Source: Ruania zhangjianzhongii
GTDB taxonomy: Bacteria > Actinomycetota > Actinomycetes > Actinomycetales > Beutenbergiaceae
Direction: 5' to 3'
DNA: 64,000 nucleotides
NCBI RefSeq assembly: GCF_008000995.1
Contig: NZ_CP042828.1
Location: 558,001-622,000 of the forward strand
In this document: piece by piece, positions 1 to 64,000 of the stretch
How the letters are laid out: every line of letters starts with the position of its first letter
How positions within the stretch are numbered: position 1 is the stretch's first letter
The notes under the pieces: generated by a model
Told to the model about the DNA's origin: nothing
The model's database searches: none
Seen by the model: only the letters and a program-made list of their open reading frames with translations
Translations under genes and position numbers: made by a program

Positions 1-2
1 GC

Positions 3-731
3 CCGGTGGACGCTACCCACGTTTCGGTGACCGAGCGGCTGGTGGTGGCCTGGTACGTGGCGGAGCTGCACCGGCATGTGGGGCTGGCGGCGCACTACCG
101 TGCGCTGTTGGAGAACCATGGCGCCGACGGCGGAGCCTCCTCGGGTGCCTCGCTCACCGGTGCCGTGCTTGAGCTGGTCCGGGTGAGCGCGGGGTCCGGG
201 CCGTACGGGCGGTACCGGGAGCCGGGGCTGGCGGGGGAGTCCACCGACGGCCCGCGGCTGCGGATCGGCGCCGCGCTCGGGGATGGGGTTGCGGAACTGT
301 TCGGACCGCGCCTGACGGCGGCCCTGGAGCACGCGCACCTGCTGACCTTCCGGCCCCGGGAGTCCTCAGCGCAGGCACTGCAGGCCTTGCTCGAGGCGGG
401 CTGGTCGGCCACCGGGGTGGTGACGCTGTCCCAGCTGGTGGCGTTCGGCAGCTACCAGGTGCGAGTGGTGGATTCAATGGCGGTTCTCGCTGGGTATGAC
501 GAGCAGCGGGTGGGCGTGCGCGGCGGCAGTGCGGCCGCCAGGGGTGCCGCGGCAGGAATCGGGGATGGGGCTGCCGCGGGCTCTGCTCAGGGCGCTTCAG
601 CAGAAGCGGGGACCGGTAGCGCTCCCGCGGCAGCCCGAAGCGCTTCCGCTGAAGCGCCGTCGGGTGACCAGGTGGTCACCTACCCCGACCTGGACCGACC
701 GGAGGCCTTCACCCAGGAGCCGCTCGGCTAG
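3..731 (+). CDS. CMD-domain protein, Avi_7170-like (5' end outside window)
   Basis: The frame is open at the left edge, so the true N-terminus lies upstream; a GTG at 6 is only an in-frame codon. The visible part is helical and hydrophobic (VVAWYVAELHRH, ALLEAGWSATGVVTLSQLVA), like the carboxymuconolactone decarboxylase (CMD)-like partner usually found beside alkylhydroperoxidase-domain proteins of the Avi_7169 type. The next gene is such a protein and starts one base after this stop, so the two are probably co-translated. Residues about 165-225 form an Ala/Gly/Ser-rich low-complexity linker that looks inserted relative to the compact fold. Function is inferred from family and neighbour; no catalytic cysteines are visible in this part. 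Confidence 0.6.
   Translation, partial: PVDATHVSVTERLVVAWYVAELHRHVGLAAHYRALLENHGADGGASSGASLTGAVLELVRVSAGSGPYGRYREPGLAGESTDGPRLRIGAALGDGVAELFGPRLTAALEHAHLLTFRPRESSAQALQALLEAGWSATGVVTLSQLVAFGSYQVRVVDSMAVLAGYDEQRVGVRGGSAAARGAAAGIGDGAAAGSAQGASAEAGTGSAPAAARSASAEAPSGDQVVTYPDLDRPEAFTQEPLG
568..658. repeat. Two interleaved perfect inverted repeats in the linker of the CMD gene
   Basis: A 13-base arm at 568-580 is the exact reverse complement of 624-636, and an 11-base arm at 591-601 is the exact reverse complement of 648-658. The arms interleave (first, second, first, second), the geometry of an H-type pseudoknot rather than nested hairpins. They lie in codons for the Ala/Gly-rich linker, so biased codon use could produce them by chance. 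Confidence 0.5.
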
Positions 732-1268
732 GTGCCCTGGTTGGAGCCGCTGGCCGAGGACGAGCTCACCGAGCGGCACTACGACGGGCTGGTGGAGCGC
801 GCCCGCGGGAAAAACCCGTACTTCGCCCTGCTCGCCCGCGACCCGGAGGTGCTCGGCGCACGCACCCGCGCCGACCTGGACATCTTCACCAACGCCGACG
901 GCGGACTCGGCCGGGCCGAGCGCGAACTGGCTGCCGCCGCCACCTCCCGGGTGAACGGCTGTGTCTTCTGCGCGCACGTGCATGCGCGCGTGGCCGCTCG
1001 GGAGTCGGGCCGGGTCGAGGACGTGCAGCGGCTGCTGGATGAGGGCGCGGAGGCGCGCGTCGATGCCACCTGGGATGCGGTGATCGACGCTTCCGCCGCG
1101 CTCGCAGCCACCCCGCCGTCGTTGGGTCCAGCCCAGGTGGACCAGCTCCGGGCGGTGGGCCTGGACGATCAGGCCGTGGCCGATGCGCTCAGCAGCGCGG
1201 CGTTCTTCAACTGGGCGAACCGGTTGATGCTCTCCCTCGGCGAACCGCGCGTCCCGCGCCGCCGCTGA
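732..1268 (+). CDS. Alkylhydroperoxidase-domain (CMD) protein, Avi_7169-like
   Basis: A 178-residue CMD/AhpD-like protein starting at GTG 732, immediately after the preceding stop. It carries the peroxidase signature CVFCAHVHA at about residues 75-83, that is Cys-x2-Cys-x3-His, with acidic residues just upstream. In AhpD-like proteins this cysteine pair reduces peroxides using thiol reductants. The N-terminal WLEPLAEDELTERHYDGLV and the helix ending in NWANRLMLSLGEPR fit the AhpD-like subfamily that pairs with a second CMD protein. Such pairs are often linked to flavin monooxygenase and transporter genes, which would lie left of the window. The physiological substrate is unknown. Confidence 0.75.
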   Translation: MPWLEPLAEDELTERHYDGLVERARGKNPYFALLARDPEVLGARTRADLDIFTNADGGLGRAERELAAAATSRVNGCVFCAHVHARVAARESGRVEDVQRLLDEGAEARVDATWDAVIDASAALAATPPSLGPAQVDQLRAVGLDDQAVADALSSAAFFNWANRLMLSLGEPRVPRRR

Positions 1269-1642
1269 GTGACCGGTACGTAGCCGGCCTCGCCGCCTAT
1301 TGCGAGCCCGGACGTCCGCCAGTTCACCGCGGGGGCGCTGCGAGTGGTCAAAATTTGTTGCTGAGATCGCGCCCAGGCAACGGATTCCGTCCAGTCGGTA
1401 CCGTCTGGCCAGGGACTCGGTAGGTCTGGCCACCGTGACTCGGCGACCGGACCGGACGGAGCGTAATCGCCGCCACAAATGCGCGCAACCCATGCAGTTC
1501 AGCCATTTCGACCGTATCCTGAACCGTCGGCTGAGTCGCGTTTGTCCCGAGCGGTAGCTGGCGCGGGCCCGGAACCGTCCCTTGGGTCGCGCCTGTTGTG
1601 CAGCCGACCTGCCCCCACCGTCCATTGCGAACCAGGAGCCTG
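1269..1642. other. Intergenic region upstream of the sigma-factor gene
   Basis: No convincing gene in these 374 bases. A direct repeat GTCTGGCCA occurs at 1403 and 1424. A GGAACC at 1571-1576 resembles the -35 element of ECF-type promoters, with GTT about 18 bases downstream, so the sigma factor could autoregulate; this is weak evidence. The ribosome binding site AGGAG at 1634-1638 belongs to the next gene. Confidence 0.35.
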
Positions 1643-3883
1643 ATGTCGGTCGCGCAGCAGCAGCCTGCTCCGACCTCGGAACCCGGAAGTGACCGGGCCG
1701 TGGTCGAGGCCGTGCGTGCCGGCGAGATCAGCCAGTTCGCGCTGCTCTACGAACGCTACAGCCGTGAGGCGATGGGCATCGCCCGCCGGCAGGTCGGCGC
1801 CGATGAAGCGCAGGACCTGGTGCAGGAGACGTTTGCGAAGGTGCTGCGCGCGATCCAGAACGGTGGCGGGCCCACGGAGGACGTTGCCGGATACATCTTC
1901 CGGACGCTGCGCAACCTGAGGATCGACCGCGGCGGGCAGCGCGAGTTCGCCACCGACGATGTGGAGAGCGCGGGCCCCGCCGGACTCTGGGTGGTGCCGG
2001 ACACCTCCGACGAGGTCCTCGACCGGGGGCTGGTCTCCGATGCGTTCGCCGAACTACCGCCGCGTTGGCGCGAGGTGCTCTGGCTCACCGAGGTGGAGGG
2101 GGTCGGTCCCGGGGAGCTCTCCGACCGGATGGGGATCAAGGCGACGGCGGTCTCCACCCTGTCGTTGCGCGCTCGCGCGGGGTTCCGGTCCGCCTGGCTG
2201 CAGGCACACGTGCGCGCGGGGTCGGCACCGAGCGGATGCCGACCAGTGGTCACCCGCCTGGGGGACTATCAGACGGGGCGGCTGTCCAGTCGGCGGCGGG
2301 CGCAGGTGGAGTCGCACCTGGACGAGTGCGACCACTGCCCGGCCGTGGTGGCCGAGCTGGCGGCGGTCTCCGGGCACATGGGCGCGCTGCTGCTGCCCGT
2401 TGTGGTGCTGGCGCCGAAGGCTCTGTGGTGGGTGTTCGGCGGCTGGGGCGTCAAGGCCGGTTTCCTGCTCTGGGGCACGAAGGCGACGCTGAACCGGCTG
2501 CGGGACCCGAAGGTGGCTGCTGGCTCGGTGGGCGGCGCGGCGACCGTGGCGGTGGTGACCGCTGTGGCGATGGCGATGACTGCGCCGCCGGAGCCCCCTC
2601 CGGCGGCGGGCCCTGCGCCGAGTGCCAGTGCTCCCGCGCCGAACAGCTCGGGACAGAGCTCCTCCAGCTCAGGCTCGTCCACCGGCGACGACCAGGCCGA
2701 GCCCGATGATGCTGAGGAGCCCGCCGACCAGCCGGAGCCGGCTGACTCTCCAGCATCTGTTCCGGCGGCGCCGGTCGACCCCGGCCCTGAGCCGGTTGAT
2801 CCAGCGCCGGTGCAGCAGGATTCTCCGGCGCCGGCAGAAGAGCCAGTGGATGAGCCGACACAGGCGTCGGAGCCCGACGACCCGGCGCCGGAGCCGGAAG
2901 AACCGACCGACGAACCGACAGATCCCGCACCAGAGCCAGAAGAGCCGGAGACCACGGCTCCCGATGCCCCCATCGTCACCGATGCGCCAGCTGGACAGAC
3001 CACCATGGTCTACGGGGGCACGCTCGAGCTGACCGGTACCGACGCGGTCCCGGGCGCGAGGATCACAGCGACCGATGCCGACGGTGACCCGGTGGCGGAG
3101 GGCCAGGTCGATGACGACGGCAACTGGACCCTCGAGATAGGAAATCCCGGGTCCGGGGGCGAGCCCGGCGGTGGGATGCCCGGGCTGGCCAGCGGCGGGA
3201 CGGCATCGAGGAGCGTGACCGCTCGCGGACTTGCTGACGTCGCTGCCGAGCGCGGTGATGAGGACGACGACGACCGCGGCGATGGAGGCGATGATGATGA
3301 GGGCGACGAGGGTGCTGGCGACGACGACGCAGGCGACGGTGTGGCCGAGGACGGTGAGGGCACGACTGACGGGGGCCACTACTTCACGCTGACTCAGACG
3401 GTCCCGGACGGGGCTTCCGACGAGTATGCGGGGGCGTCCGAGCCGGTGACAGTGGGGCCGTTCAGCTGGGTGGCTCCGCTCGCGGTGCTCAGTCCGGAGG
3501 ACGGCGGCGAAGCAGAAGTCACCCAATCAGGCGGCGGGTGGGCCGACTACATCTGGGTGGAGTACCAGCACGACTGCCGGTTCGACGTTCAGTTCTTCCT
3601 CAACGGGAGCCCGGTGGAACTCCACGACCTTGTGCCGATCGATGTATGTGATCCGACCTCGGGTCTGCTGACCGGCAGGGACCATCTTCATGGCGTCACG
3701 TCTCGCTCGTACGAGCTCGCCATGCAGTACGTGGACGACGATGGTGAACTCGTCGGCAACCCGGCCACCGTGTGCTTTACCGCCGTCTCTACCAGGGACG
3801 CGGGCGAGGACGACGGTGATGGCGACGATTCCGGCGACGACCGCGACTGTCCCGAGCCAGACTCCGAGCCCACCGGTAGCTAA
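1643..3883 (+). CDS. ECF sigma factor fused to zinc finger, membrane segment and exported acidic/Ig-like region
   Basis: A 746-residue multidomain protein. ATG 1643 follows AGGAG by 4 bases; an earlier in-frame GTG at 1598 lacks such a site. Residues about 28-95 are sigma region 2 (DEAQDLVQETFAKVLRA). Residues 135-190 are sigma region 4 (LPPRWREVLWLTEVEG plus a helix-turn-helix). Residues 200-255 contain an anti-sigma-like zinc finger (HLDECDHC). A hydrophobic stretch and a probable membrane helix (VAVVTAVAMAMTA) follow near 300-320. Beyond it come a Pro/Glu/Ser-rich linker, an Ig-like unit (LELTGTDAVPGARITATDAD), a very Asp-rich run and a C-terminal beta domain with four cysteines. ECF sigmas with C-terminal ZAS and exported extensions are known in Actinobacteria; here sensor and sigma are one chain, and release from the membrane is an inference. 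Confidence 0.85.
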   Translation: MSVAQQQPAPTSEPGSDRAVVEAVRAGEISQFALLYERYSREAMGIARRQVGADEAQDLVQETFAKVLRAIQNGGGPTEDVAGYIFRTLRNLRIDRGGQREFATDDVESAGPAGLWVVPDTSDEVLDRGLVSDAFAELPPRWREVLWLTEVEGVGPGELSDRMGIKATAVSTLSLRARAGFRSAWLQAHVRAGSAPSGCRPVVTRLGDYQTGRLSSRRRAQVESHLDECDHCPAVVAELAAVSGHMGALLLPVVVLAPKALWWVFGGWGVKAGFLLWGTKATLNRLRDPKVAAGSVGGAATVAVVTAVAMAMTAPPEPPPAAGPAPSASAPAPNSSGQSSSSSGSSTGDDQAEPDDAEEPADQPEPADSPASVPAAPVDPGPEPVDPAPVQQDSPAPAEEPVDEPTQASEPDDPAPEPEEPTDEPTDPAPEPEEPETTAPDAPIVTDAPAGQTTMVYGGTLELTGTDAVPGARITATDADGDPVAEGQVDDDGNWTLEIGNPGSGGEPGGGMPGLASGGTASRSVTARGLADVAAERGDEDDDDRGDGGDDDEGDEGAGDDDAGDGVAEDGEGTTDGGHYFTLTQTVPDGASDEYAGASEPVTVGPFSWVAPLAVLSPEDGGEAEVTQSGGGWADYIWVEYQHDCRFDVQFFLNGSPVELHDLVPIDVCDPTSGLLTGRDHLHGVTSRSYELAMQYVDDDGELVGNPATVCFTAVSTRDAGEDDGDGDDSGDDRDCPEPDSEPTGS

Positions 3884-4270
3884 CTCCTCCCGCGCTGTGA
3901 CTTAGTTCACATCCATTCTCGCGTGACATTCGACGACAGACCCGGTCGTACCTCATATCAAGCCACCTCGTGACTTGAAGCAGGACGGCTGGGTGTCATC
4001 GAACGTCGCAGTGCCGCAGGGGGGTACTGGATCGGAGACGGCACCGCAGCCGAGTACGTCGCCACGGGCGGGTTCGGAGGCACAACCGGACCCGTCCGGG
4101 GCGTCGGTTGGGGGTGGGCCGCCGCGGCGGCGGGGTTTGCACGGCCCCGTCGCCGGGCCCACCACGCACACCCACCCCACCGACCATGGCGACCTCACCT
4201 GGTCCTCGTACGCTCCGCCGTCGTGATCTGGCTGCCTGCGCACCTGCGCGGCACAGACCCTGGTGCGACG
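3884..4270. other. Intergenic region between sigma fusion and amidohydrolase
   Basis: No gene supported in these 387 bases. Short GC-rich self-complementary runs are present, for example CCGGACCCGTCCGG at 4086-4099 and a GCC/GGC-rich palindrome near 4119-4132. They could form terminators for the upstream gene. Small open frames here have no ribosome binding site and look like GC-rich noise. Confidence 0.35.
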
Positions 4271-5563
4271 ATGGCCAGCATGGACCGCGCACACCGCAAC
4301 GACGGCTTCGCCGACCTGATCCAGCTCCGCCGGGACCTGCACCGCCGCCCCGAGCTGGGCTTCACCGAGATCGAGACCGCCGCCCGGGTGATCACCGAGC
4401 TCACCGGCGTGGCCGACGACGTCCGCTACGGCTCGGACGTGCTGGACACCGCTGCGGCACCCAGTCTGCCCGCCGACGCGGAGCTCGCTGAGGCGCGCGA
4501 GCGCGCGAGGACCGCCGGAGTGCGCGCGGATCTGGTCGAGGCGCTCGGCTACGGGGCTACCGGCGTGGTGGCCACCGTCGCCGGCGACCGGCCCGGACCG
4601 GTGCTAGCGCTGCGGTTCGACATGGACGCCCTCCCGGTCACCGAAGATGACTCCGACGCTCACCTGCCGGTCCGGGAAGGTTTCGCCTCCCAGCGAGCAG
4701 GGTTGATGCACGCCTGCGGCCACGACGGCCACACCGCGATCGGGGTGGAGCTGGTCCGCCGGCTGGCGGCCGAGCGACACTTCGCCGGCACGGTGCGGGC
4801 GATCTTCCAACCCGCGGAGGAAGGGGTCCGCGGTGCCACTCCGATGGTCGCCGCGGGCGTGCTCGACGGTGTGGAGGTGATGTTCGGGGTGCACCTGGGC
4901 CTGAATCTGCCGGTCGGAGAGGTCTCTGGCGGGGTGGAGGGTGTGATGGCCACGCGTAAGTTCACCGCTGCCTTCACCGGCCAGGCTGCGCACGCGGCGC
5001 TCGCCCCGGCCGAAGGGCGCAATGCGCTCCTCGCCGGTGCCAGCGCGGCGCTCGGTCTGCATGCTCTGCCGCCGATCTCCGGGGCCACTACCCGGGTGAA
5101 CGTGGGCCGGATGATCGCCGGCACCACGCCCAACGTGATCGCCGAACACGCGTTGCTCGCGTGCGAGATCCGCGCCTCCGACGACGCCGCCCTCGCGGCC
5201 CTGGACGCGCGCGCCGAGCAGGTGATCGCCGGTGCAGCGACCATGTATGACGTGGCAGCCACCGTTCGCACCACCGGGGCCTCGCTGGTCGCCCAGTGCG
5301 ACGCCACCGTCGTCGACCCGATGCTCGCCGCGGCTGAGACTGTGCCCGGTATCGAGCGAGCCCACCGGTCCGCGGTGATGAATGCCAGCGACGACATCAC
5401 CGTGATGATGCACGCCGTACAAGAAGCCGGCGGCCGGGGAACCTACGCCGTGGTCGGCGCGAGTAATCCGGCACCGCACCACAACCGCCGCTTCGATGTG
5501 GACGAGGCCGCGTTGCCCCTGGCGGTGGACTGGCTCGAGGCCGCCGTGCGCATGGGTATGTGA
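4271..5563 (+). CDS. M20 family metallo-amidohydrolase
   Basis: About 430 residues of the M20 aminoacylase/amidohydrolase family, which hydrolyse N-acyl or amide bonds with a di-metal centre. Visible family features are LRRDLHRRPELGF near the N-terminus, RFDMDALPVTE, the metal-binding MHACGHDGHTA, the catalytic FQPAEEG, and a late HHNRRFDVDE-type segment. No signal peptide, so it should act in the cytoplasm on an imported acylated amino acid, hippurate-like compound or IAA-type conjugate; the substrate cannot be deduced. The start is uncertain: ATG 4271 and ATG 4280 are both plausible, GTG 4223 less so, and none has a good ribosome binding site. The stop overlaps a short duplicated GGGTATGTGAGCG. 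Confidence 0.85.
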   Translation: MASMDRAHRNDGFADLIQLRRDLHRRPELGFTEIETAARVITELTGVADDVRYGSDVLDTAAAPSLPADAELAEARERARTAGVRADLVEALGYGATGVVATVAGDRPGPVLALRFDMDALPVTEDDSDAHLPVREGFASQRAGLMHACGHDGHTAIGVELVRRLAAERHFAGTVRAIFQPAEEGVRGATPMVAAGVLDGVEVMFGVHLGLNLPVGEVSGGVEGVMATRKFTAAFTGQAAHAALAPAEGRNALLAGASAALGLHALPPISGATTRVNVGRMIAGTTPNVIAEHALLACEIRASDDAALAALDARAEQVIAGAATMYDVAATVRTTGASLVAQCDATVVDPMLAAAETVPGIERAHRSAVMNASDDITVMMHAVQEAGGRGTYAVVGASNPAPHHNRRFDVDEAALPLAVDWLEAAVRMGM

Positions 5564-5677
5564 GCGTGCGTACGGGTATGTGAGCGAGGGCACGGCCGGA
5601 GCAGTGACTTCCGCCGCACGGTCGGGAAGAGTGGGGGCAGCAGTGCTGCGGGTCGCTGCGTGCGAGAGAGGACGGAC

Positions 5678-6619
5678 ATGAAGAGGCAGCCCCCTACCCA
5701 TGGGCGTGACCACAGCCACAATCACGCCGTGACCGCCACCAGCGCGAACCGGCGCAAGCTGGTTGCGGTGCTGGCGATCACCCTCTCCGTGATGGTGGTC
5801 CAGGCGATCGGCGCCTGGATCTCCGGTTCGTTGTCCCTGCTCGCGGACGCCGGGCACATGCTCACCGACTCCGCCGGTGTGGCGATCGCGCTGCTCGCCG
5901 CCACTCTGGCCACACGGCCGGCCACCGACCTACGCACCTTCGGCTGGCAACGCGCGGAGATCCTCGCGGCCCTGGCGAACGCCACCGTGCTGTGCGCCGT
6001 CGGGGTGCTGGTGATCCGGGAAGCCTTCCTGCGCTGGGGCGCCGAGCCGGAAGTGGAGTCCGGCATCATGCTCGGCGCCGCCGTGCTCGGCGCGATCGCC
6101 AACCTGGTCTCCCTGGCCATCCTCACCAAGGCGCGCGGGCAGAGCCTGAACATGCGCGGCGCCTACCTGGAGGTGTTCGGCGACCTGCTCGGCTCGGTTG
6201 CCGTGATCGCCGCCGCCATCGTGATCATGACCACCGGCTGGGTCCGGGCCGACGCCATCGCCTCGTTCGCGATCGGACTGCTCATCCTGCCCCGGGCGAT
6301 CCTGCTGCTCAAGGATGTGGCGGACGTTCTGCTGGAGTCCACCCCCAAAGATGTGGACCTGACCCGGGTGCGCGAGCACATCGCCGGCATCCCGGGCGTG
6401 GTGGACGTGCACGACCTGCACGCCTGGACCATCACCAGCGGAGTGCCAGTGCTCTCCGCGCACGTGGTCCTCGATGCCGATGAGGTGGACTACGAGCTCG
6501 GCTGCCGCACCCTGGACGCGCTCGACGAGTGCCTGGAGGGCCACTTCGACGTGGCGCACTGCACCTTCCAGCTCGAGCCGAAGGGACACCTGCGGCACGA
6601 GCGTGCCGTGCACGACTGA
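5678..6619 (+). CDS. Cation diffusion facilitator (CzcD-like) zinc/heavy-metal exporter
   Basis: A 313-residue membrane protein of the cation diffusion facilitator family, which exchanges Zn2+, Co2+ or Cd2+ for protons. ATG 5678 follows GAGAGGA at a good distance. A His-rich N-terminus (HGRDHSHNH) precedes six predicted membrane helices. The transport-site motifs are SLLADAGHMLTDSAG in helix 2 (HxxxD) and a matching Asp in helix 5. The cytoplasmic C-terminal domain with DVHDLHAWTITSG is typical of the CzcD branch. No metal regulator sits beside it. Confidence 0.88.
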   Translation: MKRQPPTHGRDHSHNHAVTATSANRRKLVAVLAITLSVMVVQAIGAWISGSLSLLADAGHMLTDSAGVAIALLAATLATRPATDLRTFGWQRAEILAALANATVLCAVGVLVIREAFLRWGAEPEVESGIMLGAAVLGAIANLVSLAILTKARGQSLNMRGAYLEVFGDLLGSVAVIAAAIVIMTTGWVRADAIASFAIGLLILPRAILLLKDVADVLLESTPKDVDLTRVREHIAGIPGVVDVHDLHAWTITSGVPVLSAHVVLDADEVDYELGCRTLDALDECLEGHFDVAHCTFQLEPKGHLRHERAVHD

Positions 6620-6649
6620 GCGCTCGGGACGCCGACTTCCCGAGCAAAC

Positions 6650-6767
6650 GGTAGATCGCTCTAATGATCTGTCGCGATGCCGGAGGGCGTGACCGATCCG
6701 TGCTGGAGTCCGTGCTGATTCCGGCATTGACAGTGCTTGGCAGCTATCCTAATGTGATCGATCTACC
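6650..6767 (+). promoter_or_regulatory. Promoter and LacI-type operator sites for the TRAP operon
   Basis: A consensus -35 TTGACA (6727-6732) is followed after 17 bases by TAATGT (6750-6755). Overlapping the likely transcription start is CGATCTACC (6759-6767). Its reverse complement GGTAGATCG also occurs at 6650-6658, and a near-copy GTTAGATCG at 10846-10854 overlaps the promoter between the LacI gene and the CoA-transferase operon. The three sites align as GKTAGATCGM plus a degenerate second half, which suggests one LacI-family repressor controls both units. Confidence 0.6.
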
Positions 6768-6850
6768 AAGGGTGATGAGCAGACCGCTCAGCGTCCGCAG
6801 GCGTCCTTGGTACGAAACGCAGCTCACTGTCGACTGAGAAGGGTCACCCC

Positions 6851-7885
6851 ATGAGTACCCCGTTCACCCGCCGCCACCTTCTGGTGACCACCACTGCCTC
6901 CGTGCTCGTGCTCGGTCTCGCGGCGTGCAGCCAAGATGCCATCGATGGCGAAGCAGCTGAGGGAGAGACGTTCACCCTCGTCGCCGGCCACCAGCTTGCT
7001 GCAGACACCCCCTTCGACGAGGGCCTGGACCACTTCGCCGAACTGGTCGAGGAGTACACCGACGGTCAGGTGACCGTCGAGGTGCATCCGAATGCCGAGC
7101 TCGGCACCGAGACGGAGATGTTCCAGGCGATGCAGTCCGGGACGATGGACGTCGCGATCGTCGCCCCCGGCTCGATCGCAGAGTTCGTTCCGGAGACCTC
7201 GATCTTGTCCATGCCCTTCCTGGTCACCACCCGGGAACAGCGGGACGCGATCATCGAGGGACCGATTGCCGAGGAACTGGCCGGCTCGATGGAGGAGACC
7301 GCCGGGATCTTCCCGATGACCTACTTCGGTGGCGGGATCCGGCAGATGTTCTTCACCGAGCCGGCGCAGAGTCTGCAGGACGTGGAGGGCCGCCTGTTCC
7401 GGGTCCAGCCCTCTGAGGTGCTCACCGACTCCTTCGCTGCCGTCGGTCTGGAACCGACGGTGGTCGCCTACAACGAGCTCTACAACGGTCTGCAGACCGG
7501 TGTGGTGGACGGAGCGGAGAACGAGTCGGTGTTCATCGACTCGCAGAAGTTCTACGAGCCGGCCCCGAACATCCTGGTGACCAACCACGAGGTGACCATC
7601 CGACCGCTCGTCGTCGCGCGGGCGTCGCTGGACCGGTTGCCGGAGGACGTGCAGGAGCAGGTACTCCAGGCCGCGACCGAGGCCGGTGAGTTCGAGCGCG
7701 ACCTCGAGGCAGAGACCGATGACGAGATCCTCCAGCAGCTGGGGGAGATGGAGGGCGTCACGCTTGAGGAGGCCGATGTCTCCGGTGCGATCGACGACGT
7801 TCGCCCAGTCTGGGAGGAGTACGCCGCCCAGTGGGGCGCAGAGGACATGCTCCAGCAGATCATTGACCTGCGGGAGGACGCATGA
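6851..7885 (+). CDS. TRAP transporter solute-binding lipoprotein (DctP family)
   Basis: A 344-residue extracytoplasmic binding protein of a tripartite ATP-independent periplasmic (TRAP) transporter. The N-terminus has a twin arginine (TRRHLL) followed by a hydrophobic stretch and the lipobox LGLAAC with lipid-anchoring Cys26, so it is probably a Tat-exported lipoprotein. The DctP fold shows in RLFRVQPSEV, where the Arg usually binds the ligand carboxylate, and in YNELYNGLQTGVVDGAENE. GAGAAGGG lies just upstream of ATG 6851. It is the first gene of a DctPQM operon, overlapping the small permease by 4 bases. The ligand is likely an organic acid; its identity is not visible. Confidence 0.9.
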   Translation: MSTPFTRRHLLVTTTASVLVLGLAACSQDAIDGEAAEGETFTLVAGHQLAADTPFDEGLDHFAELVEEYTDGQVTVEVHPNAELGTETEMFQAMQSGTMDVAIVAPGSIAEFVPETSILSMPFLVTTREQRDAIIEGPIAEELAGSMEETAGIFPMTYFGGGIRQMFFTEPAQSLQDVEGRLFRVQPSEVLTDSFAAVGLEPTVVAYNELYNGLQTGVVDGAENESVFIDSQKFYEPAPNILVTNHEVTIRPLVVARASLDRLPEDVQEQVLQAATEAGEFERDLEAETDDEILQQLGEMEGVTLEEADVSGAIDDVRPVWEEYAAQWGAEDMLQQIIDLREDA

Positions 7886-8418
7886 CGGCGGTGGCCGATC
7901 GCCTCTACCGCGTTCTCCTGGTCGCCGTCACGGCTCTCCTCGGGGTGCTGACGGTGGTGGTCTCGTATCAGGTGATCGGACGGTACATCTCCTTCATCCC
8001 ACGGGCGCTGTGGACGGAGGAGATCGCGCGGCTGTGCCTGGCGTGGTTGGTGTTCCTCGGAGCGGCACTCGCCGTGCGCCGGCATGAGCACTTCCTCATC
8101 GACGTGATCCCCGCGAAGGTGGCGGAGCGCATCCGCAAGCCTCTGCAGCTGACCATCATCGTGATCACAGCGCTGGGTGCGTTGGTGCTGCTCATCGGGG
8201 GGCTGCAGTTTGCCGGCACCGGTGCCTCGCGCGTCTCCACCACTTCGGGGATCAGGCTGGTGTGGGCGTACGCGTCCATGCCGGTGGCCGGCCTGAGCAT
8301 GCTCATCTTCCTCGCCGAGCTCGCTCTTCGCACGCTCCGTGGGGAGAAGGTCGAGGAGATCGGCTCGGCCCTCGTCGAGGCCGATACACCCGGCATCGCT
8401 GATGAGGAGGCCAGCTGA
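7882..8418 (+). CDS. TRAP transporter small permease (DctQ family)
   Basis: A 178-residue protein with four predicted membrane helices, the DctQ subunit that joins the large permease in the membrane. The sequence between helices 1 and 2 (WTEEIARLCLAWLVFLGAAL) is the usual DctQ signature, and VRRHEHFLIDV follows. It overlaps the binding-protein gene by ATGA and shares one base with the next start, so the three subunits are translationally coupled. It has no activity without DctM. Confidence 0.9.
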   Translation: MTAVADRLYRVLLVAVTALLGVLTVVVSYQVIGRYISFIPRALWTEEIARLCLAWLVFLGAALAVRRHEHFLIDVIPAKVAERIRKPLQLTIIVITALGALVLLIGGLQFAGTGASRVSTTSGIRLVWAYASMPVAGLSMLIFLAELALRTLRGEKVEEIGSALVEADTPGIADEEAS

Positions 8419-9695
8419 TGGTTGTTGTCGCCCTGAGCCTCTTGGCGATCTTCATCGTTCTGTGCCTGCTGCGAGTGCCGATCGCCTTCGCGCTGATGCT
8501 CGCGTGCGTGCCGTTCTTCCTGATGGCGGACCGGCTGAACCTGGAGCTGCTCACCCAGCGTGCCTACGCCGGTGTGGACTCATTCGTGCTGCTCGCCGTG
8601 CCATTCTTCGTTCTGGCCGGCGCGATCATGAATGCGTCAAAGGTCACCGACCGGCTGCTGACCCTGGCTCAGGCCATCGTCGGCTGGGTCCGCGGTGGCC
8701 TCGGCATGGTTAACGTGGCCGCCTCGATGGGCTTCGGTGGGGTCTCCGGTTCGTCCACTGCAGACGTCGCCGGTCTCGGTTCGATCCTCATCCCGCAGAT
8801 GCAGCGCCGGGGTTATACCGCCGGCTTCGCGGTGGGCATCACCGCGGCCTCGGCCGTGATCGGCACTATCATCCCGCCGTCCATCCAGATGGTGGTGTGG
8901 GGCTCGCTGACCAACACCTCGATCGGAGCGATGTTCCTCGGCGGGGCCATTCCGGGTATCGCCATCGGCGTCGGGATGATGGGTGTGGCTTATATCCAGG
9001 CTCGCCGGCACGGTTACCCCCGGGAGAACCGGCCACCGTTCCGGGACGTGCTCGTCGCCCTGCGCGACTCCGCGCTCGCGCTGGTGATGATCGTGATCGT
9101 CCTCGGCGGCATCGTCGGTGGTTTCGTCACCGCCACGGAGGCAGCGGTGCTCGCCGTGCTCTATGCGCTCTTCCTTGGCCTGGTGGTCTATCGCACCATC
9201 AAGATCCGGGATCTGCCACGCATCCTGCGGGAGGCGGCTCTGCTGACCGCGCTGCCGCTGTTCGCGCTGGCGGCGGCGGGAGTGTTCGCCTACCTGCTGG
9301 CCTTCTACCGGATTCCGTTCATCTTCGAGGATGCTCTGGCTGACGTGCCGAGCTGGGCGATCCTGTGGGTCGTCGTGCTGATCTTCATGCTGCTCGGTAC
9401 CTTCCTGGACGCTCTACCGGCGATGGCGATCATGATCCCGGTGCTCGCGCCGGCAGTGACGGCAGCGGGGGTGGATCCCGTGCACTACGGCGTGGTCTCG
9501 GTCCTCGCGCTGGCTTTCGGCTTGATCACGCCACCGTACGGGCTGTGCCTGCTGCTAGCGGCGAAGATCGGAAAGATCCCAGTGGCGAGGGCGATCAGAC
9601 CGATGCTGCCGTTCGCCGCAGTCATCGTCGGGGTGATCGTGCTCGCCGTTCTCTTCCCGCAGTTCGTGCTCTGGCTACCTGGCCTGGGCGCGTAG
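8418..9695 (+). CDS. TRAP transporter large permease (DctM family)
   Basis: A 425-residue, about 12-helix membrane protein that forms the ion-coupled translocation path of the TRAP system. Typical family motifs are LLAVPFFVLAGAIMNAS, MGFGGVSGSSTADVAGLG and IIPPSIQMVVWG near the first half-site, and LITPPYGLCLLLAA near the second. It is the last gene of the operon and is followed by a strong hairpin. Uptake should be driven by a sodium or proton gradient, as in characterised TRAP transporters. Confidence 0.92.
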   Translation: MVVVALSLLAIFIVLCLLRVPIAFALMLACVPFFLMADRLNLELLTQRAYAGVDSFVLLAVPFFVLAGAIMNASKVTDRLLTLAQAIVGWVRGGLGMVNVAASMGFGGVSGSSTADVAGLGSILIPQMQRRGYTAGFAVGITAASAVIGTIIPPSIQMVVWGSLTNTSIGAMFLGGAIPGIAIGVGMMGVAYIQARRHGYPRENRPPFRDVLVALRDSALALVMIVIVLGGIVGGFVTATEAAVLAVLYALFLGLVVYRTIKIRDLPRILREAALLTALPLFALAAAGVFAYLLAFYRIPFIFEDALADVPSWAILWVVVLIFMLLGTFLDALPAMAIMIPVLAPAVTAAGVDPVHYGVVSVLALAFGLITPPYGLCLLLAAKIGKIPVARAIRPMLPFAAVIVGVIVLAVLFPQFVLWLPGLGA

Positions 9696-9710
9696 TCCGC
9701 ATCGTTCGAG

Positions 9711-9740
9711 GGGCCGGTCCGGCACAGTCCGGCCCGGCCC
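9711..9740. terminator. Bidirectional terminator-like hairpin after the TRAP operon
   Basis: A 12-base arm (9711-9722, GGGCCGG-T-CCGG) pairs with 9729-9740 with one mismatch around a 6-base loop. It lies between the convergent ends of the TRAP large permease and the LacI regulator. Confidence 0.7.
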
Positions 9741-9777
9741 TTCGTCCGTCCCGCCACCGGCCGGTGGCAGGGTCCGC

Positions 9778-10806
9778 TCAGCTCACCGTGCGCGGACGCC
9801 AGCCGAGCGTGGAGTTCCGCAGCCGCAGAGCAGGATCGATCAGCTGCCACTCCGGTTCGAACTGGGCCCCCTCCTCGATGGCCCGAAGCACCAATTCGGA
9901 GGCGGCGGTGCCCACCTGTTCGGACCACATCGCTACCGAGGTCAGCGGTGGGGTGAGCCAGGACGACATCATGATGTCGTCGAACCCGGCCACCGCTACG
10001 TCCTGCCCGGGCTGGAGGCCGCGGCGGTTGATCTCCACATACATCCCCATCGCCACGATGTCGCTGTAGCCGACGACGGCGTCCGGCAGCTGGCCTTGGT
10101 CGAAGACTTGGGCCATCGCAAGTTGGCCGACGTCGGAGTAGTTGGTCTGGGTGGCGGTTGCGCCACCGGCGTCGAACTCGATGTCCTCGCCCAAGCCGGC
10201 CCGGAGGCCGGCTGTGCGGTCGGTACGCGCGGAAGACTCGCTCGGTCCGCCCACCAGGGTGACCGAGCGGACCCCGAGCGAGCGCAGGTGCTCGCCGAGC
10301 AGGCGGCCGGCCATCTCGTTGTCCGGCCCCACATAGGCAAGCGTCTCCTCCAGGTGACGCATCGTGGTCACGATCGGGATGTTGAACTGCTTGGTGTATC
10401 GATCAAGCACCCCAAGGCCATGCTTCTGGGACGGGTGCACGATGATGCCGTCCACTCGCCGCTCAGCCAAGGTGGCGAGGATCTCGGCCTCGCGTTCGGC
10501 GTCGTCGCTGGTGTGGCTGATCAGCGAGGTGTAGCCGCGCACGCGGAGGGTCCGTTCGATCGTCATCAGCAGGTCCGCCAAGTACGGGTTCCGAATCTCC
10601 GGCACGATCACGCCGATCGTCATTGTCTTTGCGCCCCGCATCTGCGCGGCGGCGCGGTCATAGACATAGCCGAGGTCCTTCATCGCTTGTTGCACCCGGG
10701 CCGTCGTGGCCGGGGAGATGCGCGAGCTGCCGCGCACCACCAAAGATGCCGTGGCCCGGGAGACCCCGGCGGCTTTGCTTACGTCGTTCAGGGTCACTCG
10801 CCCCAT
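9778..10806 (-). CDS. LacI-family transcriptional regulator of the TRAP/CoA catabolic regulon
   Basis: A 342-residue LacI/GalR regulator. The helix-turn-helix is at residues 4-25 (TLNDVSKAAGVSRATASLVV), followed by the hinge region and a periplasmic-binding-protein-like effector domain (IGVIVPEIRNPYLADLLMTI). It is convergent with the TRAP operon and divergent from the CoA-transferase operon. Matching operator-like sequences occur in front of both, so it probably represses both until an imported compound or its metabolite binds. The effector is unknown. Confidence 0.85.
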   Translation of the reverse strand: MGRVTLNDVSKAAGVSRATASLVVRGSSRISPATTARVQQAMKDLGYVYDRAAAQMRGAKTMTIGVIVPEIRNPYLADLLMTIERTLRVRGYTSLISHTSDDAEREAEILATLAERRVDGIIVHPSQKHGLGVLDRYTKQFNIPIVTTMRHLEETLAYVGPDNEMAGRLLGEHLRSLGVRSVTLVGGPSESSARTDRTAGLRAGLGEDIEFDAGGATATQTNYSDVGQLAMAQVFDQGQLPDAVVGYSDIVAMGMYVEINRRGLQPGQDVAVAGFDDIMMSSWLTPPLTSVAMWSEQVGTAASELVLRAIEEGAQFEPEWQLIDPALRLRNSTLGWRPRTVS

Positions 10807-10833
10807 GTGTACCTGCTCCTGTTGCGTGCTTCC

Positions 10834-10861
10834 TTGCCCACTTCTGTTAGATCGATATACT
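10834..10861 (+). promoter_or_regulatory. Promoter with overlapping LacI-type operator for the CoA-transferase operon
   Basis: TTGCCC (10834-10839), 16 bases, then TATACT (10856-10861) form a good promoter reading toward the CoA-transferase gene. GTTAGATCGATATAC (10846-10860) covers the spacer and -10 box and matches the two sites upstream of the TRAP operon. Binding here would block this promoter and could also autoregulate the LacI gene on the other strand. Confidence 0.6.
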
Positions 10862-10922
10862 CTGGCGTCTCAGCAGTCATTCGTCAATGTTCGTCCGGAT
10901 TCGACGGCCAGGGAGGGTCTCG

Positions 10923-12287
10923 ATGCACAGAGGCTACGGGAACACGGAGGCAGAGGCGGGCGATCGTGGGCCGGGGACACTGGACGAGTCAGCTGGCCTT
11001 GGTAGGCCGGCTGTCGCTGCTGGTACTTCTTCGCACGATTCGGAGCTGGCGTCTGAGCGTGAAAGTACGCCCGCCGCTCAGCCTGGGATGCTCGCCGGCG
11101 TCCGGGTGCTCGATCTCTCGCACATGATGCAGGGCCCGTGGGCCACCGAGATGCTCGCCGACATGGGTGCGGACGTGATCAAGGTTGAGCATGCCACCCA
11201 CGGTGAGCGCGGCCGCGAGTCCGGGAGCATCCGGCTCGGCGGGCACTCGGCCATGTACTTGGCGATGAACCGGAACAAGCGCTCGATCGGTGTGGACCTG
11301 AAGACCGACGCCGGCCGGCGCCTGCTCTGGCAGCTCATCGAGACCGCCGACGTCCTGGTGCAGAACTTCCGGCCGGGTACGCTCGCCCGCCTGGGCTTCG
11401 GCTGGGACGCCGTGCACGCGACGAACCCTGCGCTGATCTACTGTTCCGGTTCCGGGTACGGCGCGGACGAGGTGAATCTGCCCGGTCAGGACCTGCTCGC
11501 CCAGGCGCGCAGCGGCACGATGCACCTGACCGGTGCCGACGGGAGCCCTCCGGCCCCGAACGGCGTCTTCCTCGCCGATGCCCACGCCGCTACGGTGCTC
11601 GCCTCCGGGATCTGCGCCGCGCTGTTCGAGCGCACCCGCACCGGGCGGGGCCGCCACCTGGAGGTCGACCTGATCGGGTCGATGGTGCACCAGATGACGC
11701 AGGAGCTGGTGGCCCACCACAACGCCGATGGCACACCGGAGCGCTCACCGGCGCCGGGCAACCCGTTCATGGAGGCGCCCTACGGCGTCTACCCGACCGC
11801 CGACGGCGATGTGGCAGTCTCCATCTGCCCGATCTCCCAGCTGGCCGCCGCACTGGCAGCGCCCGCTCTGGCCGGGCGCTTCACCGATCAGGACGCGGTG
11901 ACCCGACGGGCCGAGGTGAGCTCCGCCGTCGCAGATCTGCTCGCTCCGCTGCACACCGATGAGGCACTGCGTCTTCTCCAGGCCGGCGAGGTGTGGTGTG
12001 CACCGGTGAACGACTTCGACGCGATGGCCACCGATCCCGCAGTGGGCTGGCACCGGCGCCACTCCCGGGTTCACCACCCCGGGATCGGTGAGCTGGTGCT
12101 GGTGCACCATCCGCTCTCGGTGGACGGGCAGCAGCTGCCGATCCACCGACCGGCGCCCCGGTTGGGTGAGCACACCGCCGAGGTGCTCGCCGAGCTCGGC
12201 TACCCGGCAGCGGACCAGGCCGAGCTCGCCCGCACCGGCACGGTCGCCGCTGCCCCGATTCCTGAACACGAAGGAGGACACCGATGA
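10923..12287 (+). CDS. CaiB/BaiF-type (class III) CoA-transferase
   Basis: A 454-residue family III CoA-transferase, which moves CoA from a donor acyl-CoA to a free carboxylic acid. ATG 10923 lies 5 bases after AGGGAGGG, so the in-frame ATG 10887 was not used. After about 55 poorly conserved residues come GVRVLDLSHMMQGPWATEML, ADVIKVEH and NFRPGTLARLGFG. The catalytic Asp is in LPGQDLL, and a late segment reads GEVWCAPVNDFD. It opens an operon of five genes joined by 4-base overlaps. The natural reading is activation of the imported acid to its CoA ester; the acid is not identified. Confidence 0.88.
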   Translation: MHRGYGNTEAEAGDRGPGTLDESAGLGRPAVAAGTSSHDSELASERESTPAAQPGMLAGVRVLDLSHMMQGPWATEMLADMGADVIKVEHATHGERGRESGSIRLGGHSAMYLAMNRNKRSIGVDLKTDAGRRLLWQLIETADVLVQNFRPGTLARLGFGWDAVHATNPALIYCSGSGYGADEVNLPGQDLLAQARSGTMHLTGADGSPPAPNGVFLADAHAATVLASGICAALFERTRTGRGRHLEVDLIGSMVHQMTQELVAHHNADGTPERSPAPGNPFMEAPYGVYPTADGDVAVSICPISQLAAALAAPALAGRFTDQDAVTRRAEVSSAVADLLAPLHTDEALRLLQAGEVWCAPVNDFDAMATDPAVGWHRRHSRVHHPGIGELVLVHHPLSVDGQQLPIHRPAPRLGEHTAEVLAELGYPAADQAELARTGTVAAAPIPEHEGGHR

Positions 12288-12712
12288 CCCGGTACCCGGC
12301 GGTCGGCGCACAGGCGTCGTTCGCGAAGACCGTCACCGAGACGGACGTGACCCTGTTCGCCGGCATCACCGGCGACCTCGCCCCGCACCACATCAATGCC
12401 GCGTTCATGGCCGACCACCCGCTCGGCCAGCGCGTCGCGCACGGTGTGCTCACCCTCGGCATCGCCTCCACGGCCACCTCTGCGCTGTGCGCTGCCGAAG
12501 GCGTGCTTGCCCTCTCTTACGGGTACGACCGGCTGCGCTTCCTCAAACCCGTGTTCCTCGGGGACACCGTCACGGTCACCGCGACCGTGTCCCGGATCGA
12601 TGCCGAGCGCAGCATCGCCGTTGCCGAGGTCCGTGCCACCAACCCTGCCGGTGACCTGCTGCTCGTGGCAGACCACCTGCTCTACTGCTACGACGACGAG
12701 GAGTCCCGATGA
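12284..12712 (+). CDS. MaoC-family hot-dog hydratase
   Basis: A 142-residue single hot-dog domain like (R)-specific enoyl-CoA hydratases. The hydratase motif is present as FAGITGDLAPHH, giving the catalytic Asp and His five positions apart, followed by AHGVLTLGIAST. It overlaps the CoA-transferase and the acyl-CoA dehydrogenase genes by ATGA. In the operon it would hydrate the 2-enoyl-CoA made by the dehydrogenase. A role in dehydrating a hydroxyacyl-CoA is equally possible because the reaction is reversible. Confidence 0.85.
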   Translation: MTRYPAVGAQASFAKTVTETDVTLFAGITGDLAPHHINAAFMADHPLGQRVAHGVLTLGIASTATSALCAAEGVLALSYGYDRLRFLKPVFLGDTVTVTATVSRIDAERSIAVAEVRATNPAGDLLLVADHLLYCYDDEESR

Positions 12713-13869
12713 CCCTGCTGGAGGACCTGGACGAGCTGATCGCCACCACGGTGGCGCCCCGGGCGGCCGAGATCGACCGCACGAACGAGTTCCCCCACGA
12801 TGTCGTCCGCGCCGCTGCGGAGATCGGCGTGCAGCGGATCCTCGTCGACCCCGACGGCAGCCTGGATGTGAGCCGGGCGGCGCTGGTGCACGAGACCTCC
12901 GAGCGGATCGCGATGTACTCGATGGGCTCCGCGGTGACGATCGCCAACGGCCGCCTCGCCACCTACCTGCTGCTGAAGTACGCACCCGAGCACCTGGTGC
13001 AGCAGTGGGTGGAGCCCACGCTGTCCGGTGAGACGTTCGGCGCGTTCGCCATCACCGAAGCGCACGCCGGTACCGATGTTCGCGGCATCGCGACCGTCGC
13101 CCGCCGTGACGGCGGTGACTATGTGCTCACCGGGGAGAAGCACTGGGTGGGCTATGCCCCCAACGGTCAGTTCGCGATCGTGCTGGCCAAGCTGGAGGAC
13201 GACGCCCGCGACGCCGCCACTGTTGCTCTGGTGGTGGATACCTCCGCGCCGGGCGTCAGCCAAAGGCCCGGGCCGGCGCTGGCCGGCCTGCGCGGGATGC
13301 CGAACGGGGTGCTCGGCTTCGACCGGGTGCGGGTGCCCGCCGCTGATCGCCTCGACGTGGACGGCTTCGGCGGGATGATGGACGGGCTGAACATGGCCCG
13401 GATCGACGCGGCCGCCTACGCCTGTGGTCTGCTCCGCGGGTCACTGCGGGCGAGCATCGATCGCGCCGCCGACCGGGAGGTCTTCGGTCGTCCGCTCGGT
13501 GAGCTGCCCTCCGTCCAGGCCAAGATCGGCCGGATGGCCGCCGCCTACCAGGCCGCTCGTGCCCTCACCAGCCGCGCCGCCCAGTCCTTCGCTGCCGGTG
13601 ATGGCGGCGACCAGGACCTGATCTCGATGGCGAAGATGTTCGCCTCCGACGCTGCCCGAGAGCACACCAACCAGGCCGTGCAGATCCACGGCGCGGAGGG
13701 CATGGTCGCCTCCTCCTGGGTGAACCGGCTGGACCGGGACGCCAAGGTGACCCAGATCTTCGACGGCACCAGCGAGATCCACGAGACCATGCTCGGCCGC
13801 CGTGCCGTCCGAGCGGCGATTCGCGGGAAGGACCTCCAGGCGTTCCTCGGCCGCGGAGTGCCGGGATGA
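12709..13869 (+). CDS. Acyl-CoA dehydrogenase family flavoprotein
   Basis: A 386-residue acyl-CoA dehydrogenase. The FAD/substrate motif is FAITEAHAGTDVRGIA. The C-terminal helical domain has DREVFGRPLGELPSVQAKI, QIHGAEGMV and VTQIFDGTSEIHE. In medium- and short-chain acyl-CoA dehydrogenases the catalytic base is the Glu of a YEGT motif; here the aligned residue is Asp (FDGT). The enzyme may therefore have altered kinetics or a different reaction. The gene is fourth-base coupled to both neighbours and would form or reduce the alpha-beta double bond in the pathway. Confidence 0.87.
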   Translation: MTLLEDLDELIATTVAPRAAEIDRTNEFPHDVVRAAAEIGVQRILVDPDGSLDVSRAALVHETSERIAMYSMGSAVTIANGRLATYLLLKYAPEHLVQQWVEPTLSGETFGAFAITEAHAGTDVRGIATVARRDGGDYVLTGEKHWVGYAPNGQFAIVLAKLEDDARDAATVALVVDTSAPGVSQRPGPALAGLRGMPNGVLGFDRVRVPAADRLDVDGFGGMMDGLNMARIDAAAYACGLLRGSLRASIDRAADREVFGRPLGELPSVQAKIGRMAAAYQAARALTSRAAQSFAAGDGGDQDLISMAKMFASDAAREHTNQAVQIHGAEGMVASSWVNRLDRDAKVTQIFDGTSEIHETMLGRRAVRAAIRGKDLQAFLGRGVPG

Positions 13870-14627
13870 GCGAACCCGCCGGACGCGTCGTGGTGATCAC
13901 CGGGGCTACCGGTGGGATCGGGGCGGCCACCGCCCGCGCTGCTGCCCGGGCCGGTGCGATCCCTGTGCTGGTGCACTACCGGGACGCCGAGCGCGCCGAG
14001 CAGCTCGCGGCAGAGCTCACCGGACTGGTGCCGTCGGGTGGCGCGCCGGCACTGGTTGCGGTCGCGGACGTCCGCGACCGCAACCAGGTCGCCGCGATGG
14101 TCGCGGCCGTGACCGACCGGTACGGCCGGATCGACGTGCTGGTGAACAACGCGGGCCTGATGGACGAGATCGCCTTCACCGAGATGACCGATGCCGACTG
14201 GGACCGGACCATCGGCACCGACCTGACCGGCGTGTTCCAGGTGACCCAGCAGGTGGTGCCGGTGATGCAGGCAGCGGGGTCGGGCGTGGTGATCTCGGTC
14301 GCCTCCCAGCTCGCGCTGAAGGGAGCGGCCGGGTACACCGCGTACTGCGCCGCCAAGGCCGGGGTGATCGGGCTGACCCGCGCGCTGGCCCGAGAGATCG
14401 GCCCGGCGGTGCGAGTGTGCGCGATCGCGCCGGGCCCCGTCCGTACACCGATGACCGCGCCCTACCTGACCGAGGAGTGGGTCGACGAGCGGGCCGGATC
14501 GCTGGTCAGCGGGCGGCTCGCCGAACCGGAGGAGATTGCCGCAGCCATCTGGTACCTCGCCGGGGATGGTGCCGCCCTGATGCACGGGCAGACGTTGCAC
14601 GCCAATGGCGGGGGAGTGTTCGAGTGA
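13866..14627 (+). CDS. Short-chain dehydrogenase/reductase (SDR)
   Basis: A 253-residue classical SDR. It has the nucleotide motif TGATGGIG, the NNAG motif (VLVNNAGLMDE), the catalytic Ser in SVASQLAL, Tyr-x3-Lys in YCAAK, and a C-terminal DGAALMHGQTLHANGGG like 3-oxoacyl reductases. It overlaps the dehydrogenase (ATGA) and the AGE-family gene (GTGA). In the operon it most plausibly oxidises the 3-hydroxyacyl-CoA made by the hydratase; a sugar or polyol substrate is also possible given the isomerase that follows. Confidence 0.87.
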   Translation: MSEPAGRVVVITGATGGIGAATARAAARAGAIPVLVHYRDAERAEQLAAELTGLVPSGGAPALVAVADVRDRNQVAAMVAAVTDRYGRIDVLVNNAGLMDEIAFTEMTDADWDRTIGTDLTGVFQVTQQVVPVMQAAGSGVVISVASQLALKGAAGYTAYCAAKAGVIGLTRALAREIGPAVRVCAIAPGPVRTPMTAPYLTEEWVDERAGSLVSGRLAEPEEIAAAIWYLAGDGAALMHGQTLHANGGGVFE

Positions 14628-15847
14628 TCGCAGAGCCCGAGCACCACAGCGCGCTGAGCCAGCAGGTGGAGGCGCTGTTGAAGTTCGGGCGCGCTGCCCG
14701 GGTACCGGGAGGGTTCGGCTGGCTGGACGATCGGGGCCAGCCCACGCGGGGCCAACCGCTGAAGCTCTACGTCACCGCGCGGATGACGCACGTGTACTCC
14801 CTCGCGGCCGTTCTCGGCCACCCGGGTGCGGCAGCGCTCGCCCAGCACGGGCGGGACAGTCTGGTGGAAACCTTCGCCGACGGCGTCCACGGCGGGTGGT
14901 ACGCGGCCGTCGCGGGCCCCGAGGGCGGGGCAGGCGACACGACCAAGGCGGGCTATCCGCACGCGTTCGTCATGCTCGCCGCAGCGTCCGCGACCACAGC
15001 CGGGATCCCTGCCGCAGCCGAGCTGCTCGATCGGTCCAGCACGCTCTACCTGGACCAGTTCTGGGACCAGGCGCAGGCGATGCCGGTGGAGGACTGGGAC
15101 CGGTGCTTCACCCACTGTTCGGCATACCGCGGCGCCAACTCCTCGATGCACGCCGTGGAGGCGATGGTCGCCGTCGCTGAGGCCACCGGCGATACTCGGT
15201 GGCTCGAGCGGGTCGAAGCAGTCGCCGGGCGCCTGATGGCGGTGGCTCGCGACCACCACTGGCGTCTACCCGAGCACTATGACGCGCAGTGGAACCCCGA
15301 CCTCACCCTGGGCCAGGACACCCCCGAGGATCCGGTGCGCCCGTACGGCTCCACCCCGGGCCACGGACTGGAGTGGGCGCGGCTGCTGGTGCAGCTGCAG
15401 GTGGCAGGAGAGCGAGCCGGCCGCACGTCGGCACAGGACTGGACGGCGGTGGCGGCGGCGCTCGCGGACCGCGCGGTGGCCGATGGCTGGGCTGCCGACG
15501 GCGCTGAGGGTTTCGTGTACACGGTCGACTTCGAGGGTGCCCCCGTGGTGCGGGCCCGGATGCACTGGGTGCTCTGCGAGGCGCTCGGAGCGGCTACGGT
15601 GCTCTGGCAACGCACCGGCGAGGAGCGGTACGCGCACTGGTATCGGCAGTGGTGGCGGTTCGCCGTGGATCACCAGATCGATCACGACGGCGGCTCCTGG
15701 CACCACGAGCTCGGCCCTGATCTGCAGCCCTCGGCCCGGATCCGCCCCGGTAAGGCGGACTTGTACCACGCGGTGCAGGCCTGCCTACTGCCGAGTCTGC
15801 CGCTCACCGGGTCGCTGGCCTCGGCGGTCCGTAGCTCTCGGGGGTGA
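14624..15847 (+). CDS. N-acylglucosamine 2-epimerase (AGE)-family sugar isomerase
   Basis: A 407-residue (alpha/alpha)6-barrel protein of the AGE/YihS/mannose-isomerase group. GTG 14624 overlaps the SDR stop as GTGA; the open frame to the left is an out-of-frame shadow. Characteristic stretches are YVTARMTHVYSLAAVLG, YPHAFVMLAAASATTAG, CSAYRGANSSMHAVEAMV and PGHGLEWARLLVQLQ, with the barrel His residues used in aldose-ketose isomerisation. It closes the CoA-ester operon, an unusual partner for acyl-CoA chemistry. Mannose, sulfoquinovose and related isomerases belong here, but the sequence alone does not fix the substrate. Confidence 0.85.
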   Translation: MIAEPEHHSALSQQVEALLKFGRAARVPGGFGWLDDRGQPTRGQPLKLYVTARMTHVYSLAAVLGHPGAAALAQHGRDSLVETFADGVHGGWYAAVAGPEGGAGDTTKAGYPHAFVMLAAASATTAGIPAAAELLDRSSTLYLDQFWDQAQAMPVEDWDRCFTHCSAYRGANSSMHAVEAMVAVAEATGDTRWLERVEAVAGRLMAVARDHHWRLPEHYDAQWNPDLTLGQDTPEDPVRPYGSTPGHGLEWARLLVQLQVAGERAGRTSAQDWTAVAAALADRAVADGWAADGAEGFVYTVDFEGAPVVRARMHWVLCEALGAATVLWQRTGEERYAHWYRQWWRFAVDHQIDHDGGSWHHELGPDLQPSARIRPGKADLYHAVQACLLPSLPLTGSLASAVRSSRG

Positions 15848-15890
15848 GGTTTCCGTCGCTTCGAGGCGCTGCAGCGACGGAAAGCTCACC
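15843..15890. terminator. Terminator hairpin overlapping the AGE-gene stop
   Basis: An 18-base arm (15843-15860) pairs with 15873-15890 with one mismatch around a 12-base loop. The stop codon at 15845-15847 lies within the stem. It sits between convergent genes and should terminate the five-gene operon and perhaps also the alanine dehydrogenase transcript. Confidence 0.75.
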
Positions 15891-15929
15891 CACCGCGGGT
15901 GGGACGCGGCAGTGTGTTGCCGGTGCAGC

Positions 15930-17030
15930 CTAGAGCTCCTCAGCTGCCATCCCGTGCGCGTCGGCCACCGCCTGGTTCACCAGTCGCCCACCGGTCACGT
16001 TCACGCCGCGGGCGAGCGCAGCGTCGTCGGCCACGGCCTGCTGCCAGCCGGCGTCGGCGACCGCCAGGGCATAGGGGAGAGTGACGTTGGTCAGCGCCAC
16101 GGTGGCGGTCACCGGGACGGCGCCGGGCATGTTCGCCACGCAGTAGTACAGGCTCTGGCCCACGGTGAACACCGGATCGTCGTGGGTGGTGGGGCGTGAG
16201 GCGGAGAAGCAGCCGCCCTGGTCGATCGCGATGTCCACCAGCACCGACCCGGGCCGCATCGTGGCGCTCATCTCCTCGGTGACCAGCCGCGGCGCCTGCG
16301 CGCCCGGGATCAGTACAGCGCCGATCACCAGGTCTGCCTCGCGCAGCTGCTCGGCCACCACGTACGGGCTGGACCGTGCGGTGGAGAGCCGGTTGCCGAA
16401 CCGTTCGTCGAGCACCCGCAGTCGCGGGAGGGAGACGTCCAGCACGGTGACGTTCGCCTGCATCCCGATCGCCACCCGGATCGCCTGCTCACCGGCTGCA
16501 CCGCCGCCGAGGACCAGCACATTGCCACGCGGGGCTCCCGGCACACCGCCGAGCAGCTGACCGCGGCCACGGTGCGGGCGCATCAGATGGTAGGCACCCA
16601 CCTGCACGGCGAGCCGGCCGGCGATCTCGCTCATCGGCGCCAGCAGCGGCAGGGCGCCGGAGTCCAGCTGCACCGTCTCGTACGCGATCGCAGTCACCCC
16701 GGAGTCGAGCAGGGCCCGCGTCAGCTCCGCGTCGGCGGCCAGGTGCAGGTAGGTCAACAGCACCAGGTCCTCGCGCAGGTAGTGGTACTCCGACTGCTCC
16801 GGCTCCTTGACCTTGAGCACCAGCTCGGCCCACGGCCACACCTCGTCGGCCGAGCCGACCACCTCGCCTCCGGCCTCGGCATAGGCAGCGTCGTCGAAGG
16901 CGGACTCGGTGCCGGCGCCGGCCTGGACCCGCACCTGATGTCCGGCGGAGACCAGCTCGTGCACCCCGGCAGGGGTCGCAGCAACCCGGAACTCGCTGTT
17001 CTTCACCTCAGTGGGGATTCCGACGCGCAC
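15930..17030 (-). CDS. ald: Alanine dehydrogenase
   Basis: A 366-residue NAD-dependent L-alanine dehydrogenase, close to the usual 370. It starts MRVGIPTEVKNSEFRVAATP, a near-canonical Ald N-terminus. Lys in LVLKVKEP and His in TYLHLAAD are the pyruvate-binding and catalytic residues, VLVLGGGAAGEQA is the NAD Rossmann loop, and DIAIDQGGC carries the catalytic Asp. It interconverts alanine and pyruvate plus ammonia and is usually a hexameric cytoplasmic enzyme. It is transcribed away from the copper operon, and no Lrp-type regulator is adjacent. Confidence 0.95.
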   Translation of the reverse strand: MRVGIPTEVKNSEFRVAATPAGVHELVSAGHQVRVQAGAGTESAFDDAAYAEAGGEVVGSADEVWPWAELVLKVKEPEQSEYHYLREDLVLLTYLHLAADAELTRALLDSGVTAIAYETVQLDSGALPLLAPMSEIAGRLAVQVGAYHLMRPHRGRGQLLGGVPGAPRGNVLVLGGGAAGEQAIRVAIGMQANVTVLDVSLPRLRVLDERFGNRLSTARSSPYVVAEQLREADLVIGAVLIPGAQAPRLVTEEMSATMRPGSVLVDIAIDQGGCFSASRPTTHDDPVFTVGQSLYYCVANMPGAVPVTATVALTNVTLPYALAVADAGWQQAVADDAALARGVNVTGGRLVNQAVADAHGMAAEEL

Positions 17031-17113
17031 TTCTGCTCCACTCTCCTTCGCACCCGCTGCTCGGCCGGCGGCCGAACGCTCCAGTGTTCCACGGCACAGC
17101 GGCGTCGTACGCC

Positions 17114-17144
17114 TTGCCCTCCCGATACCCTATGGGGGTATAGT
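17114..17144 (+). promoter_or_regulatory. Promoter with CsoR-type copper operator
   Basis: ATACCCTATGGGGGTAT at 17125-17141 is the TACCC-N-GGGTA palindrome typical of actinobacterial CsoR copper repressors. It overlaps a -10 box TATAGT (17139-17144), with TTGCCC (17114-17119) upstream at 19 bases. The location just before copA supports copper-induced expression. No csoR gene lies in the window, so the repressor must be encoded elsewhere. Confidence 0.75.
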
Positions 17145-17187
17145 GACGTTGTCAGATACTCCGCAGAGGCATAGCGCCGGAGGAAGG

Positions 17188-17286
17188 GTGGATCACGCGA
17201 TGCGAGTGCCGGTCAAGCTCGGCCTGTTCGGTGCCGCGCTGATCATAGTCTTCGCCCTCGGCTACCTGCTTGGAGCGGTGCTATGA
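17188..17286 (+). CDS. Small single-pass membrane peptide of the copper operon
   Basis: A 32-residue peptide from GTG 17188 (or 28 residues from ATG 17200), preceded by GGAGGAAGG. It is almost entirely one hydrophobic helix after a short basic start ([20 protein letters not shown] then GYLLGAVL), and its stop overlaps the copA start (ATGA). In other actinobacterial copper operons a larger exported protein starts with a similar helix, so this may be a truncated relative kept for translational coupling or a genuine small accessory of CopA. That comparison is from memory and not checked. Confidence 0.55.
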
Positions 17287-19577
17287 CCACCCAGACCCCG
17301 GAGACCGACCAGCAACGCATCGACCTCGCCGTCGGGGGGATGACCTGCGCCTCCTGCGCGGCCCGGGTGGAGAAGAAGCTGAACAAGCTCGACGGCGCGG
17401 TCGCCACGGTCAACTACGCCACCGAGAAGGCCCGCGTTCTGGCCGGTCCCTCGGTCACCGTGGCCGAGCTGGTCACCGCTGTGGAACAGGCCGGGTACAC
17501 CGCCCAGCCGCTCACCCCCACCCGTCCCGACGGCGCAACCACCGCGGGCGAGTCGGGCGGCACCGCCGTAGCCGATGCCGCGGACGCCACCCGGGCCGCC
17601 GAGCTCGAGCTGCTCCGCCGGCGCACCGTGATCAGCGGGCTGCTGTCGGTGCCGGTGATCCTGCTCGCGATGATCCCCGCGTGGCAGTTCACCTCCTGGC
17701 AGTGGCTGTCCCTCACCCTGGCGGCCCCGGTGGTGGTCTGGGGTGCGTGGCCGTTCCACCGCGCCGCCTGGACCAACCTGCGCCACGGCGCGGCCACGAT
17801 GGACACGCTGATCTCCATCGGCACCCTCGCCGCACTCGGCTGGTCGCTGTACGCGCTGTTCTTCGGCACCGCCGGGATGCCGGGGATGACCCACGAGTTC
17901 ACGCTGACCATCGCCCCCGGGGACGCCACGGCGAACATCTACCTAGAGGTAGCCGCCGGGGTGACCACGTTCATCCTGCTCGGCCGCTACTTCGAGCTGC
18001 GCGCCCGGCGTCGCGCCGGGGACGCGCTGCGCGCGCTGCTCGACCTCGGCGCCAAGGACGTCACGTTGCTGCACGGCACCGTCGAGGTGCGCCGCCCGGC
18101 GAGCGAGCTGACCGCAGGCGACGAGTTCGTGGTCCGCCCGGGCGAGAAGATCGCCACCGACGGCGTGGTGATCTCCGGACGCTCCGCCGTCGACGTCTCG
18201 ATGCTGACCGGAGAATCGGTGCCGGTCGAGGTCGCGGCGGGGGACGCCGTCGTCGGCGCTTCGTTGAACCAGGGCGGGCGGATCGTGGTCCGCGCCACCC
18301 GGGTGGGGGCCGACACCCAGCTGGCGCAGATGGCCGAGCTGGTGGAGGAGGCCCAGAACGGCAAGGCTGAGGTGCAGCGGCTCGCGGACCGGATCTCCGC
18401 AGTGTTCGTGCCCGTGGTGCTGTTGATCGCCGCCGGGACGCTGGGCTTCTGGCTGGCGAGCTCGGGTGCCGCGGCGCCGGCGTTCACCGCCGCTGTGGCG
18501 GTGCTGATCATCGCCTGCCCGTGCGCCCTCGGCCTGGCCACCCCGACGGCGTTGCTGGTGGGGACCGGGCGCGGAGCACAGATGGGGGTGCTGATCCGCG
18601 GCCCGGAGGTGCTGGAGTCCACCCGCCGGATCGACACTGTGGTGCTGGACAAGACCGGCACGGTGACCACCGGTGTGATGACGGTCCACGGCGTGCACCC
18701 GGCCGGTGGCGTGAGCGCCGAGGAGGTGCTGCGCCTGGCCGGAGCCGTGGAGCACGCCTCCGAGCACCCGATCGGCGCGGCGATCGCCGCAGCGGCCGCT
18801 GAGCAGGGGGAGCTACCCGAGGTCACCGGGTTCGAGAACCTCGCCGGACGCGGTGTGCGCGGCCAGGTGGAGGGGGCCGCGGTGCTGGTCGGCCGGCCCA
18901 GCCTGTTCGGCGACTCCCGTGCCGATGCCGCCATCACCCGCGCGCGTGCGGAGGCGGACGAGCGCGGGCTGACCGTGATCGCGGTCGGCTGGGATGACGC
19001 AGTGCGCGGTCTGATCGAAGTGGGTGACACGGTCAAGGACAGCTCGGCTGCGGCGATCGCCCGGCTGGCCGAGCTCGGGCTGCGCCCGGTGCTGCTCACC
19101 GGTGACAACCGTGCCACCGCCGAGCGGGTCGCCGCCGAGGTCGGGATCGAGGAGGTGCTCGCCGAGGTGCTGCCCGCCGAGAAGGTGGACGCCATCCGCG
19201 ATCTGCAGGCCCGCGGAGCGGTGGTCGCGATGATCGGCGACGGCGTGAACGACGCCGCCGCGCTCGCGACCGCGGACCTCGGCCTGGCGATGGGCACCGG
19301 CACCGATGCGGCGATCCAGGCCGGGGACATCACCCTGGTCCGGGGTGACCTGCGCGCCGCAGTGGACGCCGTCCGGCTCTCCCGCCGCACGCTGAGCACG
19401 ATCAAGGGGAACCTGTTCTGGGCGTTCGCCTACAACGTGGCCGCGATCCCGGTGGCCGCCGCCGGGCTGCTGAACCCGATGCTCGCCGGTGCCGCGATGG
19501 CGTTCTCCTCAGTGTTCGTGGTGACCAACAGCCTGCGGCTGCGCCGGTTCCGCTCCGAAGCCGCTCAGGTGCGCTGA
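17283..19577 (+). CDS. copA: Copper-exporting P1B-type ATPase
   Basis: A 764-residue P1B-ATPase. It has an N-terminal heavy-metal-associated domain with GMTCASC at residues 19-25, then the membrane helices, the actuator motif near LTGES, the ion-path motif [12 protein letters not shown], the phosphorylation site [15 protein letters not shown] (the HP locus), and the hinge [11 protein letters not shown]. The Cys-Pro-Cys motif and MTCASC metal site mark the Cu+ subgroup. It pumps monovalent copper out of the cytoplasm and is expressed from the CsoR-type promoter just upstream. Its last 13 bases overlap the convergent gene. Confidence 0.95.
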
Positions 19578-20470
19578 TCGAGCAGTTGCCGCGCCAGGCT
19601 CACCGAGCACACCGAGTTGACGTTCTCCACGTGCACCCGCCACTGGCTCGCCACGGCAGTCCGCCCGCGCACCGCGCCGGCCATCGCGGTGGCCAGTGCA
19701 CCGATCCTCGACGTCTCCCCGCCCAGGTTCGCCGCCAGCACGCTGGTGTGGGTCGGGTCCGCCTCGGCGCGGATGAGGAGCCCGATCGCTGCCGGTACCG
19801 ACTCTGCGGCCGCTTTGGACACCCCGACCACGTCGTAGAGCCGGGTGAGGAATGCTTCGTCGTCGGGGGCGCGCACAGCGATCTCCCGGGCGAGCAGGGA
19901 GCGTTCGATCACCGAGGGTGCGACGTCCGCTCGCCCCCGGCCCTCGATCTCCTCCATCGCACGGAACCCCATCTCCAGGTGTGCGGCGAGGAACATCGGG
20001 TCGGTCGCCCCTTCCGGAGCGTCCACGGCCGAGGAGATCACCCCGGCCACCAGCGTCGCGGCGGCCAGCGCCGAGGACGTGGCGCGGGTTCCGCTGAGCG
20101 AGGCGATGTGCGCGGCGATCGCCTCGGCGTCCCGGCACGCGATCCCGATCGGCAGCAAGCGGTGTGCGGCCAGGCTGGTGCCGTCCGGGCGGGTGGGTCG
20201 GCTGCTCAACCGGGAGCGCGGGCCCAGTGGCCAGTGTGCTGCCAGCGTGAACGCGGCACGGGTGGTGGCCCCCATCGTGCCGACCGGGCCGTCCCCGGGT
20301 CGGGGCACCGGTGCAGCGGACAGATCGGTGATCCAGCCGAGCTGGCCGCGGATTTGGTGCTGCGGCCAGCCCCTGCCGGGCCGCCCCATGGCGTCACCGA
20401 GCGCGAGTCCGAGCAGTGCCCCCGCAGCGCGGTCGAGCGTGTGCTCAGTGGACTGGCTCAACAAGGCCAC
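19565..20470 (-). CDS. ADP-ribosylglycohydrolase-fold protein with degenerate metal sites
   Basis: A 301-residue all-helical protein of the DraG/ARH fold ([16 protein letters not shown] at the start). Active members bind two Mg2+ through a T-D-D-T motif and a late GGDTD motif. Here the first reads MGATTRAAF and the second GGETSRIGA, so most metal ligands are replaced. It is therefore likely a non-hydrolytic or re-purposed member rather than an active ADP-ribosyl hydrolase. GTG 20470 has GGGAGGA 7 bases upstream on its strand. It overlaps copA tail to tail by 13 bases. Confidence 0.7.
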
Positions 20471-20616
20471 GTCAGGTCCTCCCGATCGCTGCGGTGCGAA
20501 GAGAGTGGGGCACGGCCGACGTCAGCATCACGGCCGTGTAGTGCAGAGAGTCTTCGCACGTCGCTGTTCATGGTAGAGCGAGCAGGTCCCGCCGGGAAGC
20601 GAAATGAAGAATTTCG

Positions 20617-21606
20617 CTATCTGGACAGTTCCGGCACCCGCACCCGCAGGGTTCCGTGCTGGACGATGGCCCGCACGGCCACCGCCCGTCCGATGTACTC
20701 CCCGTCCAGCTGGAAATCCTCCGGATGGCGCAGCCGCAGGCGGATGTCCCGGGCCTCGAAGAGCTGCACCGAGGGGCCGGTGCGCAGCGGACGGCGCCGC
20801 CCGCTGCGGCGCATCAGGCGCCGGACCACACCGTTCTCCTGGACGAACCAGGAAGCCATGTCCCGCCAGCCCCGGACCCCGTCGGGGCGCAGCAGCAGCA
20901 CGTCGAGCACGCCGTCGTCGATGCGCGCATCCGGCAACAGCACGAGGCCGGCCGGCAACAGGCCACCGTTGCCCACCGCCAGGGTGAACAAGCGGGCGTC
21001 CTGTGGCTTGCTGCCATCCAGGGAGTAGGTCACGTCGAACCGGTCCGGGCGGGACATTCCTTTGCGGACCCCGTCCACGTACGCCAGCCAGCCGAACTGC
21101 GCCTTCGCCTGGTCGGAGGTGTGCACCACCATCTGCGCGTCCACCCCGAACCCGGCCAGCACCAGGCTGGTCCGCCGCACCCGGGTGCCGTCGTCGAGCA
21201 CCGCGGTCACTGCCACAGTGTCCACCAGCCGTTCGGTGCGGCCGAGGGCGGCGCGCAGTCCGGCGGCGGGATCCAGTGCGGGCAGCTCGAGGTTTCGGGC
21301 GAACAGGTTGGTCGATCCCACCGGCCACAGGCCCAGCGACTGGCCGGTGAGCATCGCGGTCTCGGCTGCCAGCCGCACGGTGCCGTCGCCACCGGCGCCG
21401 ATCAGCACGTCGGTGTTCCCGGCACCCGCCTCGCGTAGCCGGTCCCGCAGCGTGGTGGCGTCATCGTCGGCCTGGGTGGGCACCCACAGGCTCGGCGAGC
21501 GGTGCGTCCGCTGCTCTTCGCGCTTGAGGATGCGCTGCCAGCGCGAGCCGTGGAACTTGCCGGGGTGATAGACGACGGCGGCGCGTGCGTCGTTCAGGTC
21601 CCTCAC
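20617..21606 (-). CDS. Diacylglycerol kinase catalytic-domain lipid kinase
   Basis: A 329-residue protein of the DagK/YegS family. The phosphate-binding motif is [13 protein letters not shown], followed by GLWPVGSTNLFARNL and a C-terminal beta-sandwich with SVQLFEARDIRLRLRHPEDF and QLDGEYIG. It transfers phosphate from ATP to a lipid such as diacylglycerol at the inner face of the membrane. A second paralogue lies at 57376-58551. The annotated GTG start is almost adjacent to GGGGAGG, so the real start may be slightly downstream. Confidence 0.88.
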   Translation of the reverse strand: MRDLNDARAAVVYHPGKFHGSRWQRILKREEQRTHRSPSLWVPTQADDDATTLRDRLREAGAGNTDVLIGAGGDGTVRLAAETAMLTGQSLGLWPVGSTNLFARNLELPALDPAAGLRAALGRTERLVDTVAVTAVLDDGTRVRRTSLVLAGFGVDAQMVVHTSDQAKAQFGWLAYVDGVRKGMSRPDRFDVTYSLDGSKPQDARLFTLAVGNGGLLPAGLVLLPDARIDDGVLDVLLLRPDGVRGWRDMASWFVQENGVVRRLMRRSGRRRPLRTGPSVQLFEARDIRLRLRHPEDFQLDGEYIGRAVAVRAIVQHGTLRVRVPELSR

Positions 21607-21672
21607 CTCCCCGATCGAGTTCTGTGGTCACAGTATCGCCTGGCAGGTCGGCCCGGCTCGCCGAGGGAATGG

Positions 21673-23295
21673 TCAGGTGACCCAGTCCGGCTCCAGCCCG
21701 ACCGGGTAGGGGTGCCGTTCGAAGGTGCGCCACCAGGTGTGCGCACCGGGTGGCAGCAGGGCGCCGTCGGCCGCATCGACTCCAGAGCGGAGCTGATGCT
21801 TGAGGTCGGCGATGTCCGGTGGCATCGCGGCACCGGCGGACGCCCGGTTCCTCGTGTTCTGGCCATCGCCCGTGCGCGGACGCAGCGCCAGGTCCTCGAC
21901 GGACCAGATGTGCCGGCGTAGCTCGTAGAGGTCGCGTACCTGCGCGCCGGCGGCGTCGGAGGCCCCGGTGCAGACCTCGGCGGCGCGGCTCCAGCCATAG
22001 TCGATCGCGATGGCTGTCAGCCCGGGATCGATGGTGAGGATGTCGTGGATATCCAGCTCCGGCTGGATGATCGTGGCGCCGTTCTCGGCGGCCCGGCGCA
22101 CCTCGTCGGTGAGGATCTCGTCGGTCATGATCCCGAACCCGGAGCGCATCACGATCTCCAGCATGTCCTTCTCGGCGAAGTCCTCGGACCGGGGGAGCCC
22201 GATCGAGGAGGCGACCACCGCGTAGCAGCGCGCGGCACCCAGCCGTGCCATGGCCACCTCGACGGGCAAGGACTCCCGGGCTCCGCCGTCGACGTAGTGC
22301 TCCGAACCCAGCCGGACCGGCGCGAACACCGCCGGAATCGCGCACGAGGCGCGGATAGCGGCCACCAGATCCACCCGCGGCTCCCCGGCCACCGGTCGAT
22401 CCTGGCGATCCCGGATCTCACCGGACTCGGTGACGTAGCGCAGCTCCCCGGACTCCAGCCCCACGGCGGCGATCCGCAGGGAGAGCCCCGAGGCTGCCAC
22501 TGCGGCAGGGTCGAACACGGCAGGATCGACGAGCTGCTCGACGATCGGCCCGGGGGTGAACGCCGCCCGCTCCTGCTGCGAGCCGGAGAGGATCAGCTCC
22601 AGATCGGTGCTGGTGCGGCCCGCCTCCCAGAGCGTGGAGAGAGTGTCCAGCACGTTCGTGACCGACCAGGCCAGACCATGCTCGGTGCCCTCCGGCGTGA
22701 CGTCCTCGCTCGCTGGTGTCGTGACAGCGCGGGCTTCGTCGGCGCCGCCGTGCTCAGCGCTGCCAGCCGCAGGCGAGAGCGGTCCGCGCCGACCACGGGT
22801 CGGCTCCGCCTGCCCGGCCGCGGCGCTCGGCATCGAGCGGTTGCGCCCCCCGCGCGGCAGCACCGCGCTGAGCCCACCAACCCGCGGCGAATGCTGCGAG
22901 GACCGGTTGCGTAGCGCCATCACCTTGCGCCAGGTGGGCATGTGCTCGTTCAGCTTGGTGAACCAGGGCAGCTCGGCGAACATGTCGGAGGAGTCGCGCA
23001 TGTCCAGCCACAGCTGGCACAGGTCGGCGACCGCCTGGCGCTGCCCGGCCGGGTCGGGATGCTGGGCGATCACCGCGGCCAGGATCGAACCCGCCGAGGT
23101 GCCGGCGATGATCGTGGGTTCGATCCGCTCGCGCTCGTAGAGGTAGCGCAGTGCGCCGAGCTCAAAACTGGACCGCGCCCCGCCGCCGGAGATCACCAAT
23201 GCAGTGGTATCGCTGGCCGGCTCCGGTGGCACCTGCCCCCCGAGTGCGCGGATGAGGCGATGGCGCAGACCGGTGACCGGGCCAGGTGCGGACAT
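21673..23295 (-). CDS. Patatin-like phospholipase
   Basis: A 540-residue patatin-family acyl hydrolase. The oxyanion motif is SGGGARSSFELGAL, the nucleophile Ser lies in GTSAGS (Gly-x-Ser-x-Gly), and the dyad Asp is in YVDGGARESLP. It would cleave acyl chains from phospholipids or other lipids. About 80 residues between the two catalytic motifs are Arg/Gly/Pro-rich, making this longer than the usual 300-350 residues. It lies head to tail with the upstream-strand lipid kinase, consistent with lipid turnover, with a 66-base gap. Confidence 0.87.
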   Translation of the reverse strand: MSAPGPVTGLRHRLIRALGGQVPPEPASDTTALVISGGGARSSFELGALRYLYERERIEPTIIAGTSAGSILAAVIAQHPDPAGQRQAVADLCQLWLDMRDSSDMFAELPWFTKLNEHMPTWRKVMALRNRSSQHSPRVGGLSAVLPRGGRNRSMPSAAAGQAEPTRGRRGPLSPAAGSAEHGGADEARAVTTPASEDVTPEGTEHGLAWSVTNVLDTLSTLWEAGRTSTDLELILSGSQQERAAFTPGPIVEQLVDPAVFDPAAVAASGLSLRIAAVGLESGELRYVTESGEIRDRQDRPVAGEPRVDLVAAIRASCAIPAVFAPVRLGSEHYVDGGARESLPVEVAMARLGAARCYAVVASSIGLPRSEDFAEKDMLEIVMRSGFGIMTDEILTDEVRRAAENGATIIQPELDIHDILTIDPGLTAIAIDYGWSRAAEVCTGASDAAGAQVRDLYELRRHIWSVEDLALRPRTGDGQNTRNRASAGAAMPPDIADLKHQLRSGVDAADGALLPPGAHTWWRTFERHPYPVGLEPDWVT

Positions 23296-23434
23296 ATCTC
23301 CACACTAGAGGAGAGGTCGGCCGCCTGCTGGCGGGCCAGTGCAACCAGACGGCTTGCGCATCGGGCTGGCCCGAGGGCTGTCAGGCCCCACGTGCGCTAA
23401 TGTCCCACGTCACCGGTCGACCCAGGAGAGAGAC

Positions 23435-24247
23435 ATGCGAATCTGCGCCACCTGTGCTGTGGAGTACGACGAGGACAGCCTGCCCGCAGTCTGCCCGATC
23501 TGTGCTGACGAGCGGCAGTGGGTGCCAGCGGCGGGCCAGCTGTGGACGGACCTGGTCGGCTTGCGCGAGGCCGGCCAACGGCTCACCTGGGCCGAGGCCG
23601 AGCCCCACCGGATCGAGATCGCTGCCGAGCCGAAGGTCGGCATCGGGCAGACCGCCCAGCTGGTGCGCACTCCGGCCGGGCAGCTGCTCTGGGACCCACC
23701 CGGGTACCTCGACGAGCAGACCGTGGCTCGGGTCCGCGAGCTCGGGCCGGTGCTGGCCGTGGCCGCGAGCCACCCGCACATGTTCGGGGTGCAGACCGAA
23801 TGGGGTGCGGCGCTGGAGGCGCCGGTGCTGGTGTGCGAACCGGATGCGCGGTGGCTGGGCCGGTCCTCGGCGCGGGTTCAGCTCTGGGACCGTGACCTGG
23901 AGCTGACGCCCGGGTTGAGCCTGCACCGGGTCGGCGGGCACTTCCCCGGTGCGGCCGTGGCGCTGTGGGCGGCGGGCGCCGACGGCAGGGGAGTGCTGCT
24001 CAGCGGGGACACCGTGTTCCCGAACCCGGACCGGTCCTCAGTGGGCTTCATGCGCAGCTACCCGAACAAGATCCCGATGTCTGCGGCCGTGGTGGAGCGG
24101 ATCGCCGCCCGACTCGCGCCACTGACGTTCGACCGGGTGATCGGCAACTTCGGCAATGCGATCGACACCGGCGGGCACCCTGCGGTGCAGCGCTCCGCCG
24201 AGCGGCACGCCGCCTGGGTGCGCGGCGACTACGACGACCTGACCTGA
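23435..24247 (+). CDS. MBL-fold protein with N-terminal zinc ribbon
   Basis: A 270-residue protein from ATG 23435, preceded by AGGAGAGAG; the in-frame sequence upstream is not used. Residues 4-30 form a CATC...CPIC zinc ribbon. The rest resembles the metallo-beta-lactamase fold (RVGGHFPGAAVALWAAG, VLLSGDTVFPNPDRSSV). The usual HxHxDH metal motif reads ASHPHMFG and the final His is not evident, so the metal centre may be mononuclear or lost. Function is unknown; hydrolase activity is only a family-level guess. Confidence 0.7.
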   Translation: MRICATCAVEYDEDSLPAVCPICADERQWVPAAGQLWTDLVGLREAGQRLTWAEAEPHRIEIAAEPKVGIGQTAQLVRTPAGQLLWDPPGYLDEQTVARVRELGPVLAVAASHPHMFGVQTEWGAALEAPVLVCEPDARWLGRSSARVQLWDRDLELTPGLSLHRVGGHFPGAAVALWAAGADGRGVLLSGDTVFPNPDRSSVGFMRSYPNKIPMSAAVVERIAARLAPLTFDRVIGNFGNAIDTGGHPAVQRSAERHAAWVRGDYDDLT

Positions 24248-24324
24248 GCCCGGCGACCGCCGTCGTGGTCGGGGTACCTCGCTTGCGGGTGCGGTCCCAC
24301 CGCCTTCCCCGCTCGTCACGTGGC

Positions 24325-24368
24325 TCGTCATGTCACCCGTGGCCTATAGCGCACCCCTGACATGACGA
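24325..24368. terminator. Bidirectional terminator-like inverted repeat
   Basis: TCGTCATGTCA (24325-24335) and TGACATGACGA (24358-24368) are perfect 11-base arms around a 22-base loop. They lie between the convergent ends of the MBL-fold and flavin-oxidoreductase genes. Confidence 0.6.
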
Positions 24369-24380
24369 CCCGGGGAAAGA

Positions 24381-25337
24381 TCAGCGGTCGGCGAGCCGGA
24401 TCACGTCCGCGAGCTGGTCCCGGGCCACCGCCGGATCGGGGGCGGGGACGAACATCACCGCATCGGCACCCGCCTGTTCGAGTGCGGCCAGGTGTGCGGC
24501 GGCGTCGTCCAGGGTGCCGATGGCGCCGAGCTCGGCCCACCAATCGGCGGGAACCTCCACCAGCGCCTCGGTGCCACCGGTCTCGTACCGACTGGCCAGC
24601 TCGGCGTAGAACGGAGCGGCGGTGAGGCTGGCCGTCGGTGCGTCGAGCTGATCGGCGAGCCACCCGGAGGCCAGCGTGTACGCCTCGCGGCGAGTGGGCG
24701 CCGTGATCAGCGGTGCGAACACGGACACCTGAAAGTTCGCCGGGCTTCCGGCCTGCTCGCGGGCGATCGGGATGAAACCAGGGCCGGCGGAATCGGCGAC
24801 TAGCACCCCGTCGGCGCTGCGCCCGGCCACAGCCATCGACTTCGGGCCCCGGATCCCGGCGAGCACCGGGGGGACCGGGTCCGGCAGGTGCTCGAGCTGC
24901 ACGTCCTGCAGGGTGACGTACCGGCCCTGTACCGTCAGCCGTTCACCGGCCAGCAGGGCGCGCACCGCGTCCAGCACCTCGGTCAGTGCGGTCAGCGGCG
25001 AGGCCGGACGCACGCCCATCTGCCCCATCCAGGACTGCACGCCGTGCCCGATCCCGCCGATCACCCGGCCGGGTGCGAGCGAGGACAGCGTGGCGATCTC
25101 CATCGCGGTGACCGCAGCGGTGCGGGCTACTGCGGGCAGGATGCCCAGCCCGACTCGCAGCTCCTCGGTGACCGCCAGGGCTGCCGCAGCCAGCGGCGGG
25201 GCAGTGGTGTAGAAGCAGTCCTCGATCAGCCAGAGCTCATCCACCTTGCCGTCCACCTCGCGGGCGAACTCGGTGACGAGCGAGGCGGGAAAGGAGCGGT
25301 CGAAGGTGACGCCGACGGCGGCTGGTGTGGTGGCCAT
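24381..25337 (-). CDS. LLM-class flavin-dependent oxidoreductase (F420/FMN luciferase-like)
   Basis: A 318-residue luciferase-like monooxygenase-family TIM barrel. It has FDRSFPASLVTEFAREVD, ELWLIEDCFYTTAPPLAAAA, TLSSLAPGRVIGGIGHG and VLAGIRGPKSMAVAGRSADG, typical of the F420-dependent branch common in actinobacteria. The cofactor (F420 or FMN) and substrate cannot be decided from sequence. It is a single-gene unit between two hairpin-bounded convergent and divergent gaps. Confidence 0.85.
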   Translation of the reverse strand: MATTPAAVGVTFDRSFPASLVTEFAREVDGKVDELWLIEDCFYTTAPPLAAAALAVTEELRVGLGILPAVARTAAVTAMEIATLSSLAPGRVIGGIGHGVQSWMGQMGVRPASPLTALTEVLDAVRALLAGERLTVQGRYVTLQDVQLEHLPDPVPPVLAGIRGPKSMAVAGRSADGVLVADSAGPGFIPIAREQAGSPANFQVSVFAPLITAPTRREAYTLASGWLADQLDAPTASLTAAPFYAELASRYETGGTEALVEVPADWWAELGAIGTLDDAAAHLAALEQAGADAVMFVPAPDPAVARDQLADVIRLADR

Positions 25338-25574
25338 CCCCCGACCGTACCCACGAGCTTCCTCCGCGAACGCTCTCCCGTGCGGCGGGTCAGCGCCCGC
25401 CTGCTACGGGAGCGGGCGTTCGCCGGACCGCAGCGGGGCGGGGCCCGCCGTCGGCGCTCCTCGGCGGTTGCATGCGCGGCCAGTAACTGTGACGGTGGAA
25501 GGTGCCCGAGGCGCACGCGTGTAGTGAGCCGCTGCTCGTCAAGCGTCAATGCCGAAGGAAACGAGGGAGCAGCC

Positions 25575-25853
25575 ATGCTCACCCTGACCGAGAACGCCCA
25601 GACAGCGATCAAGACCATCACCAGCCAGGCGGGCCTGCCGGAGGACGGCGGCGTACGCATCGCCATGTCCGAGGGCGGGTCGGACCTGCAGATGGCCCTC
25701 TCCCCGGAGCCGGCCGTCGGTGACCAGGTGATCGAGAACGACGGTGCCCGCGTCTTCGTCGCCGAGGAGACCTCCACGATGTTGGAGTCCCAGGAGCTGG
25801 ACGCGAGCGAGACCGAGGAGGGGACCGGCTTCAGCCTGCGCCAGCAGGCCTGA
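25575..25853 (+). CDS. HesB/IscA-fold protein lacking the cysteines
   Basis: A 92-residue protein with the HesB/IscA-like fold (LTLTENAQTAIKTITSQAG, GVRIAMSEGG, GARVFVAEET). Iron-sulfur assembly members use one central Cys and a C-terminal Cys-Gly-Cys. This sequence has no cysteine at all, so it cannot be a classical Fe-S scaffold. Such cysteine-free members are common in actinobacteria and uncharacterised. GAGGGAG precedes ATG 25575. A large hairpin follows the stop. Confidence 0.75.
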   Translation: MLTLTENAQTAIKTITSQAGLPEDGGVRIAMSEGGSDLQMALSPEPAVGDQVIENDGARVFVAEETSTMLESQELDASETEEGTGFSLRQQA

Positions 25854-25855
25854 TC

Positions 25856-25928
25856 GTGCCCCGACGACTCGTGTGTGACTGTGCTGTGGTGATGGCCCCA
25901 GCAAAGTCACACACGAGAGTCGCGGGGC
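25856..25928. terminator. Long terminator-like hairpin after the HesB-fold gene
   Basis: CTCGTGTGTGACT (25868-25880) pairs perfectly with AGTCACACACGAG (25905-25917) around a 24-base loop. An outer GCCCC/GGGGC pair extends the stem. It lies directly after the HesB-fold stop and before the next plus-strand gene. Confidence 0.65.
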
Positions 25929-25970
25929 CCTGCGATTGCCGGTCCGGGCGACCGGCGGCAGGGTGAACAG

Positions 25971-26675
25971 ATGCCACATCTGGACTCGATCGTCATCGAC
26001 GCGCAGGACCCCGCCCGACTGGCCGGCTTCTGGGCGGTGGCCCTGGACGCGCCGGTCGCCTACCAGGGCGACGACGGTACTCGGCTGCTGCTGCCCGAAC
26101 AGTTCGAGCTGTTCCTGGACTTCGTCCCTGTGTCCGAGCGCCTGGAGCGACCGCACCGGCTGCACCTAGACCTCTATGGCGGTGCCGAGCACACCGAGGT
26201 AGCCCGGCAGCTGACCGAGCTCGGCGCCGCCCCGGTGGACATCGGGCAGGGTCAGGTGCCGTGGGTGGTGCTGACCGACCCCGACGACTACGCCTTCTGC
26301 GTGCTGCCGGGGCAGGTGGAGGGCATCGATCCCGGATCCATCATGGCGGTCACGATCGAGGCCGACGACAAGGATGCCGCCTTCGCGTTCTGGCGGGAGG
26401 CGACCGGATGGTTACCGGCGCAGGAGGAGTACACGCTGCGGCATCCCTCCGGCGCCGGCCTCCTGCTCGCTTTCTTCGACTCGGTGGAGCCCAAACGCGG
26501 GAAGAACCCGATGCACCTGGACCTGCGCACCGGGCCCGAGGAGGACTACGACGCCGTGCTGCGCGGCTTGCTCGACCGCGGCGCCACGCTCGCCGAGCAC
26601 GACTGGGGCCAGCTGCCGTGGACGGTACTGATCGACCCCGGCGGGAACGAGTGCTGCCTCCTGCGCGCCGACTGA
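25971..26675 (+). CDS. Two-domain VOC-family (glyoxalase-like) protein
   Basis: A 234-residue protein made of two vicinal-oxygen-chelate domains (residues about 1-115 and 120-234). Each starts with a betaalphabetabetabeta unit (LDSIVIDAQDPARLAGFWAV; MAVTIEADDKDAAFAFWREA) and ends with a PWVVLTDPDDYAFCVL or PWTVLIDPGGNECCLL strand. Such Glyoxalase_6-type duplications are frequent in actinobacteria and their ligands are mostly unknown. It is a single gene with hairpins on both sides. Confidence 0.82.
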   Translation: MPHLDSIVIDAQDPARLAGFWAVALDAPVAYQGDDGTRLLLPEQFELFLDFVPVSERLERPHRLHLDLYGGAEHTEVARQLTELGAAPVDIGQGQVPWVVLTDPDDYAFCVLPGQVEGIDPGSIMAVTIEADDKDAAFAFWREATGWLPAQEEYTLRHPSGAGLLLAFFDSVEPKRGKNPMHLDLRTGPEEDYDAVLRGLLDRGATLAEHDWGQLPWTVLIDPGGNECCLLRAD

Positions 26676-26717
26676 CCGCGACGCCGACCTGCCGCCGGTA
26701 CCCGCACTCTCGGGGGC

Positions 26718-26759
26718 GGCCCCGATGTCGAAATGTCGACGATTCTCGACATCGAGGCC
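26718..26759. terminator. Bidirectional terminator-like hairpin
   Basis: Fourteen-base arms (26718-26731 and 26746-26759) pair with one mismatch around a 14-base loop. They lie between the convergent ends of the VOC gene and the beta-propeller lipoprotein gene. Confidence 0.65.
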
Positions 26760-26771
26760 CCCTCGCGCCGG

Positions 26772-28274
26772 TCATGCTGCGTCGGCTCCGCCGTCTTCAT
26801 CCGGCTCGGCGACGTCGTAGGCGACCAGCCGGCCCGGATGGGACACCAGCGTGACTGTCCCGGTGCTGGCGCCGACCTCCAGCACAGCGGCCTCCGACGG
26901 CGGTCCGCCCACCTCCGTACCGTCCGCTGCGCACGTGGTGTAGACGCGGCCGCCGACCCAGGTGTCCTCCTCCGGTTCCTCGGCGTCCCAGTGCAGGCGG
27001 TGCCCGATCTCGGTCGATTCGCCACACAGGTAGGTCCAGGTCTCCGGCACGTCGCGGACCTCGCCGGTCGCCGGATCGAGGAGCAAGGCCCCGTCCGCCG
27101 TCGGCACGACCACCGCGCTGCTGAAGCTGTCGGGCGGCTCAGTGGTCAACGGGGTCGCGTCCGCGCCGAGCGGGAGCGTCCAGGTGGTGCTGCCGTCGTC
27201 GGCGAACCCTTCCAAGGTGAGATCGAAGTCCTCGTACTCGTTCGGCCCGTCGCCGGTGAGGTGCTCCACCCCGGTCGCACGGCACCGTACGCCGGCAATG
27301 AGGAAGTCGTAGGGACACCGGTACGCATACCCCGATCCCCACCAGAGGGCCTCGCCGGTGTCTGCGTCGAGAAGGTAGGTGCTCTGGTCCTGCAGGTCGA
27401 CAGTGTCCCGGGACTCGAGAGTCTTGCGGAACACCGACCCGTAACGAAGGGCGATCGGCCGCCAGGGTGTCTCCTCCGGTGGTGTGCTGACGCTCAGATC
27501 GGGCCAGTCTCTGGTTCCGGGAAGCTCGGAGACGCGTACCCGCCAGAGCGATTCGCCGTCGCTGACCCGGGAGAGGGCCCAGTCCCCGTCGTCCAGGTAC
27601 TCGGCGGAGATGTCGCCGCCGAGCTCGTCGATCTGGTGCGGATGCTCCTGCAGACGCGAGGAGTTGGCGCCGAAGTACGCGCGATAGTAGTGATCGTCGT
27701 CGTAGACCCACAGGCACGCGGCCGCCCGATCCCCGCAACGCACCGGTGAGCTCGAGACCCATCGGCGGTCGGGCATCCGTGCGACGATCTCGCCCGTGCT
27801 GATGTCGGCGACCGCCACCCGGTTCTCGGAGAGCCGGGTGCTGGTGCTCCGGCTGTCCGGCTCGAGGAAGGCCACGTAGCTGGCGTCGTCGTCGCTGAAC
27901 GCCACCGGCTCGATCGCCGACGATGACGGTCGTACCGCCCCGCGCCCCGCCTCGTGCTCCCACACCGTGCTGCCGTCCGCTGTGCTCAGCCCGACCAGGG
28001 TGAGGTCGCCGTCCTCTGCTGCGGTGTAGGTGACCGCGACCTCCTCGGTGGTGATGACCCCACCCGCGAGGGGAAGGTCGCGCTGCCACGCCACCTCGGC
28101 CGCGGTCTCGGCCGGGCGCTCTGTCTCGGTGAGGGTGCGTGGCGGTGCACAGCCGGTGAGTAGGAGCGCCACTGCGGCCAGCAGGGCAAGGGAGGATCGC
28201 CGACGGCGGAGCGCACCTGCCCAGCGTTCCGCGGGTGTGGATGGGCTCGGGCTGGTGTGGTCCTCGTTGGTCAC
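26772..28274 (-). CDS. PQQ-repeat-like beta-propeller lipoprotein
   Basis: A 500-residue exported protein. After a basic N-terminus (RRRRSS) and a hydrophobic run comes the lipobox LLTGC, giving lipidated Cys42. The mature part contains repeated short strands of the PQQ/quinoprotein-propeller type (LVGLSTADGSTVWEHEAG, YLLDADTGEALWWGSG, LLLDPATGEVRDVPETW). Such proteins serve as surface scaffolds or outer assembly factors; no enzymatic site is visible and a quinone cofactor is not implied. The GTG start sits right after GGAGGG, so translation may start slightly downstream. Confidence 0.75.
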   Translation of the reverse strand: MTNEDHTSPSPSTPAERWAGALRRRRSSLALLAAVALLLTGCAPPRTLTETERPAETAAEVAWQRDLPLAGGVITTEEVAVTYTAAEDGDLTLVGLSTADGSTVWEHEAGRGAVRPSSSAIEPVAFSDDDASYVAFLEPDSRSTSTRLSENRVAVADISTGEIVARMPDRRWVSSSPVRCGDRAAACLWVYDDDHYYRAYFGANSSRLQEHPHQIDELGGDISAEYLDDGDWALSRVSDGESLWRVRVSELPGTRDWPDLSVSTPPEETPWRPIALRYGSVFRKTLESRDTVDLQDQSTYLLDADTGEALWWGSGYAYRCPYDFLIAGVRCRATGVEHLTGDGPNEYEDFDLTLEGFADDGSTTWTLPLGADATPLTTEPPDSFSSAVVVPTADGALLLDPATGEVRDVPETWTYLCGESTEIGHRLHWDAEEPEEDTWVGGRVYTTCAADGTEVGGPPSEAAVLEVGASTGTVTLVSHPGRLVAYDVAEPDEDGGADAA

Positions 28275-28620
28275 CCCTCCAGTGAAGGGCAGTGAGCGCC
28301 GCTATGGGGGCGGCGCTAGAAAACTGTGGATAACTTACCGGCGAGGAGCGCCTGCTTGGATAGGGCCCAGTCGGGTTCTGGCTTACCACCCTCGTGGAAC
28401 TGCGCCATGAGTCGTTGTCCGGCCTCTGCTCGCGCCGCAGGGCTGGGCGCCAGGTGCTCGTTCGATCGCAGCACGAATGATGGCGGCTACGGAAACGCCG
28501 CGGATGGCAGCCTCCGCCTCACGACGGTGGAACTGCCCCTCGTCGATAGGTACGTGCCCTCCTGGCTGTCCGGTGTGGCTCGACGGTAGATCGGCCCCGA
28601 CCGGCACAAGCGCAAATCGT
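28275..28620. other. Intergenic region with hairpin, DnaA-box match and gene remnant
   Basis: AGCGCCGC (28295-28302) pairs with GCGGCGCT (28310-28317), forming a hairpin about 20 bases upstream of the lipoprotein gene on the minus strand. TGTGGATAA at 28325-28333 is the exact complement of the DnaA box TTATCCACA, but only one is present. A degenerate ribbon-helix-helix-like fragment is listed separately. No intact gene is supported here. Confidence 0.5.
28449..28587 (-). pseudogene. Remnant of a ribbon-helix-helix (antitoxin-like) gene
   Basis: On the minus strand one frame reads VPIDEGQFHRREAEAAIRGV followed by SVAAIIRAAIERA, the pattern of a ribbon-helix-helix DNA-binding antitoxin (beta strand, helix, GVS turn, hydrophobic second helix). 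The preceding RRATPDSQEGTYLS lies in another frame, and neither frame has its own start codon or ribosome binding site. No toxin gene is visible next to it. I read it as a decayed fragment; the match is by eye only. Confidence 0.35.
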
Positions 28621-30615
<1,995 letters not shown>

Positions 30616-30777
30616 GCGGCTGACTCCTGACGAGCGGCACGTGCCTCAGCCTCGGTGCAGGGGAGGCGTGAGGGGGAGCGAGGCGGGGCTCCTCCTCCAG
30701 CGTAGGCCGCTCGGTGGGTAGGCCTCATGTCGGAATGCTGTCCGCGCGACCGGGCGGCCGATGCCCGCCCCGTGTGC

Positions 30778-31860
30778 TCACTCGGGTCGAGTCAACACCT
30801 CGAGGAACTCGTGGTTGACGAAGAGGACCTCCCGGCCGACCTTGACGTCGCTCAGGAGCCCCGCTGCCACCAGGGCGTGCAGCCACGACGATGCGGTCTG
30901 GCGCGAGACGCCGCATCTTTCCGCGACGTTGTTGATGCGGCAGTAGGGCTGCTCGAGGAGGATGGCCAAGAACTGTGCATCTCGGCCGCCCGCAGTGGCT
31001 ACGCGAGCTCGCTCGGCAATCTCCTCCTGGCACGCGCGGATGGCTTCGATCTTCCGTATCGTCGACGCGGCAGAGTCGCGAATGACGTCAAGCATGTAAA
31101 GGACCCATTCGATCCAGGCGCCGTCAGCTGTCACGGCTCGCAGGAGTCGGTAGTAGTCGCTCTTGCGGGCGATGATGGCCCGGGAGAGGTACAGGATCGG
31201 ATCGTGCAGCAGACCGGCCTCGATCAACATCAGGATGTTGATGATGCGTCCGGTGCGCCCGTTACCGTCGTGGAACGGGTGGATCGCTTCGAACTGGTAA
31301 TGGGCCACTGCCATGCGCACGAGCGGGTCGAGATCACGCTCAGCGTGGATGAAGCGCTCCCAGTCCGAGAGCTTCTCGCGAATGCGGTCGGCCCCTTCGG
31401 GCGGGGCGTACAGCACCTGCCGAGTACTGGGGTTCGCGATCCGCGTGCCGGGTACGGCGCGCACCGCCCTCTCCCGACCCTGCAGCTCGGAGCAGATGCG
31501 AGCCGCAGTCGCAGACGTGAGCGGCCGGCTTCGGATCGAGGCGACCCCTGTGAACAGCGCGCTGCGGTAGCGCAGCGCCTCCTTGGTGGCGGGATCTCCC
31601 CCGCCGGAACCGACGTGCATGAACAACTCATCCGCAGTGGTCACGATGTTCTCGACCTCTGAGCTGGCCTGTGCCTCGAGCAGCGGGACGGCGTGGATCA
31701 GGATGTGTGGATTCGGCAGCAGCTGACCGGCCTGGGCGAGCGTGGCCAGCGCCGTCCGCGCTTCGATGGTGGCCTTGAGAACGGGTTTTGGTTCGAGGTC
31801 GAGGCCGGCGGGCGGTAGTGGTGGCAGGTCGTTGAACGGGAGGTCAGGGCTCCAACTCAC
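30778..31860 (-). CDS. Fic-family adenylyltransferase with inhibitory helix and winged-helix tail
   Basis: A 360-residue Fic protein. The active-site motif is HPFHDGNGRTGR, which transfers AMP from ATP to a target hydroxyl in characterised relatives. An N-terminal SSEVEN (Ser-x3-Glu-Asn) matches the inhibitory helix of class II Fic proteins, where the Glu blocks ATP binding. The C-terminus carries a winged helix-turn-helix (INNVAERCGVSRQTASSWLH). GTG 31860 has GGAGGAG 7 bases upstream. It is solitary, with no antitoxin neighbour, consistent with self-inhibition in cis. The upstream 60 bases are unusually AT-rich for this window. Confidence 0.88.
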   Translation of the reverse strand: MSWSPDLPFNDLPPLPPAGLDLEPKPVLKATIEARTALATLAQAGQLLPNPHILIHAVPLLEAQASSEVENIVTTADELFMHVGSGGGDPATKEALRYRSALFTGVASIRSRPLTSATAARICSELQGRERAVRAVPGTRIANPSTRQVLYAPPEGADRIREKLSDWERFIHAERDLDPLVRMAVAHYQFEAIHPFHDGNGRTGRIINILMLIEAGLLHDPILYLSRAIIARKSDYYRLLRAVTADGAWIEWVLYMLDVIRDSAASTIRKIEAIRACQEEIAERARVATAGGRDAQFLAILLEQPYCRINNVAERCGVSRQTASSWLHALVAAGLLSDVKVGREVLFVNHEFLEVLTRPE

Positions 31861-32071
31861 GTGTCAACTCCTCCAACCCATCTGCAGAATATGTTAGGTA
31901 TTTCTAGTAAACCTCACACGTTATTCGGATATGGAAGGTGACGTGACAGGTGGGGTCCTGAGCCGAAGCCGTACCCGTGCCCGCGACCGGTCCGGTCGTG
32001 GGCTGCGCGGCACGCAACTACAGTCGAGTACTGCGCGGTAGCCCATGCGACCGCCAAGGAGAGTGCATGCG
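31861..32071. other. Divergent intergenic region with AT-rich promoter patch
   Basis: This 211-base gap separates the divergent Fic and epimerase genes. Bases 31888-31925 are AT-rich and contain an imperfect AGGT...ACCT inverted repeat (31896-31914), a candidate site for the Fic protein's own winged helix or another regulator. Evidence is weak. AAGGAGAG at 32056-32063 is the ribosome binding site of the epimerase gene. Confidence 0.3.
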
Positions 32072-32800
32072 ATGAACGTCGTGGTGATCGGCGGAGCCGG
32101 GGTGGTGGGATCGCTGATTGTGCGCACTCTCGCCCAGAGTCACCGCGTACGCCTCGCTGACCTTGAGCCCACGGAGGGGACCGGGGCTGCGGAGTCCATG
32201 ACCGTTGACGTGACCGACATCGAGCAGGTGCGCCGCGCCGTCGAGGGCCAGGACGGGCTCCTCTATCTCGCCATGGGGCGGCATCGCCCGTGGGGAGAGG
32301 TCGGCGGCTGGGTGGAGAGCCACTTCGACGTGAACGTCAAAGGCCTCTACCTCACCCTGCGCGCAGCCGCCGATGCGGGCCTGCGCCAGTGCGTGTATGC
32401 GAGCTCGCTATCGATCTTTGAGGACTACCTGGCCTGGGGTGACCAGCTCGAGCACCGCGAACCGGACGCGACCCATGGGTATGGACTGACCAAACGCCTC
32501 GGTGAGCAGGTATGTGAGTCGGTGAGCCGCGAGCGCAACCTCCCGGTGGTCTCGTTGCGGCTGTGCCACCCGATGCCGGACGAGGAATGGCTGGACTTTT
32601 CCGGACCGGCGGCAGAAACCATGACAGCGGCCAGCGATGTCGCGCGGGCCTTCGACCGGGCGCTGGAGTACTGCGCTTCCGGCCACGAGCCCTTCATCAT
32701 CACCGGCGACCATGCCGAAGCCTCCATCGCGGCTCGCCGTACCCGGGAGGTGCTGGGCTGGGTGCCCCAGATGCGCCGTGACGCTGAGTCAGACGGGTGA
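32072..32800 (+). CDS. NAD-dependent epimerase/dehydratase family protein (extended SDR)
   Basis: A 242-residue extended SDR. Its Rossmann motif is VVIGGAGVVGSLIVR, and YGLTKRLGEQV supplies the catalytic Tyr-x3-Lys. It is shorter than full nucleotide-sugar epimerases (about 310 residues), like uronate dehydrogenase-sized members. ATG 32072 lies 8 bases after GGAGAG. Its stop is 9 bases from the convergent PLP-enzyme gene. The substrate is unknown; a sugar or uronate is the usual class. Confidence 0.75.
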   Translation: MNVVVIGGAGVVGSLIVRTLAQSHRVRLADLEPTEGTGAAESMTVDVTDIEQVRRAVEGQDGLLYLAMGRHRPWGEVGGWVESHFDVNVKGLYLTLRAAADAGLRQCVYASSLSIFEDYLAWGDQLEHREPDATHGYGLTKRLGEQVCESVSRERNLPVVSLRLCHPMPDEEWLDFSGPAAETMTAASDVARAFDRALEYCASGHEPFIITGDHAEASIAARRTREVLGWVPQMRRDAESDG

Positions 32801-32809
32801 GGCGCTGAC

Positions 32810-33745
32810 TCAGAAGGGTGAGGTGACGTTCGCCCCGCACAGCACGAAGAGCGGGAGCTCACCCGCGCCCACGCGGTAGGCACCGGTCATCGTCGCCGCT
32901 ACGGGGCAGGCCGCGGAGGGCTCGACGAGCAGCCGGTAGGTGTCCCAGAGGTAGTGCTGCGCGGTGATGATCGCCTCGTCGGTGACGAGCACGGACTGCA
33001 GCTCGGCGCCTCGGCAGATTTCCCAGGGTCCGGCGCCCAGGCGGTTGGCGCCGAGGGAGTCCTTGGCGATCGTGTCCACCGCCACATCGACAGGTTCCCC
33101 GGCGGCCAGCGCCGCGTGCAGCGTGGGAGCGCCGACGGGCTCCACGGCCACCGCGCGCACCCCGGTCTCCTGCGCGCTGAGCGCTGTCCCGGCCATCAGC
33201 CCACCGCCGCCCACGGACACGAGAACCGAGGTCAGCTCCGGCTCCTGCTCGACCGCCTCGAGCAGAAGCGTGCCGGCACCGGCCACCACGTCCGGGTGGT
33301 CGAAGGCATGCAGCCGGAGCGCCCCGGTCCGGGCGGCGAGCGTGTCTGCCTCCGCGTTGCTGGTGGGATGGTCCGGGAAATGGTTCAGCACCGTGGCCCC
33401 GAGGCTGCGGATGCGCTGCACCTTCGCCGCCGGCGCGTCCTGTGCGGTGGTGACGGTGACCGGCACGCCCAGAGCGGCTCCCGCGAGGGCGAGGGCGATC
33501 CCGGCGTTCCCGCCGGAGGAGATCACCAGTCCGGCCGCGGGCAGCCACCCCTCCTCGTGCGCACGCACAGCGGCGTTGACCATGCCTCGGTCCTTGAACG
33601 TGCCGGAGAGCTGGGTCTGCTCCAGCTTGAGCACCACCTCGACCTCGCCGTCCGGGGTGGGGACGAGTGCCCGCATCGTCGGGGTGCGGCGGACCCGGCC
33701 GCGCAGGCGCTCGGCCGCGCGGCGGACGTCGTCGATCTGCACCAT
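32810..33745 (-). CDS. PLP-dependent threonine/serine dehydratase-like enzyme
   Basis: A 311-residue fold-type II PLP enzyme. The cofactor Lys lies in LSGTFKDRG, the substrate-carboxylate loop is SSGGNAGIALA, and the phosphate cradle is VGGGGLMAGTA. It resembles catabolic threonine/serine dehydratases and related racemases; there is no ACT domain, so allosteric control by isoleucine is unlikely. ATG 33745 has GGAG 5 bases upstream on its strand, better than the longer frame. It runs in the same direction as the LacI/sulfatase operon but is separated by 110 bases. Confidence 0.82.
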   Translation of the reverse strand: MVQIDDVRRAAERLRGRVRRTPTMRALVPTPDGEVEVVLKLEQTQLSGTFKDRGMVNAAVRAHEEGWLPAAGLVISSGGNAGIALALAGAALGVPVTVTTAQDAPAAKVQRIRSLGATVLNHFPDHPTSNAEADTLAARTGALRLHAFDHPDVVAGAGTLLLEAVEQEPELTSVLVSVGGGGLMAGTALSAQETGVRAVAVEPVGAPTLHAALAAGEPVDVAVDTIAKDSLGANRLGAGPWEICRGAELQSVLVTDEAIITAQHYLWDTYRLLVEPSAACPVAATMTGAYRVGAGELPLFVLCGANVTSPF

Positions 33746-33855
33746 CAGCACTCCAGCGCGCACTCCGGCAACATTCGCGCGCCGAGAACGGCGCGGTCAC
33801 TCAGCATCCCACCGCGGCACGCTACGCGTCGAGCGCTATCCGGAGGCCGGTGCAG

Positions 33856-34908
33856 TCACACCCCGGTGGAGCTCCGGGTGACCAGCTCGGGTTGCACCAG
33901 GATCGGTTCGGTGGGTGGCGGATCGTCGCCACGGATCCGCTGCAGCAGCAGCTCCACGGCGGTGCGGCCCACCTCTGCGGCCGGGAGCCGCACTGTGGAC
34001 AGCGGCGGATCCAAGAACTCGGCGAACGGGTAGTCCCCGAAACCGACCACGAACGTGTCGTCCGGACACCGCAGGCCGCGTTCGCGCAGCGCCCGATACA
34101 ACCCGAGCGCAAAGTAGTCGTTGCCCACCACGAAGGCATCGGGCCGATGGCCTCGGGAGAGCAGGTCCACGGTCATCCGGTAGGCATCCCCTGCCTGCCA
34201 CGGAAGGACCACCCGGTCCTGGCGGCGGGTGGGCACCATGAGAATCTGACTGTCGTCACAAGGCAATGACGCCTCGGTGAGCGCATCGCGAAAGCCCTGG
34301 ATCCGTTGATGGATCGTGGTGATCGTCAGGTCCTCCTCGAGCATCACGATCGAGCGCGCACCCTGGGAGATCACATGCGCGGTCGCGGCGTGGGCGCCGG
34401 CGTAGTTGTCCGTGGCCACAGTGTCGACCGCCAGGTCGTCGAGCCGGCGGTTGACCACCACGAACGGCATCCCGGCGCGAGCCACCTGGCGCCACGGATT
34501 GGTGGGCCCCTGCACGGGCACCACGATCACGCCGTCCAGACCGGACTGGATGACGTTCTCCGCAGCGGCGAGCTCGCGCGCCGGCGACTCCTCGCTGAGG
34601 AACAGGACGATGTGGTACCCCTCCTCGGCGGCGCGGAGCTCGATCGCACTGATCAGCTCGGCGTAGAACGGGTTGGAGACGTTGGTGATGACCAGCCCGA
34701 TCGTGCGATGGCTGCCCAGGACCAGCGAGCGGGCGTGCACGTTCGGCACATAGCCAAGGCGTTCTGCGGCTTGCCTGATCCGCTCGCGGGTCGCCTCGCT
34801 CACCCCCGACTGGCCCCGCAGGGCACGCGAGACGGTGTTCGCGGACAGGCCGACGTCGGTCGCGACGTCCTGCAAGGTGCGTCGCCTGCGCGGTACGTGC
34901 TCTGCCAT
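33856..34908 (-). CDS. LacI-family regulator of the sulfatase/ABC locus
   Basis: A 350-residue LacI/GalR regulator, last gene of the minus-strand operon. ATG 34908 was chosen because the DNA-binding domain starts here (RTLQDVATDVGLSANTVSRA) and a GAGGGGG stretch precedes it; the open frame runs further upstream only as a shadow of the sulfatase gene. The effector domain begins TIGLVITNVSNPFYAELISA. It lies 17 bases after the sulfatase stop. Palindromes in the divergent promoter region about 3 kb away are candidate targets. Confidence 0.85.
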   Translation of the reverse strand: MAEHVPRRRRTLQDVATDVGLSANTVSRALRGQSGVSEATRERIRQAAERLGYVPNVHARSLVLGSHRTIGLVITNVSNPFYAELISAIELRAAEEGYHIVLFLSEESPARELAAAENVIQSGLDGVIVVPVQGPTNPWRQVARAGMPFVVVNRRLDDLAVDTVATDNYAGAHAATAHVISQGARSIVMLEEDLTITTIHQRIQGFRDALTEASLPCDDSQILMVPTRRQDRVVLPWQAGDAYRMTVDLLSRGHRPDAFVVGNDYFALGLYRALRERGLRCPDDTFVVGFGDYPFAEFLDPPLSTVRLPAAEVGRTAVELLLQRIRGDDPPPTEPILVQPELVTRSSTGV

Positions 34909-34925
34909 CCTGGCCCCCTCCTTGA

Positions 34926-36437
34926 TCAGCTGTCCTCGCGTGGGGCCGTACTCGGGCGGTAGCTGGAGTCGAGTGTCTTCTGCGACTCCGGTCCGTGGAA
35001 CGCCGCAACCCCGGGGAGCCCCACGATATCGACCTGGCCCCGTCCGGTGATCGCTTGGGTGCGGCCATCGCGTTTCGGGTCCGTGTATCGGTCGAACCAC
35101 TCTTCGAGCTGTCGGCGCAGCTGCGCGGCCTGTTCGTCGCGGTGGTCTCCGGCCGGGTCCCACACCCGCTGGTCGGCGAGAAGGTTGACGCGTTCTCCCG
35201 GATCATGCTGCAGGTCGTAGAGCTCGTGCGGACCGTAGGGGTACCGGTGCACGTACTTCCACCGGCGGTTCCGGATCATCCGCGTGGGTCCGAACTCGTC
35301 AAAGATGACCACGGGGCGGTCGGTGAGGGCAGCACCGCCCTCGAGAGCGGTGCGGAAGCTGCGGCCCGGAAGGTCGGCTGGTACTTCGTGCCCCAGGCCG
35401 ACGAGATCGAGCACAGTGGGCATCACGTCGTAGCCACTGAGCATCTCTTCGACGACGTGGCCCGCCGGGATCCGTCCAGGGAGCGTGGCAACGAATGGCA
35501 CCTTGACGGACGTGTCGTACATGTTCTGTGGAAAGGTGGCGTTCCCCTTGCCCCAGATGCCGTGATGGCCGCAGTTGAAGCCGTTGTCGCTGGTGAAGAT
35601 CACCAGGGTGTCCTCCTCCAGACCCAGCTCGTGCAGGTCCGCGCGCAGCCGCCCGACCTGCCGGTCCAGTGCCGTGACCGCGGCGAAGTAGCCCTGCAGC
35701 TCGTCGCGAACGGTGACCACCGGGCGGTCCGTTGAGGCGTTCTGCTCGGAGTTGTCGAGCTCGATCGGGTGAGCGGGGGCCCAGGGGTGTCGAGGTTCTT
35801 GGGGGCAGGAGTCGAAAACGCAGTCGGCGTAGGAGCTGACGAGATCGGCGGGATGCTGGTCCACCCATGGACTGTGCGGTGCGGTGAATGTGACCCACAG
35901 GTGGAACGGCCGCTGGTCGGCGGCCCGCTCGGCGAGGAAGGCGGACGCGTCGTCGGCGAGCACGTCGGTGAGGTACCCCTGGGTGCGTACCAGCTCACCG
36001 TTGCGGTACATCTCGGCGTCGTTGTACCGCCCGCCGCCCGAGGGGTGCGCGAACCAGTGCTCGTGCCCGTGCTGGGGATGCGGGCTGTCGCCGAGATGCC
36101 ACTTCCCGCTCAGCCCACAGGAATAGCCGGCGGCGGCGAGCACATCCGTGGTGGTCAGCTCGTCCTCGAGGTACCGGATCGCGCGGTCACCGCGCCCGTT
36201 GCCGGACCGGATCCAGTCCTGCACACCGTGCCGGGAGGGAATCTGCCCGGTCAGCAGGGACGCACGCGAGGGTGAACAGACCGGTGACGTGCAGTAGAAC
36301 TCGGTGAACCGCACTCCCTCGCGCGCCATGGCGTCGATGTGCGGTGTGCGGATCTCGGAGTTTCCGTAACAACCCAGGCCCCAGACCGCCAGATCATCGG
36401 CGACGATGAACAGGACGTTGGTCCGGGGCTGGGTCAT
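34926..36437 (-). CDS. Type I sulfatase, apparently cytoplasmic
   Basis: A 503-residue formylglycine sulfatase of the alkaline-phosphatase superfamily. The N-terminal metal site is FIVADDLAVWG, the formylglycine motif is CSPSRASLLTG (Cys-x-Pro-Ser-Arg), and a second metal site is IFTSDNGFNCGHHG. There is no signal peptide, so the substrate should enter the cell still sulfated, matching the ABC importer across the divergent promoter. ATG 36437 is where homology begins. No sulfatase-maturing enzyme (FGE or anSME) is in the window. Substrate class (sugar sulfate, choline-sulfate-like or aryl) is not settled. Confidence 0.9.
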   Translation of the reverse strand: MTQPRTNVLFIVADDLAVWGLGCYGNSEIRTPHIDAMAREGVRFTEFYCTSPVCSPSRASLLTGQIPSRHGVQDWIRSGNGRGDRAIRYLEDELTTTDVLAAAGYSCGLSGKWHLGDSPHPQHGHEHWFAHPSGGGRYNDAEMYRNGELVRTQGYLTDVLADDASAFLAERAADQRPFHLWVTFTAPHSPWVDQHPADLVSSYADCVFDSCPQEPRHPWAPAHPIELDNSEQNASTDRPVVTVRDELQGYFAAVTALDRQVGRLRADLHELGLEEDTLVIFTSDNGFNCGHHGIWGKGNATFPQNMYDTSVKVPFVATLPGRIPAGHVVEEMLSGYDVMPTVLDLVGLGHEVPADLPGRSFRTALEGGAALTDRPVVIFDEFGPTRMIRNRRWKYVHRYPYGPHELYDLQHDPGERVNLLADQRVWDPAGDHRDEQAAQLRRQLEEWFDRYTDPKRDGRTQAITGRGQVDIVGLPGVAAFHGPESQKTLDSSYRPSTAPREDS

Positions 36438-36445
36438 TGCGGCGG

Positions 36446-36769
36446 TCAGCTCTTCAGGGCCACGTAGATCCGGACCTTGACCGAGCCGGATGCGACGCTT
36501 CCGCGGATGCGCAGCCAGTGGCCGAACTCGCGCACCGGCCAGCTGGTCAGCTCGCCGGTCGTCTGATGCACCTCCTCCAGGTCCACCCAGGTGAGCCCGT
36601 CGGGGGAGACCTGGGTGGCGAGCTCGACCTGGGGCGCTCCGTCGCTGGTCAGCACCTGGAAGAACCAGCGGGCTTCGCGCGCCCACCCGGTCTCGAACGG
36701 TTCGGTGGCGAAGTCACCGGAGAGCGTGACGTTTCGCTCCAGGATCGCGGTCTGGGATTGCAGCATCAT
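36446..36769 (-). CDS. Small beta-rich conserved-looking hypothetical protein of the sulfatase operon
   Basis: A 107-residue protein I do not recognise. ATG 36769 (or the next codon, 36766) follows the previous stop by 5 bases and the stop lies 8 bases before the sulfatase start, so it is an operon member. The sequence alternates short hydrophobic strands (ATEPFETGWAREARWFFQVL, VELATQVSPDGLTWVDLEEV, KVRIYVALKS) with no cysteine, signal peptide or membrane helix, suggesting a small beta-sandwich. It could act with the larger orphan upstream. Confidence 0.6.
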   Translation of the reverse strand: MMLQSQTAILERNVTLSGDFATEPFETGWAREARWFFQVLTSDGAPQVELATQVSPDGLTWVDLEEVHQTTGELTSWPVREFGHWLRIRGSVASGSVKVRIYVALKS

Positions 36770-36774
36770 ACGAA

Positions 36775-37740
36775 TCACCAATCGGCAGAGATGACAACGG
36801 AGTCGAGGTAGAGGAAGTTGCGCACCCCGGAGAGGGTGCGGACGGAGAAGTAGAAGTTCAGCAGGTTGTCGAGAGACTCGTACGGTTCGTCGTAGGCGGG
36901 CACGGGGACGTCGCTCATGTCGATCAGCCGGTCGTTGAGCTGGAACTCCACGTTCGTCCGGGTCTCGGTGTCGATGACCCACCGCAGGTAGTGCCAGTTC
37001 ACCTTCGTGGGCACCTCGTTGAAGCACATCTCGATCGGCTCGCCGAGGTAGCGCCAGTCATCGGGGTTGGGCGCGGTGAAATCAGCCGCGTACGGGAGGG
37101 CGAACTTTCCCTCGAGGTGCTCCTTCGGCGTCGGCTCGGTGACCAGCGGATAGCTGAGCCGGCGCACCAGGTTGCCGTCGGTGTCGGTGTTCTGGAACCG
37201 GGCCACGGTGTGATAGCGGATCCCGCCGTCACCGCACAGGTCGGTCGCCACGGTGAACGCACCGAACTGCGCCTCGGACGGGTGCAGGTTTCCGTCCCAC
37301 TCCACGCCGCCGTACTGGTCGTCAGACTCCTCGCCGCCCAGCTGGGCCTCAGCCTTGTAGGTGAGATACGCCTCGATCTGCAGTCGGCCGCGACCGGCCA
37401 TGGTGAGCCGTCGGATCGCGGTCGAGGTGTGCCCGGGATACGGGCGGGTGGCGAGCTTGAGCGAGTAAGTGCCAGTCATCGCGCCGTGCGTGCCGGTGTC
37501 GAAGAAGGTCGCGTTGGACAGCTGCGGCGGACGGAAGTCGCGCATGTGGGCATCCACGGTGTCCAGATCGCCGCGACCGTTGAAGTTGCCGATCAGCTCG
37601 GTCCACCCGTTCGTGCCCTCGTTGAAGTCGTCGAGGGTGAGGATCCGCGGCAGCGGATTGAATTTCGAGAGCCGGACGTCGGAGGCGCGGATGGCGGTGC
37701 GCATCGCCGAGGTCAGGGCAGCGGTGTCGACCGAGGTCAC
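36775..37740 (-). CDS. Beta-sandwich (LamG/jelly-roll-like) protein of unknown function
   Basis: A 321-residue protein opening the minus-strand sulfatase operon. GTG 37740 has AAGGAG 8 bases upstream; ATG 37782 is an alternative. The sequence is rich in aromatic beta strands (GTYSLKLATRPYPGHTSTAI, YHTVARFQNTD, VNWHYLRWVIDTETRTNVEF, NFYFSVRTLSG), like concanavalin-type laminarinase/lectin sandwiches. I see no catalytic motif and no signal peptide. It may bind or act on the imported carbohydrate-like compound. I could not assign it to a named family. Confidence 0.6.
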   Translation of the reverse strand: MTSVDTAALTSAMRTAIRASDVRLSKFNPLPRILTLDDFNEGTNGWTELIGNFNGRGDLDTVDAHMRDFRPPQLSNATFFDTGTHGAMTGTYSLKLATRPYPGHTSTAIRRLTMAGRGRLQIEAYLTYKAEAQLGGEESDDQYGGVEWDGNLHPSEAQFGAFTVATDLCGDGGIRYHTVARFQNTDTDGNLVRRLSYPLVTEPTPKEHLEGKFALPYAADFTAPNPDDWRYLGEPIEMCFNEVPTKVNWHYLRWVIDTETRTNVEFQLNDRLIDMSDVPVPAYDEPYESLDNLLNFYFSVRTLSGVRNFLYLDSVVISADW

Positions 37741-37805
37741 CTGGTTCACTCCTTGCTCGCCCGCTGGGGGCGTAGGACTCATACCGGCGGATGCCGGAAC
37801 AGCAA

Positions 37806-37985
37806 CATTAGCGCTAATGCTTGGTGATTGGCAAGGGTGGTGGCTCGACGCGCGATTGGTGGCGATTACTGCATGACCTCGGCGGCCTGAAAACGTATAG
37901 AGGCAGGTCAGAGCCATAGTTTGCAGATCCTGTTGACCTTCGTCGGCTCGGGTGCCAGACTGCGTGAACGCTAATGTTAATGTTT
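37806..37985. promoter_or_regulatory. Divergent promoter region with LacI-type palindromes
   Basis: CATTAGCGCTAATG (37806-37819) is a perfect 14-base palindrome. AACGCTAATGTTAATGTT (37968-37985) repeats the CGCTAATG half. TTGACC (37934-37939) and CAGACT (37957-37962) at 17 bases form a fair promoter toward the ABC operon, with the second site over the transcription start. The region is AT-richer than its surroundings. The LacI regulator encoded at 33856-34908 is the natural candidate to bind both sites and control both divergent operons. Confidence 0.65.
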
Positions 37986-38008
37986 TGAGAGGCGTTCGAG
38001 GGAGAACA

Positions 38009-38047
38009 TGACGCGCTTGCTGAAGCACCCGGTCGAGGAGGCCTGAT
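38009..38047 (+). CDS. 12-residue leader peptide coupled to the ABC operon
   Basis: GAGGGAG at 37999-38005 precedes ATG 38009, which opens a 12-codon frame (MTRLLKHPVEEA). Its TGA at 38045-38047 overlaps the permease ATG (TGATG). The permease ribosome binding site GAGGAGG lies inside the leader codons for Glu-Glu. The arrangement suggests translational coupling; no run of a single amino acid that would indicate classical attenuation is present. Confidence 0.45.
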
Positions 38048-38972
38048 GGGTGCCTATCTCGTCCGGAGGCTGGTGTTCTCCGTCTTCATCCTCTGGGGTG
38101 CGGTGTCGATCATCTTCGTGGTGCTCCGGCTGATCCCGTCCGATCCGGCGCGGCTGATCCTGGGCTCCGACGCCACCGAGGCCGAGGTGGAGGTGCTGCG
38201 CGATCAGATGGGACTGAACGAGCCGCTGATCGCCCAGTACTGGACCTACGTCCGAGACCTCGTCCGGCTCGACTTCGGTGACTCCTACCGGCAGCAACGA
38301 GACGCCTTCGAGCTGGTCCTCGAGCGCCTGCCGGCCACGTTGGAGCTGGCCATCGTCGCCCTCGTCATCGCACTGGTGACCGGCGTCCTGCTCGGGGTCC
38401 TGGCCGCGCTGAAGGTGAACAAGCTCACCGACCGAATCGTCTCGGTCGCCTCGCTCCTGGCGCAGTCGCTGCCGTCCTTCTGGATCGGCATCGTGTTCAT
38501 CCTGGTCTTCTCCCGGGGCCTCCAGGTGCTGCCGAGCGGCGGCACCGGATCGCCGGCGCACATGGTGCTGCCGGCGGTCACGTTGGCGATGCCCATGCTC
38601 GCGATCCTGATCAGGATGACCCGCAGTGGACTGCTGGAGGTCATCCACGAGGGCTACATCCAGACGGCCCGTGCGAAGGGGCTGTCCGAGCGAGTGGTGA
38701 TCTTTCCGCATGCGATCCGCAATGCACTGATCCCGATCGTGACCATCGTCGGCCTGCAGTTCGGTGGACTGCTGGCCGGCTCGGTGATCGTGGAGATGGT
38801 GTTCAGCTGGCCGGGCATCGGGCGGCTGCTCATCGAGTCGATCGGCCAGCGGGACTACAACGTGGTCCAGGCCGCGATCCTGGTGATCGCCGCCGGGTTC
38901 GTGTTCGCGAACCTCCTGGTCGACATCCTCTACGGCTACCTCGACCCGCGAGTGAGGTTGGTATCCCGATGA
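38046..38972 (+). CDS. ABC transporter permease (DppB/OppB type)
   Basis: A 308-residue inner-membrane permease of the peptide/nickel/oligosaccharide family with six predicted helices. It starts MGAYLVRRLVFSVFILWGAV and has LPATLELAIVALVIALVTG and the EAA loop (TARAKGLSERVVIFPHAIRN) that contacts the ATPases. It is followed by its partner permease with a 4-base overlap. Members of this family import peptides but also many oligosaccharides and opines, so the substrate is not restricted to peptides. Confidence 0.92.
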   Translation: MGAYLVRRLVFSVFILWGAVSIIFVVLRLIPSDPARLILGSDATEAEVEVLRDQMGLNEPLIAQYWTYVRDLVRLDFGDSYRQQRDAFELVLERLPATLELAIVALVIALVTGVLLGVLAALKVNKLTDRIVSVASLLAQSLPSFWIGIVFILVFSRGLQVLPSGGTGSPAHMVLPAVTLAMPMLAILIRMTRSGLLEVIHEGYIQTARAKGLSERVVIFPHAIRNALIPIVTIVGLQFGGLLAGSVIVEMVFSWPGIGRLLIESIGQRDYNVVQAAILVIAAGFVFANLLVDILYGYLDPRVRLVSR

Positions 38973-39871
38973 CTACAGAGACTGCAGGTGTCGAGCGTGA
39001 GGTCAGCCGGTCGTTCGCGCGGCTGAGGCGCCGTTCGTCGAACACCGCCGGCCGCCGGCGGATCATCGTCTGCCTGATCATCGTGGCCGGCTACGTCCTG
39101 GTCGCGATCGTGGGGCCGATGCTGGTGGACTACAACCCGGTACAGACCTACACCCAGGACCGGCTGCTGCCCCCGGGGAGCACCACCTCCCAAGGGATAG
39201 CCCTGCTCGGGACCGACCAGGTGGGTCAGGACATCCTGAGCCAGATGATGCTCGGTGCACGGGTCTCGATCACTGTCGGCGCCGGGACGTTGCTGCTGGC
39301 CGGCATCATCGGCGTCACCGTCGGACTGATCGCGGGATACCGCGGTGGCTGGGTCGACGCCGTTCTGATGCGGCTGGCTGACATCCAGCTCTCCTTCCCG
39401 TCGATCCTGCTCGCCATCCTGATCGCGGCCGTGGTCGGCCCGAGCGTGGTGAACGTGATCGTGGTGCTGGCGATCACCAACTGGGTGACGTTCGCTCGGG
39501 TGACGCGCAGTCAGGTGCTGACCGTGAAGAACCGGGAGTACGTGGACGCGGCGCGGACTCTCGGTGCCGGGCACCTGCACCTGGCGATCCGGACCATCTT
39601 CCCGGCCTGCCTAGCGCCCATCCTGGTCGTCGCCACTGTCGAGCTGGGGCACGTCATCCTCGCCGAGGCCTCCCTGTCGTTCCTCGGACTCGGCGTCCCC
39701 ACGGATGTCCCGAGCTGGGGTACCACGATCGCCAACGGCCGCTCCTATCTCGGCGACGCGTGGTGGATCTCCACACTGCCGGGGTTGGCCCTGGCCGGTC
39801 TGGTGCTCACCTGCGGGCTGCTCGGCGATGCGATGCGAGACCGGTACGACCCGAAGCTGAGGAGCATGTGA
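38969..39871 (+). CDS. ABC transporter permease (DppC/OppC type)
   Basis: A 300-residue second permease of the same importer. A cytoplasmic basic N-terminus precedes the first helix (IIVCLIIVAGYVLVAIVGPM). The periplasmic LLGTDQVGQDILSQMMLGAR and the EAA loop (YVDAARTLGAGHLHLAIRTI) are typical of DppC, as is the late ASLSFLGLGVPTDVPSWG. It overlaps the upstream permease by ATGA and shares one base with the next start, so expression is tightly coupled. Confidence 0.92.
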   Translation: MTTETAGVEREVSRSFARLRRRSSNTAGRRRIIVCLIIVAGYVLVAIVGPMLVDYNPVQTYTQDRLLPPGSTTSQGIALLGTDQVGQDILSQMMLGARVSITVGAGTLLLAGIIGVTVGLIAGYRGGWVDAVLMRLADIQLSFPSILLAILIAAVVGPSVVNVIVVLAITNWVTFARVTRSQVLTVKNREYVDAARTLGAGHLHLAIRTIFPACLAPILVVATVELGHVILAEASLSFLGLGVPTDVPSWGTTIANGRSYLGDAWWISTLPGLALAGLVLTCGLLGDAMRDRYDPKLRSM

Positions 39872-40866
39872 TGGGCGAGGCGCTGCTCGCGATCGACAGT
39901 CTCCAGGTGGAGTTCGCCACCCGGGACGGGCGGATCCGCCCGCTCGACGGGGTGAGTCTGGAGATCGCCGCCGGTGAGACCGTGGCGCTGCTCGGCGAGT
40001 CGGGCAGTGGAAAGTCGGTCACTGCGCAGGCGATCATGGGGTTGCTGCCGCAGCCGGCCGGGCAGATCGTCGGCGGGCGGATCGCCTTCGATGGGCACGA
40101 GCTCACCGCGCTGGCACCGGAAAAGGTGCGCGCACTGTGCGGCACCCGGATCGCGATGATCTTCCAGGACCCGCTGAGCTCGCTCAACCCGGTATTCCGG
40201 GTAGGTGACCAGGTGGCGGAGCCGTTGCGGCGTCGGCTCGGGATGGGACGGCGCGAGGCGAGGGGCCGCGCCCTGGAGCTGCTCCACCGGGTCGGGATCC
40301 CGGACGCTGAGCACCGGATGCAGCACTACCCGCACCAGTTCTCGGGCGGGCAGCGGCAACGGATCATGATCGCGATGGCGCTCACCCTCGACCCCGATCT
40401 GCTGATCGCCGACGAGCCGACCACCGCGCTGGACGTGACGGTGCAGGCGCAGATCATGAACCTGCTGCGAGAGCTGCAGGACGAGCGGGGAATGGCGATC
40501 ATGCTGATCACCCACGACCTCGGCGTGGTGGCCGATGTCGCCTCTCGGGCCGTCGTGCTCTACGCCGGCCGGGTGGCCGAGCAGGGCCCGATCCGGGAGG
40601 TCTACGACCACTCCGCACATCCCTACACCGAAGGTCTGCTGGCCTCCATCCCGCAGTCGGAGCAGGGCAGAGGCCGGTTGACGCCGATCACCGGGGTGCC
40701 GCCGAACCCGGTCGCGTTCCCGCCGGGCTGCCGCTTCCACCCGCGCTGCCCCTACGCCCAGGACCGGTGCCTCGAGGACCTGCCGGAGCTCCGGCACCCC
40801 GAGGGCTGGGCCGCGGACCAGTCGGCGGCGTGCCACTTCACGGAGGAGGTGCTCGGTCGTGGCTGA
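39871..40866 (+). CDS. ABC transporter ATP-binding protein (DppD/OppD type)
   Basis: A 331-residue ATPase with Walker A GESGSGKS, signature SGGQRQR and Walker B LLIADEP, the switch His in LITHDLGVV. The C-terminal oligopeptide-type extension has the Cys cluster [16 protein letters not shown], which in OppD/DppD relatives may bind an iron-sulfur cluster. ATG 39871 overlaps the previous stop; the open frame extending further upstream is a shadow. It pairs with the following ATPase. Confidence 0.92.
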
Positions 40867-41677
40867 ACCGCTACTGCGAGTACGTGACCTGGTCACCACC
40901 TATCCGATCCGCTCGGCGCTGCTGCGTCGAACGATCGGTGAGGTGCGCGCCGTCGACGGCGTGAGCTTCGACATCCCCCGCGGCCAGACTGTTGGTCTGG
41001 TGGGCGAGTCCGGGTCCGGCAAGTCCACCCTTGCCCGGACGGTGGTCGGCCTGGAACGGGCGGACGCGGGCACGATCGAGTTCGACGGGCATGACCTCGT
41101 CGGCCTGTCGCCGAAGCAGATGCGGCCGCTGCGCCGGGACATCCAGATGGTCTTCCAGGATCCGTACACCGCACTCAACCCGCGGCTGACCGTGCGGGAG
41201 ATCCTGTCCGAGGCCTGGCGTATCCATCCCGACCTGTTGCCGGCGAAGGACTGGGAGGAGGAGGTGCGCCACCTGCTGGACATCGTCGGGCTCGACCCGC
41301 TCTATGCCGACCGCTACCCGCACCAGTTCTCCGGCGGGCAGCGCCAGCGCATCGGGATCGCGCGTGCGCTCGCGGTCCGGCCGAAGCTCATCGTCTGTGA
41401 CGAGGCGGTCTCCGCTCTCGACGTCTCGGTGCAGGCACAGGTGCTGAACCTGCTCGACGATCTGCAGGCCGAGCTCGGCCTGACGTACCTGTTCATCGCG
41501 CATGACCTGTCGGTCGTGCGGCACATCAGCGACGAGGTGATCGTGATGAACCACGGTGAGGTCGTCGAGCACGCGTCGACCGAGCAGCTGTTCGCCCATC
41601 CGCAGCACGACTACACGAAGACCCTGCTGGCCGCCGTCCCGGTGGTACGGCCCTGGAGCTCGGGGAGCGCAGCATGA
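40859..41677 (+). CDS. ABC transporter ATP-binding protein (DppF/OppF type)
   Basis: A 272-residue second ATPase. It has Walker [10 protein letters not shown], signature SGGQRQR, Walker B LIVCDEAVSALD and the switch in FIAHDLSVVRHI. It lacks the long Cys-rich C-terminus of typical OppF proteins (about 310-330 residues), ending shortly after the helical domain. GTG 40859 lies within the end of the preceding gene, an 8-base overlap. It completes a four-subunit importer with the binding protein at 43302-44825. Confidence 0.9.
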   Translation: MAEPLLRVRDLVTTYPIRSALLRRTIGEVRAVDGVSFDIPRGQTVGLVGESGSGKSTLARTVVGLERADAGTIEFDGHDLVGLSPKQMRPLRRDIQMVFQDPYTALNPRLTVREILSEAWRIHPDLLPAKDWEEEVRHLLDIVGLDPLYADRYPHQFSGGQRQRIGIARALAVRPKLIVCDEAVSALDVSVQAQVLNLLDDLQAELGLTYLFIAHDLSVVRHISDEVIVMNHGEVVEHASTEQLFAHPQHDYTKTLLAAVPVVRPWSSGSAA

Positions 41678-42318
41678 CGGTGATCATCCACCTCGTCCGG
41701 CACGGCGAGGCCGTGTGGAACGCTGAGGGCAAGTACCAGGGTCAGGCCGACTCCGGACTCACCGCTCTCGGTCGCCAGCAGGCGCAGAGCGCCGCAGCGT
41801 GGCTGCAGGAGCTGCCCCGTCTCGACGGCGTGGCGTGCAGTGATCTGCCCCGTGTGCGGGATACCGCCGCGCCCTTCCTCGCGGCAACGGGACAGCAGGC
41901 GAGGATCGATGCGCGGCTGCGGGAGATCGATGTCGGGACCTGGGCCGGGCGCACCTTCGGCGACGTCGCTCGAGACGAACCGGACGTCGTCGCCGCCGTA
42001 GCCCGGGGTGAGGACCTGCGCCGTGGCGGCGGAGAGACGTTCGCCGAAACCCGCCACCGGGTGACGTCCGCACTGGACGACCTCGCCGCCGCGCACGAGA
42101 GCGGTGCCGTGCTGGTCGTCTTCAGCCATGGCGGCCCGATCCGGCTCGCTGCGGCGGCAGCGCTGGGACTGCCCAGTCCTGGCCACCACCGGATCGCCTC
42201 CCCGGGCAACTGCTCGGTCACCACCCTGACCTGGGGACCGCCGGCCCTGCTCGGCTACAACTGCCCGACCGAGCGGGGCGCTGGTCCCGCCCCAGCCCGC
42301 CGAGAGGAGTCAGCATGA
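41674..42318 (+). CDS. Histidine phosphatase (phosphoglycerate-mutase-like) family protein
   Basis: A 214-residue branch-1 histidine phosphatase. The nucleophile is in IHLVRHGEAVWN, followed by GQADSGLTALGRQQAQ; the second catalytic His is in VFSHGGPIRLAAAA. It hydrolyses phosphomonoesters on small molecules in the cytoplasm. It overlaps both neighbours by ATGA. With the EEP phosphoesterase next to it, it suggests that the imported compound or its product carries phosphate. Confidence 0.88.
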   Translation: MTVIIHLVRHGEAVWNAEGKYQGQADSGLTALGRQQAQSAAAWLQELPRLDGVACSDLPRVRDTAAPFLAATGQQARIDARLREIDVGTWAGRTFGDVARDEPDVVAAVARGEDLRRGGGETFAETRHRVTSALDDLAAAHESGAVLVVFSHGGPIRLAAAAALGLPSPGHHRIASPGNCSVTTLTWGPPALLGYNCPTERGAGPAPARREESA

Positions 42319-43094
42319 CACTGACCGCCACCACCTTCATCGCCCAGACCCACAATCTCTGGGGTGACCATGCCGCCGCGGAGCGTTCGGACTCGCTCGA
42401 GGCGCTCTACCGGCAACGCCAGCCGGACCTGCTCGCCACCCAGGAGCAGCGATCCTGGTCCCGCGACCTGATCGATGCCGCGATGCCTGAGCACGACCGG
42501 GTCCAGGACGACTTCGCCGGCTGGTCCACCCAGAGCTGCCTGTGGTGGCGCCGGGAGGCGTTCGAGTACCTCGAGCACGGTGCCGACGACGTCGGCATCC
42601 TCTCCCCGGATGCGCGCCTGTTCTGGGTGCGGCTGGCCACGGCCGCCGGGCCGGTGCTGCTCAGCACGGCTCATCTGACCTGGCCCGGTCACCCCCAGGA
42701 GCAGGAGAGCGGGGTCAATCAGCGCACGCCGCAGGCGCGGGCGATCGTCCGGCGTCTCGCCGAGCTCAGCGGGAACGACGCCTGCCTGTTCACCGTGGAC
42801 ATCAACGACATCGGACCGCCGAGCTGGGAACTCGGCAACGGCGGCTTCCTGGACTCGTTCACGGCCCTCGGCCGGCACTCGCCGGTGACTCACCCGGTGG
42901 TCCCGAGCGGGTTTGCCGAGTCGATCGGCACCGGCCTGTCCCCACTGGCCTCACCCCGCAAGGCGATCGACTGGATCTTCCTGCGTGGGCCGGTCCAGGC
43001 GCGCGCCAGTGAGGTGGTCGAGTTCTACCACCGCGGCATCGCCCCCAGCGATCACTACCCCGTGGCCGCCACGCTCACCCTCACCCGGGACTAG
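42315..43094 (+). CDS. Endonuclease/exonuclease/phosphatase (EEP)-family phosphoesterase
   Basis: A 259-residue EEP-fold protein. It has the Asn and Glu metal sites (QTHNLWGDHAAAE, DLLATQEQ) and the terminal PSDHYPVAATLTL with the catalytic Asp-His pair. The internal motif usually read as GDFN is VDIND, a small departure. There is no signal peptide, so it should act in the cytoplasm, likely on a phosphodiester or phosphomonoester of the imported compound rather than on DNA. Its last codons are the source of the downstream 56-bp repeats. Confidence 0.8.
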   Translation: MTLTATTFIAQTHNLWGDHAAAERSDSLEALYRQRQPDLLATQEQRSWSRDLIDAAMPEHDRVQDDFAGWSTQSCLWWRREAFEYLEHGADDVGILSPDARLFWVRLATAAGPVLLSTAHLTWPGHPQEQESGVNQRTPQARAIVRRLAELSGNDACLFTVDINDIGPPSWELGNGGFLDSFTALGRHSPVTHPVVPSGFAESIGTGLSPLASPRKAIDWIFLRGPVQARASEVVEFYHRGIAPSDHYPVAATLTLTRD

Positions 43095-43289
43095 GCCCCA
43101 GGGCCGTTCCGGACACGATCACACACGCTCACCCTCACCCGGGACTAGGCCCGTTAGAGCAGTCCCGGACCCGATCCAACACGCTCACCCTCACCCGGGA
43201 CTAGGCCCGTTAGAGCAGTCCCGGACCCGATCCAACACGCTCACCCTCACCCGGGACTAGGCCCGCTAGAGCAGTCCCGGACCCGATCA
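43071..43289 (+). repeat. 56-bp tandem repeat (four copies) with hairpins
   Basis: Four tandem units start at 43071, 43125, 43181 and 43237. Each begins with ACGCTCACCCTCACCCGGGA and continues to a TAG, duplicating the 3' end of the EEP gene. The last three units are nearly identical. Each of them holds a perfect 8-base hairpin, CCGGGACT...AGTCCCGG (43139-43168, 43195-43224, 43251-43280). They lie between the EEP and binding-protein genes and may set differential expression within the operon. Confidence 0.9.
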
Positions 43290-43301
43290 AAGGAGATGAC
43301 G

Positions 43302-44825
43302 ATGAGAATGACCAGACGCCGTGCCGGACTCGCCGCGGCCTTCGTGGCCACGGCGCTCGCCGTGACCGGATGTACCACCACGAGCCAGGGCGGTGGTGGT
43401 GGCGATGACGTGCCACAGGAGGTTACCTACGTGCCGGCCTTCTTCCCGGTCTCGCTGGACCCGCACAACTTCCCCGCGGAGGAGGGGACGCAGGTCGCCG
43501 CCCAGCAGACCCTCGAGACGCTGGTCACCTACAACGACGGTGAGGCGGCTCCGCTGCTCGCCGAATCGTGGGAGTACTCCGACGACGAGCTCACCTTGAC
43601 CTTCACCCTGCGCGACGACGTGACGTTCAGCGACGGCAGTCCGTTCACCGCCGAGGACGTCAAGGCATCGCTGGACCGGCTGATCGAGCTGGACAAGGCG
43701 CTCGCTCCGTTGTTCGCCGAGGTCACCGAGACCCGCGCCGACGATGAGCACACCTTCTCGATCGTCACCAGCCAGCCGCTCGGCACCCTGCTCGCCTCGA
43801 TGTCGCTGGTGTTCATCGGCCAGGCCGACGCCATGGACGATGAGGCCTACTGGCAGGCTCCGATCGGTACGGGACCGTTCGTCGTCGACGACTACGTGGC
43901 CGACGATCACGTCACCTACTCCCGGAACGACGACTACTGGGGCGAACCGGCCCAGCTGGACTCGCTCGAGATGGTCAACATGCCCGAAGTCGCTGCCCGG
44001 ATGACCGCACTGGAGACCGGTGAGGTCGACGTGGTCTCCTCGATCCCACCGGACCAGGTGTCCAGCATCGAAGGGCAGGAGGGCATCGAGTTTACTCAGG
44101 ACCCCGGCTACCTGTATTACTTCATCTGGTTCAACAACAACGAGCCCCCGTTCGACGACGTTCGCGTGCGGCAGGCGATGTGGCACGCCGTGGACATCGA
44201 GGGCATCGTCGCCGACCTCTACGGCGAGGGCGCCACTCCCGCGGCCGCACCGATCCCGCAGGCCGCGTTCGGCGCCACCGAGAACGAGCCCTACTCCTAC
44301 GACCCGGAGCTCGCACGAGACCTGCTTGCCGAGGCCGGATATGCCGATGGATTCCAGACGTCGATGCACTGGCCACGGGAGGGCGGGCCGAACATCCGCT
44401 CGCTCGCCCAGGCGTTCATCTCGGCGTGGGCCGACGTCGGCATCGAGGTCGAACCCCTGGAGAAGGAGCGCGCTGCCTGGCTGGAGGACTTCGGTTCGAT
44501 GAACTGGGACCTGAACCTGCAGACGAACGCCACGGCCACCGGGGATGCCGACTTCACCCTGAACCGGCTCTACACCTGCGAAGCGGACCGCCTGGGCTAC
44601 TGCAACCCGGAGCTCGACGATACCCTCGCCCAGGCCCGCGCCTCGTTGGATCCGGACGAACGGCTCGAGCTTTACGCCCAGGCGAACGAGATCATGTGGG
44701 AGGACGCCCCGGGCATCTTCCCGGCCGACCTGATGAACAACCTGGCCTATCGCTCGCAGGTGCAGGGACTGGAGCTGCCGCCCACCAACCGGCCGTACTT
44801 CGCCTCGGTCTCGGTCGTGGAGTAA
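43302..44825 (+). CDS. ABC transporter substrate-binding lipoprotein (SBP_bac_5 / DppA-like)
   Basis: A 507-residue binding protein of the cluster C peptide/nickel/oligosaccharide type. ATG 43302 lies 6 bases after AAAGGAG; ATG 43296 is too close. Signal MRMTRRRAGLAAAFVATALA ends in the lipobox AVTGC (Cys24). The family motif appears as TLTFTLRDDVTFSDGSPFTA, followed by WGEPAQLDSLEM and FNNNEPPFDDVRVRQAMWHA. It is the last gene of the operon, placed behind the hairpin repeats, whereas in most such operons the binding protein comes first. Confidence 0.9.
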   Translation: MRMTRRRAGLAAAFVATALAVTGCTTTSQGGGGGDDVPQEVTYVPAFFPVSLDPHNFPAEEGTQVAAQQTLETLVTYNDGEAAPLLAESWEYSDDELTLTFTLRDDVTFSDGSPFTAEDVKASLDRLIELDKALAPLFAEVTETRADDEHTFSIVTSQPLGTLLASMSLVFIGQADAMDDEAYWQAPIGTGPFVVDDYVADDHVTYSRNDDYWGEPAQLDSLEMVNMPEVAARMTALETGEVDVVSSIPPDQVSSIEGQEGIEFTQDPGYLYYFIWFNNNEPPFDDVRVRQAMWHAVDIEGIVADLYGEGATPAAAPIPQAAFGATENEPYSYDPELARDLLAEAGYADGFQTSMHWPREGGPNIRSLAQAFISAWADVGIEVEPLEKERAAWLEDFGSMNWDLNLQTNATATGDADFTLNRLYTCEADRLGYCNPELDDTLAQARASLDPDERLELYAQANEIMWEDAPGIFPADLMNNLAYRSQVQGLELPPTNRPYFASVSVVE

Positions 44826-45019
44826 CGCCGCTGGTCAGCTGCCCACCCCTGAGCGTCGAGCCTCGGCCCGGTCGATCGTTTTCGGCCGGGCCGGGCCGGG
44901 CCGGTCCCAGGGAGCGGGTGGGATCGCCGTGGTACCGCTCGCTGGCGCTTCTCGGCGCCTGACCGCGCGCCGCGACCGTCCTCACGCTACGGTCGGGGCA
45001 CTCGCGTGAGGAGGTCATG

Positions 45020-45148
45020 ATGTCGTCACCAGCCGAGCCCGCCAACGACTACGAGGACGTGCCGTTGCTCGAGGAGGACGAGAACATCCCGCCACGGCCG
45101 GAGGAGGAAGTCGCCGACCTGCTGCGCGCCAAGCCGGACGAGCACTGA
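45020..45148 (+). CDS. Short acidic protein of unknown function
   Basis: A 42-residue frame starting at ATG 45020 (43 residues from ATG 45017), with a strong AGGAGG at 45009-45014. The product is highly acidic (DYEDVPLLEEDENIPPRPEE then EVADLLRAKPDEH) and probably disordered, with no cysteine or membrane helix. It lies between the ABC operon and the WYL regulator and ends just before a 19-bp perfect hairpin. I do not recognise it; the ribosome binding site and terminator make expression likely. Confidence 0.55.
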   Translation: MSSPAEPANDYEDVPLLEEDENIPPRPEEEVADLLRAKPDEH

Positions 45149-45165
45149 CCGGCGATCGCGACTGC

Positions 45166-45205
45166 GTCGTGTGGAACCGGTCACCCGTGACCGGTTCCAC
45201 ACGAC
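45166..45205. terminator. 19-bp perfect bidirectional terminator hairpin
   Basis: 45166-45184 and 45187-45205 are perfect 19-base complementary arms separated by only 2 bases. The stem contains the last codons and stop of the WYL regulator on the minus strand. It lies between convergent transcripts. Its core ACCCGTGACCGGT recurs in another convergent gap at 46868-46880. Confidence 0.8.
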
Positions 45206-46176
45206 CTTGACGCTCGGGGTTGCGACCGCACGGAGCCCAGCCGCCGGGACCAGTCGCCGAGCATCTCTCGCAGTGCGGCCGGCTCGGCCCACTCCACCTG
45301 CGCGCCGGCGGCGGCCAGCGCGAATGCTGCCCACTCCGGGTTCCCCGCCGGGAAGTCCACCCGGCAGCGTCCCGCGCCGGTCGCGGTCACCTGCGCCCAC
45401 CGGCCGATCTGCTCCTGCACCTGCTCCGCCGACCCGGCCAGCCCGGCGCTGAACTCGTCCCCACTCCCGCCGCGGGCTCGGCTGCGCTCGACGAACGCCG
45501 CAGCATCGCCGCCCGGAACCGCCCGCGGGGCAAAGCGTTGACCGGTCAGGCTCACCGCCGCCATCCGGTCCAGCCGGAAGCTACGCCAGTCGGCCCGGTC
45601 GACGTCGAAGCAGACCAGATACCAGCGCCGCCCCACCACCACCAGCTGGACCGGCTCCACGGTCCGCGCACTGGTGCGCTCCGCAGCATCCGTGTAGCTG
45701 AAGCCTGCCCGCACCTGGTCCCGGCAGGCCTGCGCCAGGGTGAGCAGAGTATCCGCACCCGCCTGTGGGCCAGGGTCGCCGAGCCCCGGGCTGACCAACG
45801 CCGCCCGCAACGCCTCCGCTCGCCGCCGCAACCGGCCGGGCATCACCTGGATCGCTTTCGCCAGTGCGCGGACGGCGCTCTCGGCGATCCCGGAGACAGT
45901 GGCCTGCGCGGCCAGGTGCAGGCCCACCGTCAGCGCCACCGCCTCATCGTCGTCCAGCACCAGCGGCGGCATCGCGGCACCCGGCGCCATCTGGTACCCG
46001 CCGCCGACCCCGCGGTCGGCATCGACCGGGTAGCCGAGCTCGCGCAGCCGGTCCACGTCCCGGCGCAGCGTGCGCAGCGAGGTACCGAGCCGGTCGGCGA
46101 GCTCCTGCCCGGACCAGTAGCGGTGGCTCTGCAGCAGGGAGAGCAGCTGGAGGGTACGAACGCTGGTATCGGCCAT
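45181..46176 (-). CDS. WYL-domain (YafY-type) transcriptional regulator
   Basis: A 331-residue DeoR-like helix-turn-helix plus WYL-domain protein. The N-terminal winged helix reads LLSLLQSHRYWSGQELADRL and TSLRTLRRDVDRLRELGYPV. The WYL part includes VEPVQLVVVGRRWYLVCFDV. It is divergent from a DinB-like gene across an 84-base gap that contains a 25-base palindrome, so it probably represses both. The ligand is unknown; WYL domains often bind nucleic acid or small effectors. Confidence 0.85.
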   Translation of the reverse strand: MADTSVRTLQLLSLLQSHRYWSGQELADRLGTSLRTLRRDVDRLRELGYPVDADRGVGGGYQMAPGAAMPPLVLDDDEAVALTVGLHLAAQATVSGIAESAVRALAKAIQVMPGRLRRRAEALRAALVSPGLGDPGPQAGADTLLTLAQACRDQVRAGFSYTDAAERTSARTVEPVQLVVVGRRWYLVCFDVDRADWRSFRLDRMAAVSLTGQRFAPRAVPGGDAAAFVERSRARGGSGDEFSAGLAGSAEQVQEQIGRWAQVTATGAGRCRVDFPAGNPEWAAFALAAAGAQVEWAEPAALREMLGDWSRRLGSVRSQPRASRSCGTGHG

Positions 46177-46193
46177 CTCTCCATCATCACAAA

Positions 46194-46218
46194 ATTAGTG
46201 ACAGAAACTGGCACTAAT
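46194..46218. promoter_or_regulatory. 25-bp palindromic operator between WYL regulator and DinB-like gene
   Basis: ATTAGTG (46194-46200) and CACTAAT (46212-46218) are perfect arms, with a further inner CAG/CTG pair around AAA; only one symmetric pair of positions mismatches. It is AT-rich within GC-rich DNA and centred in the divergent gap. It is the obvious candidate site for the adjacent WYL regulator. Confidence 0.7.
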
Positions 46219-46260
46219 GCTCTTTAGCGTGGAAATCACCAACCCGAAGAGGAGCCCACG

Positions 46261-46830
46261 ATGACCACGCAGACCACAGACCACGGCACCGCAGTCGACC
46301 AGGCGAGCTCCGCCGTCGAGCGGGCGGATCTGCTCGCAGCGCTCGCGCACGCCCGCTTCTACCTGCGGTTCACCACCCGTGACCTGACCGACGACCAGGC
46401 CCGGATGCGCACCACCGCGAGCGCGTTCACTCTCGCCGGGGTGATCAAGCATGTCACCGAGGTGGAGCGGGGTTGGGCTGAGTTCCTGGTCCGCGGCAAG
46501 GCGGCGATGGCGAACAAGGACGGCAAGGACTTCATCGACTGGTCCGCGGAAGACTTCACCGAGCTGCGGCAGAGTGAGGTGATGGGGCCGGAGGAGACTC
46601 TCGCCGATGTCCTGGCCGAGCACGAGCGGGTGGCAGCCGCCACGGACGCCACCATTCGCGGGCTCGGTTCCCTCGACACGGCCTACCCGCTGCCGAAGGC
46701 CCCGTGGCCGATGGACGAGGCATGGAGCCTGCGCCGCACGATCCTGCACATCCTCGCCGAGACCACCCAGCACGCCGGCCACGCGGACATCATCCGCGAG
46801 TCGCTCGACGGTGCGAAGTCGATGGGCTGA
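46261..46830 (+). CDS. DinB/DUF664-family protein
   Basis: A 189-residue four-helix-bundle protein of the DinB-like DUF664 group. The metal-ligand His residues fall in TLAGVIKHVTEVERGWAEFL and in ETTQHAGHADIIRE. Related actinobacterial proteins are mycothiol-dependent transferases or detoxifying enzymes. It is divergent from and probably controlled by the WYL regulator. GAAGAGG lies just upstream of ATG 46261. Confidence 0.82.
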   Translation: MTTQTTDHGTAVDQASSAVERADLLAALAHARFYLRFTTRDLTDDQARMRTTASAFTLAGVIKHVTEVERGWAEFLVRGKAAMANKDGKDFIDWSAEDFTELRQSEVMGPEETLADVLAEHERVAAATDATIRGLGSLDTAYPLPKAPWPMDEAWSLRRTILHILAETTQHAGHADIIRESLDGAKSMG

Positions 46831-46849
46831 CCCCACTGGCCGCCGCTGC

Positions 46850-46890
46850 GTCACGCAATAGCGGGCACCCGTGACCGGTACTGCGCGACC
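46850..46890. terminator. Imperfect hairpin between convergent genes
   Basis: GTCACGCA (46850-46857) pairs with TGCGCGAC (about 46882-46889) with one mismatch, with an inner TAGCGG/CCGGTA pair also one mismatch off. The central ACCCGTGACCGGT is identical to the core of the hairpin at 45166-45205. It lies between the DinB-like and methyltransferase gene ends. Confidence 0.5.
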
Positions 46891-46897
46891 TTAACTC

Positions 46898-47794
46898 TCA
46901 GCGCTTGCGGGCCACCACGCTCAGCGCCAGCGGCACCTGCTGCCGCCACGGCTGCGGCAGCACGAAGACACCGTTCTCCTCGACCATCACCGGCAGTGCC
47001 GGCCAGTTCAGCCGGTCGTGCTCGCCGACGGCTACCAGTTCCAGCCCGGCGTCGAGCAGTGACTGCAGGATCTCCGAAACCGGATGCGGCCACTCGTAGG
47101 TGCGCGTCGCGGTGATCTGGCTGTGGTCGCCATCGGTGTAGGTGGTGCCGTCCGCGGAGGTCCACGCCTGGCCCGGGGGCAGGGCGAAGTAGCGGTAGCC
47201 GAGCACGACGGCGTCGCTCACCGTGTCGTCGAACGTCGCCAGGGCCGGGTGGCCGTCGCGGAAGAAGAACGTGCCGCCGGGGCGCAGCAGCGCCGCCACG
47301 GTGCGGGCCCAGGCGGACAGGTCCTGCAGCCAGGTGATCGTGCCGATCGAGGTGTGCACGTGATCGAAGGTGGCCCCCACCGCGGGCGCGGCGGCGGTCA
47401 CCTCGGACTCCACGTAACGGATCTCCGCCCCGGCACGATCGGCCACGTCCCGCGCGATCGCCAACGACGCCGGGGACAGGTCCACACCGGTCAGCCGGCC
47501 GCCGGCCCGGGCCAGGGACAGGGTGTCCGTGCCGATGTGGCACTGCAGGTGGCACACGTCCAGACCGGCGAGTGGGTGGTCGGGGTCGCCGCTGGGGTGA
47601 AGGTGGGGCGTGAGGATCGCCAGGTCCTCGGCGATCACCGAGGAGATCCGCCCCGGGTCGGCGATCAGCCCGTCCAGGTCGTACTCCCGGCTGGCGGCGT
47701 GCACCTGTGCACGGTCGTCCCAATTGGCGCGGTTCGCCGCATAGGCAGAGCCGATATCGACGTCGGTCTCGGTGAGCGGGTCCAGATCGGCCAT
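46898..47794 (-). CDS. Class I SAM-dependent methyltransferase
   Basis: A 298-residue Rossmann methyltransferase. Motif I is DVCHLQCHIGTDTLSLARAG followed by LTGVDLSPASLAIARD, and there is a post-I acidic residue in RYVESEV. ATG 47794 is where homology begins; the longer open frame is GC-rich noise. It methylates a small molecule in the cytoplasm; the acceptor is unknown. No operon partner is evident. Confidence 0.83.
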   Translation of the reverse strand: MADLDPLTETDVDIGSAYAANRANWDDRAQVHAASREYDLDGLIADPGRISSVIAEDLAILTPHLHPSGDPDHPLAGLDVCHLQCHIGTDTLSLARAGGRLTGVDLSPASLAIARDVADRAGAEIRYVESEVTAAAPAVGATFDHVHTSIGTITWLQDLSAWARTVAALLRPGGTFFFRDGHPALATFDDTVSDAVVLGYRYFALPPGQAWTSADGTTYTDGDHSQITATRTYEWPHPVSEILQSLLDAGLELVAVGEHDRLNWPALPVMVEENGVFVLPQPWRQQVPLALSVVARKR

Positions 47795-47958
47795 GGTGGT
47801 GAATCTAGGCCGGCCGCCATTGCCGCGGCCAGCTGATTCCCGAGCACATGCGCCTCCGGGCCAGCGGTGTGAGGCTGGTGTGGAGCCAGCACACCCTCGC
47901 GTGGTTGGTGCAGCTACCGCGGCTCGGCCTGGTGGCAACCGCAGGAGAGGAGTGGCAG

Positions 47959-48231
47959 ATGCCCGGCAAGCGGTCACCAGGACCCAGTGTCAAAGACAAG
48001 AAGCTCTACGAAGACCTCCGCGAGGAGGGAAACTCCAAGGGGAAGTCGGCGCGCATCGCCAACCAGTCGGCCAAGCAGTCGCGCTCGAAGGTGGGCAGGA
48101 AGGGTGGCAAGGCCGGCGCCTACGACGACTGGACGGTCGACCAGCTGCGCAAGCGTGCCGCCGAGATCGGCGTCGACGGCAGGTCCACGATGCGCAAAGG
48201 TGAGCTGATCTCCGCGCTGCGCAACTCCTGA
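47959..48231 (+). CDS. Small SAP/Rho-N-like nucleic-acid-binding protein
   Basis: A 90-residue basic protein. ATG 47959 follows GGAGAGGAG; upstream in-frame sequence is not part of it. The N-terminal part is lysine-rich (DKKLYEDLREEGNSKGKSAR). The C-terminal YDDWTVDQLRKRAAEIGVDG followed by RSTMRKGELISALRNS is a Rho-N/SAP-type helix-extension-helix, which binds DNA or RNA. Similar DUF7218-like proteins are common in actinobacteria and uncharacterised. Confidence 0.78.
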   Translation: MPGKRSPGPSVKDKKLYEDLREEGNSKGKSARIANQSAKQSRSKVGRKGGKAGAYDDWTVDQLRKRAAEIGVDGRSTMRKGELISALRNS

Positions 48232-48314
48232 GCCAGGCCCGCGGACGTCCCTCCTGCTGGTCGGATTCCGCTCGCCAAGCCCGCCCACCTCCCCGCTTCG
48301 GAATCCAGTTGGCG

Positions 48315-48346
48315 CCTCGGAATCCAGTCGCAACCGGATTCCGAGG
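48315..48346. terminator. Bidirectional terminator-like hairpin
   Basis: CCTCGGAATCC (48315-48325) and GGATTCCGAGG (48336-48346) are perfect 11-base arms around a 10-base loop, between convergent genes. A partial extra copy of GGAATCCAGT lies just upstream. Confidence 0.65.
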
Positions 48347-48373
48347 GGCGATCTCTCCCGGGGATCCGTCCGG

Positions 48374-50059
48374 TCAGGAGCCGAGCGCGGCGTCCACCAC
48401 ATCCTTGGCGGCCGCCTGCACCTGCGCCAGGTGATCGGCAGAGACGAAGGACTCGGCGTAGATCTTGTACACGTCCTCGGTACCCGAGGGGCGGGCGGCG
48501 AACCAGGCATCGGCGGTGGTGACCTTCAGCCCGCCGATCGGGGCATCGTTGCCCGGGGCGTGGACCATCTTGGCGGTGATCTCCTGGCCGGCCAGCTCGG
48601 TGGCCCTCACGTCCTCCGGGGCCAACCTGGCCAGCGTGGCTTTCTGCTCCCGGGTGGCCGGGGCGTCCACGCGGGCGTACCAGCTCTCGCCGTGGGCGGC
48701 CACCTGCTCCTCGTGCAGCTGACTGGGCGAGCGGCCGGTCACGGCGAGGATCTCCGCTCCGAGCAGCGCGAGCAGGATGCCGTCCTTGTCCGTGGTCCAC
48801 ACGGTGCCGTCGGTGCGCAGGAACGAGGCCCCGGCCGACTCCTCCCCGCCGAACGCCACCGACGCATCCAGCAGCCCGGGCACGAAGTACTTGAACCCCA
48901 CCGGCACCTCCACCAGGCGCCGCCCGGTCGCTGCCACCACCCGGTCGATCAGGGCGGAGGAGACCAGCGTCTTGCCCACCGCGGCCTCGGCCGGCCACTG
49001 GGGTCGGTGGGTGAACAGGTACCCGATCGCCACGGCGAGGTAGTGGTTCGGGTTCATCAGCCCGCCGTCCGGGGTGACGATGCCGTGCCGGTCGGAGTCG
49101 GCATCGTTCCCGGTGGCGATATCGAATGCCGGCGGACCGTCGCCGCGCATCCGCGCCACCAGCGAGGCCATCGCCGACGGGGAGGAGCAGTCCATCCGGA
49201 TCTTACCGTCCCAGTCCAGCGTCATGAACGACCAGCGCGGATCCACCTGCGGATTCACCACGGTCAGGTCCAGGTTGTGCCGCTCGGCGATCGCCGCCCA
49301 GTACTCCACCGACGCCCCACCGAGGGGGTCGGCGCCGATGCGCACCCCCGCCTCGCGGATGGCATCCAGGTCCAGCGCCTGGTCCAGGTCATCGACGTAG
49401 GTGAGCAGGTAGTCGTGCTTGGCCACGTTGTCCGCATCCACCGCCCGTTCATACGGGGTGCGGGCCACCTTCTCGACGCCGGAGCGCAGCAGCTCGTTCG
49501 CCCTCGCCGCGATCTGGGCGGTAGCGTCCGAGCCGGCCGGTCCGCCGTGCGGCGGGTTGTACTTGAAGCCGCCATCGCGTGGGGGGTTGTGCGAGGGGGT
49601 CACCACGATGCCGTCGGCCACCCCGGGCCCCTGGGTGCGCACTCCTTCGCTGGAACCTGCGCCGTTGTGCCGCAGGATCGAGTGGGACAGCGCCGGAGTA
49701 GGTGTCCAGGAGTCACGGGCGTCGATCCGCACCTGCACGCCCGCGGCGGCGAGGACCTCCAGAGCGGTGCGCTGCGCCGGGCCGGAGAGGGCGTGCGTGT
49801 CCCGGCCGATGTAGAGCGGGCCGTCGATCTCAGCGGCGGCGCGGTACTCCACGATCGCCTGGGTGATCGCCACGATGTGCGCCTCGTTGAACGCACCGTC
49901 CAGGCTGGAACCGCGGTGCCCGGACGTGCCGAACGCCACCTGCTGCGCCGGATCGTCAGCATCGGGCGAGCGGTCGTAGTAGGCGCCCACCACAGCGTCG
50001 GTATCGATGAGGTCCTCGGGGCGGGCCACCTGCCCTGCTCGCTCGTGCATACCCGCCAT
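48374..50059 (-). CDS. pgm: Alpha-D-glucose phosphate-specific phosphoglucomutase
   Basis: A 561-residue phosphoglucomutase of the E. coli Pgm subfamily, which interconverts glucose 1-phosphate and glucose 6-phosphate. It begins [20 protein letters not shown], then [18 protein letters not shown]. The phosphoserine loop is [20 protein letters not shown], the metal loop [14 protein letters not shown] and the sugar loop [14 protein letters not shown] 50059 and ATG 50050 are both possible starts. It supplies precursors for glycogen, trehalose and cell-wall sugars. Confidence 0.95.
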
Positions 50060-50246
50060 CGTGCCACCCCACCGTCGCACGGTCGATCCGAACGAAAACA
50101 CCTATCGCGCGGCTGCTCCCACCCGGGTGCCTGCGAACCGGTCGAGCAGCGCCGCGAACCGGCTCGTGACGGCGTCCGGTGGCGCCGATAGTTGCCGGAG
50201 TAGCCATCGGGGCGGTCCAATGACCCCAGCGGAAGGAGACGCACTG

Positions 50247-51297
50247 ATGCACAACAGGGCCGCCGTCATGCACGGGCTCAACGACATCCGACTGGAGGAC
50301 CGCGAGGTCCGCCCCCCCCGGCGCAGAGGAGGCGGTGGTGCGCGTAGAAGCGGTGGGCGTGTGCGGATCAGACACCGCCTACCTGAGGCTCGGGCGGATC
50401 GGGAACTATGTGGTCGAGGCACCGATCGTGCTCGGGCACGAGGCAGCCGGGGTGGTTAGTGCAGTAGGGGAGGAGGTCCGCAACGTCGCCGTGGGCGACC
50501 GGGTCGCGATCGAACCGGGCACACCCTGCTACACCTGCGCCGAGTGCCGGGCCGGGCGCTACCACCTCTGCCCGGATCTGCAGTTCCTCGCCACACCCCC
50601 GTTCGACGGCGCACTGCAGCAGTTCATGACGGTGGACTCGCGTACGTTGTTCGTGCTCCCCGAGGCGATGACCTTCGAGGAGGGCGCACTGCTGGAACCG
50701 CTGTCGGTGGGCCTGTGGGCCTGCCGGCGCGCACAGCTGGAACCGGGAGACCGGGTCCTGGTCAGCGGTGCCGGTCCGGTCGGGCTGCTGGCCGCCGCCG
50801 CTGCCCTGGCGCTGGGCGCGAGCGAGGTCACCGTCACCGACCTCTCCGAGTTCCGCCTCGGACTGGCCCGCGACCTGGGCTGCGAGACCGAGCTGGTCGG
50901 CGAGGCAGCCGGAGACAGGTTCGATGTGCTGCTGGAGTGCTCCGGCGCCCCCGGAGCGCTCGCCGATGGTCTGCACCGGCTGGGCCAGGCCGGGCGTGCT
51001 GCCGTGGTCGGTATCGCCAAGGACGAGACGGTCGCCCTCCCGCTGCCCCAGCTCAACCCGCGCGAGCTGACCATCAGCCTGGTCAACCGGTACGCCCACA
51101 CCTGGCCCACGGCGATCGCGTTGGTGGCCTCGGGGCGGATCAAGGTGGCGCAGCTGGTCACGCACCGGTTCGAGCTCGCCGAGACCGCCGCTGCCCTGAT
51201 GGTGGGCACAACTGAGCACGACTCGGTGAAGGCGGTCATCTATCCGAACGGAGTGCCGGCCACATCCGGCGGCACTGACGCTGGCGGACCGCGATGA
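50247..51297 (+). CDS. Zinc-dependent polyol/alcohol dehydrogenase with poly-C frameshift
   Basis: Medium-chain dehydrogenase of the sorbitol/threonine dehydrogenase type. ATG 50247, after GGAAGGAG, reads MHNRAAVMHGLNDIRLEDRE as a normal N-terminus but runs out of frame at a run of eight C (50312-50319). Dropping one C restores continuity to VVRVEAVGVCGSDTAYL and an expected 349 residues. Later motifs are GHEAAGVV, the structural zinc Cys cluster CYTCAECRAGRYHLC and the Rossmann GAGPVGLLAAA. As read, only the part from about GTG 50335 is open. The C run may be a sequencing error, a disabling mutation or a phase-variable tract. It overlaps the SDR gene by ATGA. Confidence 0.8.
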
Positions 51298-52070
51298 CCA
51301 CATCCGAGCAGCTCTTCACCGGCCGCACAGCAGTCGTCACCGGCGGAGCCCGCGGACTGGGGCTGGCGATGGCGAGCGCGCTGGCCCGGCACGGAGCCCA
51401 AGTGGCACTGCTCGACGTGCTCGAGGACGTCGCCGCCTCCGCCCGTGCACTGAGCGAGGAGACCGGTGCGGCCGCGATCGGATTGCACTGCGACGTGACC
51501 GAGGAAGATTCGATCGGCGCAGCGCTGGACGGGGTCGAGACCGAGCTGGGGGTGGCGACCGTGTTGGTCAACGCCGCTGGGATCGCCTCACCCACCCCTG
51601 CCCTGGACATCGGCCGCGCCGAGTGGGACCGCATGCTCGCGGTGAACATCACCGGGACGTTCCTGCCCGCCCAGCAGTTCGCCCGCCGCGCGATCGCTGC
51701 CGGGCTGGAAGGCGCCGTGGTGAACGTCTCGTCGATGTCCGGCGAGATCGTCAACGTGCCGCAGACCCAGGCCGCCTACAACACCAGCAAGGCGGCGGTC
51801 GCGATGCTCACCAAGAGTCTCGCGGTCGAGTGGCTGCCGGCGGGGATTCGGGTGAATGCGATCGCGCCCGGCTACTTCGCCTCCGACATGACCCGGGACG
51901 TGGCGGCCAGCGATCCGCAGATGGCGCAGGAGTGGCACTCCCGGATTCCGTCCGGCCGGATGGGTGAACCGGACGAGCTCGGCGACCTGGTGGTCTACCT
52001 CGCTTCCGACCGGTCCCGCTACGTAGTGGGCCAGAATGTGGTGATCGATGGTGGCTACACCCTCCTCTGA
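51294..52070 (+). CDS. SDR-family oxidoreductase (polyol/sugar type)
   Basis: A 258-residue classical SDR. It has TGGARGLGLAMAS, VLVNAAGIASP, Ser in VNVSSMSGEIVN, Tyr-x3-Lys in YNTSK, and a C-terminal VVGQNVVIDGGYTLL. It resembles gluconate/sorbitol-type dehydrogenases. It is joined by ATGA to the zinc dehydrogenase before it, and the kinase gene starts within its last codons. The trio suggests oxidation and phosphorylation of a sugar alcohol. Confidence 0.87.
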   Translation: MTTSEQLFTGRTAVVTGGARGLGLAMASALARHGAQVALLDVLEDVAASARALSEETGAAAIGLHCDVTEEDSIGAALDGVETELGVATVLVNAAGIASPTPALDIGRAEWDRMLAVNITGTFLPAQQFARRAIAAGLEGAVVNVSSMSGEIVNVPQTQAAYNTSKAAVAMLTKSLAVEWLPAGIRVNAIAPGYFASDMTRDVAASDPQMAQEWHSRIPSGRMGEPDELGDLVVYLASDRSRYVVGQNVVIDGGYTLL

Positions 52071-52863
52071 GGACGGCGCAGCGGTAGCGGACGGCGCTGT
52101 GCACGGTGCAGCGTCTGGCGACGACGCAGCAGTTGCCCACGGCGGTGCGCACGGCGGTGCGCACGGCGCTGCGTCTGGCGACGACGCAGCGATGACCGCC
52201 CCAGACGCCATCCCGGCGATCCGGCTCCCGGACACGCTCCGCCAGCGTGCCGACGCGCTCGCGAGGGCCCCGCAGCGCACGATCCTCGGACTCACCGGCC
52301 CACCCGGAGCGGGCAAGTCCACCCTCGCCGAGGCCCTGATCCGGTACCTCAACCAGGACGGTGAGGTGGCCGTGCTGGTGCCGATGGACGGCTTCCACCT
52401 CGCCGATGTGGAGCTCACCCGCCTCGGCCGCGCCGACCGCAAGGGCGCCATCGACACCTTCGACGGGCACGGCTACCTCGCCCTTCTGCGCCGCATTCGC
52501 CTCGAGCAGCAGCACGTGGTCTACGCCCCCGGGTTCGAACGCACGCTGGAGCAACCGATCAGCGGCACGATCCCGGTGCTGGCCCAGCATCGCCTGGTCA
52601 TCACCGAGGGCAACTACCTACTCGCCGGAACTGGGCCCTGGCAGGAGCTGCCCGCCGAGCTCGCGGAGGTCTGGTACTGCCAGACCCCACCCGAGCTCCG
52701 CCGTCGTCGACTGTTGGCGCGGCACATCCGCTTCGGCAAGAACCCCGCCGCTGCCGCGCAGTGGATCCGCGACGTGGACGAGGCCAATGCGCAGCTGGTG
52801 GAGGGGACCCGGGAGCGCGCCGATCTGGTGGTCCGCGAGGACGACGGGTTCGAACCGGCGTAA
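52048..52863 (+). CDS. P-loop small-molecule kinase (uridine/pantothenate-kinase-like)
   Basis: Up to 271 residues from ATG 52048, which overlaps the end of the SDR; the conserved core begins at ATG 52192 and gives 223 residues. Walker A is GLTGPPGAGKSTLAEALI, followed by VLVPMDGFHLADVEL and VITEGNYLLAG, as in nucleoside/pantothenate-kinase-like proteins. Residues 10-48 are an Ala/Gly/Asp-rich repeat. In this operon the likely substrate is a ketose or polyol product, by inference from neighbours only. Confidence 0.8.
   Translation: MVATPSSEDGAAVADGAVHGAASGDDAAVAHGGAHGGAHGAASGDDAAMTAPDAIPAIRLPDTLRQRADALARAPQRTILGLTGPPGAGKSTLAEALIRYLNQDGEVAVLVPMDGFHLADVELTRLGRADRKGAIDTFDGHGYLALLRRIRLEQQHVVYAPGFERTLEQPISGTIPVLAQHRLVITEGNYLLAGTGPWQELPAELAEVWYCQTPPELRRRRLLARHIRFGKNPAAAAQWIRDVDEANAQLVEGTRERADLVVREDDGFEPA
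52111..52190 (+). repeat. 60-bp-spaced direct repeat in the kinase N-terminal extension
   Basis: GCGTCTGGCGACGACGCAGC occurs at 52111-52130 and again at 52171-52190, with related GGCGGTGCGCACGGC copies between. It encodes repeated GAASGDDAA and GGAH units between the SDR stop and the kinase core. Confidence 0.8.
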
Positions 52864-52938
52864 CGGCCTGTCCGTCTGGGTGCCTCCCGAACGGTTCAGC
52901 CGCACCGGCAGCCGCGCCACGGCGACTAGGCTTGCCTC

Positions 52939-53838
52939 ATGGCGAAACGGAAGAAGAAGGGCCCGGTCAACGAGAAGGTGGCGGCTCGGCGGGCGGCGCG
53001 CAAGGCCGCAGCCGCACAGTCCGCGAACCCCGCGCCGCGGCGCTCCTTCGAGGGACTGCCCGGTGAGGCCGACTGGGTGGCGCTGCGCGAGGTGGTCCCG
53101 GCCGCCACCGCCCAGGTGCACACCACAGCGGAGTACGGCGACCGGGACGTGACCATCGCGACGGTGCTGCCCGGGATGATCCCCGCGATGCACCGCGAGG
53201 ATGGCGCCATCCTGATCGCCCTGCAGAGCGTCACCAGCAGTGGTGACCCCAGCCGCGACCTGGCCTCGGCGCTGGAGCAGATGCTCGACTCCGAGCCCGG
53301 CACCAGCCTGAACCACCTCGACCTCCCCGGCCCCGGTCCACGGTTGCAGGACATGCTGGAGGTCGACCGGCCGTTCGAGGTCACCGTGCACGACACGTTC
53401 GACTTCGTCGTTCCGCCGGATACCGAGCCCACCGCGGAGCTGTCCGCCGCGCTGGAGGAGTTCGCCGGCGCGATCGTGCCCACGGTCAAGCTCGAGTCCG
53501 TACCGAGTGCGTACTGGTGCCGGATGGGCCCACGCGAGTTCCTGCGCTGGTCCCGCGTCGAGGAAGAGGAGAACCTCCTGGACGCGCTGGCCCGGTTGCG
53601 CGCTGCCGGCACCTCCGCCTTGGACGAGGGGTCGAAGTTCATCGGCGCCTTCCGTTCCTGTGGGCTGGTCATCCCGGTCTGGGAGCTGGCTCCGGGAACC
53701 GAGGCCGAGGAGCTGGAGGCCCCGGCCCCGGTGTTCGCCGACCGCCTGGCCGAGGCGCTCGCCGTCACCGATCCGCTGAATGCCGATGAGCGACGCGCCC
53801 GCGCCGGGATCGTGTCACGGCAGGTCACACTGCGCTGA
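52939..53838 (+). CDS. DUF5926-family protein
   Basis: A 299-residue protein of the actinobacterial DUF5926 type. A very basic N-terminus (MAKRKKKGPVNEKVAARRAA) precedes an alpha/beta region with RRSFEGLPGEADWVALREVV, TVHDTFDFVVPPDT and FLRWSRVEEEENLLDALARL. There is no signal peptide, membrane helix or catalytic motif that I can identify. The basic tail suggests nucleic-acid or ribosome contact; function is unknown. It lies directly upstream of a glycosyltransferase with an 18-base gap. Confidence 0.8.
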   Translation: MAKRKKKGPVNEKVAARRAARKAAAAQSANPAPRRSFEGLPGEADWVALREVVPAATAQVHTTAEYGDRDVTIATVLPGMIPAMHREDGAILIALQSVTSSGDPSRDLASALEQMLDSEPGTSLNHLDLPGPGPRLQDMLEVDRPFEVTVHDTFDFVVPPDTEPTAELSAALEEFAGAIVPTVKLESVPSAYWCRMGPREFLRWSRVEEEENLLDALARLRAAGTSALDEGSKFIGAFRSCGLVIPVWELAPGTEAEELEAPAPVFADRLAEALAVTDPLNADERRARAGIVSRQVTLR

Positions 53839-53856
53839 GACCGATAGGCTGACACT

Positions 53857-54864
53857 GTGAGCCGGGAGCAGGGCGACGGAGGACGAAATCCGCTGCGCGT
53901 GATCCGGCGTCGCACACCCGACACGGGGCCGATGCCGGTACCGCGCTATGACCCGACCACAGTGCGGGTCGCTGCGGTGATCCCGGCCAAGGACGAGGAA
54001 GACCGGATCGCCGCCACGGTGCGCGCCGTCCGGGCGATCCCGCACGTCGACCTGGTGCTCGTGGTGGACGACGGCAGTGAGGACGACACCCAGCACCTCG
54101 CCCGCCGCGCCGGCGCGGTGGTGGTGCGGCACTCGGTCAACCGCGGCAAGGCTTCGGCGATGGAGACCGGTGCCTCCGTGGTGGCGATGCGCGATGCCGA
54201 GGACCTGCCGCCGCGGTTGCTGCTGTTCGTCGACGCCGACCTGGGCGCCACAGCGGTGAACGCCGCCCCACTGGTGCCTCCGGTCCTGGCCGGCAAGGCG
54301 GACATGTCGATCGCGGTGCTGCCCAAGCAGCCTGGAGCAGGCGGGCGCGGGCTCGTCACCGGGCTGGCCCGCCGGTCCATCCACAAGGCCACCGGCTGGG
54401 CGCCGACGCAACCGCTCTCCGGGCAGCGCTGCCTGACCCGCGCCGCGTTCGACGCCGCCACCCCACTCGCCCGCGGCTGGGGCGTGGAGACCGGGATGAC
54501 GATGGACGTGCTGAAGCAGGGCTTCGCCGTGGTGGAGGTGCCCTGCGACCTCAGCCACCGTGCCAGCGGCAGCGATATGGCCGGTCAGCTGCACCGCGCC
54601 GCGCAGTACCGGGACGTGATGATGGCGGTGGCTGCTCGCCGGTTCCGGCACTACAAGCACAAGATCGCCCGGGATGCCGAGATCGAGGACGACGGCGGTG
54701 CTGGGCGGGCAGAGCCGGCTCACCCGGGTAACAGCTCATCCGGGGCGGAGGCTGGTGGATCTCGGCCGGACCAGGTGGCTGCGAGTGGCGAGCAGGACTC
54801 CGCTGAGCCGAGGGCCGCGCGTTCTCCTGCGGATCAGGACTCCCCGCGCTCCGACGCGGACTGA
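53857..54864 (+). CDS. Family 2 glycosyltransferase (GpgS/dolichyl-phosphate-mannose-synthase-like)
   Basis: A 335-residue GT-A glycosyltransferase. It has AAVIPAKDEEDRIAATVRAV, VVDDGSEDDT and the metal-binding DAD in LLLFVDADLGATAV. SGQRCLTRAAFDAATP and GVETGMTMDVLKQGFAVVEV complete the pattern. No membrane helix is present, so it is a soluble cytoplasmic enzyme. About 65 C-terminal residues are low-complexity (Glu/Ala/Ser-rich). The last 31 bases overlap the convergent membrane-protein gene. The sugar donor and acceptor are unknown. Confidence 0.83.
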   Translation: MSREQGDGGRNPLRVIRRRTPDTGPMPVPRYDPTTVRVAAVIPAKDEEDRIAATVRAVRAIPHVDLVLVVDDGSEDDTQHLARRAGAVVVRHSVNRGKASAMETGASVVAMRDAEDLPPRLLLFVDADLGATAVNAAPLVPPVLAGKADMSIAVLPKQPGAGGRGLVTGLARRSIHKATGWAPTQPLSGQRCLTRAAFDAATPLARGWGVETGMTMDVLKQGFAVVEVPCDLSHRASGSDMAGQLHRAAQYRDVMMAVAARRFRHYKHKIARDAEIEDDGGAGRAEPAHPGNSSSGAEAGGSRPDQVAASGEQDSAEPRAARSPADQDSPRSDAD

Positions 54865-57296
54865 GACTCCCGCGCTCGTCTCGCCTCGACCACGTCGGCT
54901 GCCTCCACCGAGCCGGAGGCTTCGGTCACCTCGGGCAGGTCCCGCAGGCTGAGCATCCAGGTGGTGGTGGCCGCGATCAGCAACGGCACGCCTAGGGAGA
55001 CCCCGATCGCGGCGATCGCGATACCGGAGTCGTTGATCGCCATTCCGGTGCCCAGTGCAACGGCGAGCGCCGCCAGACCGGGCTTGAGCATCGGCGCATC
55101 CCTGCCCATCAGCGAGATCGGGTTCCCCGCCGAGAGCCAGGCGAACTCGCCGCCGCGCGGTGAGGACAGCGCGGTGCGAATCGGCCGGGCGAGGACGTAC
55201 ACCACGGTGAGCACCCCGCAGATCGCCAGGATGGTCAGCGGGCGGTTGCCGAACACGATGGAGATGTTCTGGTCCAGCTTGCGCCAGATCACCTCCCAGA
55301 GTCCGCCGTCCAGCACGGTCTGGAAGAACCGGCCCAGGTGGGTGCGGTCGGCCGGGGGGCGCAGCCAGTCCACGAACGCCAGCGCTACCGACGCCATCCC
55401 GGCCAGGACCACCACCCCCAGCACCCGCTTCCAGTTCAGCCGTACCCCGAGGGCGAGCAGCGCCAGCACCCCGAACGCGGCGAGGATCGCGGGCGGGCCA
55501 CCGAAGTCTGCGCCGAAGGCCGGAGCGCCGTCCAGGGCGGCGACCACTACGCCGATCACCATCACCAGAACGGCCGCGATACGCCGTCGCCCGGCGAGGA
55601 CCAGCGGGTTGGCGATCACGATCGTCACCATCAGCGAGGCCACAGTAAAAAGAGCGAACGAGGTGTTGTTCATGCCGTAGAACCGGGCCCCGACCAGTGC
55701 GGAGACCCCCATCACCGCGGAGATCTGCATCGTGGCTCCCGTGACCACATCCACGGCCAGCACGACCGCGGTCACCCCGGCCACGAGGGCCGCCGGGCCG
55801 AAGGTGTGGCGCCGCCATGGTCCGATCAGGGAGAGGATCACGATCAGCGCGTCGATGGCCACGATCAGCGCGGCCAGGGCCAGCACCGGCGGCTGGGCCC
55901 GCCACCAGGGCAGCAGGTTCGCGAGGAAGGAGGCGATCGGCATCGCGCCGATACCGAGCGCCACGATCCGCAGGGTGTGCAGTGCCGGTACCGGCCGGTT
56001 CAGCCGGTAGCGCACCCACTCCACGCCGCGTCGTTTGCCGAACCGGCGGGAGAGCGCCATCCCGATCCGGTTGGCGGTGGAGCGTTTCAGGATCAGGGTG
56101 ACCGTGGCGAACAACGCCAGGTTCAGCAGCACCAGCAGCAGGAAATACGCCGGCACGATCGGTTGGACCGCTTGGGCATGCACATCGGCATCGATGACCT
56201 CCTGCAGGCGAGCTCCGCCGTCGTCGACCGGACCGGGAGCGACCTGGATGGGCGAGCCCATCGTGGCCCCGGCGGGCACCTGGTCATTGAGGCCGAAATG
56301 CGTGACCACGGTAGTGAACAGGTCAGTGCTCATCACGTACCCCGGCTGCCGCGTGGAGCTGGCACTGAGCAGTCCGGCGGGGGCGCCGTGGCCGGTCACG
56401 GCGACCGTGCGCAGCCCGGACTCGCCCGAGTCGGCGATCCCGGCGAGCAGCACCGTGGGTAGCTCCCCGTCCGGGGAGGCGGTCTGCAGACCGGCGAGGA
56501 TCTGCGCCAACCGGTCATCGATCAGCTGGACCTGGTCCTCGCGAGGCAGCGGCTCGGGGCGGACCACCTCGTTCGCATCCTCGGCCTCCTCCACGTCCTC
56601 CGGGTCGATGATCGTGCCGGCGTCGATCACCAGCAGGTCCGCCGAGCCGGCGGCCTCGCTCACCTGATCGGCCAGCTCGTCGGTGCGGGCCAGCGGTTGG
56701 TAGCCCTCCACCCCACCCTCGGCACCGGCCAGGGCGATCGCCGCACCCGGGCCGATCGGGGTGGCGCGCACGCCGCCGTCGTCCATGGTGGAGCGGAGCA
56801 GGCCGAGCCGGGCATCGTAGCTCTGGTCCGCCACCTCGGCGGTGTAGTCCTCCCAGTCCGGGACCTGTCCGTCGACCGGATCCGCCAGCGTGCGGCACTG
56901 ACCGCGGGCGTCGGCGGCGCGGGAGCCGGAGGTGAGGCTGAGCCAGCCGTCGGCGGGGCAGGTGACCGAGTGCACGCTACGCACCACCAGCGAGCCGATC
57001 CCGCCGGAGGAGAGGTCCTCCAGAGCGGGGGTGTCCTCGTTCAGATCGGACCAGGACAACCCGGCGACGCCGATCACCACCATCGGGGTGTCAGTGTCCG
57101 AGCCGGCGGCGGGCTCGGCCGGTAGGCGAGTCGACGCCGGCGCCGGAGCGGACCCGGCCGGATCAGCGCTGCTGCCGGCCCGTGCGGTGGGTGTCCCGGC
57201 CAGCAACGCGACCAGGACGGCGAGCAGGACGACCGCCGCCGCGGCCAGAGCAGCTCGAGGGCGGAGGTAGATCCGGGTGGACGCAGGCATCCGCAC
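54834..57296 (-). CDS. Multi-pass membrane protein with alkaline-phosphatase-like exported domain
   Basis: An 820-residue membrane protein. A signal-type helix (LAAAAVVLLAVLVALLAG) leads to a 350-residue exported domain resembling the alkaline phosphatase superfamily core (TPMVVIGVAGLSWSDLNEDT, LLVIDAGTIIDPEDV, TVAVTGHGAPAGLL), though I cannot place a full metal set. It then has about 10-12 membrane helices (YFLLLVLLNLALFATVTLIL onward) and a charged tail. The gene neighbourhood (glycosyltransferase, lipid kinase) suggests a role in envelope glycan or lipid-linked polymer metabolism, as inference. Start may be GTG 57296 or ATG 57290. Confidence 0.7.
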   Translation of the reverse strand: MRMPASTRIYLRPRAALAAAAVVLLAVLVALLAGTPTARAGSSADPAGSAPAPASTRLPAEPAAGSDTDTPMVVIGVAGLSWSDLNEDTPALEDLSSGGIGSLVVRSVHSVTCPADGWLSLTSGSRAADARGQCRTLADPVDGQVPDWEDYTAEVADQSYDARLGLLRSTMDDGGVRATPIGPGAAIALAGAEGGVEGYQPLARTDELADQVSEAAGSADLLVIDAGTIIDPEDVEEAEDANEVVRPEPLPREDQVQLIDDRLAQILAGLQTASPDGELPTVLLAGIADSGESGLRTVAVTGHGAPAGLLSASSTRQPGYVMSTDLFTTVVTHFGLNDQVPAGATMGSPIQVAPGPVDDGGARLQEVIDADVHAQAVQPIVPAYFLLLVLLNLALFATVTLILKRSTANRIGMALSRRFGKRRGVEWVRYRLNRPVPALHTLRIVALGIGAMPIASFLANLLPWWRAQPPVLALAALIVAIDALIVILSLIGPWRRHTFGPAALVAGVTAVVLAVDVVTGATMQISAVMGVSALVGARFYGMNNTSFALFTVASLMVTIVIANPLVLAGRRRIAAVLVMVIGVVVAALDGAPAFGADFGGPPAILAAFGVLALLALGVRLNWKRVLGVVVLAGMASVALAFVDWLRPPADRTHLGRFFQTVLDGGLWEVIWRKLDQNISIVFGNRPLTILAICGVLTVVYVLARPIRTALSSPRGGEFAWLSAGNPISLMGRDAPMLKPGLAALAVALGTGMAINDSGIAIAAIGVSLGVPLLIAATTTWMLSLRDLPEVTEASGSVEAADVVEARRARESQSASERGES

Positions 57297-57375
57297 CAGA
57301 CTAGAGCGCCGGTGCGGAGAAACGGTGAGGGAGTGGAGGTGAGGCAGCGCGGAGAGGGTGACAGACGCCGTCGAC

Positions 57376-58551
57376 CTAGCGGGTACGCACCCGCAGCCCG
57401 GACGCCTGCACGCGCACGCTGAGCCGGTTCGCCTCCCCGATCAGATCGCCGTCCACCTGCACCTGGTCGGGCCGGTCGCTGATCACCTGCATCTCGCGGC
57501 CCCGCCAGAACTCGATCGAGCTCGGTGCCGGCAGCTGGCGGCGGATACCCAGGCCCTGCAGCACCACCTTCCCGAACAGCGAGGCCCAACCGAGCACACC
57601 GCCGCGGGTGTCCAGGGCGGCGACGTCGAGCCAGCCGTCGTCGAGCTCGGCGTCGGGCAGCAACACGATCCCACCGGGGAGGCGGCCACAGTTGGCGAAC
57701 AGCAGACTGCGCACCTGTAGCGGACGCACCTCACCTTCGCCGACCTGCATCTGGAGCCGGGTCTTGCGCCCGTGCAAGTGCCGGGCTCCGGCGAGGAAGT
57801 AGGCGAACCAGCCCATCCTGGCCTTCAGCTCGTCCCCGGCGCCGGCCACCATCTGCGCGTCGAAACCGATGCCGGCCATGACGAGAAAGAGGTGCTCGGG
57901 GGCGGGGCTGGTGTCTTCGGCCGGTGCCGTTTCGCCACCGTCCGCGGGCGCCGCCGTTGTCTCGGCATCGTCGGCGGACACCGGGACGTTCTCGGCGCGA
58001 ATCCAGCCCAGGTCGATCGAGTGGTCCACACCACCGAGAGCGGTGTGGATGAGCAGCTCGGTGCTGGCCAGTGGCAGATCCAGGTTGCGGGCGAGCAGGT
58101 TGCCGGTGCCCAGCGGCAGCAGGGCCATCGGTATCTCGGTGCCGGCCAGCACCTCGGCCACCGTGCGGACCGTGCCGTCACCGCCGGCGGCTACCACCAC
58201 CGAAGCGCCGGCGGCGATCGCCGCCCGCGTCTGCCCGACGCCCGGGTCCTCGACAGTGGTCTCGAACCAGAGTGGCTCCGGCATCGCCAGGTCGGCAGCG
58301 ATCTCCGCCGCCCGGCGGCGCAGTGCGGGGCCGTCGGCCTTGATCGGGTTCAGCACGAACGCTGCCGGGCCCGGTGGGGCGGGCTCTTCCTCCGGCGTGG
58401 TTCCGTCCTGTGGTGCCGGCTCGTTCTCGCGGGTCAGCGGCGCCACCCGTGCCCCGCGCTCGCGGATCTTGCCCAGGATGATGATCCCGACCACCAGGGC
58501 GGCCAGCGCCACCACCAGTGCCACCACGCTCACGGTCTGCTCCCACGTCAT
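57376..58551 (-). CDS. Diacylglycerol kinase catalytic-domain protein with N-terminal membrane helix
   Basis: A 391-residue second DagK-type lipid kinase. An N-terminal helix ([20 protein letters not shown]) anchors it in the membrane, followed by a Pro/Glu-rich linker. The kinase domain has [20 protein letters not shown] and [18 protein letters not shown], and an acidic insert near residues 200-230. The family phosphorylates diacylglycerol or related lipids. It differs from the paralogue at 20617-21606 by the anchor and insert. It is divergent from serS. Confidence 0.87.
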
Positions 58552-58736
58552 GGCGCAAAGGTATCCGGCGGGGCCGCTTCCGGCACCCTGTTCGCGGTGC
58601 TGCCTTGCGCCAGGCGCCGGATCGGGGGCTCCCGCAGCCGCGGGCGTACCGGATTGCCGGACCGAGCGCCGAAATTCTGGTCCTCAGTCCGCACTCGGGT
58701 ACTCAGCCGCCGCTGGGCTGGGCGGCCAAGTGCCTG

Positions 58737-58759
58737 GGCTGCCCAGTGCCTGGGCAGCC
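58737..58759. promoter_or_regulatory. Hairpin and direct repeat upstream of serS
   Basis: GGCTGCCCA (58737-58745) and TGGGCAGCC (58751-58759) are perfect 9-base arms around a 5-base loop, with a tandem AGTGCCTGGGC on either side. It lies about 75 bases upstream of the serS start. It could be a terminator or a leader hairpin; no T-box-type conserved sequence is recognisable. Confidence 0.4.
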
Positions 58760-58834
58760 TCCTGTTGTCCCTGGTCCTCGGCGCGGTGCTCGCTCGGCGG
58801 CATCCGCCCCGCCGGGCCAGATACCCTCGGAGGT

Positions 58835-60109
58835 GTGATCGATCTGAAGAGCCTGCGTGAGGACCCCGACGTCGCCCGCGCGAGCCAGCGTGCCCGCGGC
58901 GCCGACCCCGAGCTGGTGGACCGGGTCCTCGATGCCGACGAGAGCCGCCGCGCACTGCTCGCCGCGTTCGAGAACCAGCGAGCCGAGCAGAAGGTGATCT
59001 CCAAGTCCGTGGGCAAAGCCTCCCCGGAGGAGCGGCCCGCGGTGCTGGCGAAGGCCAAAGCGTTCGCCGAGCAGGTCAAGTCCGCCGAGACGGAGGCGAA
59101 CGAGGCACAGGCCCACCTGGACGCCCTGCTCGCCACGCTGCCCAATCTCGTGCTCGACGGCGTCCCGCCCGGCGGCGAGGACGACTACGTGGTGCTGCGC
59201 ACCGAGGGCACCCCGCGGGACTTCGCCGCCGAGGGCTTCACCCCCGCGGATCATCTGGACCTGGGCCAGCGGCTCGGCGCGATCGACACCGAACGCGGCG
59301 CCAAGGTCTCCGGTGCCCGGTTCTACTACCTCACCGGCGTCGGCGCGCAGCTGGAGCTCGCGCTGCTGAACGCCGCTATCGCCAAGGCCACCAGCGCCGG
59401 GTTCACCCCCGTGATCACCCCCACGCTGGTCAAGCCCGAGATCATGGCCGGTACCGGCTTCCTCGGTGAGCACGCCGACGAGATCTACCACCTGCCCGCG
59501 GACGACCTGTACCTGGTCGGTACCTCCGAGGTCGCGCTGGCCGGCTACCACTCCGGCGAGATCCTCGACCTGTCTGCCGGCCCGAAGCGCTACGCCGGCT
59601 GGTCGGCCTGCTACCGCCGCGAGGCCGGCTCCTACGGCAAGGACACCCGCGGCATCATCCGGGTGCACCAGTTCCACAAGGTGGAGATGTTCAGCTACGT
59701 CCGGATCGAGGACGCCGCCGCTGAGCATGAGCGCCTGCTCGCCTGGGAGGAGGAGATGCTCGCCCTGGTGGAGCTGCCCTACCGGGTGATCGATACCGCT
59801 GCCGGGGACCTGGGCACCAGCGCCGCCCGCAAGTACGACTGCGAGGCCTGGCTGCCCACCCAGGAGCGCTACCTGGAGCTGACCTCCACCTCGAACTGCA
59901 CCACGTACCAGGCTCGGCGGCTCGGCATCCGGGAGCGCACCGAGTCCGGCAACCGGCCGGTGGCCACGCTGAACGGCACCCTCGGCACCACCCGCTGGAT
60001 CGTGGCCCTCCTGGAGAACCACCAGCTCCCGGACGGCAGCGTCCGGGTACCGGAGGGGCTGCGGCCGTTCCTCGGTGGGCGCGAGGTGCTGGAACCGGTG
60101 GCCTCATGA
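58835..60109 (+). CDS. serS: Seryl-tRNA synthetase
   Basis: A 424-residue class II seryl-tRNA synthetase. The start [20 protein letters not shown] is the conserved N-terminus of SerRS, followed by the long coiled-coil arm (residues about 30-105). Motif 2 reads [20 protein letters not shown], and [14 protein letters not shown] and [15 protein letters not shown] supply active-site and motif 3 features. GTG 58835 follows GGAGG by a single base while TACCCT (58822-58827) sits at -10 distance, so the mRNA may be leaderless. It charges tRNA-Ser. The HAD gene follows closely. Confidence 0.95.
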
Positions 60110-60125
60110 GCGGGCAGGAGGCACG

Positions 60126-60980
60126 GTGAGCGTCAGCTTCGAGCCGGTCGCGCTCACTGAGATCACCCCGGGACCCAGCTCCTTGGTGGCGCTGGACATC
60201 GACGGCACGATCCTGCACCACGACGGCAGGATCTCCGAGGAGGTGCGCACCGCCGTCCGGCGGGTGGCCGGCTCCGGGACCCATGTGGTGCTCTCCACCG
60301 GCCGCTCCACACATGCGACTCTGCCGGTGCTCGCCGAGCTGGGCCTGGACACCGGCTGGGCGGTCTGCTCCAACGGGGCGGTGGTGGTCCGGCTGGATCC
60401 GCAGATCTCCGGCGGCGGCTACGAGTTCACCGATGTGGTCACCTTCGACCCCGGCCCCTCGCTGAGGCTGCTGCGCGAGCACCTGCCCGAGGGGATCTTC
60501 GCCGTGGAGGACCTGGGCCGCGGGTACGCGGTCACCTCCGAGTTCCCGATCGGCGAGCTGTCCGGAGTGGTGCGGGTGATCGACTTCGAGCAGATGTGCG
60601 CGGAGCCGGCGGTTCGGGTGACCGTGCGCGCTCCGGGACTGCAGTCCCAGGACTTCCACGACCTGGTCGCCCGATCGGGCCTGCACGGGGTGAGCTACGC
60701 CGTCGGCTGGACCGCCTGGCTGGACATCGCCCCGGACGGTATCTCCAAGGCCAGCGGGCTGGAGCTGGTGCGCGAGCGGCTCGGTGTGGCAGCCGAGGCC
60801 ACCCTGGCTGCTGGCGACGGGCAGAACGACATCGAGATGTTCGGCTGGGCCGCGGTGAGCGTGGCGATGGGCGGTGCGGACGAGACCACCCGGGCCGCAG
60901 CACGCTGGCACACCGGGCCGGTCGAGGCCGACGGTCTCGTCCCAGTCCTTGACGCCGTGCTGCGCGAGCCGGGCCACTAG
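60126..60980 (+). CDS. Cof-type HAD-family phosphatase
   Basis: A 284-residue HAD hydrolase of subclass IIB (Cof type). The nucleophile motif is LVALDIDGTILHHDGRI, motif II is the STGR segment, and motifs III/IV are GISKASGLELVRERLG and AAGDGQNDIEMFGWA. It dephosphorylates a small cytoplasmic metabolite. GTG 60126 lies 4 bases after AGGAGG, 16 bases beyond the serS stop, so it is probably co-transcribed with serS. Confidence 0.87.
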   Translation: MSVSFEPVALTEITPGPSSLVALDIDGTILHHDGRISEEVRTAVRRVAGSGTHVVLSTGRSTHATLPVLAELGLDTGWAVCSNGAVVVRLDPQISGGGYEFTDVVTFDPGPSLRLLREHLPEGIFAVEDLGRGYAVTSEFPIGELSGVVRVIDFEQMCAEPAVRVTVRAPGLQSQDFHDLVARSGLHGVSYAVGWTAWLDIAPDGISKASGLELVRERLGVAAEATLAAGDGQNDIEMFGWAAVSVAMGGADETTRAAARWHTGPVEADGLVPVLDAVLREPGH

Positions 60981-60996
60981 GGCACACTGACCTGCC

Positions 60997-62007
60997 GTGA
61001 ACGCTGCCATCGACGATGTGGCACGGGCCGCCGGCGTCTCCACGGCCACGGTCTCGCGCGCCCTGCGGGATCTGCCCGGGGTGAGTGAGTCCACCCGAGC
61101 CCGTGTGCTGGAGGTTGCCCGCGGGCTCGGGTATGCGCCGAGCGCCTCGGCCTCCTCGCTAGCCAGCGGCCGCACGCGCACGATCGGGGTGCTCACCCCG
61201 TGGATCCGGCGCTGGTTCCACGGCAGCGTGACCGAGGGCATCGAGCGGACCCTGCGCGGGGAGGGCTTCGATGCGCTGCTGTACTCCTTCGAGCGCGCCG
61301 ACGGGACCGAGCGCAACCGCCTGGACCCGTTCGTGCTGCGCCGGCGGGTGGACGCAGTGCTCGTGGTCGGGATGCCGGTGGATTCCGACGAGGAAGCGAT
61401 CCTGGACGGGTTGGGCGTGCCGGTGGTGTTCATCAGTGCGGGTCCGCCCGGCCGGGTCACGGTCCGTATCGATGACGACGGCGCAGCCCGGGTGGCGATG
61501 GATCATCTCCTTGGTCTGGGGCACCGCAGGATCGCCCTGCTCACCGCCTCCGGTGAGGAGCAGACGCCCTGGTCTCCGCCGGCGCTGCGTCAGCGGGCCT
61601 ACGAGGAGGTGCTGACCGCGGCCGGAGTAGCGGTCGACCCGCAGCTGGTGGTGCCCGGTGACTTCGGCCAGACCGACGCCCGGGAACGGATGGCCGAGCT
61701 GTTGCGCGCGCGGCCGGACGTGACGGCGGTGTTCGCCATCTCCGACGATATGGCGTTCGGTGTGCTGCAGGCGGCGCGAGATGTCGGCCGTGCGGTGCCC
61801 GAGGAGCTGAGCGTGATCGGCATCGACGGGCACGATATGTCCGATCTGGTGAACCTCACCACTGTGCGCCAGGACGCTGCCGAGCTGGGCGCCGCCGGCG
61901 CTGCTCTGGTGCTGGAGATGCTGACCGGCGCCCGGGTGGCCGAGGAGCTGATCTTCCCGGTCGAACTCGTGGTCCGCGGTACCACCGGCCCGCCGCCGGT
62001 CGGCTGA
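60997..62007 (+). CDS. LacI-family regulator of the downstream ABC sugar operon
   Basis: A 336-residue LacI/GalR regulator. GTG 60997 starts IDDVARAAGVSTATVSRALR, the helix-turn-helix, followed by the hinge near APSASASSLASGRTRTIGVL and a sugar-binding effector domain. It immediately precedes the binding-protein gene of an ABC importer, and a GTAAGCGCTTGC operator of the common LacI type lies in the gap. It most likely represses that operon until the transported sugar is present. Confidence 0.87.
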   Translation: MNAAIDDVARAAGVSTATVSRALRDLPGVSESTRARVLEVARGLGYAPSASASSLASGRTRTIGVLTPWIRRWFHGSVTEGIERTLRGEGFDALLYSFERADGTERNRLDPFVLRRRVDAVLVVGMPVDSDEEAILDGLGVPVVFISAGPPGRVTVRIDDDGAARVAMDHLLGLGHRRIALLTASGEEQTPWSPPALRQRAYEEVLTAAGVAVDPQLVVPGDFGQTDARERMAELLRARPDVTAVFAISDDMAFGVLQAARDVGRAVPEELSVIGIDGHDMSDLVNLTTVRQDAAELGAAGAALVLEMLTGARVAEELIFPVELVVRGTTGPPPVG

Positions 62008-62093
62008 CCACTCGCAGTCCCGGTCGGATCCACCTGGGGGCGCGGTGGCGACGAGCGTGACCTGATCGTTATCTTCCCGGTGCACCAAACCCC

Positions 62094-62121
62094 TTGCATT
62101 CCCGTAACGTAAGCGCTTGCA
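62094..62121 (+). promoter_or_regulatory. LacI-type operator and promoter of the ABC sugar operon
   Basis: GTAAGCGCTTGC at 62109-62120, centred on the palindrome AAGCGCTT (62111-62118), is the classic GalR/LacI sugar-operator shape. TTGCAT (62094-62099) is a possible -35 element; no clean -10 is visible at the right distance. The LacI gene just upstream is the likely binder. Confidence 0.55.
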
Positions 62122-62165
62122 TAGAGGTCCGGCGTCAGTGCAGACCCCTCTGACGCTCGCCCGAC

Positions 62166-62371
62166 GGCCAAGGAGTGAGCGAAGCGAGCCCCGCCAGGCC
62201 GGCGGCAATAGGAGAGTCGGCCAAGGAGTGAGCGAAGCGAGCCCCGCCAGGCCGGCGGCAATAGGAGAGTCGGCCAAGGAGTGAGCGAAGCGAGCCCCGC
62301 CAGGCCGGCGGCAATAGGAGAGTCGGCCAAGGAGTGAGCGAAGCGAGCCCCGCCAGGCCGGCGGCAACAGA
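62166..62371 (+). repeat. 53-bp tandem repeat, about four copies, with coupled mini-ORFs
   Basis: Units start at 62166, 62219, 62272 and 62325, exactly 53 bases apart and nearly identical. Each contains AAGGAGTGAGCG, where the ribosome-binding-like AAGGAG runs into GTG. From each GTG an 18-codon frame (MSEASPARPAAIGESAKE) runs to a TGA that overlaps the next unit's GTG as GTGA, so the units are chained in shifted frames. The last unit's frame continues open into the binding-protein gene. Each unit also has a short CCGCC/GGCGG hairpin. Confidence 0.88.
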
Positions 62372-62441
62372 TTCAGACGGCGGAGTGAGCGATACCGCCC
62401 CGTTCCGGCTTCTCGCACCACTAGTTCAGGAGGACGTCCAA

Positions 62442-63818
62442 GTGATCTCATCTACGATGCGGCGCGCGAGCGCTGCGGCAGCGGGCGGTGCGGCTCTCGC
62501 GCTCGCCCTGACGGCGTGTGCCGGCGACGATCTCGGTGGCGGCGGCGACGGCGGTGGCGGGGGAGAGGCCGACGCCGACTGTGCCGCCTTCGAGCAGTAC
62601 GGCACCTTCGACGGCGAGACGGTGTCGATCTCCTCGACGATCTCCGACCAGGAAGCCGACCAGCTCGAGGAGTCCTGGGCGGACTTCATCGCCTGCACGG
62701 GTATCACCATCGAGCACAACGGTACGAACGAGTTCGAGTCGCAGATCTTCGTGCAGGTGGAGGGTGGCAACGCCCCCGACCTGGCGATCTTCCCCCAGCC
62801 CGGCCTGATCCAGCGGATGGTCGAAGGCGACCATCTGGTACCGGCCGGAGATGCGGCGATGGAGCAGGCCGGTGCGAACTACACCGAGGACTGGCTGACG
62901 TACGGCAACATCGACGGCGAGCAGTACGGCATCCCGATCATGGGCTCGGTGAAGTCCTTCGTCTGGTACTCCCCGAGTACGTTCGAGGAGAACGGGTACG
63001 AGGTCCCGGAGACCTGGGACGACATGATGGCCCTGACCGACACGATCGTGGCCGACCATGGCAGCGACTCGGTCAAGCCCTGGTGCTTCGGAATCGAGTC
63101 CGGTGGCGCCACCGGCTGGCCGGCGACCGACTTCCTCGAGGACTCGGTGCTGCGCGAGGCCGGGCCGGACGTCTACGACCAGTGGGTCGACCACGAGATC
63201 CCGTTCGACGACCCGCAGATCCTGGCGTCGCTGCAGCGGGTGGGCGACATCCTGCAGAACCCGGACTACGTCAACGGTGGCATCGGCGACCCGCGGTCCA
63301 TCGCGGCCACTGCCTGGGCCGATGCGGGCCTGCAGGTGCTCGAGGACAACTGCTTCATGTTCCGCGCCGCGTCCTTCTTCGAGGCGCAGATGCCCGAGGG
63401 CACCGACGTCGGCCCGGACGGTGACATCTTCGCCTTCTACCTGCCGGCAGACTCCGCCGACGAGCAGCCGCTGCTGGTGGCCGGTGACAACGTGGCCGCC
63501 TTCAACGACAACGAGGCCACGCAGGCCGTCGCGGCCTACCTGGCCTCCGCCGAGTGGGCGAACTCGCGAGTGTCCATCGGTGGTGTGGTCAGCCCGAACC
63601 AGGGTGTCGACCCGGCCAACGCCTCCTCGGACGTGCTGCGACTGACCCTGGAGCTGATGCAGGACGACAGTGCGGTGGTGCGCTTCGACGGTTCGGACCT
63701 GATGCCCTCGTCCGTGGGTGCCGGGACCTTCTGGTCGGAGATGACCAAGTGGATCGACGGTCAGGTGGATGCTGAGCAGGCGCTCACCGCGATCGAGGAC
63801 AGCTGGCCGCAGGGCTGA
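62442..63818 (+). CDS. ABC sugar transporter substrate-binding lipoprotein (SBP_bac_1 type)
   Basis: A 458-residue binding protein. GTG 62442 lies 7-8 bases after AGGAGGA; the frame also continues upstream into the repeats. The signal MRRASAAAAGGAALALALTA ends in the lipobox LTAC (Cys26), followed by a Gly/Asp linker and the mature domain (QIFVQVEGGNAPDLAIFPQP, VPETWDDMMALTDTIVADHG). It resembles cluster B/D sugar-binding proteins for oligosaccharides. A 15-bp hairpin separates it from the permease gene that follows. Confidence 0.9.
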   Translation: MISSTMRRASAAAAGGAALALALTACAGDDLGGGGDGGGGGEADADCAAFEQYGTFDGETVSISSTISDQEADQLEESWADFIACTGITIEHNGTNEFESQIFVQVEGGNAPDLAIFPQPGLIQRMVEGDHLVPAGDAAMEQAGANYTEDWLTYGNIDGEQYGIPIMGSVKSFVWYSPSTFEENGYEVPETWDDMMALTDTIVADHGSDSVKPWCFGIESGGATGWPATDFLEDSVLREAGPDVYDQWVDHEIPFDDPQILASLQRVGDILQNPDYVNGGIGDPRSIAATAWADAGLQVLEDNCFMFRAASFFEAQMPEGTDVGPDGDIFAFYLPADSADEQPLLVAGDNVAAFNDNEATQAVAAYLASAEWANSRVSIGGVVSPNQGVDPANASSDVLRLTLELMQDDSAVVRFDGSDLMPSSVGAGTFWSEMTKWIDGQVDAEQALTAIEDSWPQG

Positions 63819-63824
63819 GCACGA

Positions 63825-63859
63825 GGTGGGCCGGGGCGCGCTGAGCGCCCCGGCCCACC
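63825..63859 (+). terminator. 15-bp hairpin between binding-protein and permease genes
   Basis: 63825-63839 and 63845-63859 are perfect 15-base arms around a 5-base loop, directly after the binding-protein stop. In sugar ABC operons such a structure commonly lets excess binding protein be made relative to permeases by partial termination or mRNA processing; that role is inferred here. Confidence 0.7.
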
Positions 63860-63898
63860 CCTGCCGTCCTCGACTCCGACCACCCCGGGAGGCGCGTC

Positions 63899-64000
63899 GT
63901 GGGGTTCTTCCTCTATTCCAAGAACGGCCAGCTGATCCTTGCGATCCTGGCCTTCGCTGCGGTGATGGCCGTCCTGCTGCTGGTAGCTCGGCTGGCCGAC
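63899..64000 (+). CDS. ABC sugar transporter permease (5' end only)
   Basis: GTG 63899, 6 bases after GGGAGG, opens a frame that runs to the window edge. The 34 visible codons give a short basic start and one hydrophobic helix (ILAFAAVMAVLLLVARLAD), as expected for the first permease of a carbohydrate ABC importer. The family call rests mainly on its position after the binding-protein gene. Confidence 0.6.
   Translation, partial: MGFFLYSKNGQLILAILAFAAVMAVLLLVARLAD

Follow-up and report, generated by a model that had tools for sequence, protein, structure and literature searches.

The constant core of this locus is a pair of proteins, DUF6772 and B109, and the two divergent operons look like one regulon. 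What makes the locus interesting is the consistency of this pair and a recurring, operator-marked regulon of the sugar-phosphodiester type, rather than desulfation. Our best explanation, which we hold at close to an even chance, is a single LacI-controlled catabolic regulon for a phosphodiester-held carbohydrate conjugate, probably with a pentose and sulfated in some sources, that would be imported and dismantled in the cytoplasm; both the substrate class and the order of the steps are what we infer.

The DNA analyzed (the window) is the 64,000-nt stretch from 558,001 to 622,000 of NZ_CP042828.1, from Ruania zhangjianzhongii, and the window locus is the gene set at its positions 33856 to 44825. 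The host genome is a 5.1-Mb genome of the Ruania type, and the nearest named relatives of the DUF6772 protein are in Ruania gallistercoris (95% identical) and R. albidiflava (94%). All eleven genes of the locus were present with open frames, which bears out the gene inventory and divergent layout given in the initial annotation. The minus-strand operon runs in the order DUF6772, B109, sulfatase, LacI; the plus-strand operon (38046 to 44825) runs PermB-PermC-AtpD-AtpF-HisP-EEP-SBP, with genes overlapping or closely spaced. The features are as follows.

33856..34908, minus strand: LacI-family repressor (PF00356 and PF13377)
34926..36437, minus strand: S1-type sulfatase (PF00884, E = 1.3e-49; SGSH_C), signal peptide absent by eye, accessory
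36446..36769, minus strand: B109, small beta protein, partner of DUF6772 (AlphaFold model)
36775..37740, minus strand: DUF6772 protein (PF20562, 413 bits), proposed cytoplasmic carbohydrate enzyme
37805..37820, no strand: LacI-type operator 1, ACATTAGCGCTAATGC, candidate site, aligned palindrome in 5/5 Ruania-type loci
37962..37983, no strand: LacI-type operator 2, weaker candidate site near PermB, two overlapping 3-mismatch matches, aligned in relatives
38046..38972, plus strand: Opp/Dpp-type permease B, PermB (PF00528; NCBIfam Opp2B, 356.4 bits, cut-off 350)
38969..39871, plus strand: Opp/Dpp-type permease C, PermC (PF00528, OppC_N)
39868..40866, plus strand: ABC ATPase D, AtpD (PF00005, oligo_HPY)
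40859..41677, plus strand: ABC ATPase F, AtpF (translation; named from position, sequence, and recurrence in related loci)
41674..42318, plus strand: histidine phosphatase of branch 1, HisP (PF00300, E = 1.1e-50)
42315..43094, plus strand: EEP-superfamily phosphoesterase, EEP (PF03372, E = 1.3e-6)
43296..44825, plus strand: family-5 solute-binding lipoprotein, SBP (PF00496, E = 1.2e-93; lipobox by eye)

Judged by eye, SBP alone among the window-locus proteins has an export signal (the lipobox in its translation). The sulfatase and both phosphoesterases show none, in agreement with the earlier view that these enzymes look cytoplasmic.

The initial annotation described two orphan beta proteins. 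The larger is no orphan: it is a full-length member of DUF6772 (413 bits against a cut-off of 27, covering positions 2 to 284 of 284), a family for which the Pfam entry, PF20562, gives no function. The smaller protein, B109, is predicted to be beta and weakly resembles DUF6385 (PF19912; 19.0 bits, under the cut-off of 26.8); its AlphaFold model, built with six sequences, is compact and all beta (mean pLDDT, 84.5; pTM, 0.76). We collected loci from family genomes, class genomes, named contigs, and plasmid records (seven records, of which five were fetched; H2 and H7 were left out), and we excluded L040 and L041 from the counts as duplicate records of L031 and L030. This gave 42 distinct DUF6772 loci besides the window locus. 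B109 lay directly downstream of DUF6772 on the same strand in all 42, Alphaproteobacteria included, with a spacing of 3 to 58 bases by alignment, and the pairing held down to 30% DUF6772 identity.

Across the 43 DUF6772 sequences, 19 positions were invariant (43/43), most of them polar or charged: Y95, K98, R114, E126, D170, R178, R184, N187, N244, E245, K249, N251, W252, Y254, D260, D273, N298, D316, and S321 (numbered from the gene model starting at 37749; the 37740 start gives three less). The invariant polar positions favor, short of proof, a site for catalysis or ligand binding. Comparing the profiles of DUF6772 and B109 with laminin-G domains, with the large protein C14 (see below), and with each other gave nothing (best probability, 2.5%), and neither had a significant match among solved structures (no match at all in one search; best E = 0.66 and 0.75 in two others). 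The literature collection searched held no paper naming DUF6772 or DUF6385, and absence there is not absence from print. Paralogues of the pair accompany sugar importers and sugar-catabolic enzymes. At four alphaproteobacterial loci it occurs with an enolase-superfamily gene, SDR or KR-domain genes, and a FadR/GntR-type regulator; a sugar ABC importer is in the same gene run at three of these and a few kilobases off at the fourth. In our best explanation, DUF6772/B109 would be an uncharacterized carbohydrate enzyme pair. We consider it possible, at somewhat less than an even chance, that the two proteins are subunits of an undescribed cytoplasmic carbohydrate-converting enzyme that forms the core of uptake regulons of several kinds in both Actinomycetota and Alphaproteobacteria, coupled here to a new sugar-phosphodiester pathway of the Opp type in which intracellular desulfation is optional.

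PF20562 was found in 9 of 24 family genomes and DUF6772 in 16 of 394 class genomes; in a phylum-wide sample the window's genome was the sole carrier (1/396). With the window included, DUF6772 was at least 65% identical in 21 loci, and 17 of these had the full set of LacI, both permeases, both ATPases, HisP, EEP, and SBP. The full loci (the window, L027 to L029 with extensions, L030 to L033, L042, L044, and L070 to L076) span four genus handles plus two named Kribbella contigs, and a full locus was present in 8 of the 394 class genomes. The two operons do occur together elsewhere, the point that the initial annotation had wanted checked. Among the other four loci, L077 had the importer and SBP, with no HisP or EEP seen within 18 kb. 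In the remaining three (3/21; L043, L045, and L078), a DUF6772-B109-LacI run faces a gene resembling metabolite:H+ symporters (366 to 390 bits, under the TIGR00883 cut-off of 443), and no Opp, HisP, or EEP gene was seen; because of these three loci, phosphoester chemistry is not tied to DUF6772. A distant DUF6772 group (31% identity; six loci, L082 to L087) was again accompanied by an Opp-type importer and SBP.

Alignment of five Ruania-type loci revealed a ACATTAGCGCTAATGT-like palindrome in the divergent gap, accompanied by a weaker site close to PermB. With up to two mismatches allowed, the 37805 site was the sole match in the 5.1-Mb genome, and the reversed-pattern control gave 0. At three or fewer mismatches, the window had 3 matches (two of them overlapping) versus 0.05 expected, for a pattern drawn from the same loci. 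We scanned 22 loci with two patterns, using three shuffles per locus that preserved base content only. Related operator-like sites were present in 16 of the 22, upstream of DUF6772 in every case; the facing gene was PermB, an IclR gene, or the symporter in 15 of the 16, and L077 had no facing gene. Two separate sites were found in 14 of the 16; L030 had one at that threshold, and L077 had one position with overlapping matches. The scan found no match in the other six loci (G406, G405, G403, L043, L025, and L036). A LacI-family relative (46 to 90% identity) was present in all of the other 20 loci with DUF6772 at least 65% identical. The window LacI would, from its family and position, bind the candidate operators. 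LacI-type operators in the divergent gap, the genome-unique main site, and the related sites in 16 of 22 loci are the grounds for reading the two operons as one regulon. The earlier treatment of them as one unit stands, since they recur together and operator-like sites are common to both.

The signatures of the two phosphoesterases are well kept. EEP residues N14, E44, H120, D162, N164, D246, and H247 (the N, E, H, DxN, and SDH signature, with its customary roles) were invariant in 17 of 17 sequences, and HisP had RHG in 16 of 17 gene models, the one exception being a model that is probably truncated at the start. EEP relatives at E ≤ 1e-20 occurred in 9 of the 394 class genomes, with at most six candidates scored per genome, and 8 of the 9 had the full locus. 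The ninth is G590, in which the neighbors of EEP are another EEP, a SIS-domain protein, a metallophosphoesterase, and an ABC importer of the sugar type (by similarity). The window's genome also has a second HisP-EEP pair, at C2:657 kb, with a sugar-type importer (by similarity), a PhoD-like phosphatase, and a sulfatase within about 5 kb; hence, EEP keeps company with a sugar-type importer in both of the other places that we examined. No EEP was found in the plasmid records, and EEP had no significant match among solved structures (best E = 0.9). The large protein C14 adjoins HisP in 7 of the 17 full loci (G557, G539, G616, G598, G406, G405, and G403); in G607 it is found about 10 kb away, and L036 has it too. 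Pfam identifies lamin-tail domains in the one member scanned, and C14 also carries the motifs GD, GNHD, H, and GHxNG, which we take to be those of a calcineurin-type phosphoesterase, in a part without a Pfam match; at L026 a 34% relative of its C-terminal half matches Pfam Metallophos.

From the EEP and HisP signatures, the tracking of the locus by EEP, and the C14 neighbors, the locus appears to handle a phosphoester. The initial annotation had suggested that the substrate is perhaps imported phosphorylated; phosphoester cleavage is the recurring chemistry, and it recurs with the DUF6772/B109 pair, which that annotation had set aside. It counts against our best explanation that nucleases and phosphomonoesterases also belong to the EEP superfamily and that the substrate of HisP could be a housekeeping one.

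Three genomes hint that the substrate probably contains a pentose unit. In G406, G405, and G403 (3/17 full loci), the SBP gene is followed by genes for a dehydrogenase, presumably AraM-like, and an L-ribulokinase. The kinase scored 665.7 bits against a cut-off of 583.25 (G406 scanned; G405 and G403 assigned by clustering), and the dehydrogenase scored 150 bits to glycerol-1-phosphate dehydrogenase, under the cut-off of 413. In two of the 17, a GH42 glycosidase gene precedes HisP (G581 scanned; G607 assigned by clustering). At L025, where the window's genome carries DUF6772 a second time, there are an FGGY-family sugar kinase (under every equivalog cut-off), a 157-residue protein that is RpiB-like by eye, and an enolase-superfamily enzyme about 6 kb away. 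These neighbors, from few loci, make a pentose or pentitol the leading guess.

The sulfatase has the residues of an S1 enzyme: CSPSR together with D14 D15, C54, R58, K112, H114, H188, D284 N285, and K394, which presumably serve metal and sulfate in the usual way. All of these motifs are kept in the three closest homologues (G557, G539, and G598), and one or two vary in remoter ones. No leader precedes the catalytic core in any of seven aligned sequences (7/7, by eye); the N termini of the six homologues resemble that of the window sulfatase. It reached no NCBIfam cut-off; for choline sulfatase (TIGR03417) it scored 195.1 bits against 433.45. A member of the FGE-sulfatase Pfam family (254 bits) is present in the genome, and the family also matches 4 of 14 control genomes; such a gene is not proof of formylglycine formation. 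We do not favor the enzyme as a phosphodiesterase or phosphonate hydrolase of the alkaline phosphatase superfamily because it has the sulfatase-type K-W-H and SDN motifs, taking these to be the residues that tell the activities apart. The literature collection searched held nothing on a Kribbella sulfatase, ABC transporter, or phosphodiester or on a Ruania sulfatase.

The initial annotation made this sulfatase the key enzyme of a locus for importing a sulfated compound and desulfating it in the cytoplasm, a model that we now consider unlikely. Some of the evidence does point its way. At E ≤ 1e-130, five of the 394 class genomes had a sulfatase match (at most three candidates scored per genome; the Kribbella genomes of L042 and L044 left out), and four of these, the window's genome (G000) and G539, G557, and G598 with 67 to 69% orthologues, hold the full locus; the fifth, G577 (54%), had no DUF6772 match. 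G557, G539, and G598 belong to one genus, so these amount to about two independent cases. In G557 and G539 the sulfatase gene has a four-base overlap with the end of a gene next to HisP, which encodes an apparently secreted protein of 1,110 residues, phosphoesterase-like and with lamin-tail domains, and the intact motifs and the FGE-family gene fit as well. We do not favor a chance neighbor, because the orthologues track the locus, in two bacterial families and short of formal proof. Against the model, only three of the 17 full loci (window, G557, and G539) contain an intact sulfatase, and in G598 it is a stray gene, alone and 91 kb from DUF6772. Among the 24 family genomes, matches at E ≤ 1e-60 were confined to the window's genome and that of R. 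gallistercoris, where the match is a 51% paralogue at another place, leaving 22 without a copy at that threshold. Between B109 and LacI in the metagenome-assembled genome of R. gallistercoris (L031) lie two pieces, one from the active-site stretch (38 bases, 87%) and one from the gene end (187 bases, 85%, running into LacI); R. albidiflava (L030) has a 53-base piece of the sulfatase end (77%; E = 2e-4 in a two-sequence comparison). The other genes of these two loci remain 81 to 96% identical. We read the pieces as gene remains because the matching C-terminal tail is sulfatase protein, found also in the G557 and G598 orthologues; one decay event or two are both possible. No remnant was seen in L032 or L033, and the remaining full loci were compared by tblastn only. 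We therefore regard the sulfatase as a real partner of the locus but an optional one, accessory rather than defining: its conserved motifs, its tie to the locus, and the absence (by eye) of an export signal favor cytoplasmic desulfation, which is not supported as the defining step.

It is improbable that the locus is an Opp/Dpp importer of peptides or nickel chelates that has picked up unrelated hydrolases. PermB passed the NCBIfam Opp2B "nickel" cut-off (356.4 versus 350), and the closest solved relatives of SBP are of the dipeptide/YliB type. However, PermC (255.4 versus 300) and SBP (212.1 versus 600) reached no NCBIfam cut-off, and AtpD reached none among the best 25 of 189 matches, so the four subunits scanned do not all score as equivalogs of a nickel or peptide Opp importer. 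The LacI-type operators, the recurring HisP-EEP-DUF6772-B109 partners, and the occurrence of the DUF6772/B109 pair elsewhere with sugar importers also argue against it. We give equally little credence to a phosphate-scavenging locus, which would take phosphate from organic phosphodiesters and in which DUF6772/B109 would be a lectin-like accessory and not an enzyme. The two phosphoesterases without export signals (by eye), the secreted phosphoesterase-like proteins near the locus in several relatives, and the PhoD near the second HisP-EEP pair would suit it; the LacI-type operators do not, nor do the symporter and sugar-importer versions of DUF6772/B109, in which no HisP or EEP was seen.

Under the regulon for a phosphodiester-held carbohydrate conjugate, SBP and the Opp-type importer would bring in a carbohydrate phosphodiester, EEP would cut the phosphodiester in the cytoplasm, and HisP would take off the remaining phosphate. 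The DUF6772/B109 pair would then convert the freed sugar part, with the sulfatase stripping sulfate where the substrate carries it, and LacI would sense an intermediate and control both operons via the paired operators. If this is true, a recurrent two-protein module of unknown function gains a role that can be tested, that of a carbohydrate enzyme, and nutrition on sugar phosphodiesters, for which two papers describe plant-associated bacterial systems (PMC4526662, PMC12807533), would extend to further actinobacteria. As its decay in sister species shows, an operon-borne sulfatase need not define the substrate of its operon.

The window sulfatase is like the S1 formylglycine sulfatases (choline-sulfatase/SGSH-like) in PF00884, CSPSR, the Asp pair, KWH, and SDN and unlike them in falling below every NCBIfam cut-off, in having no export signal (by eye), and in being accessory. 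The Ugp system, with its enzyme UgpQ, resembles the proposed pathway in ABC import followed by a cytoplasmic phosphodiesterase and differs in having a CUT1-type glycerophosphodiester importer and a GDPD enzyme. Xanthosan is a sugar phosphodiester nutrient whose use likewise combines dedicated uptake with intracellular hydrolysis, but by the TonB-dependent XanT and the 2H-phosphoesterase XanP, with no EEP enzyme mentioned in the available part of the paper; to that extent it is evidence that nutrition of this kind occurs elsewhere and relies there on different protein families (PMC12807533). Agrocinopine A is a sugar phosphodiester that yields L-arabinose-2-phosphate and is taken up by an SBP-dependent ABC system, according to the available part of its description (PMC4526662). 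Unlike our locus, the agrocinopine/agrocin 84 (Acc) system is not credited there with DUF6772/B109 or a sulfatase (PMC4526662), and the window SBP is not especially close to AccA (E = 3.6e-30 to 3.1e-27 for the AccA chains, with 20 other sequences ranking higher). As described in the same text, the system (AccA-AccBCDE, AccF, AccG, and AccR) comprises an SBP-dependent ABC importer, an intracellular phosphodiesterase, a phosphatase, and a product-sensing repressor (PMC4526662). The window cluster has the same type of content, an SBP-dependent ABC importer with a predicted phosphodiesterase, phosphatase, and repressor (activities from families), and by this analogy agrocinopine use is its nearest working analogue.

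The window's own genome (G000) carries a third locus with the DUF6772-B109 gene pair, L026 (G000:C2:4148101-4168100), where a sulfatase-like gene adjoins genes for a member of the type I phosphodiesterase family, a protein resembling esterases, components of an ABC importer and a laminin-G/calcineurin-type protein. The second pair of histidine phosphatase and EEP phosphoesterase genes in this genome, at G000:C2:657064-664213 (12064-19213 of locus L134), has an ABC importer of the sugar type, a PhoD-like phosphatase and an additional sulfatase close by.

At L043, L045 and L078, an H+ symporter-like gene, not the Opp importer, lies opposite DUF6772-B109-LacI. The intervening gap holds operator-like sites in L045 and L078 and two weaker palindromes in L043. 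In L071 (genome G557) and L074 (G539), the sulfatase gene is overlapped by one for an apparently secreted protein of ~1,110 residues with lamin-tail domains and calcineurin-type motifs, the phosphoesterase part of which had no match in Pfam.

Within the window, ARAGORN placed a tRNA gene antisense within the start of an open frame that we named by eye:

30778-31860, minus strand, Fic-like open frame
31726-31810, plus strand, tRNA-Arg(tcg)

One of these two calls is probably mistaken.
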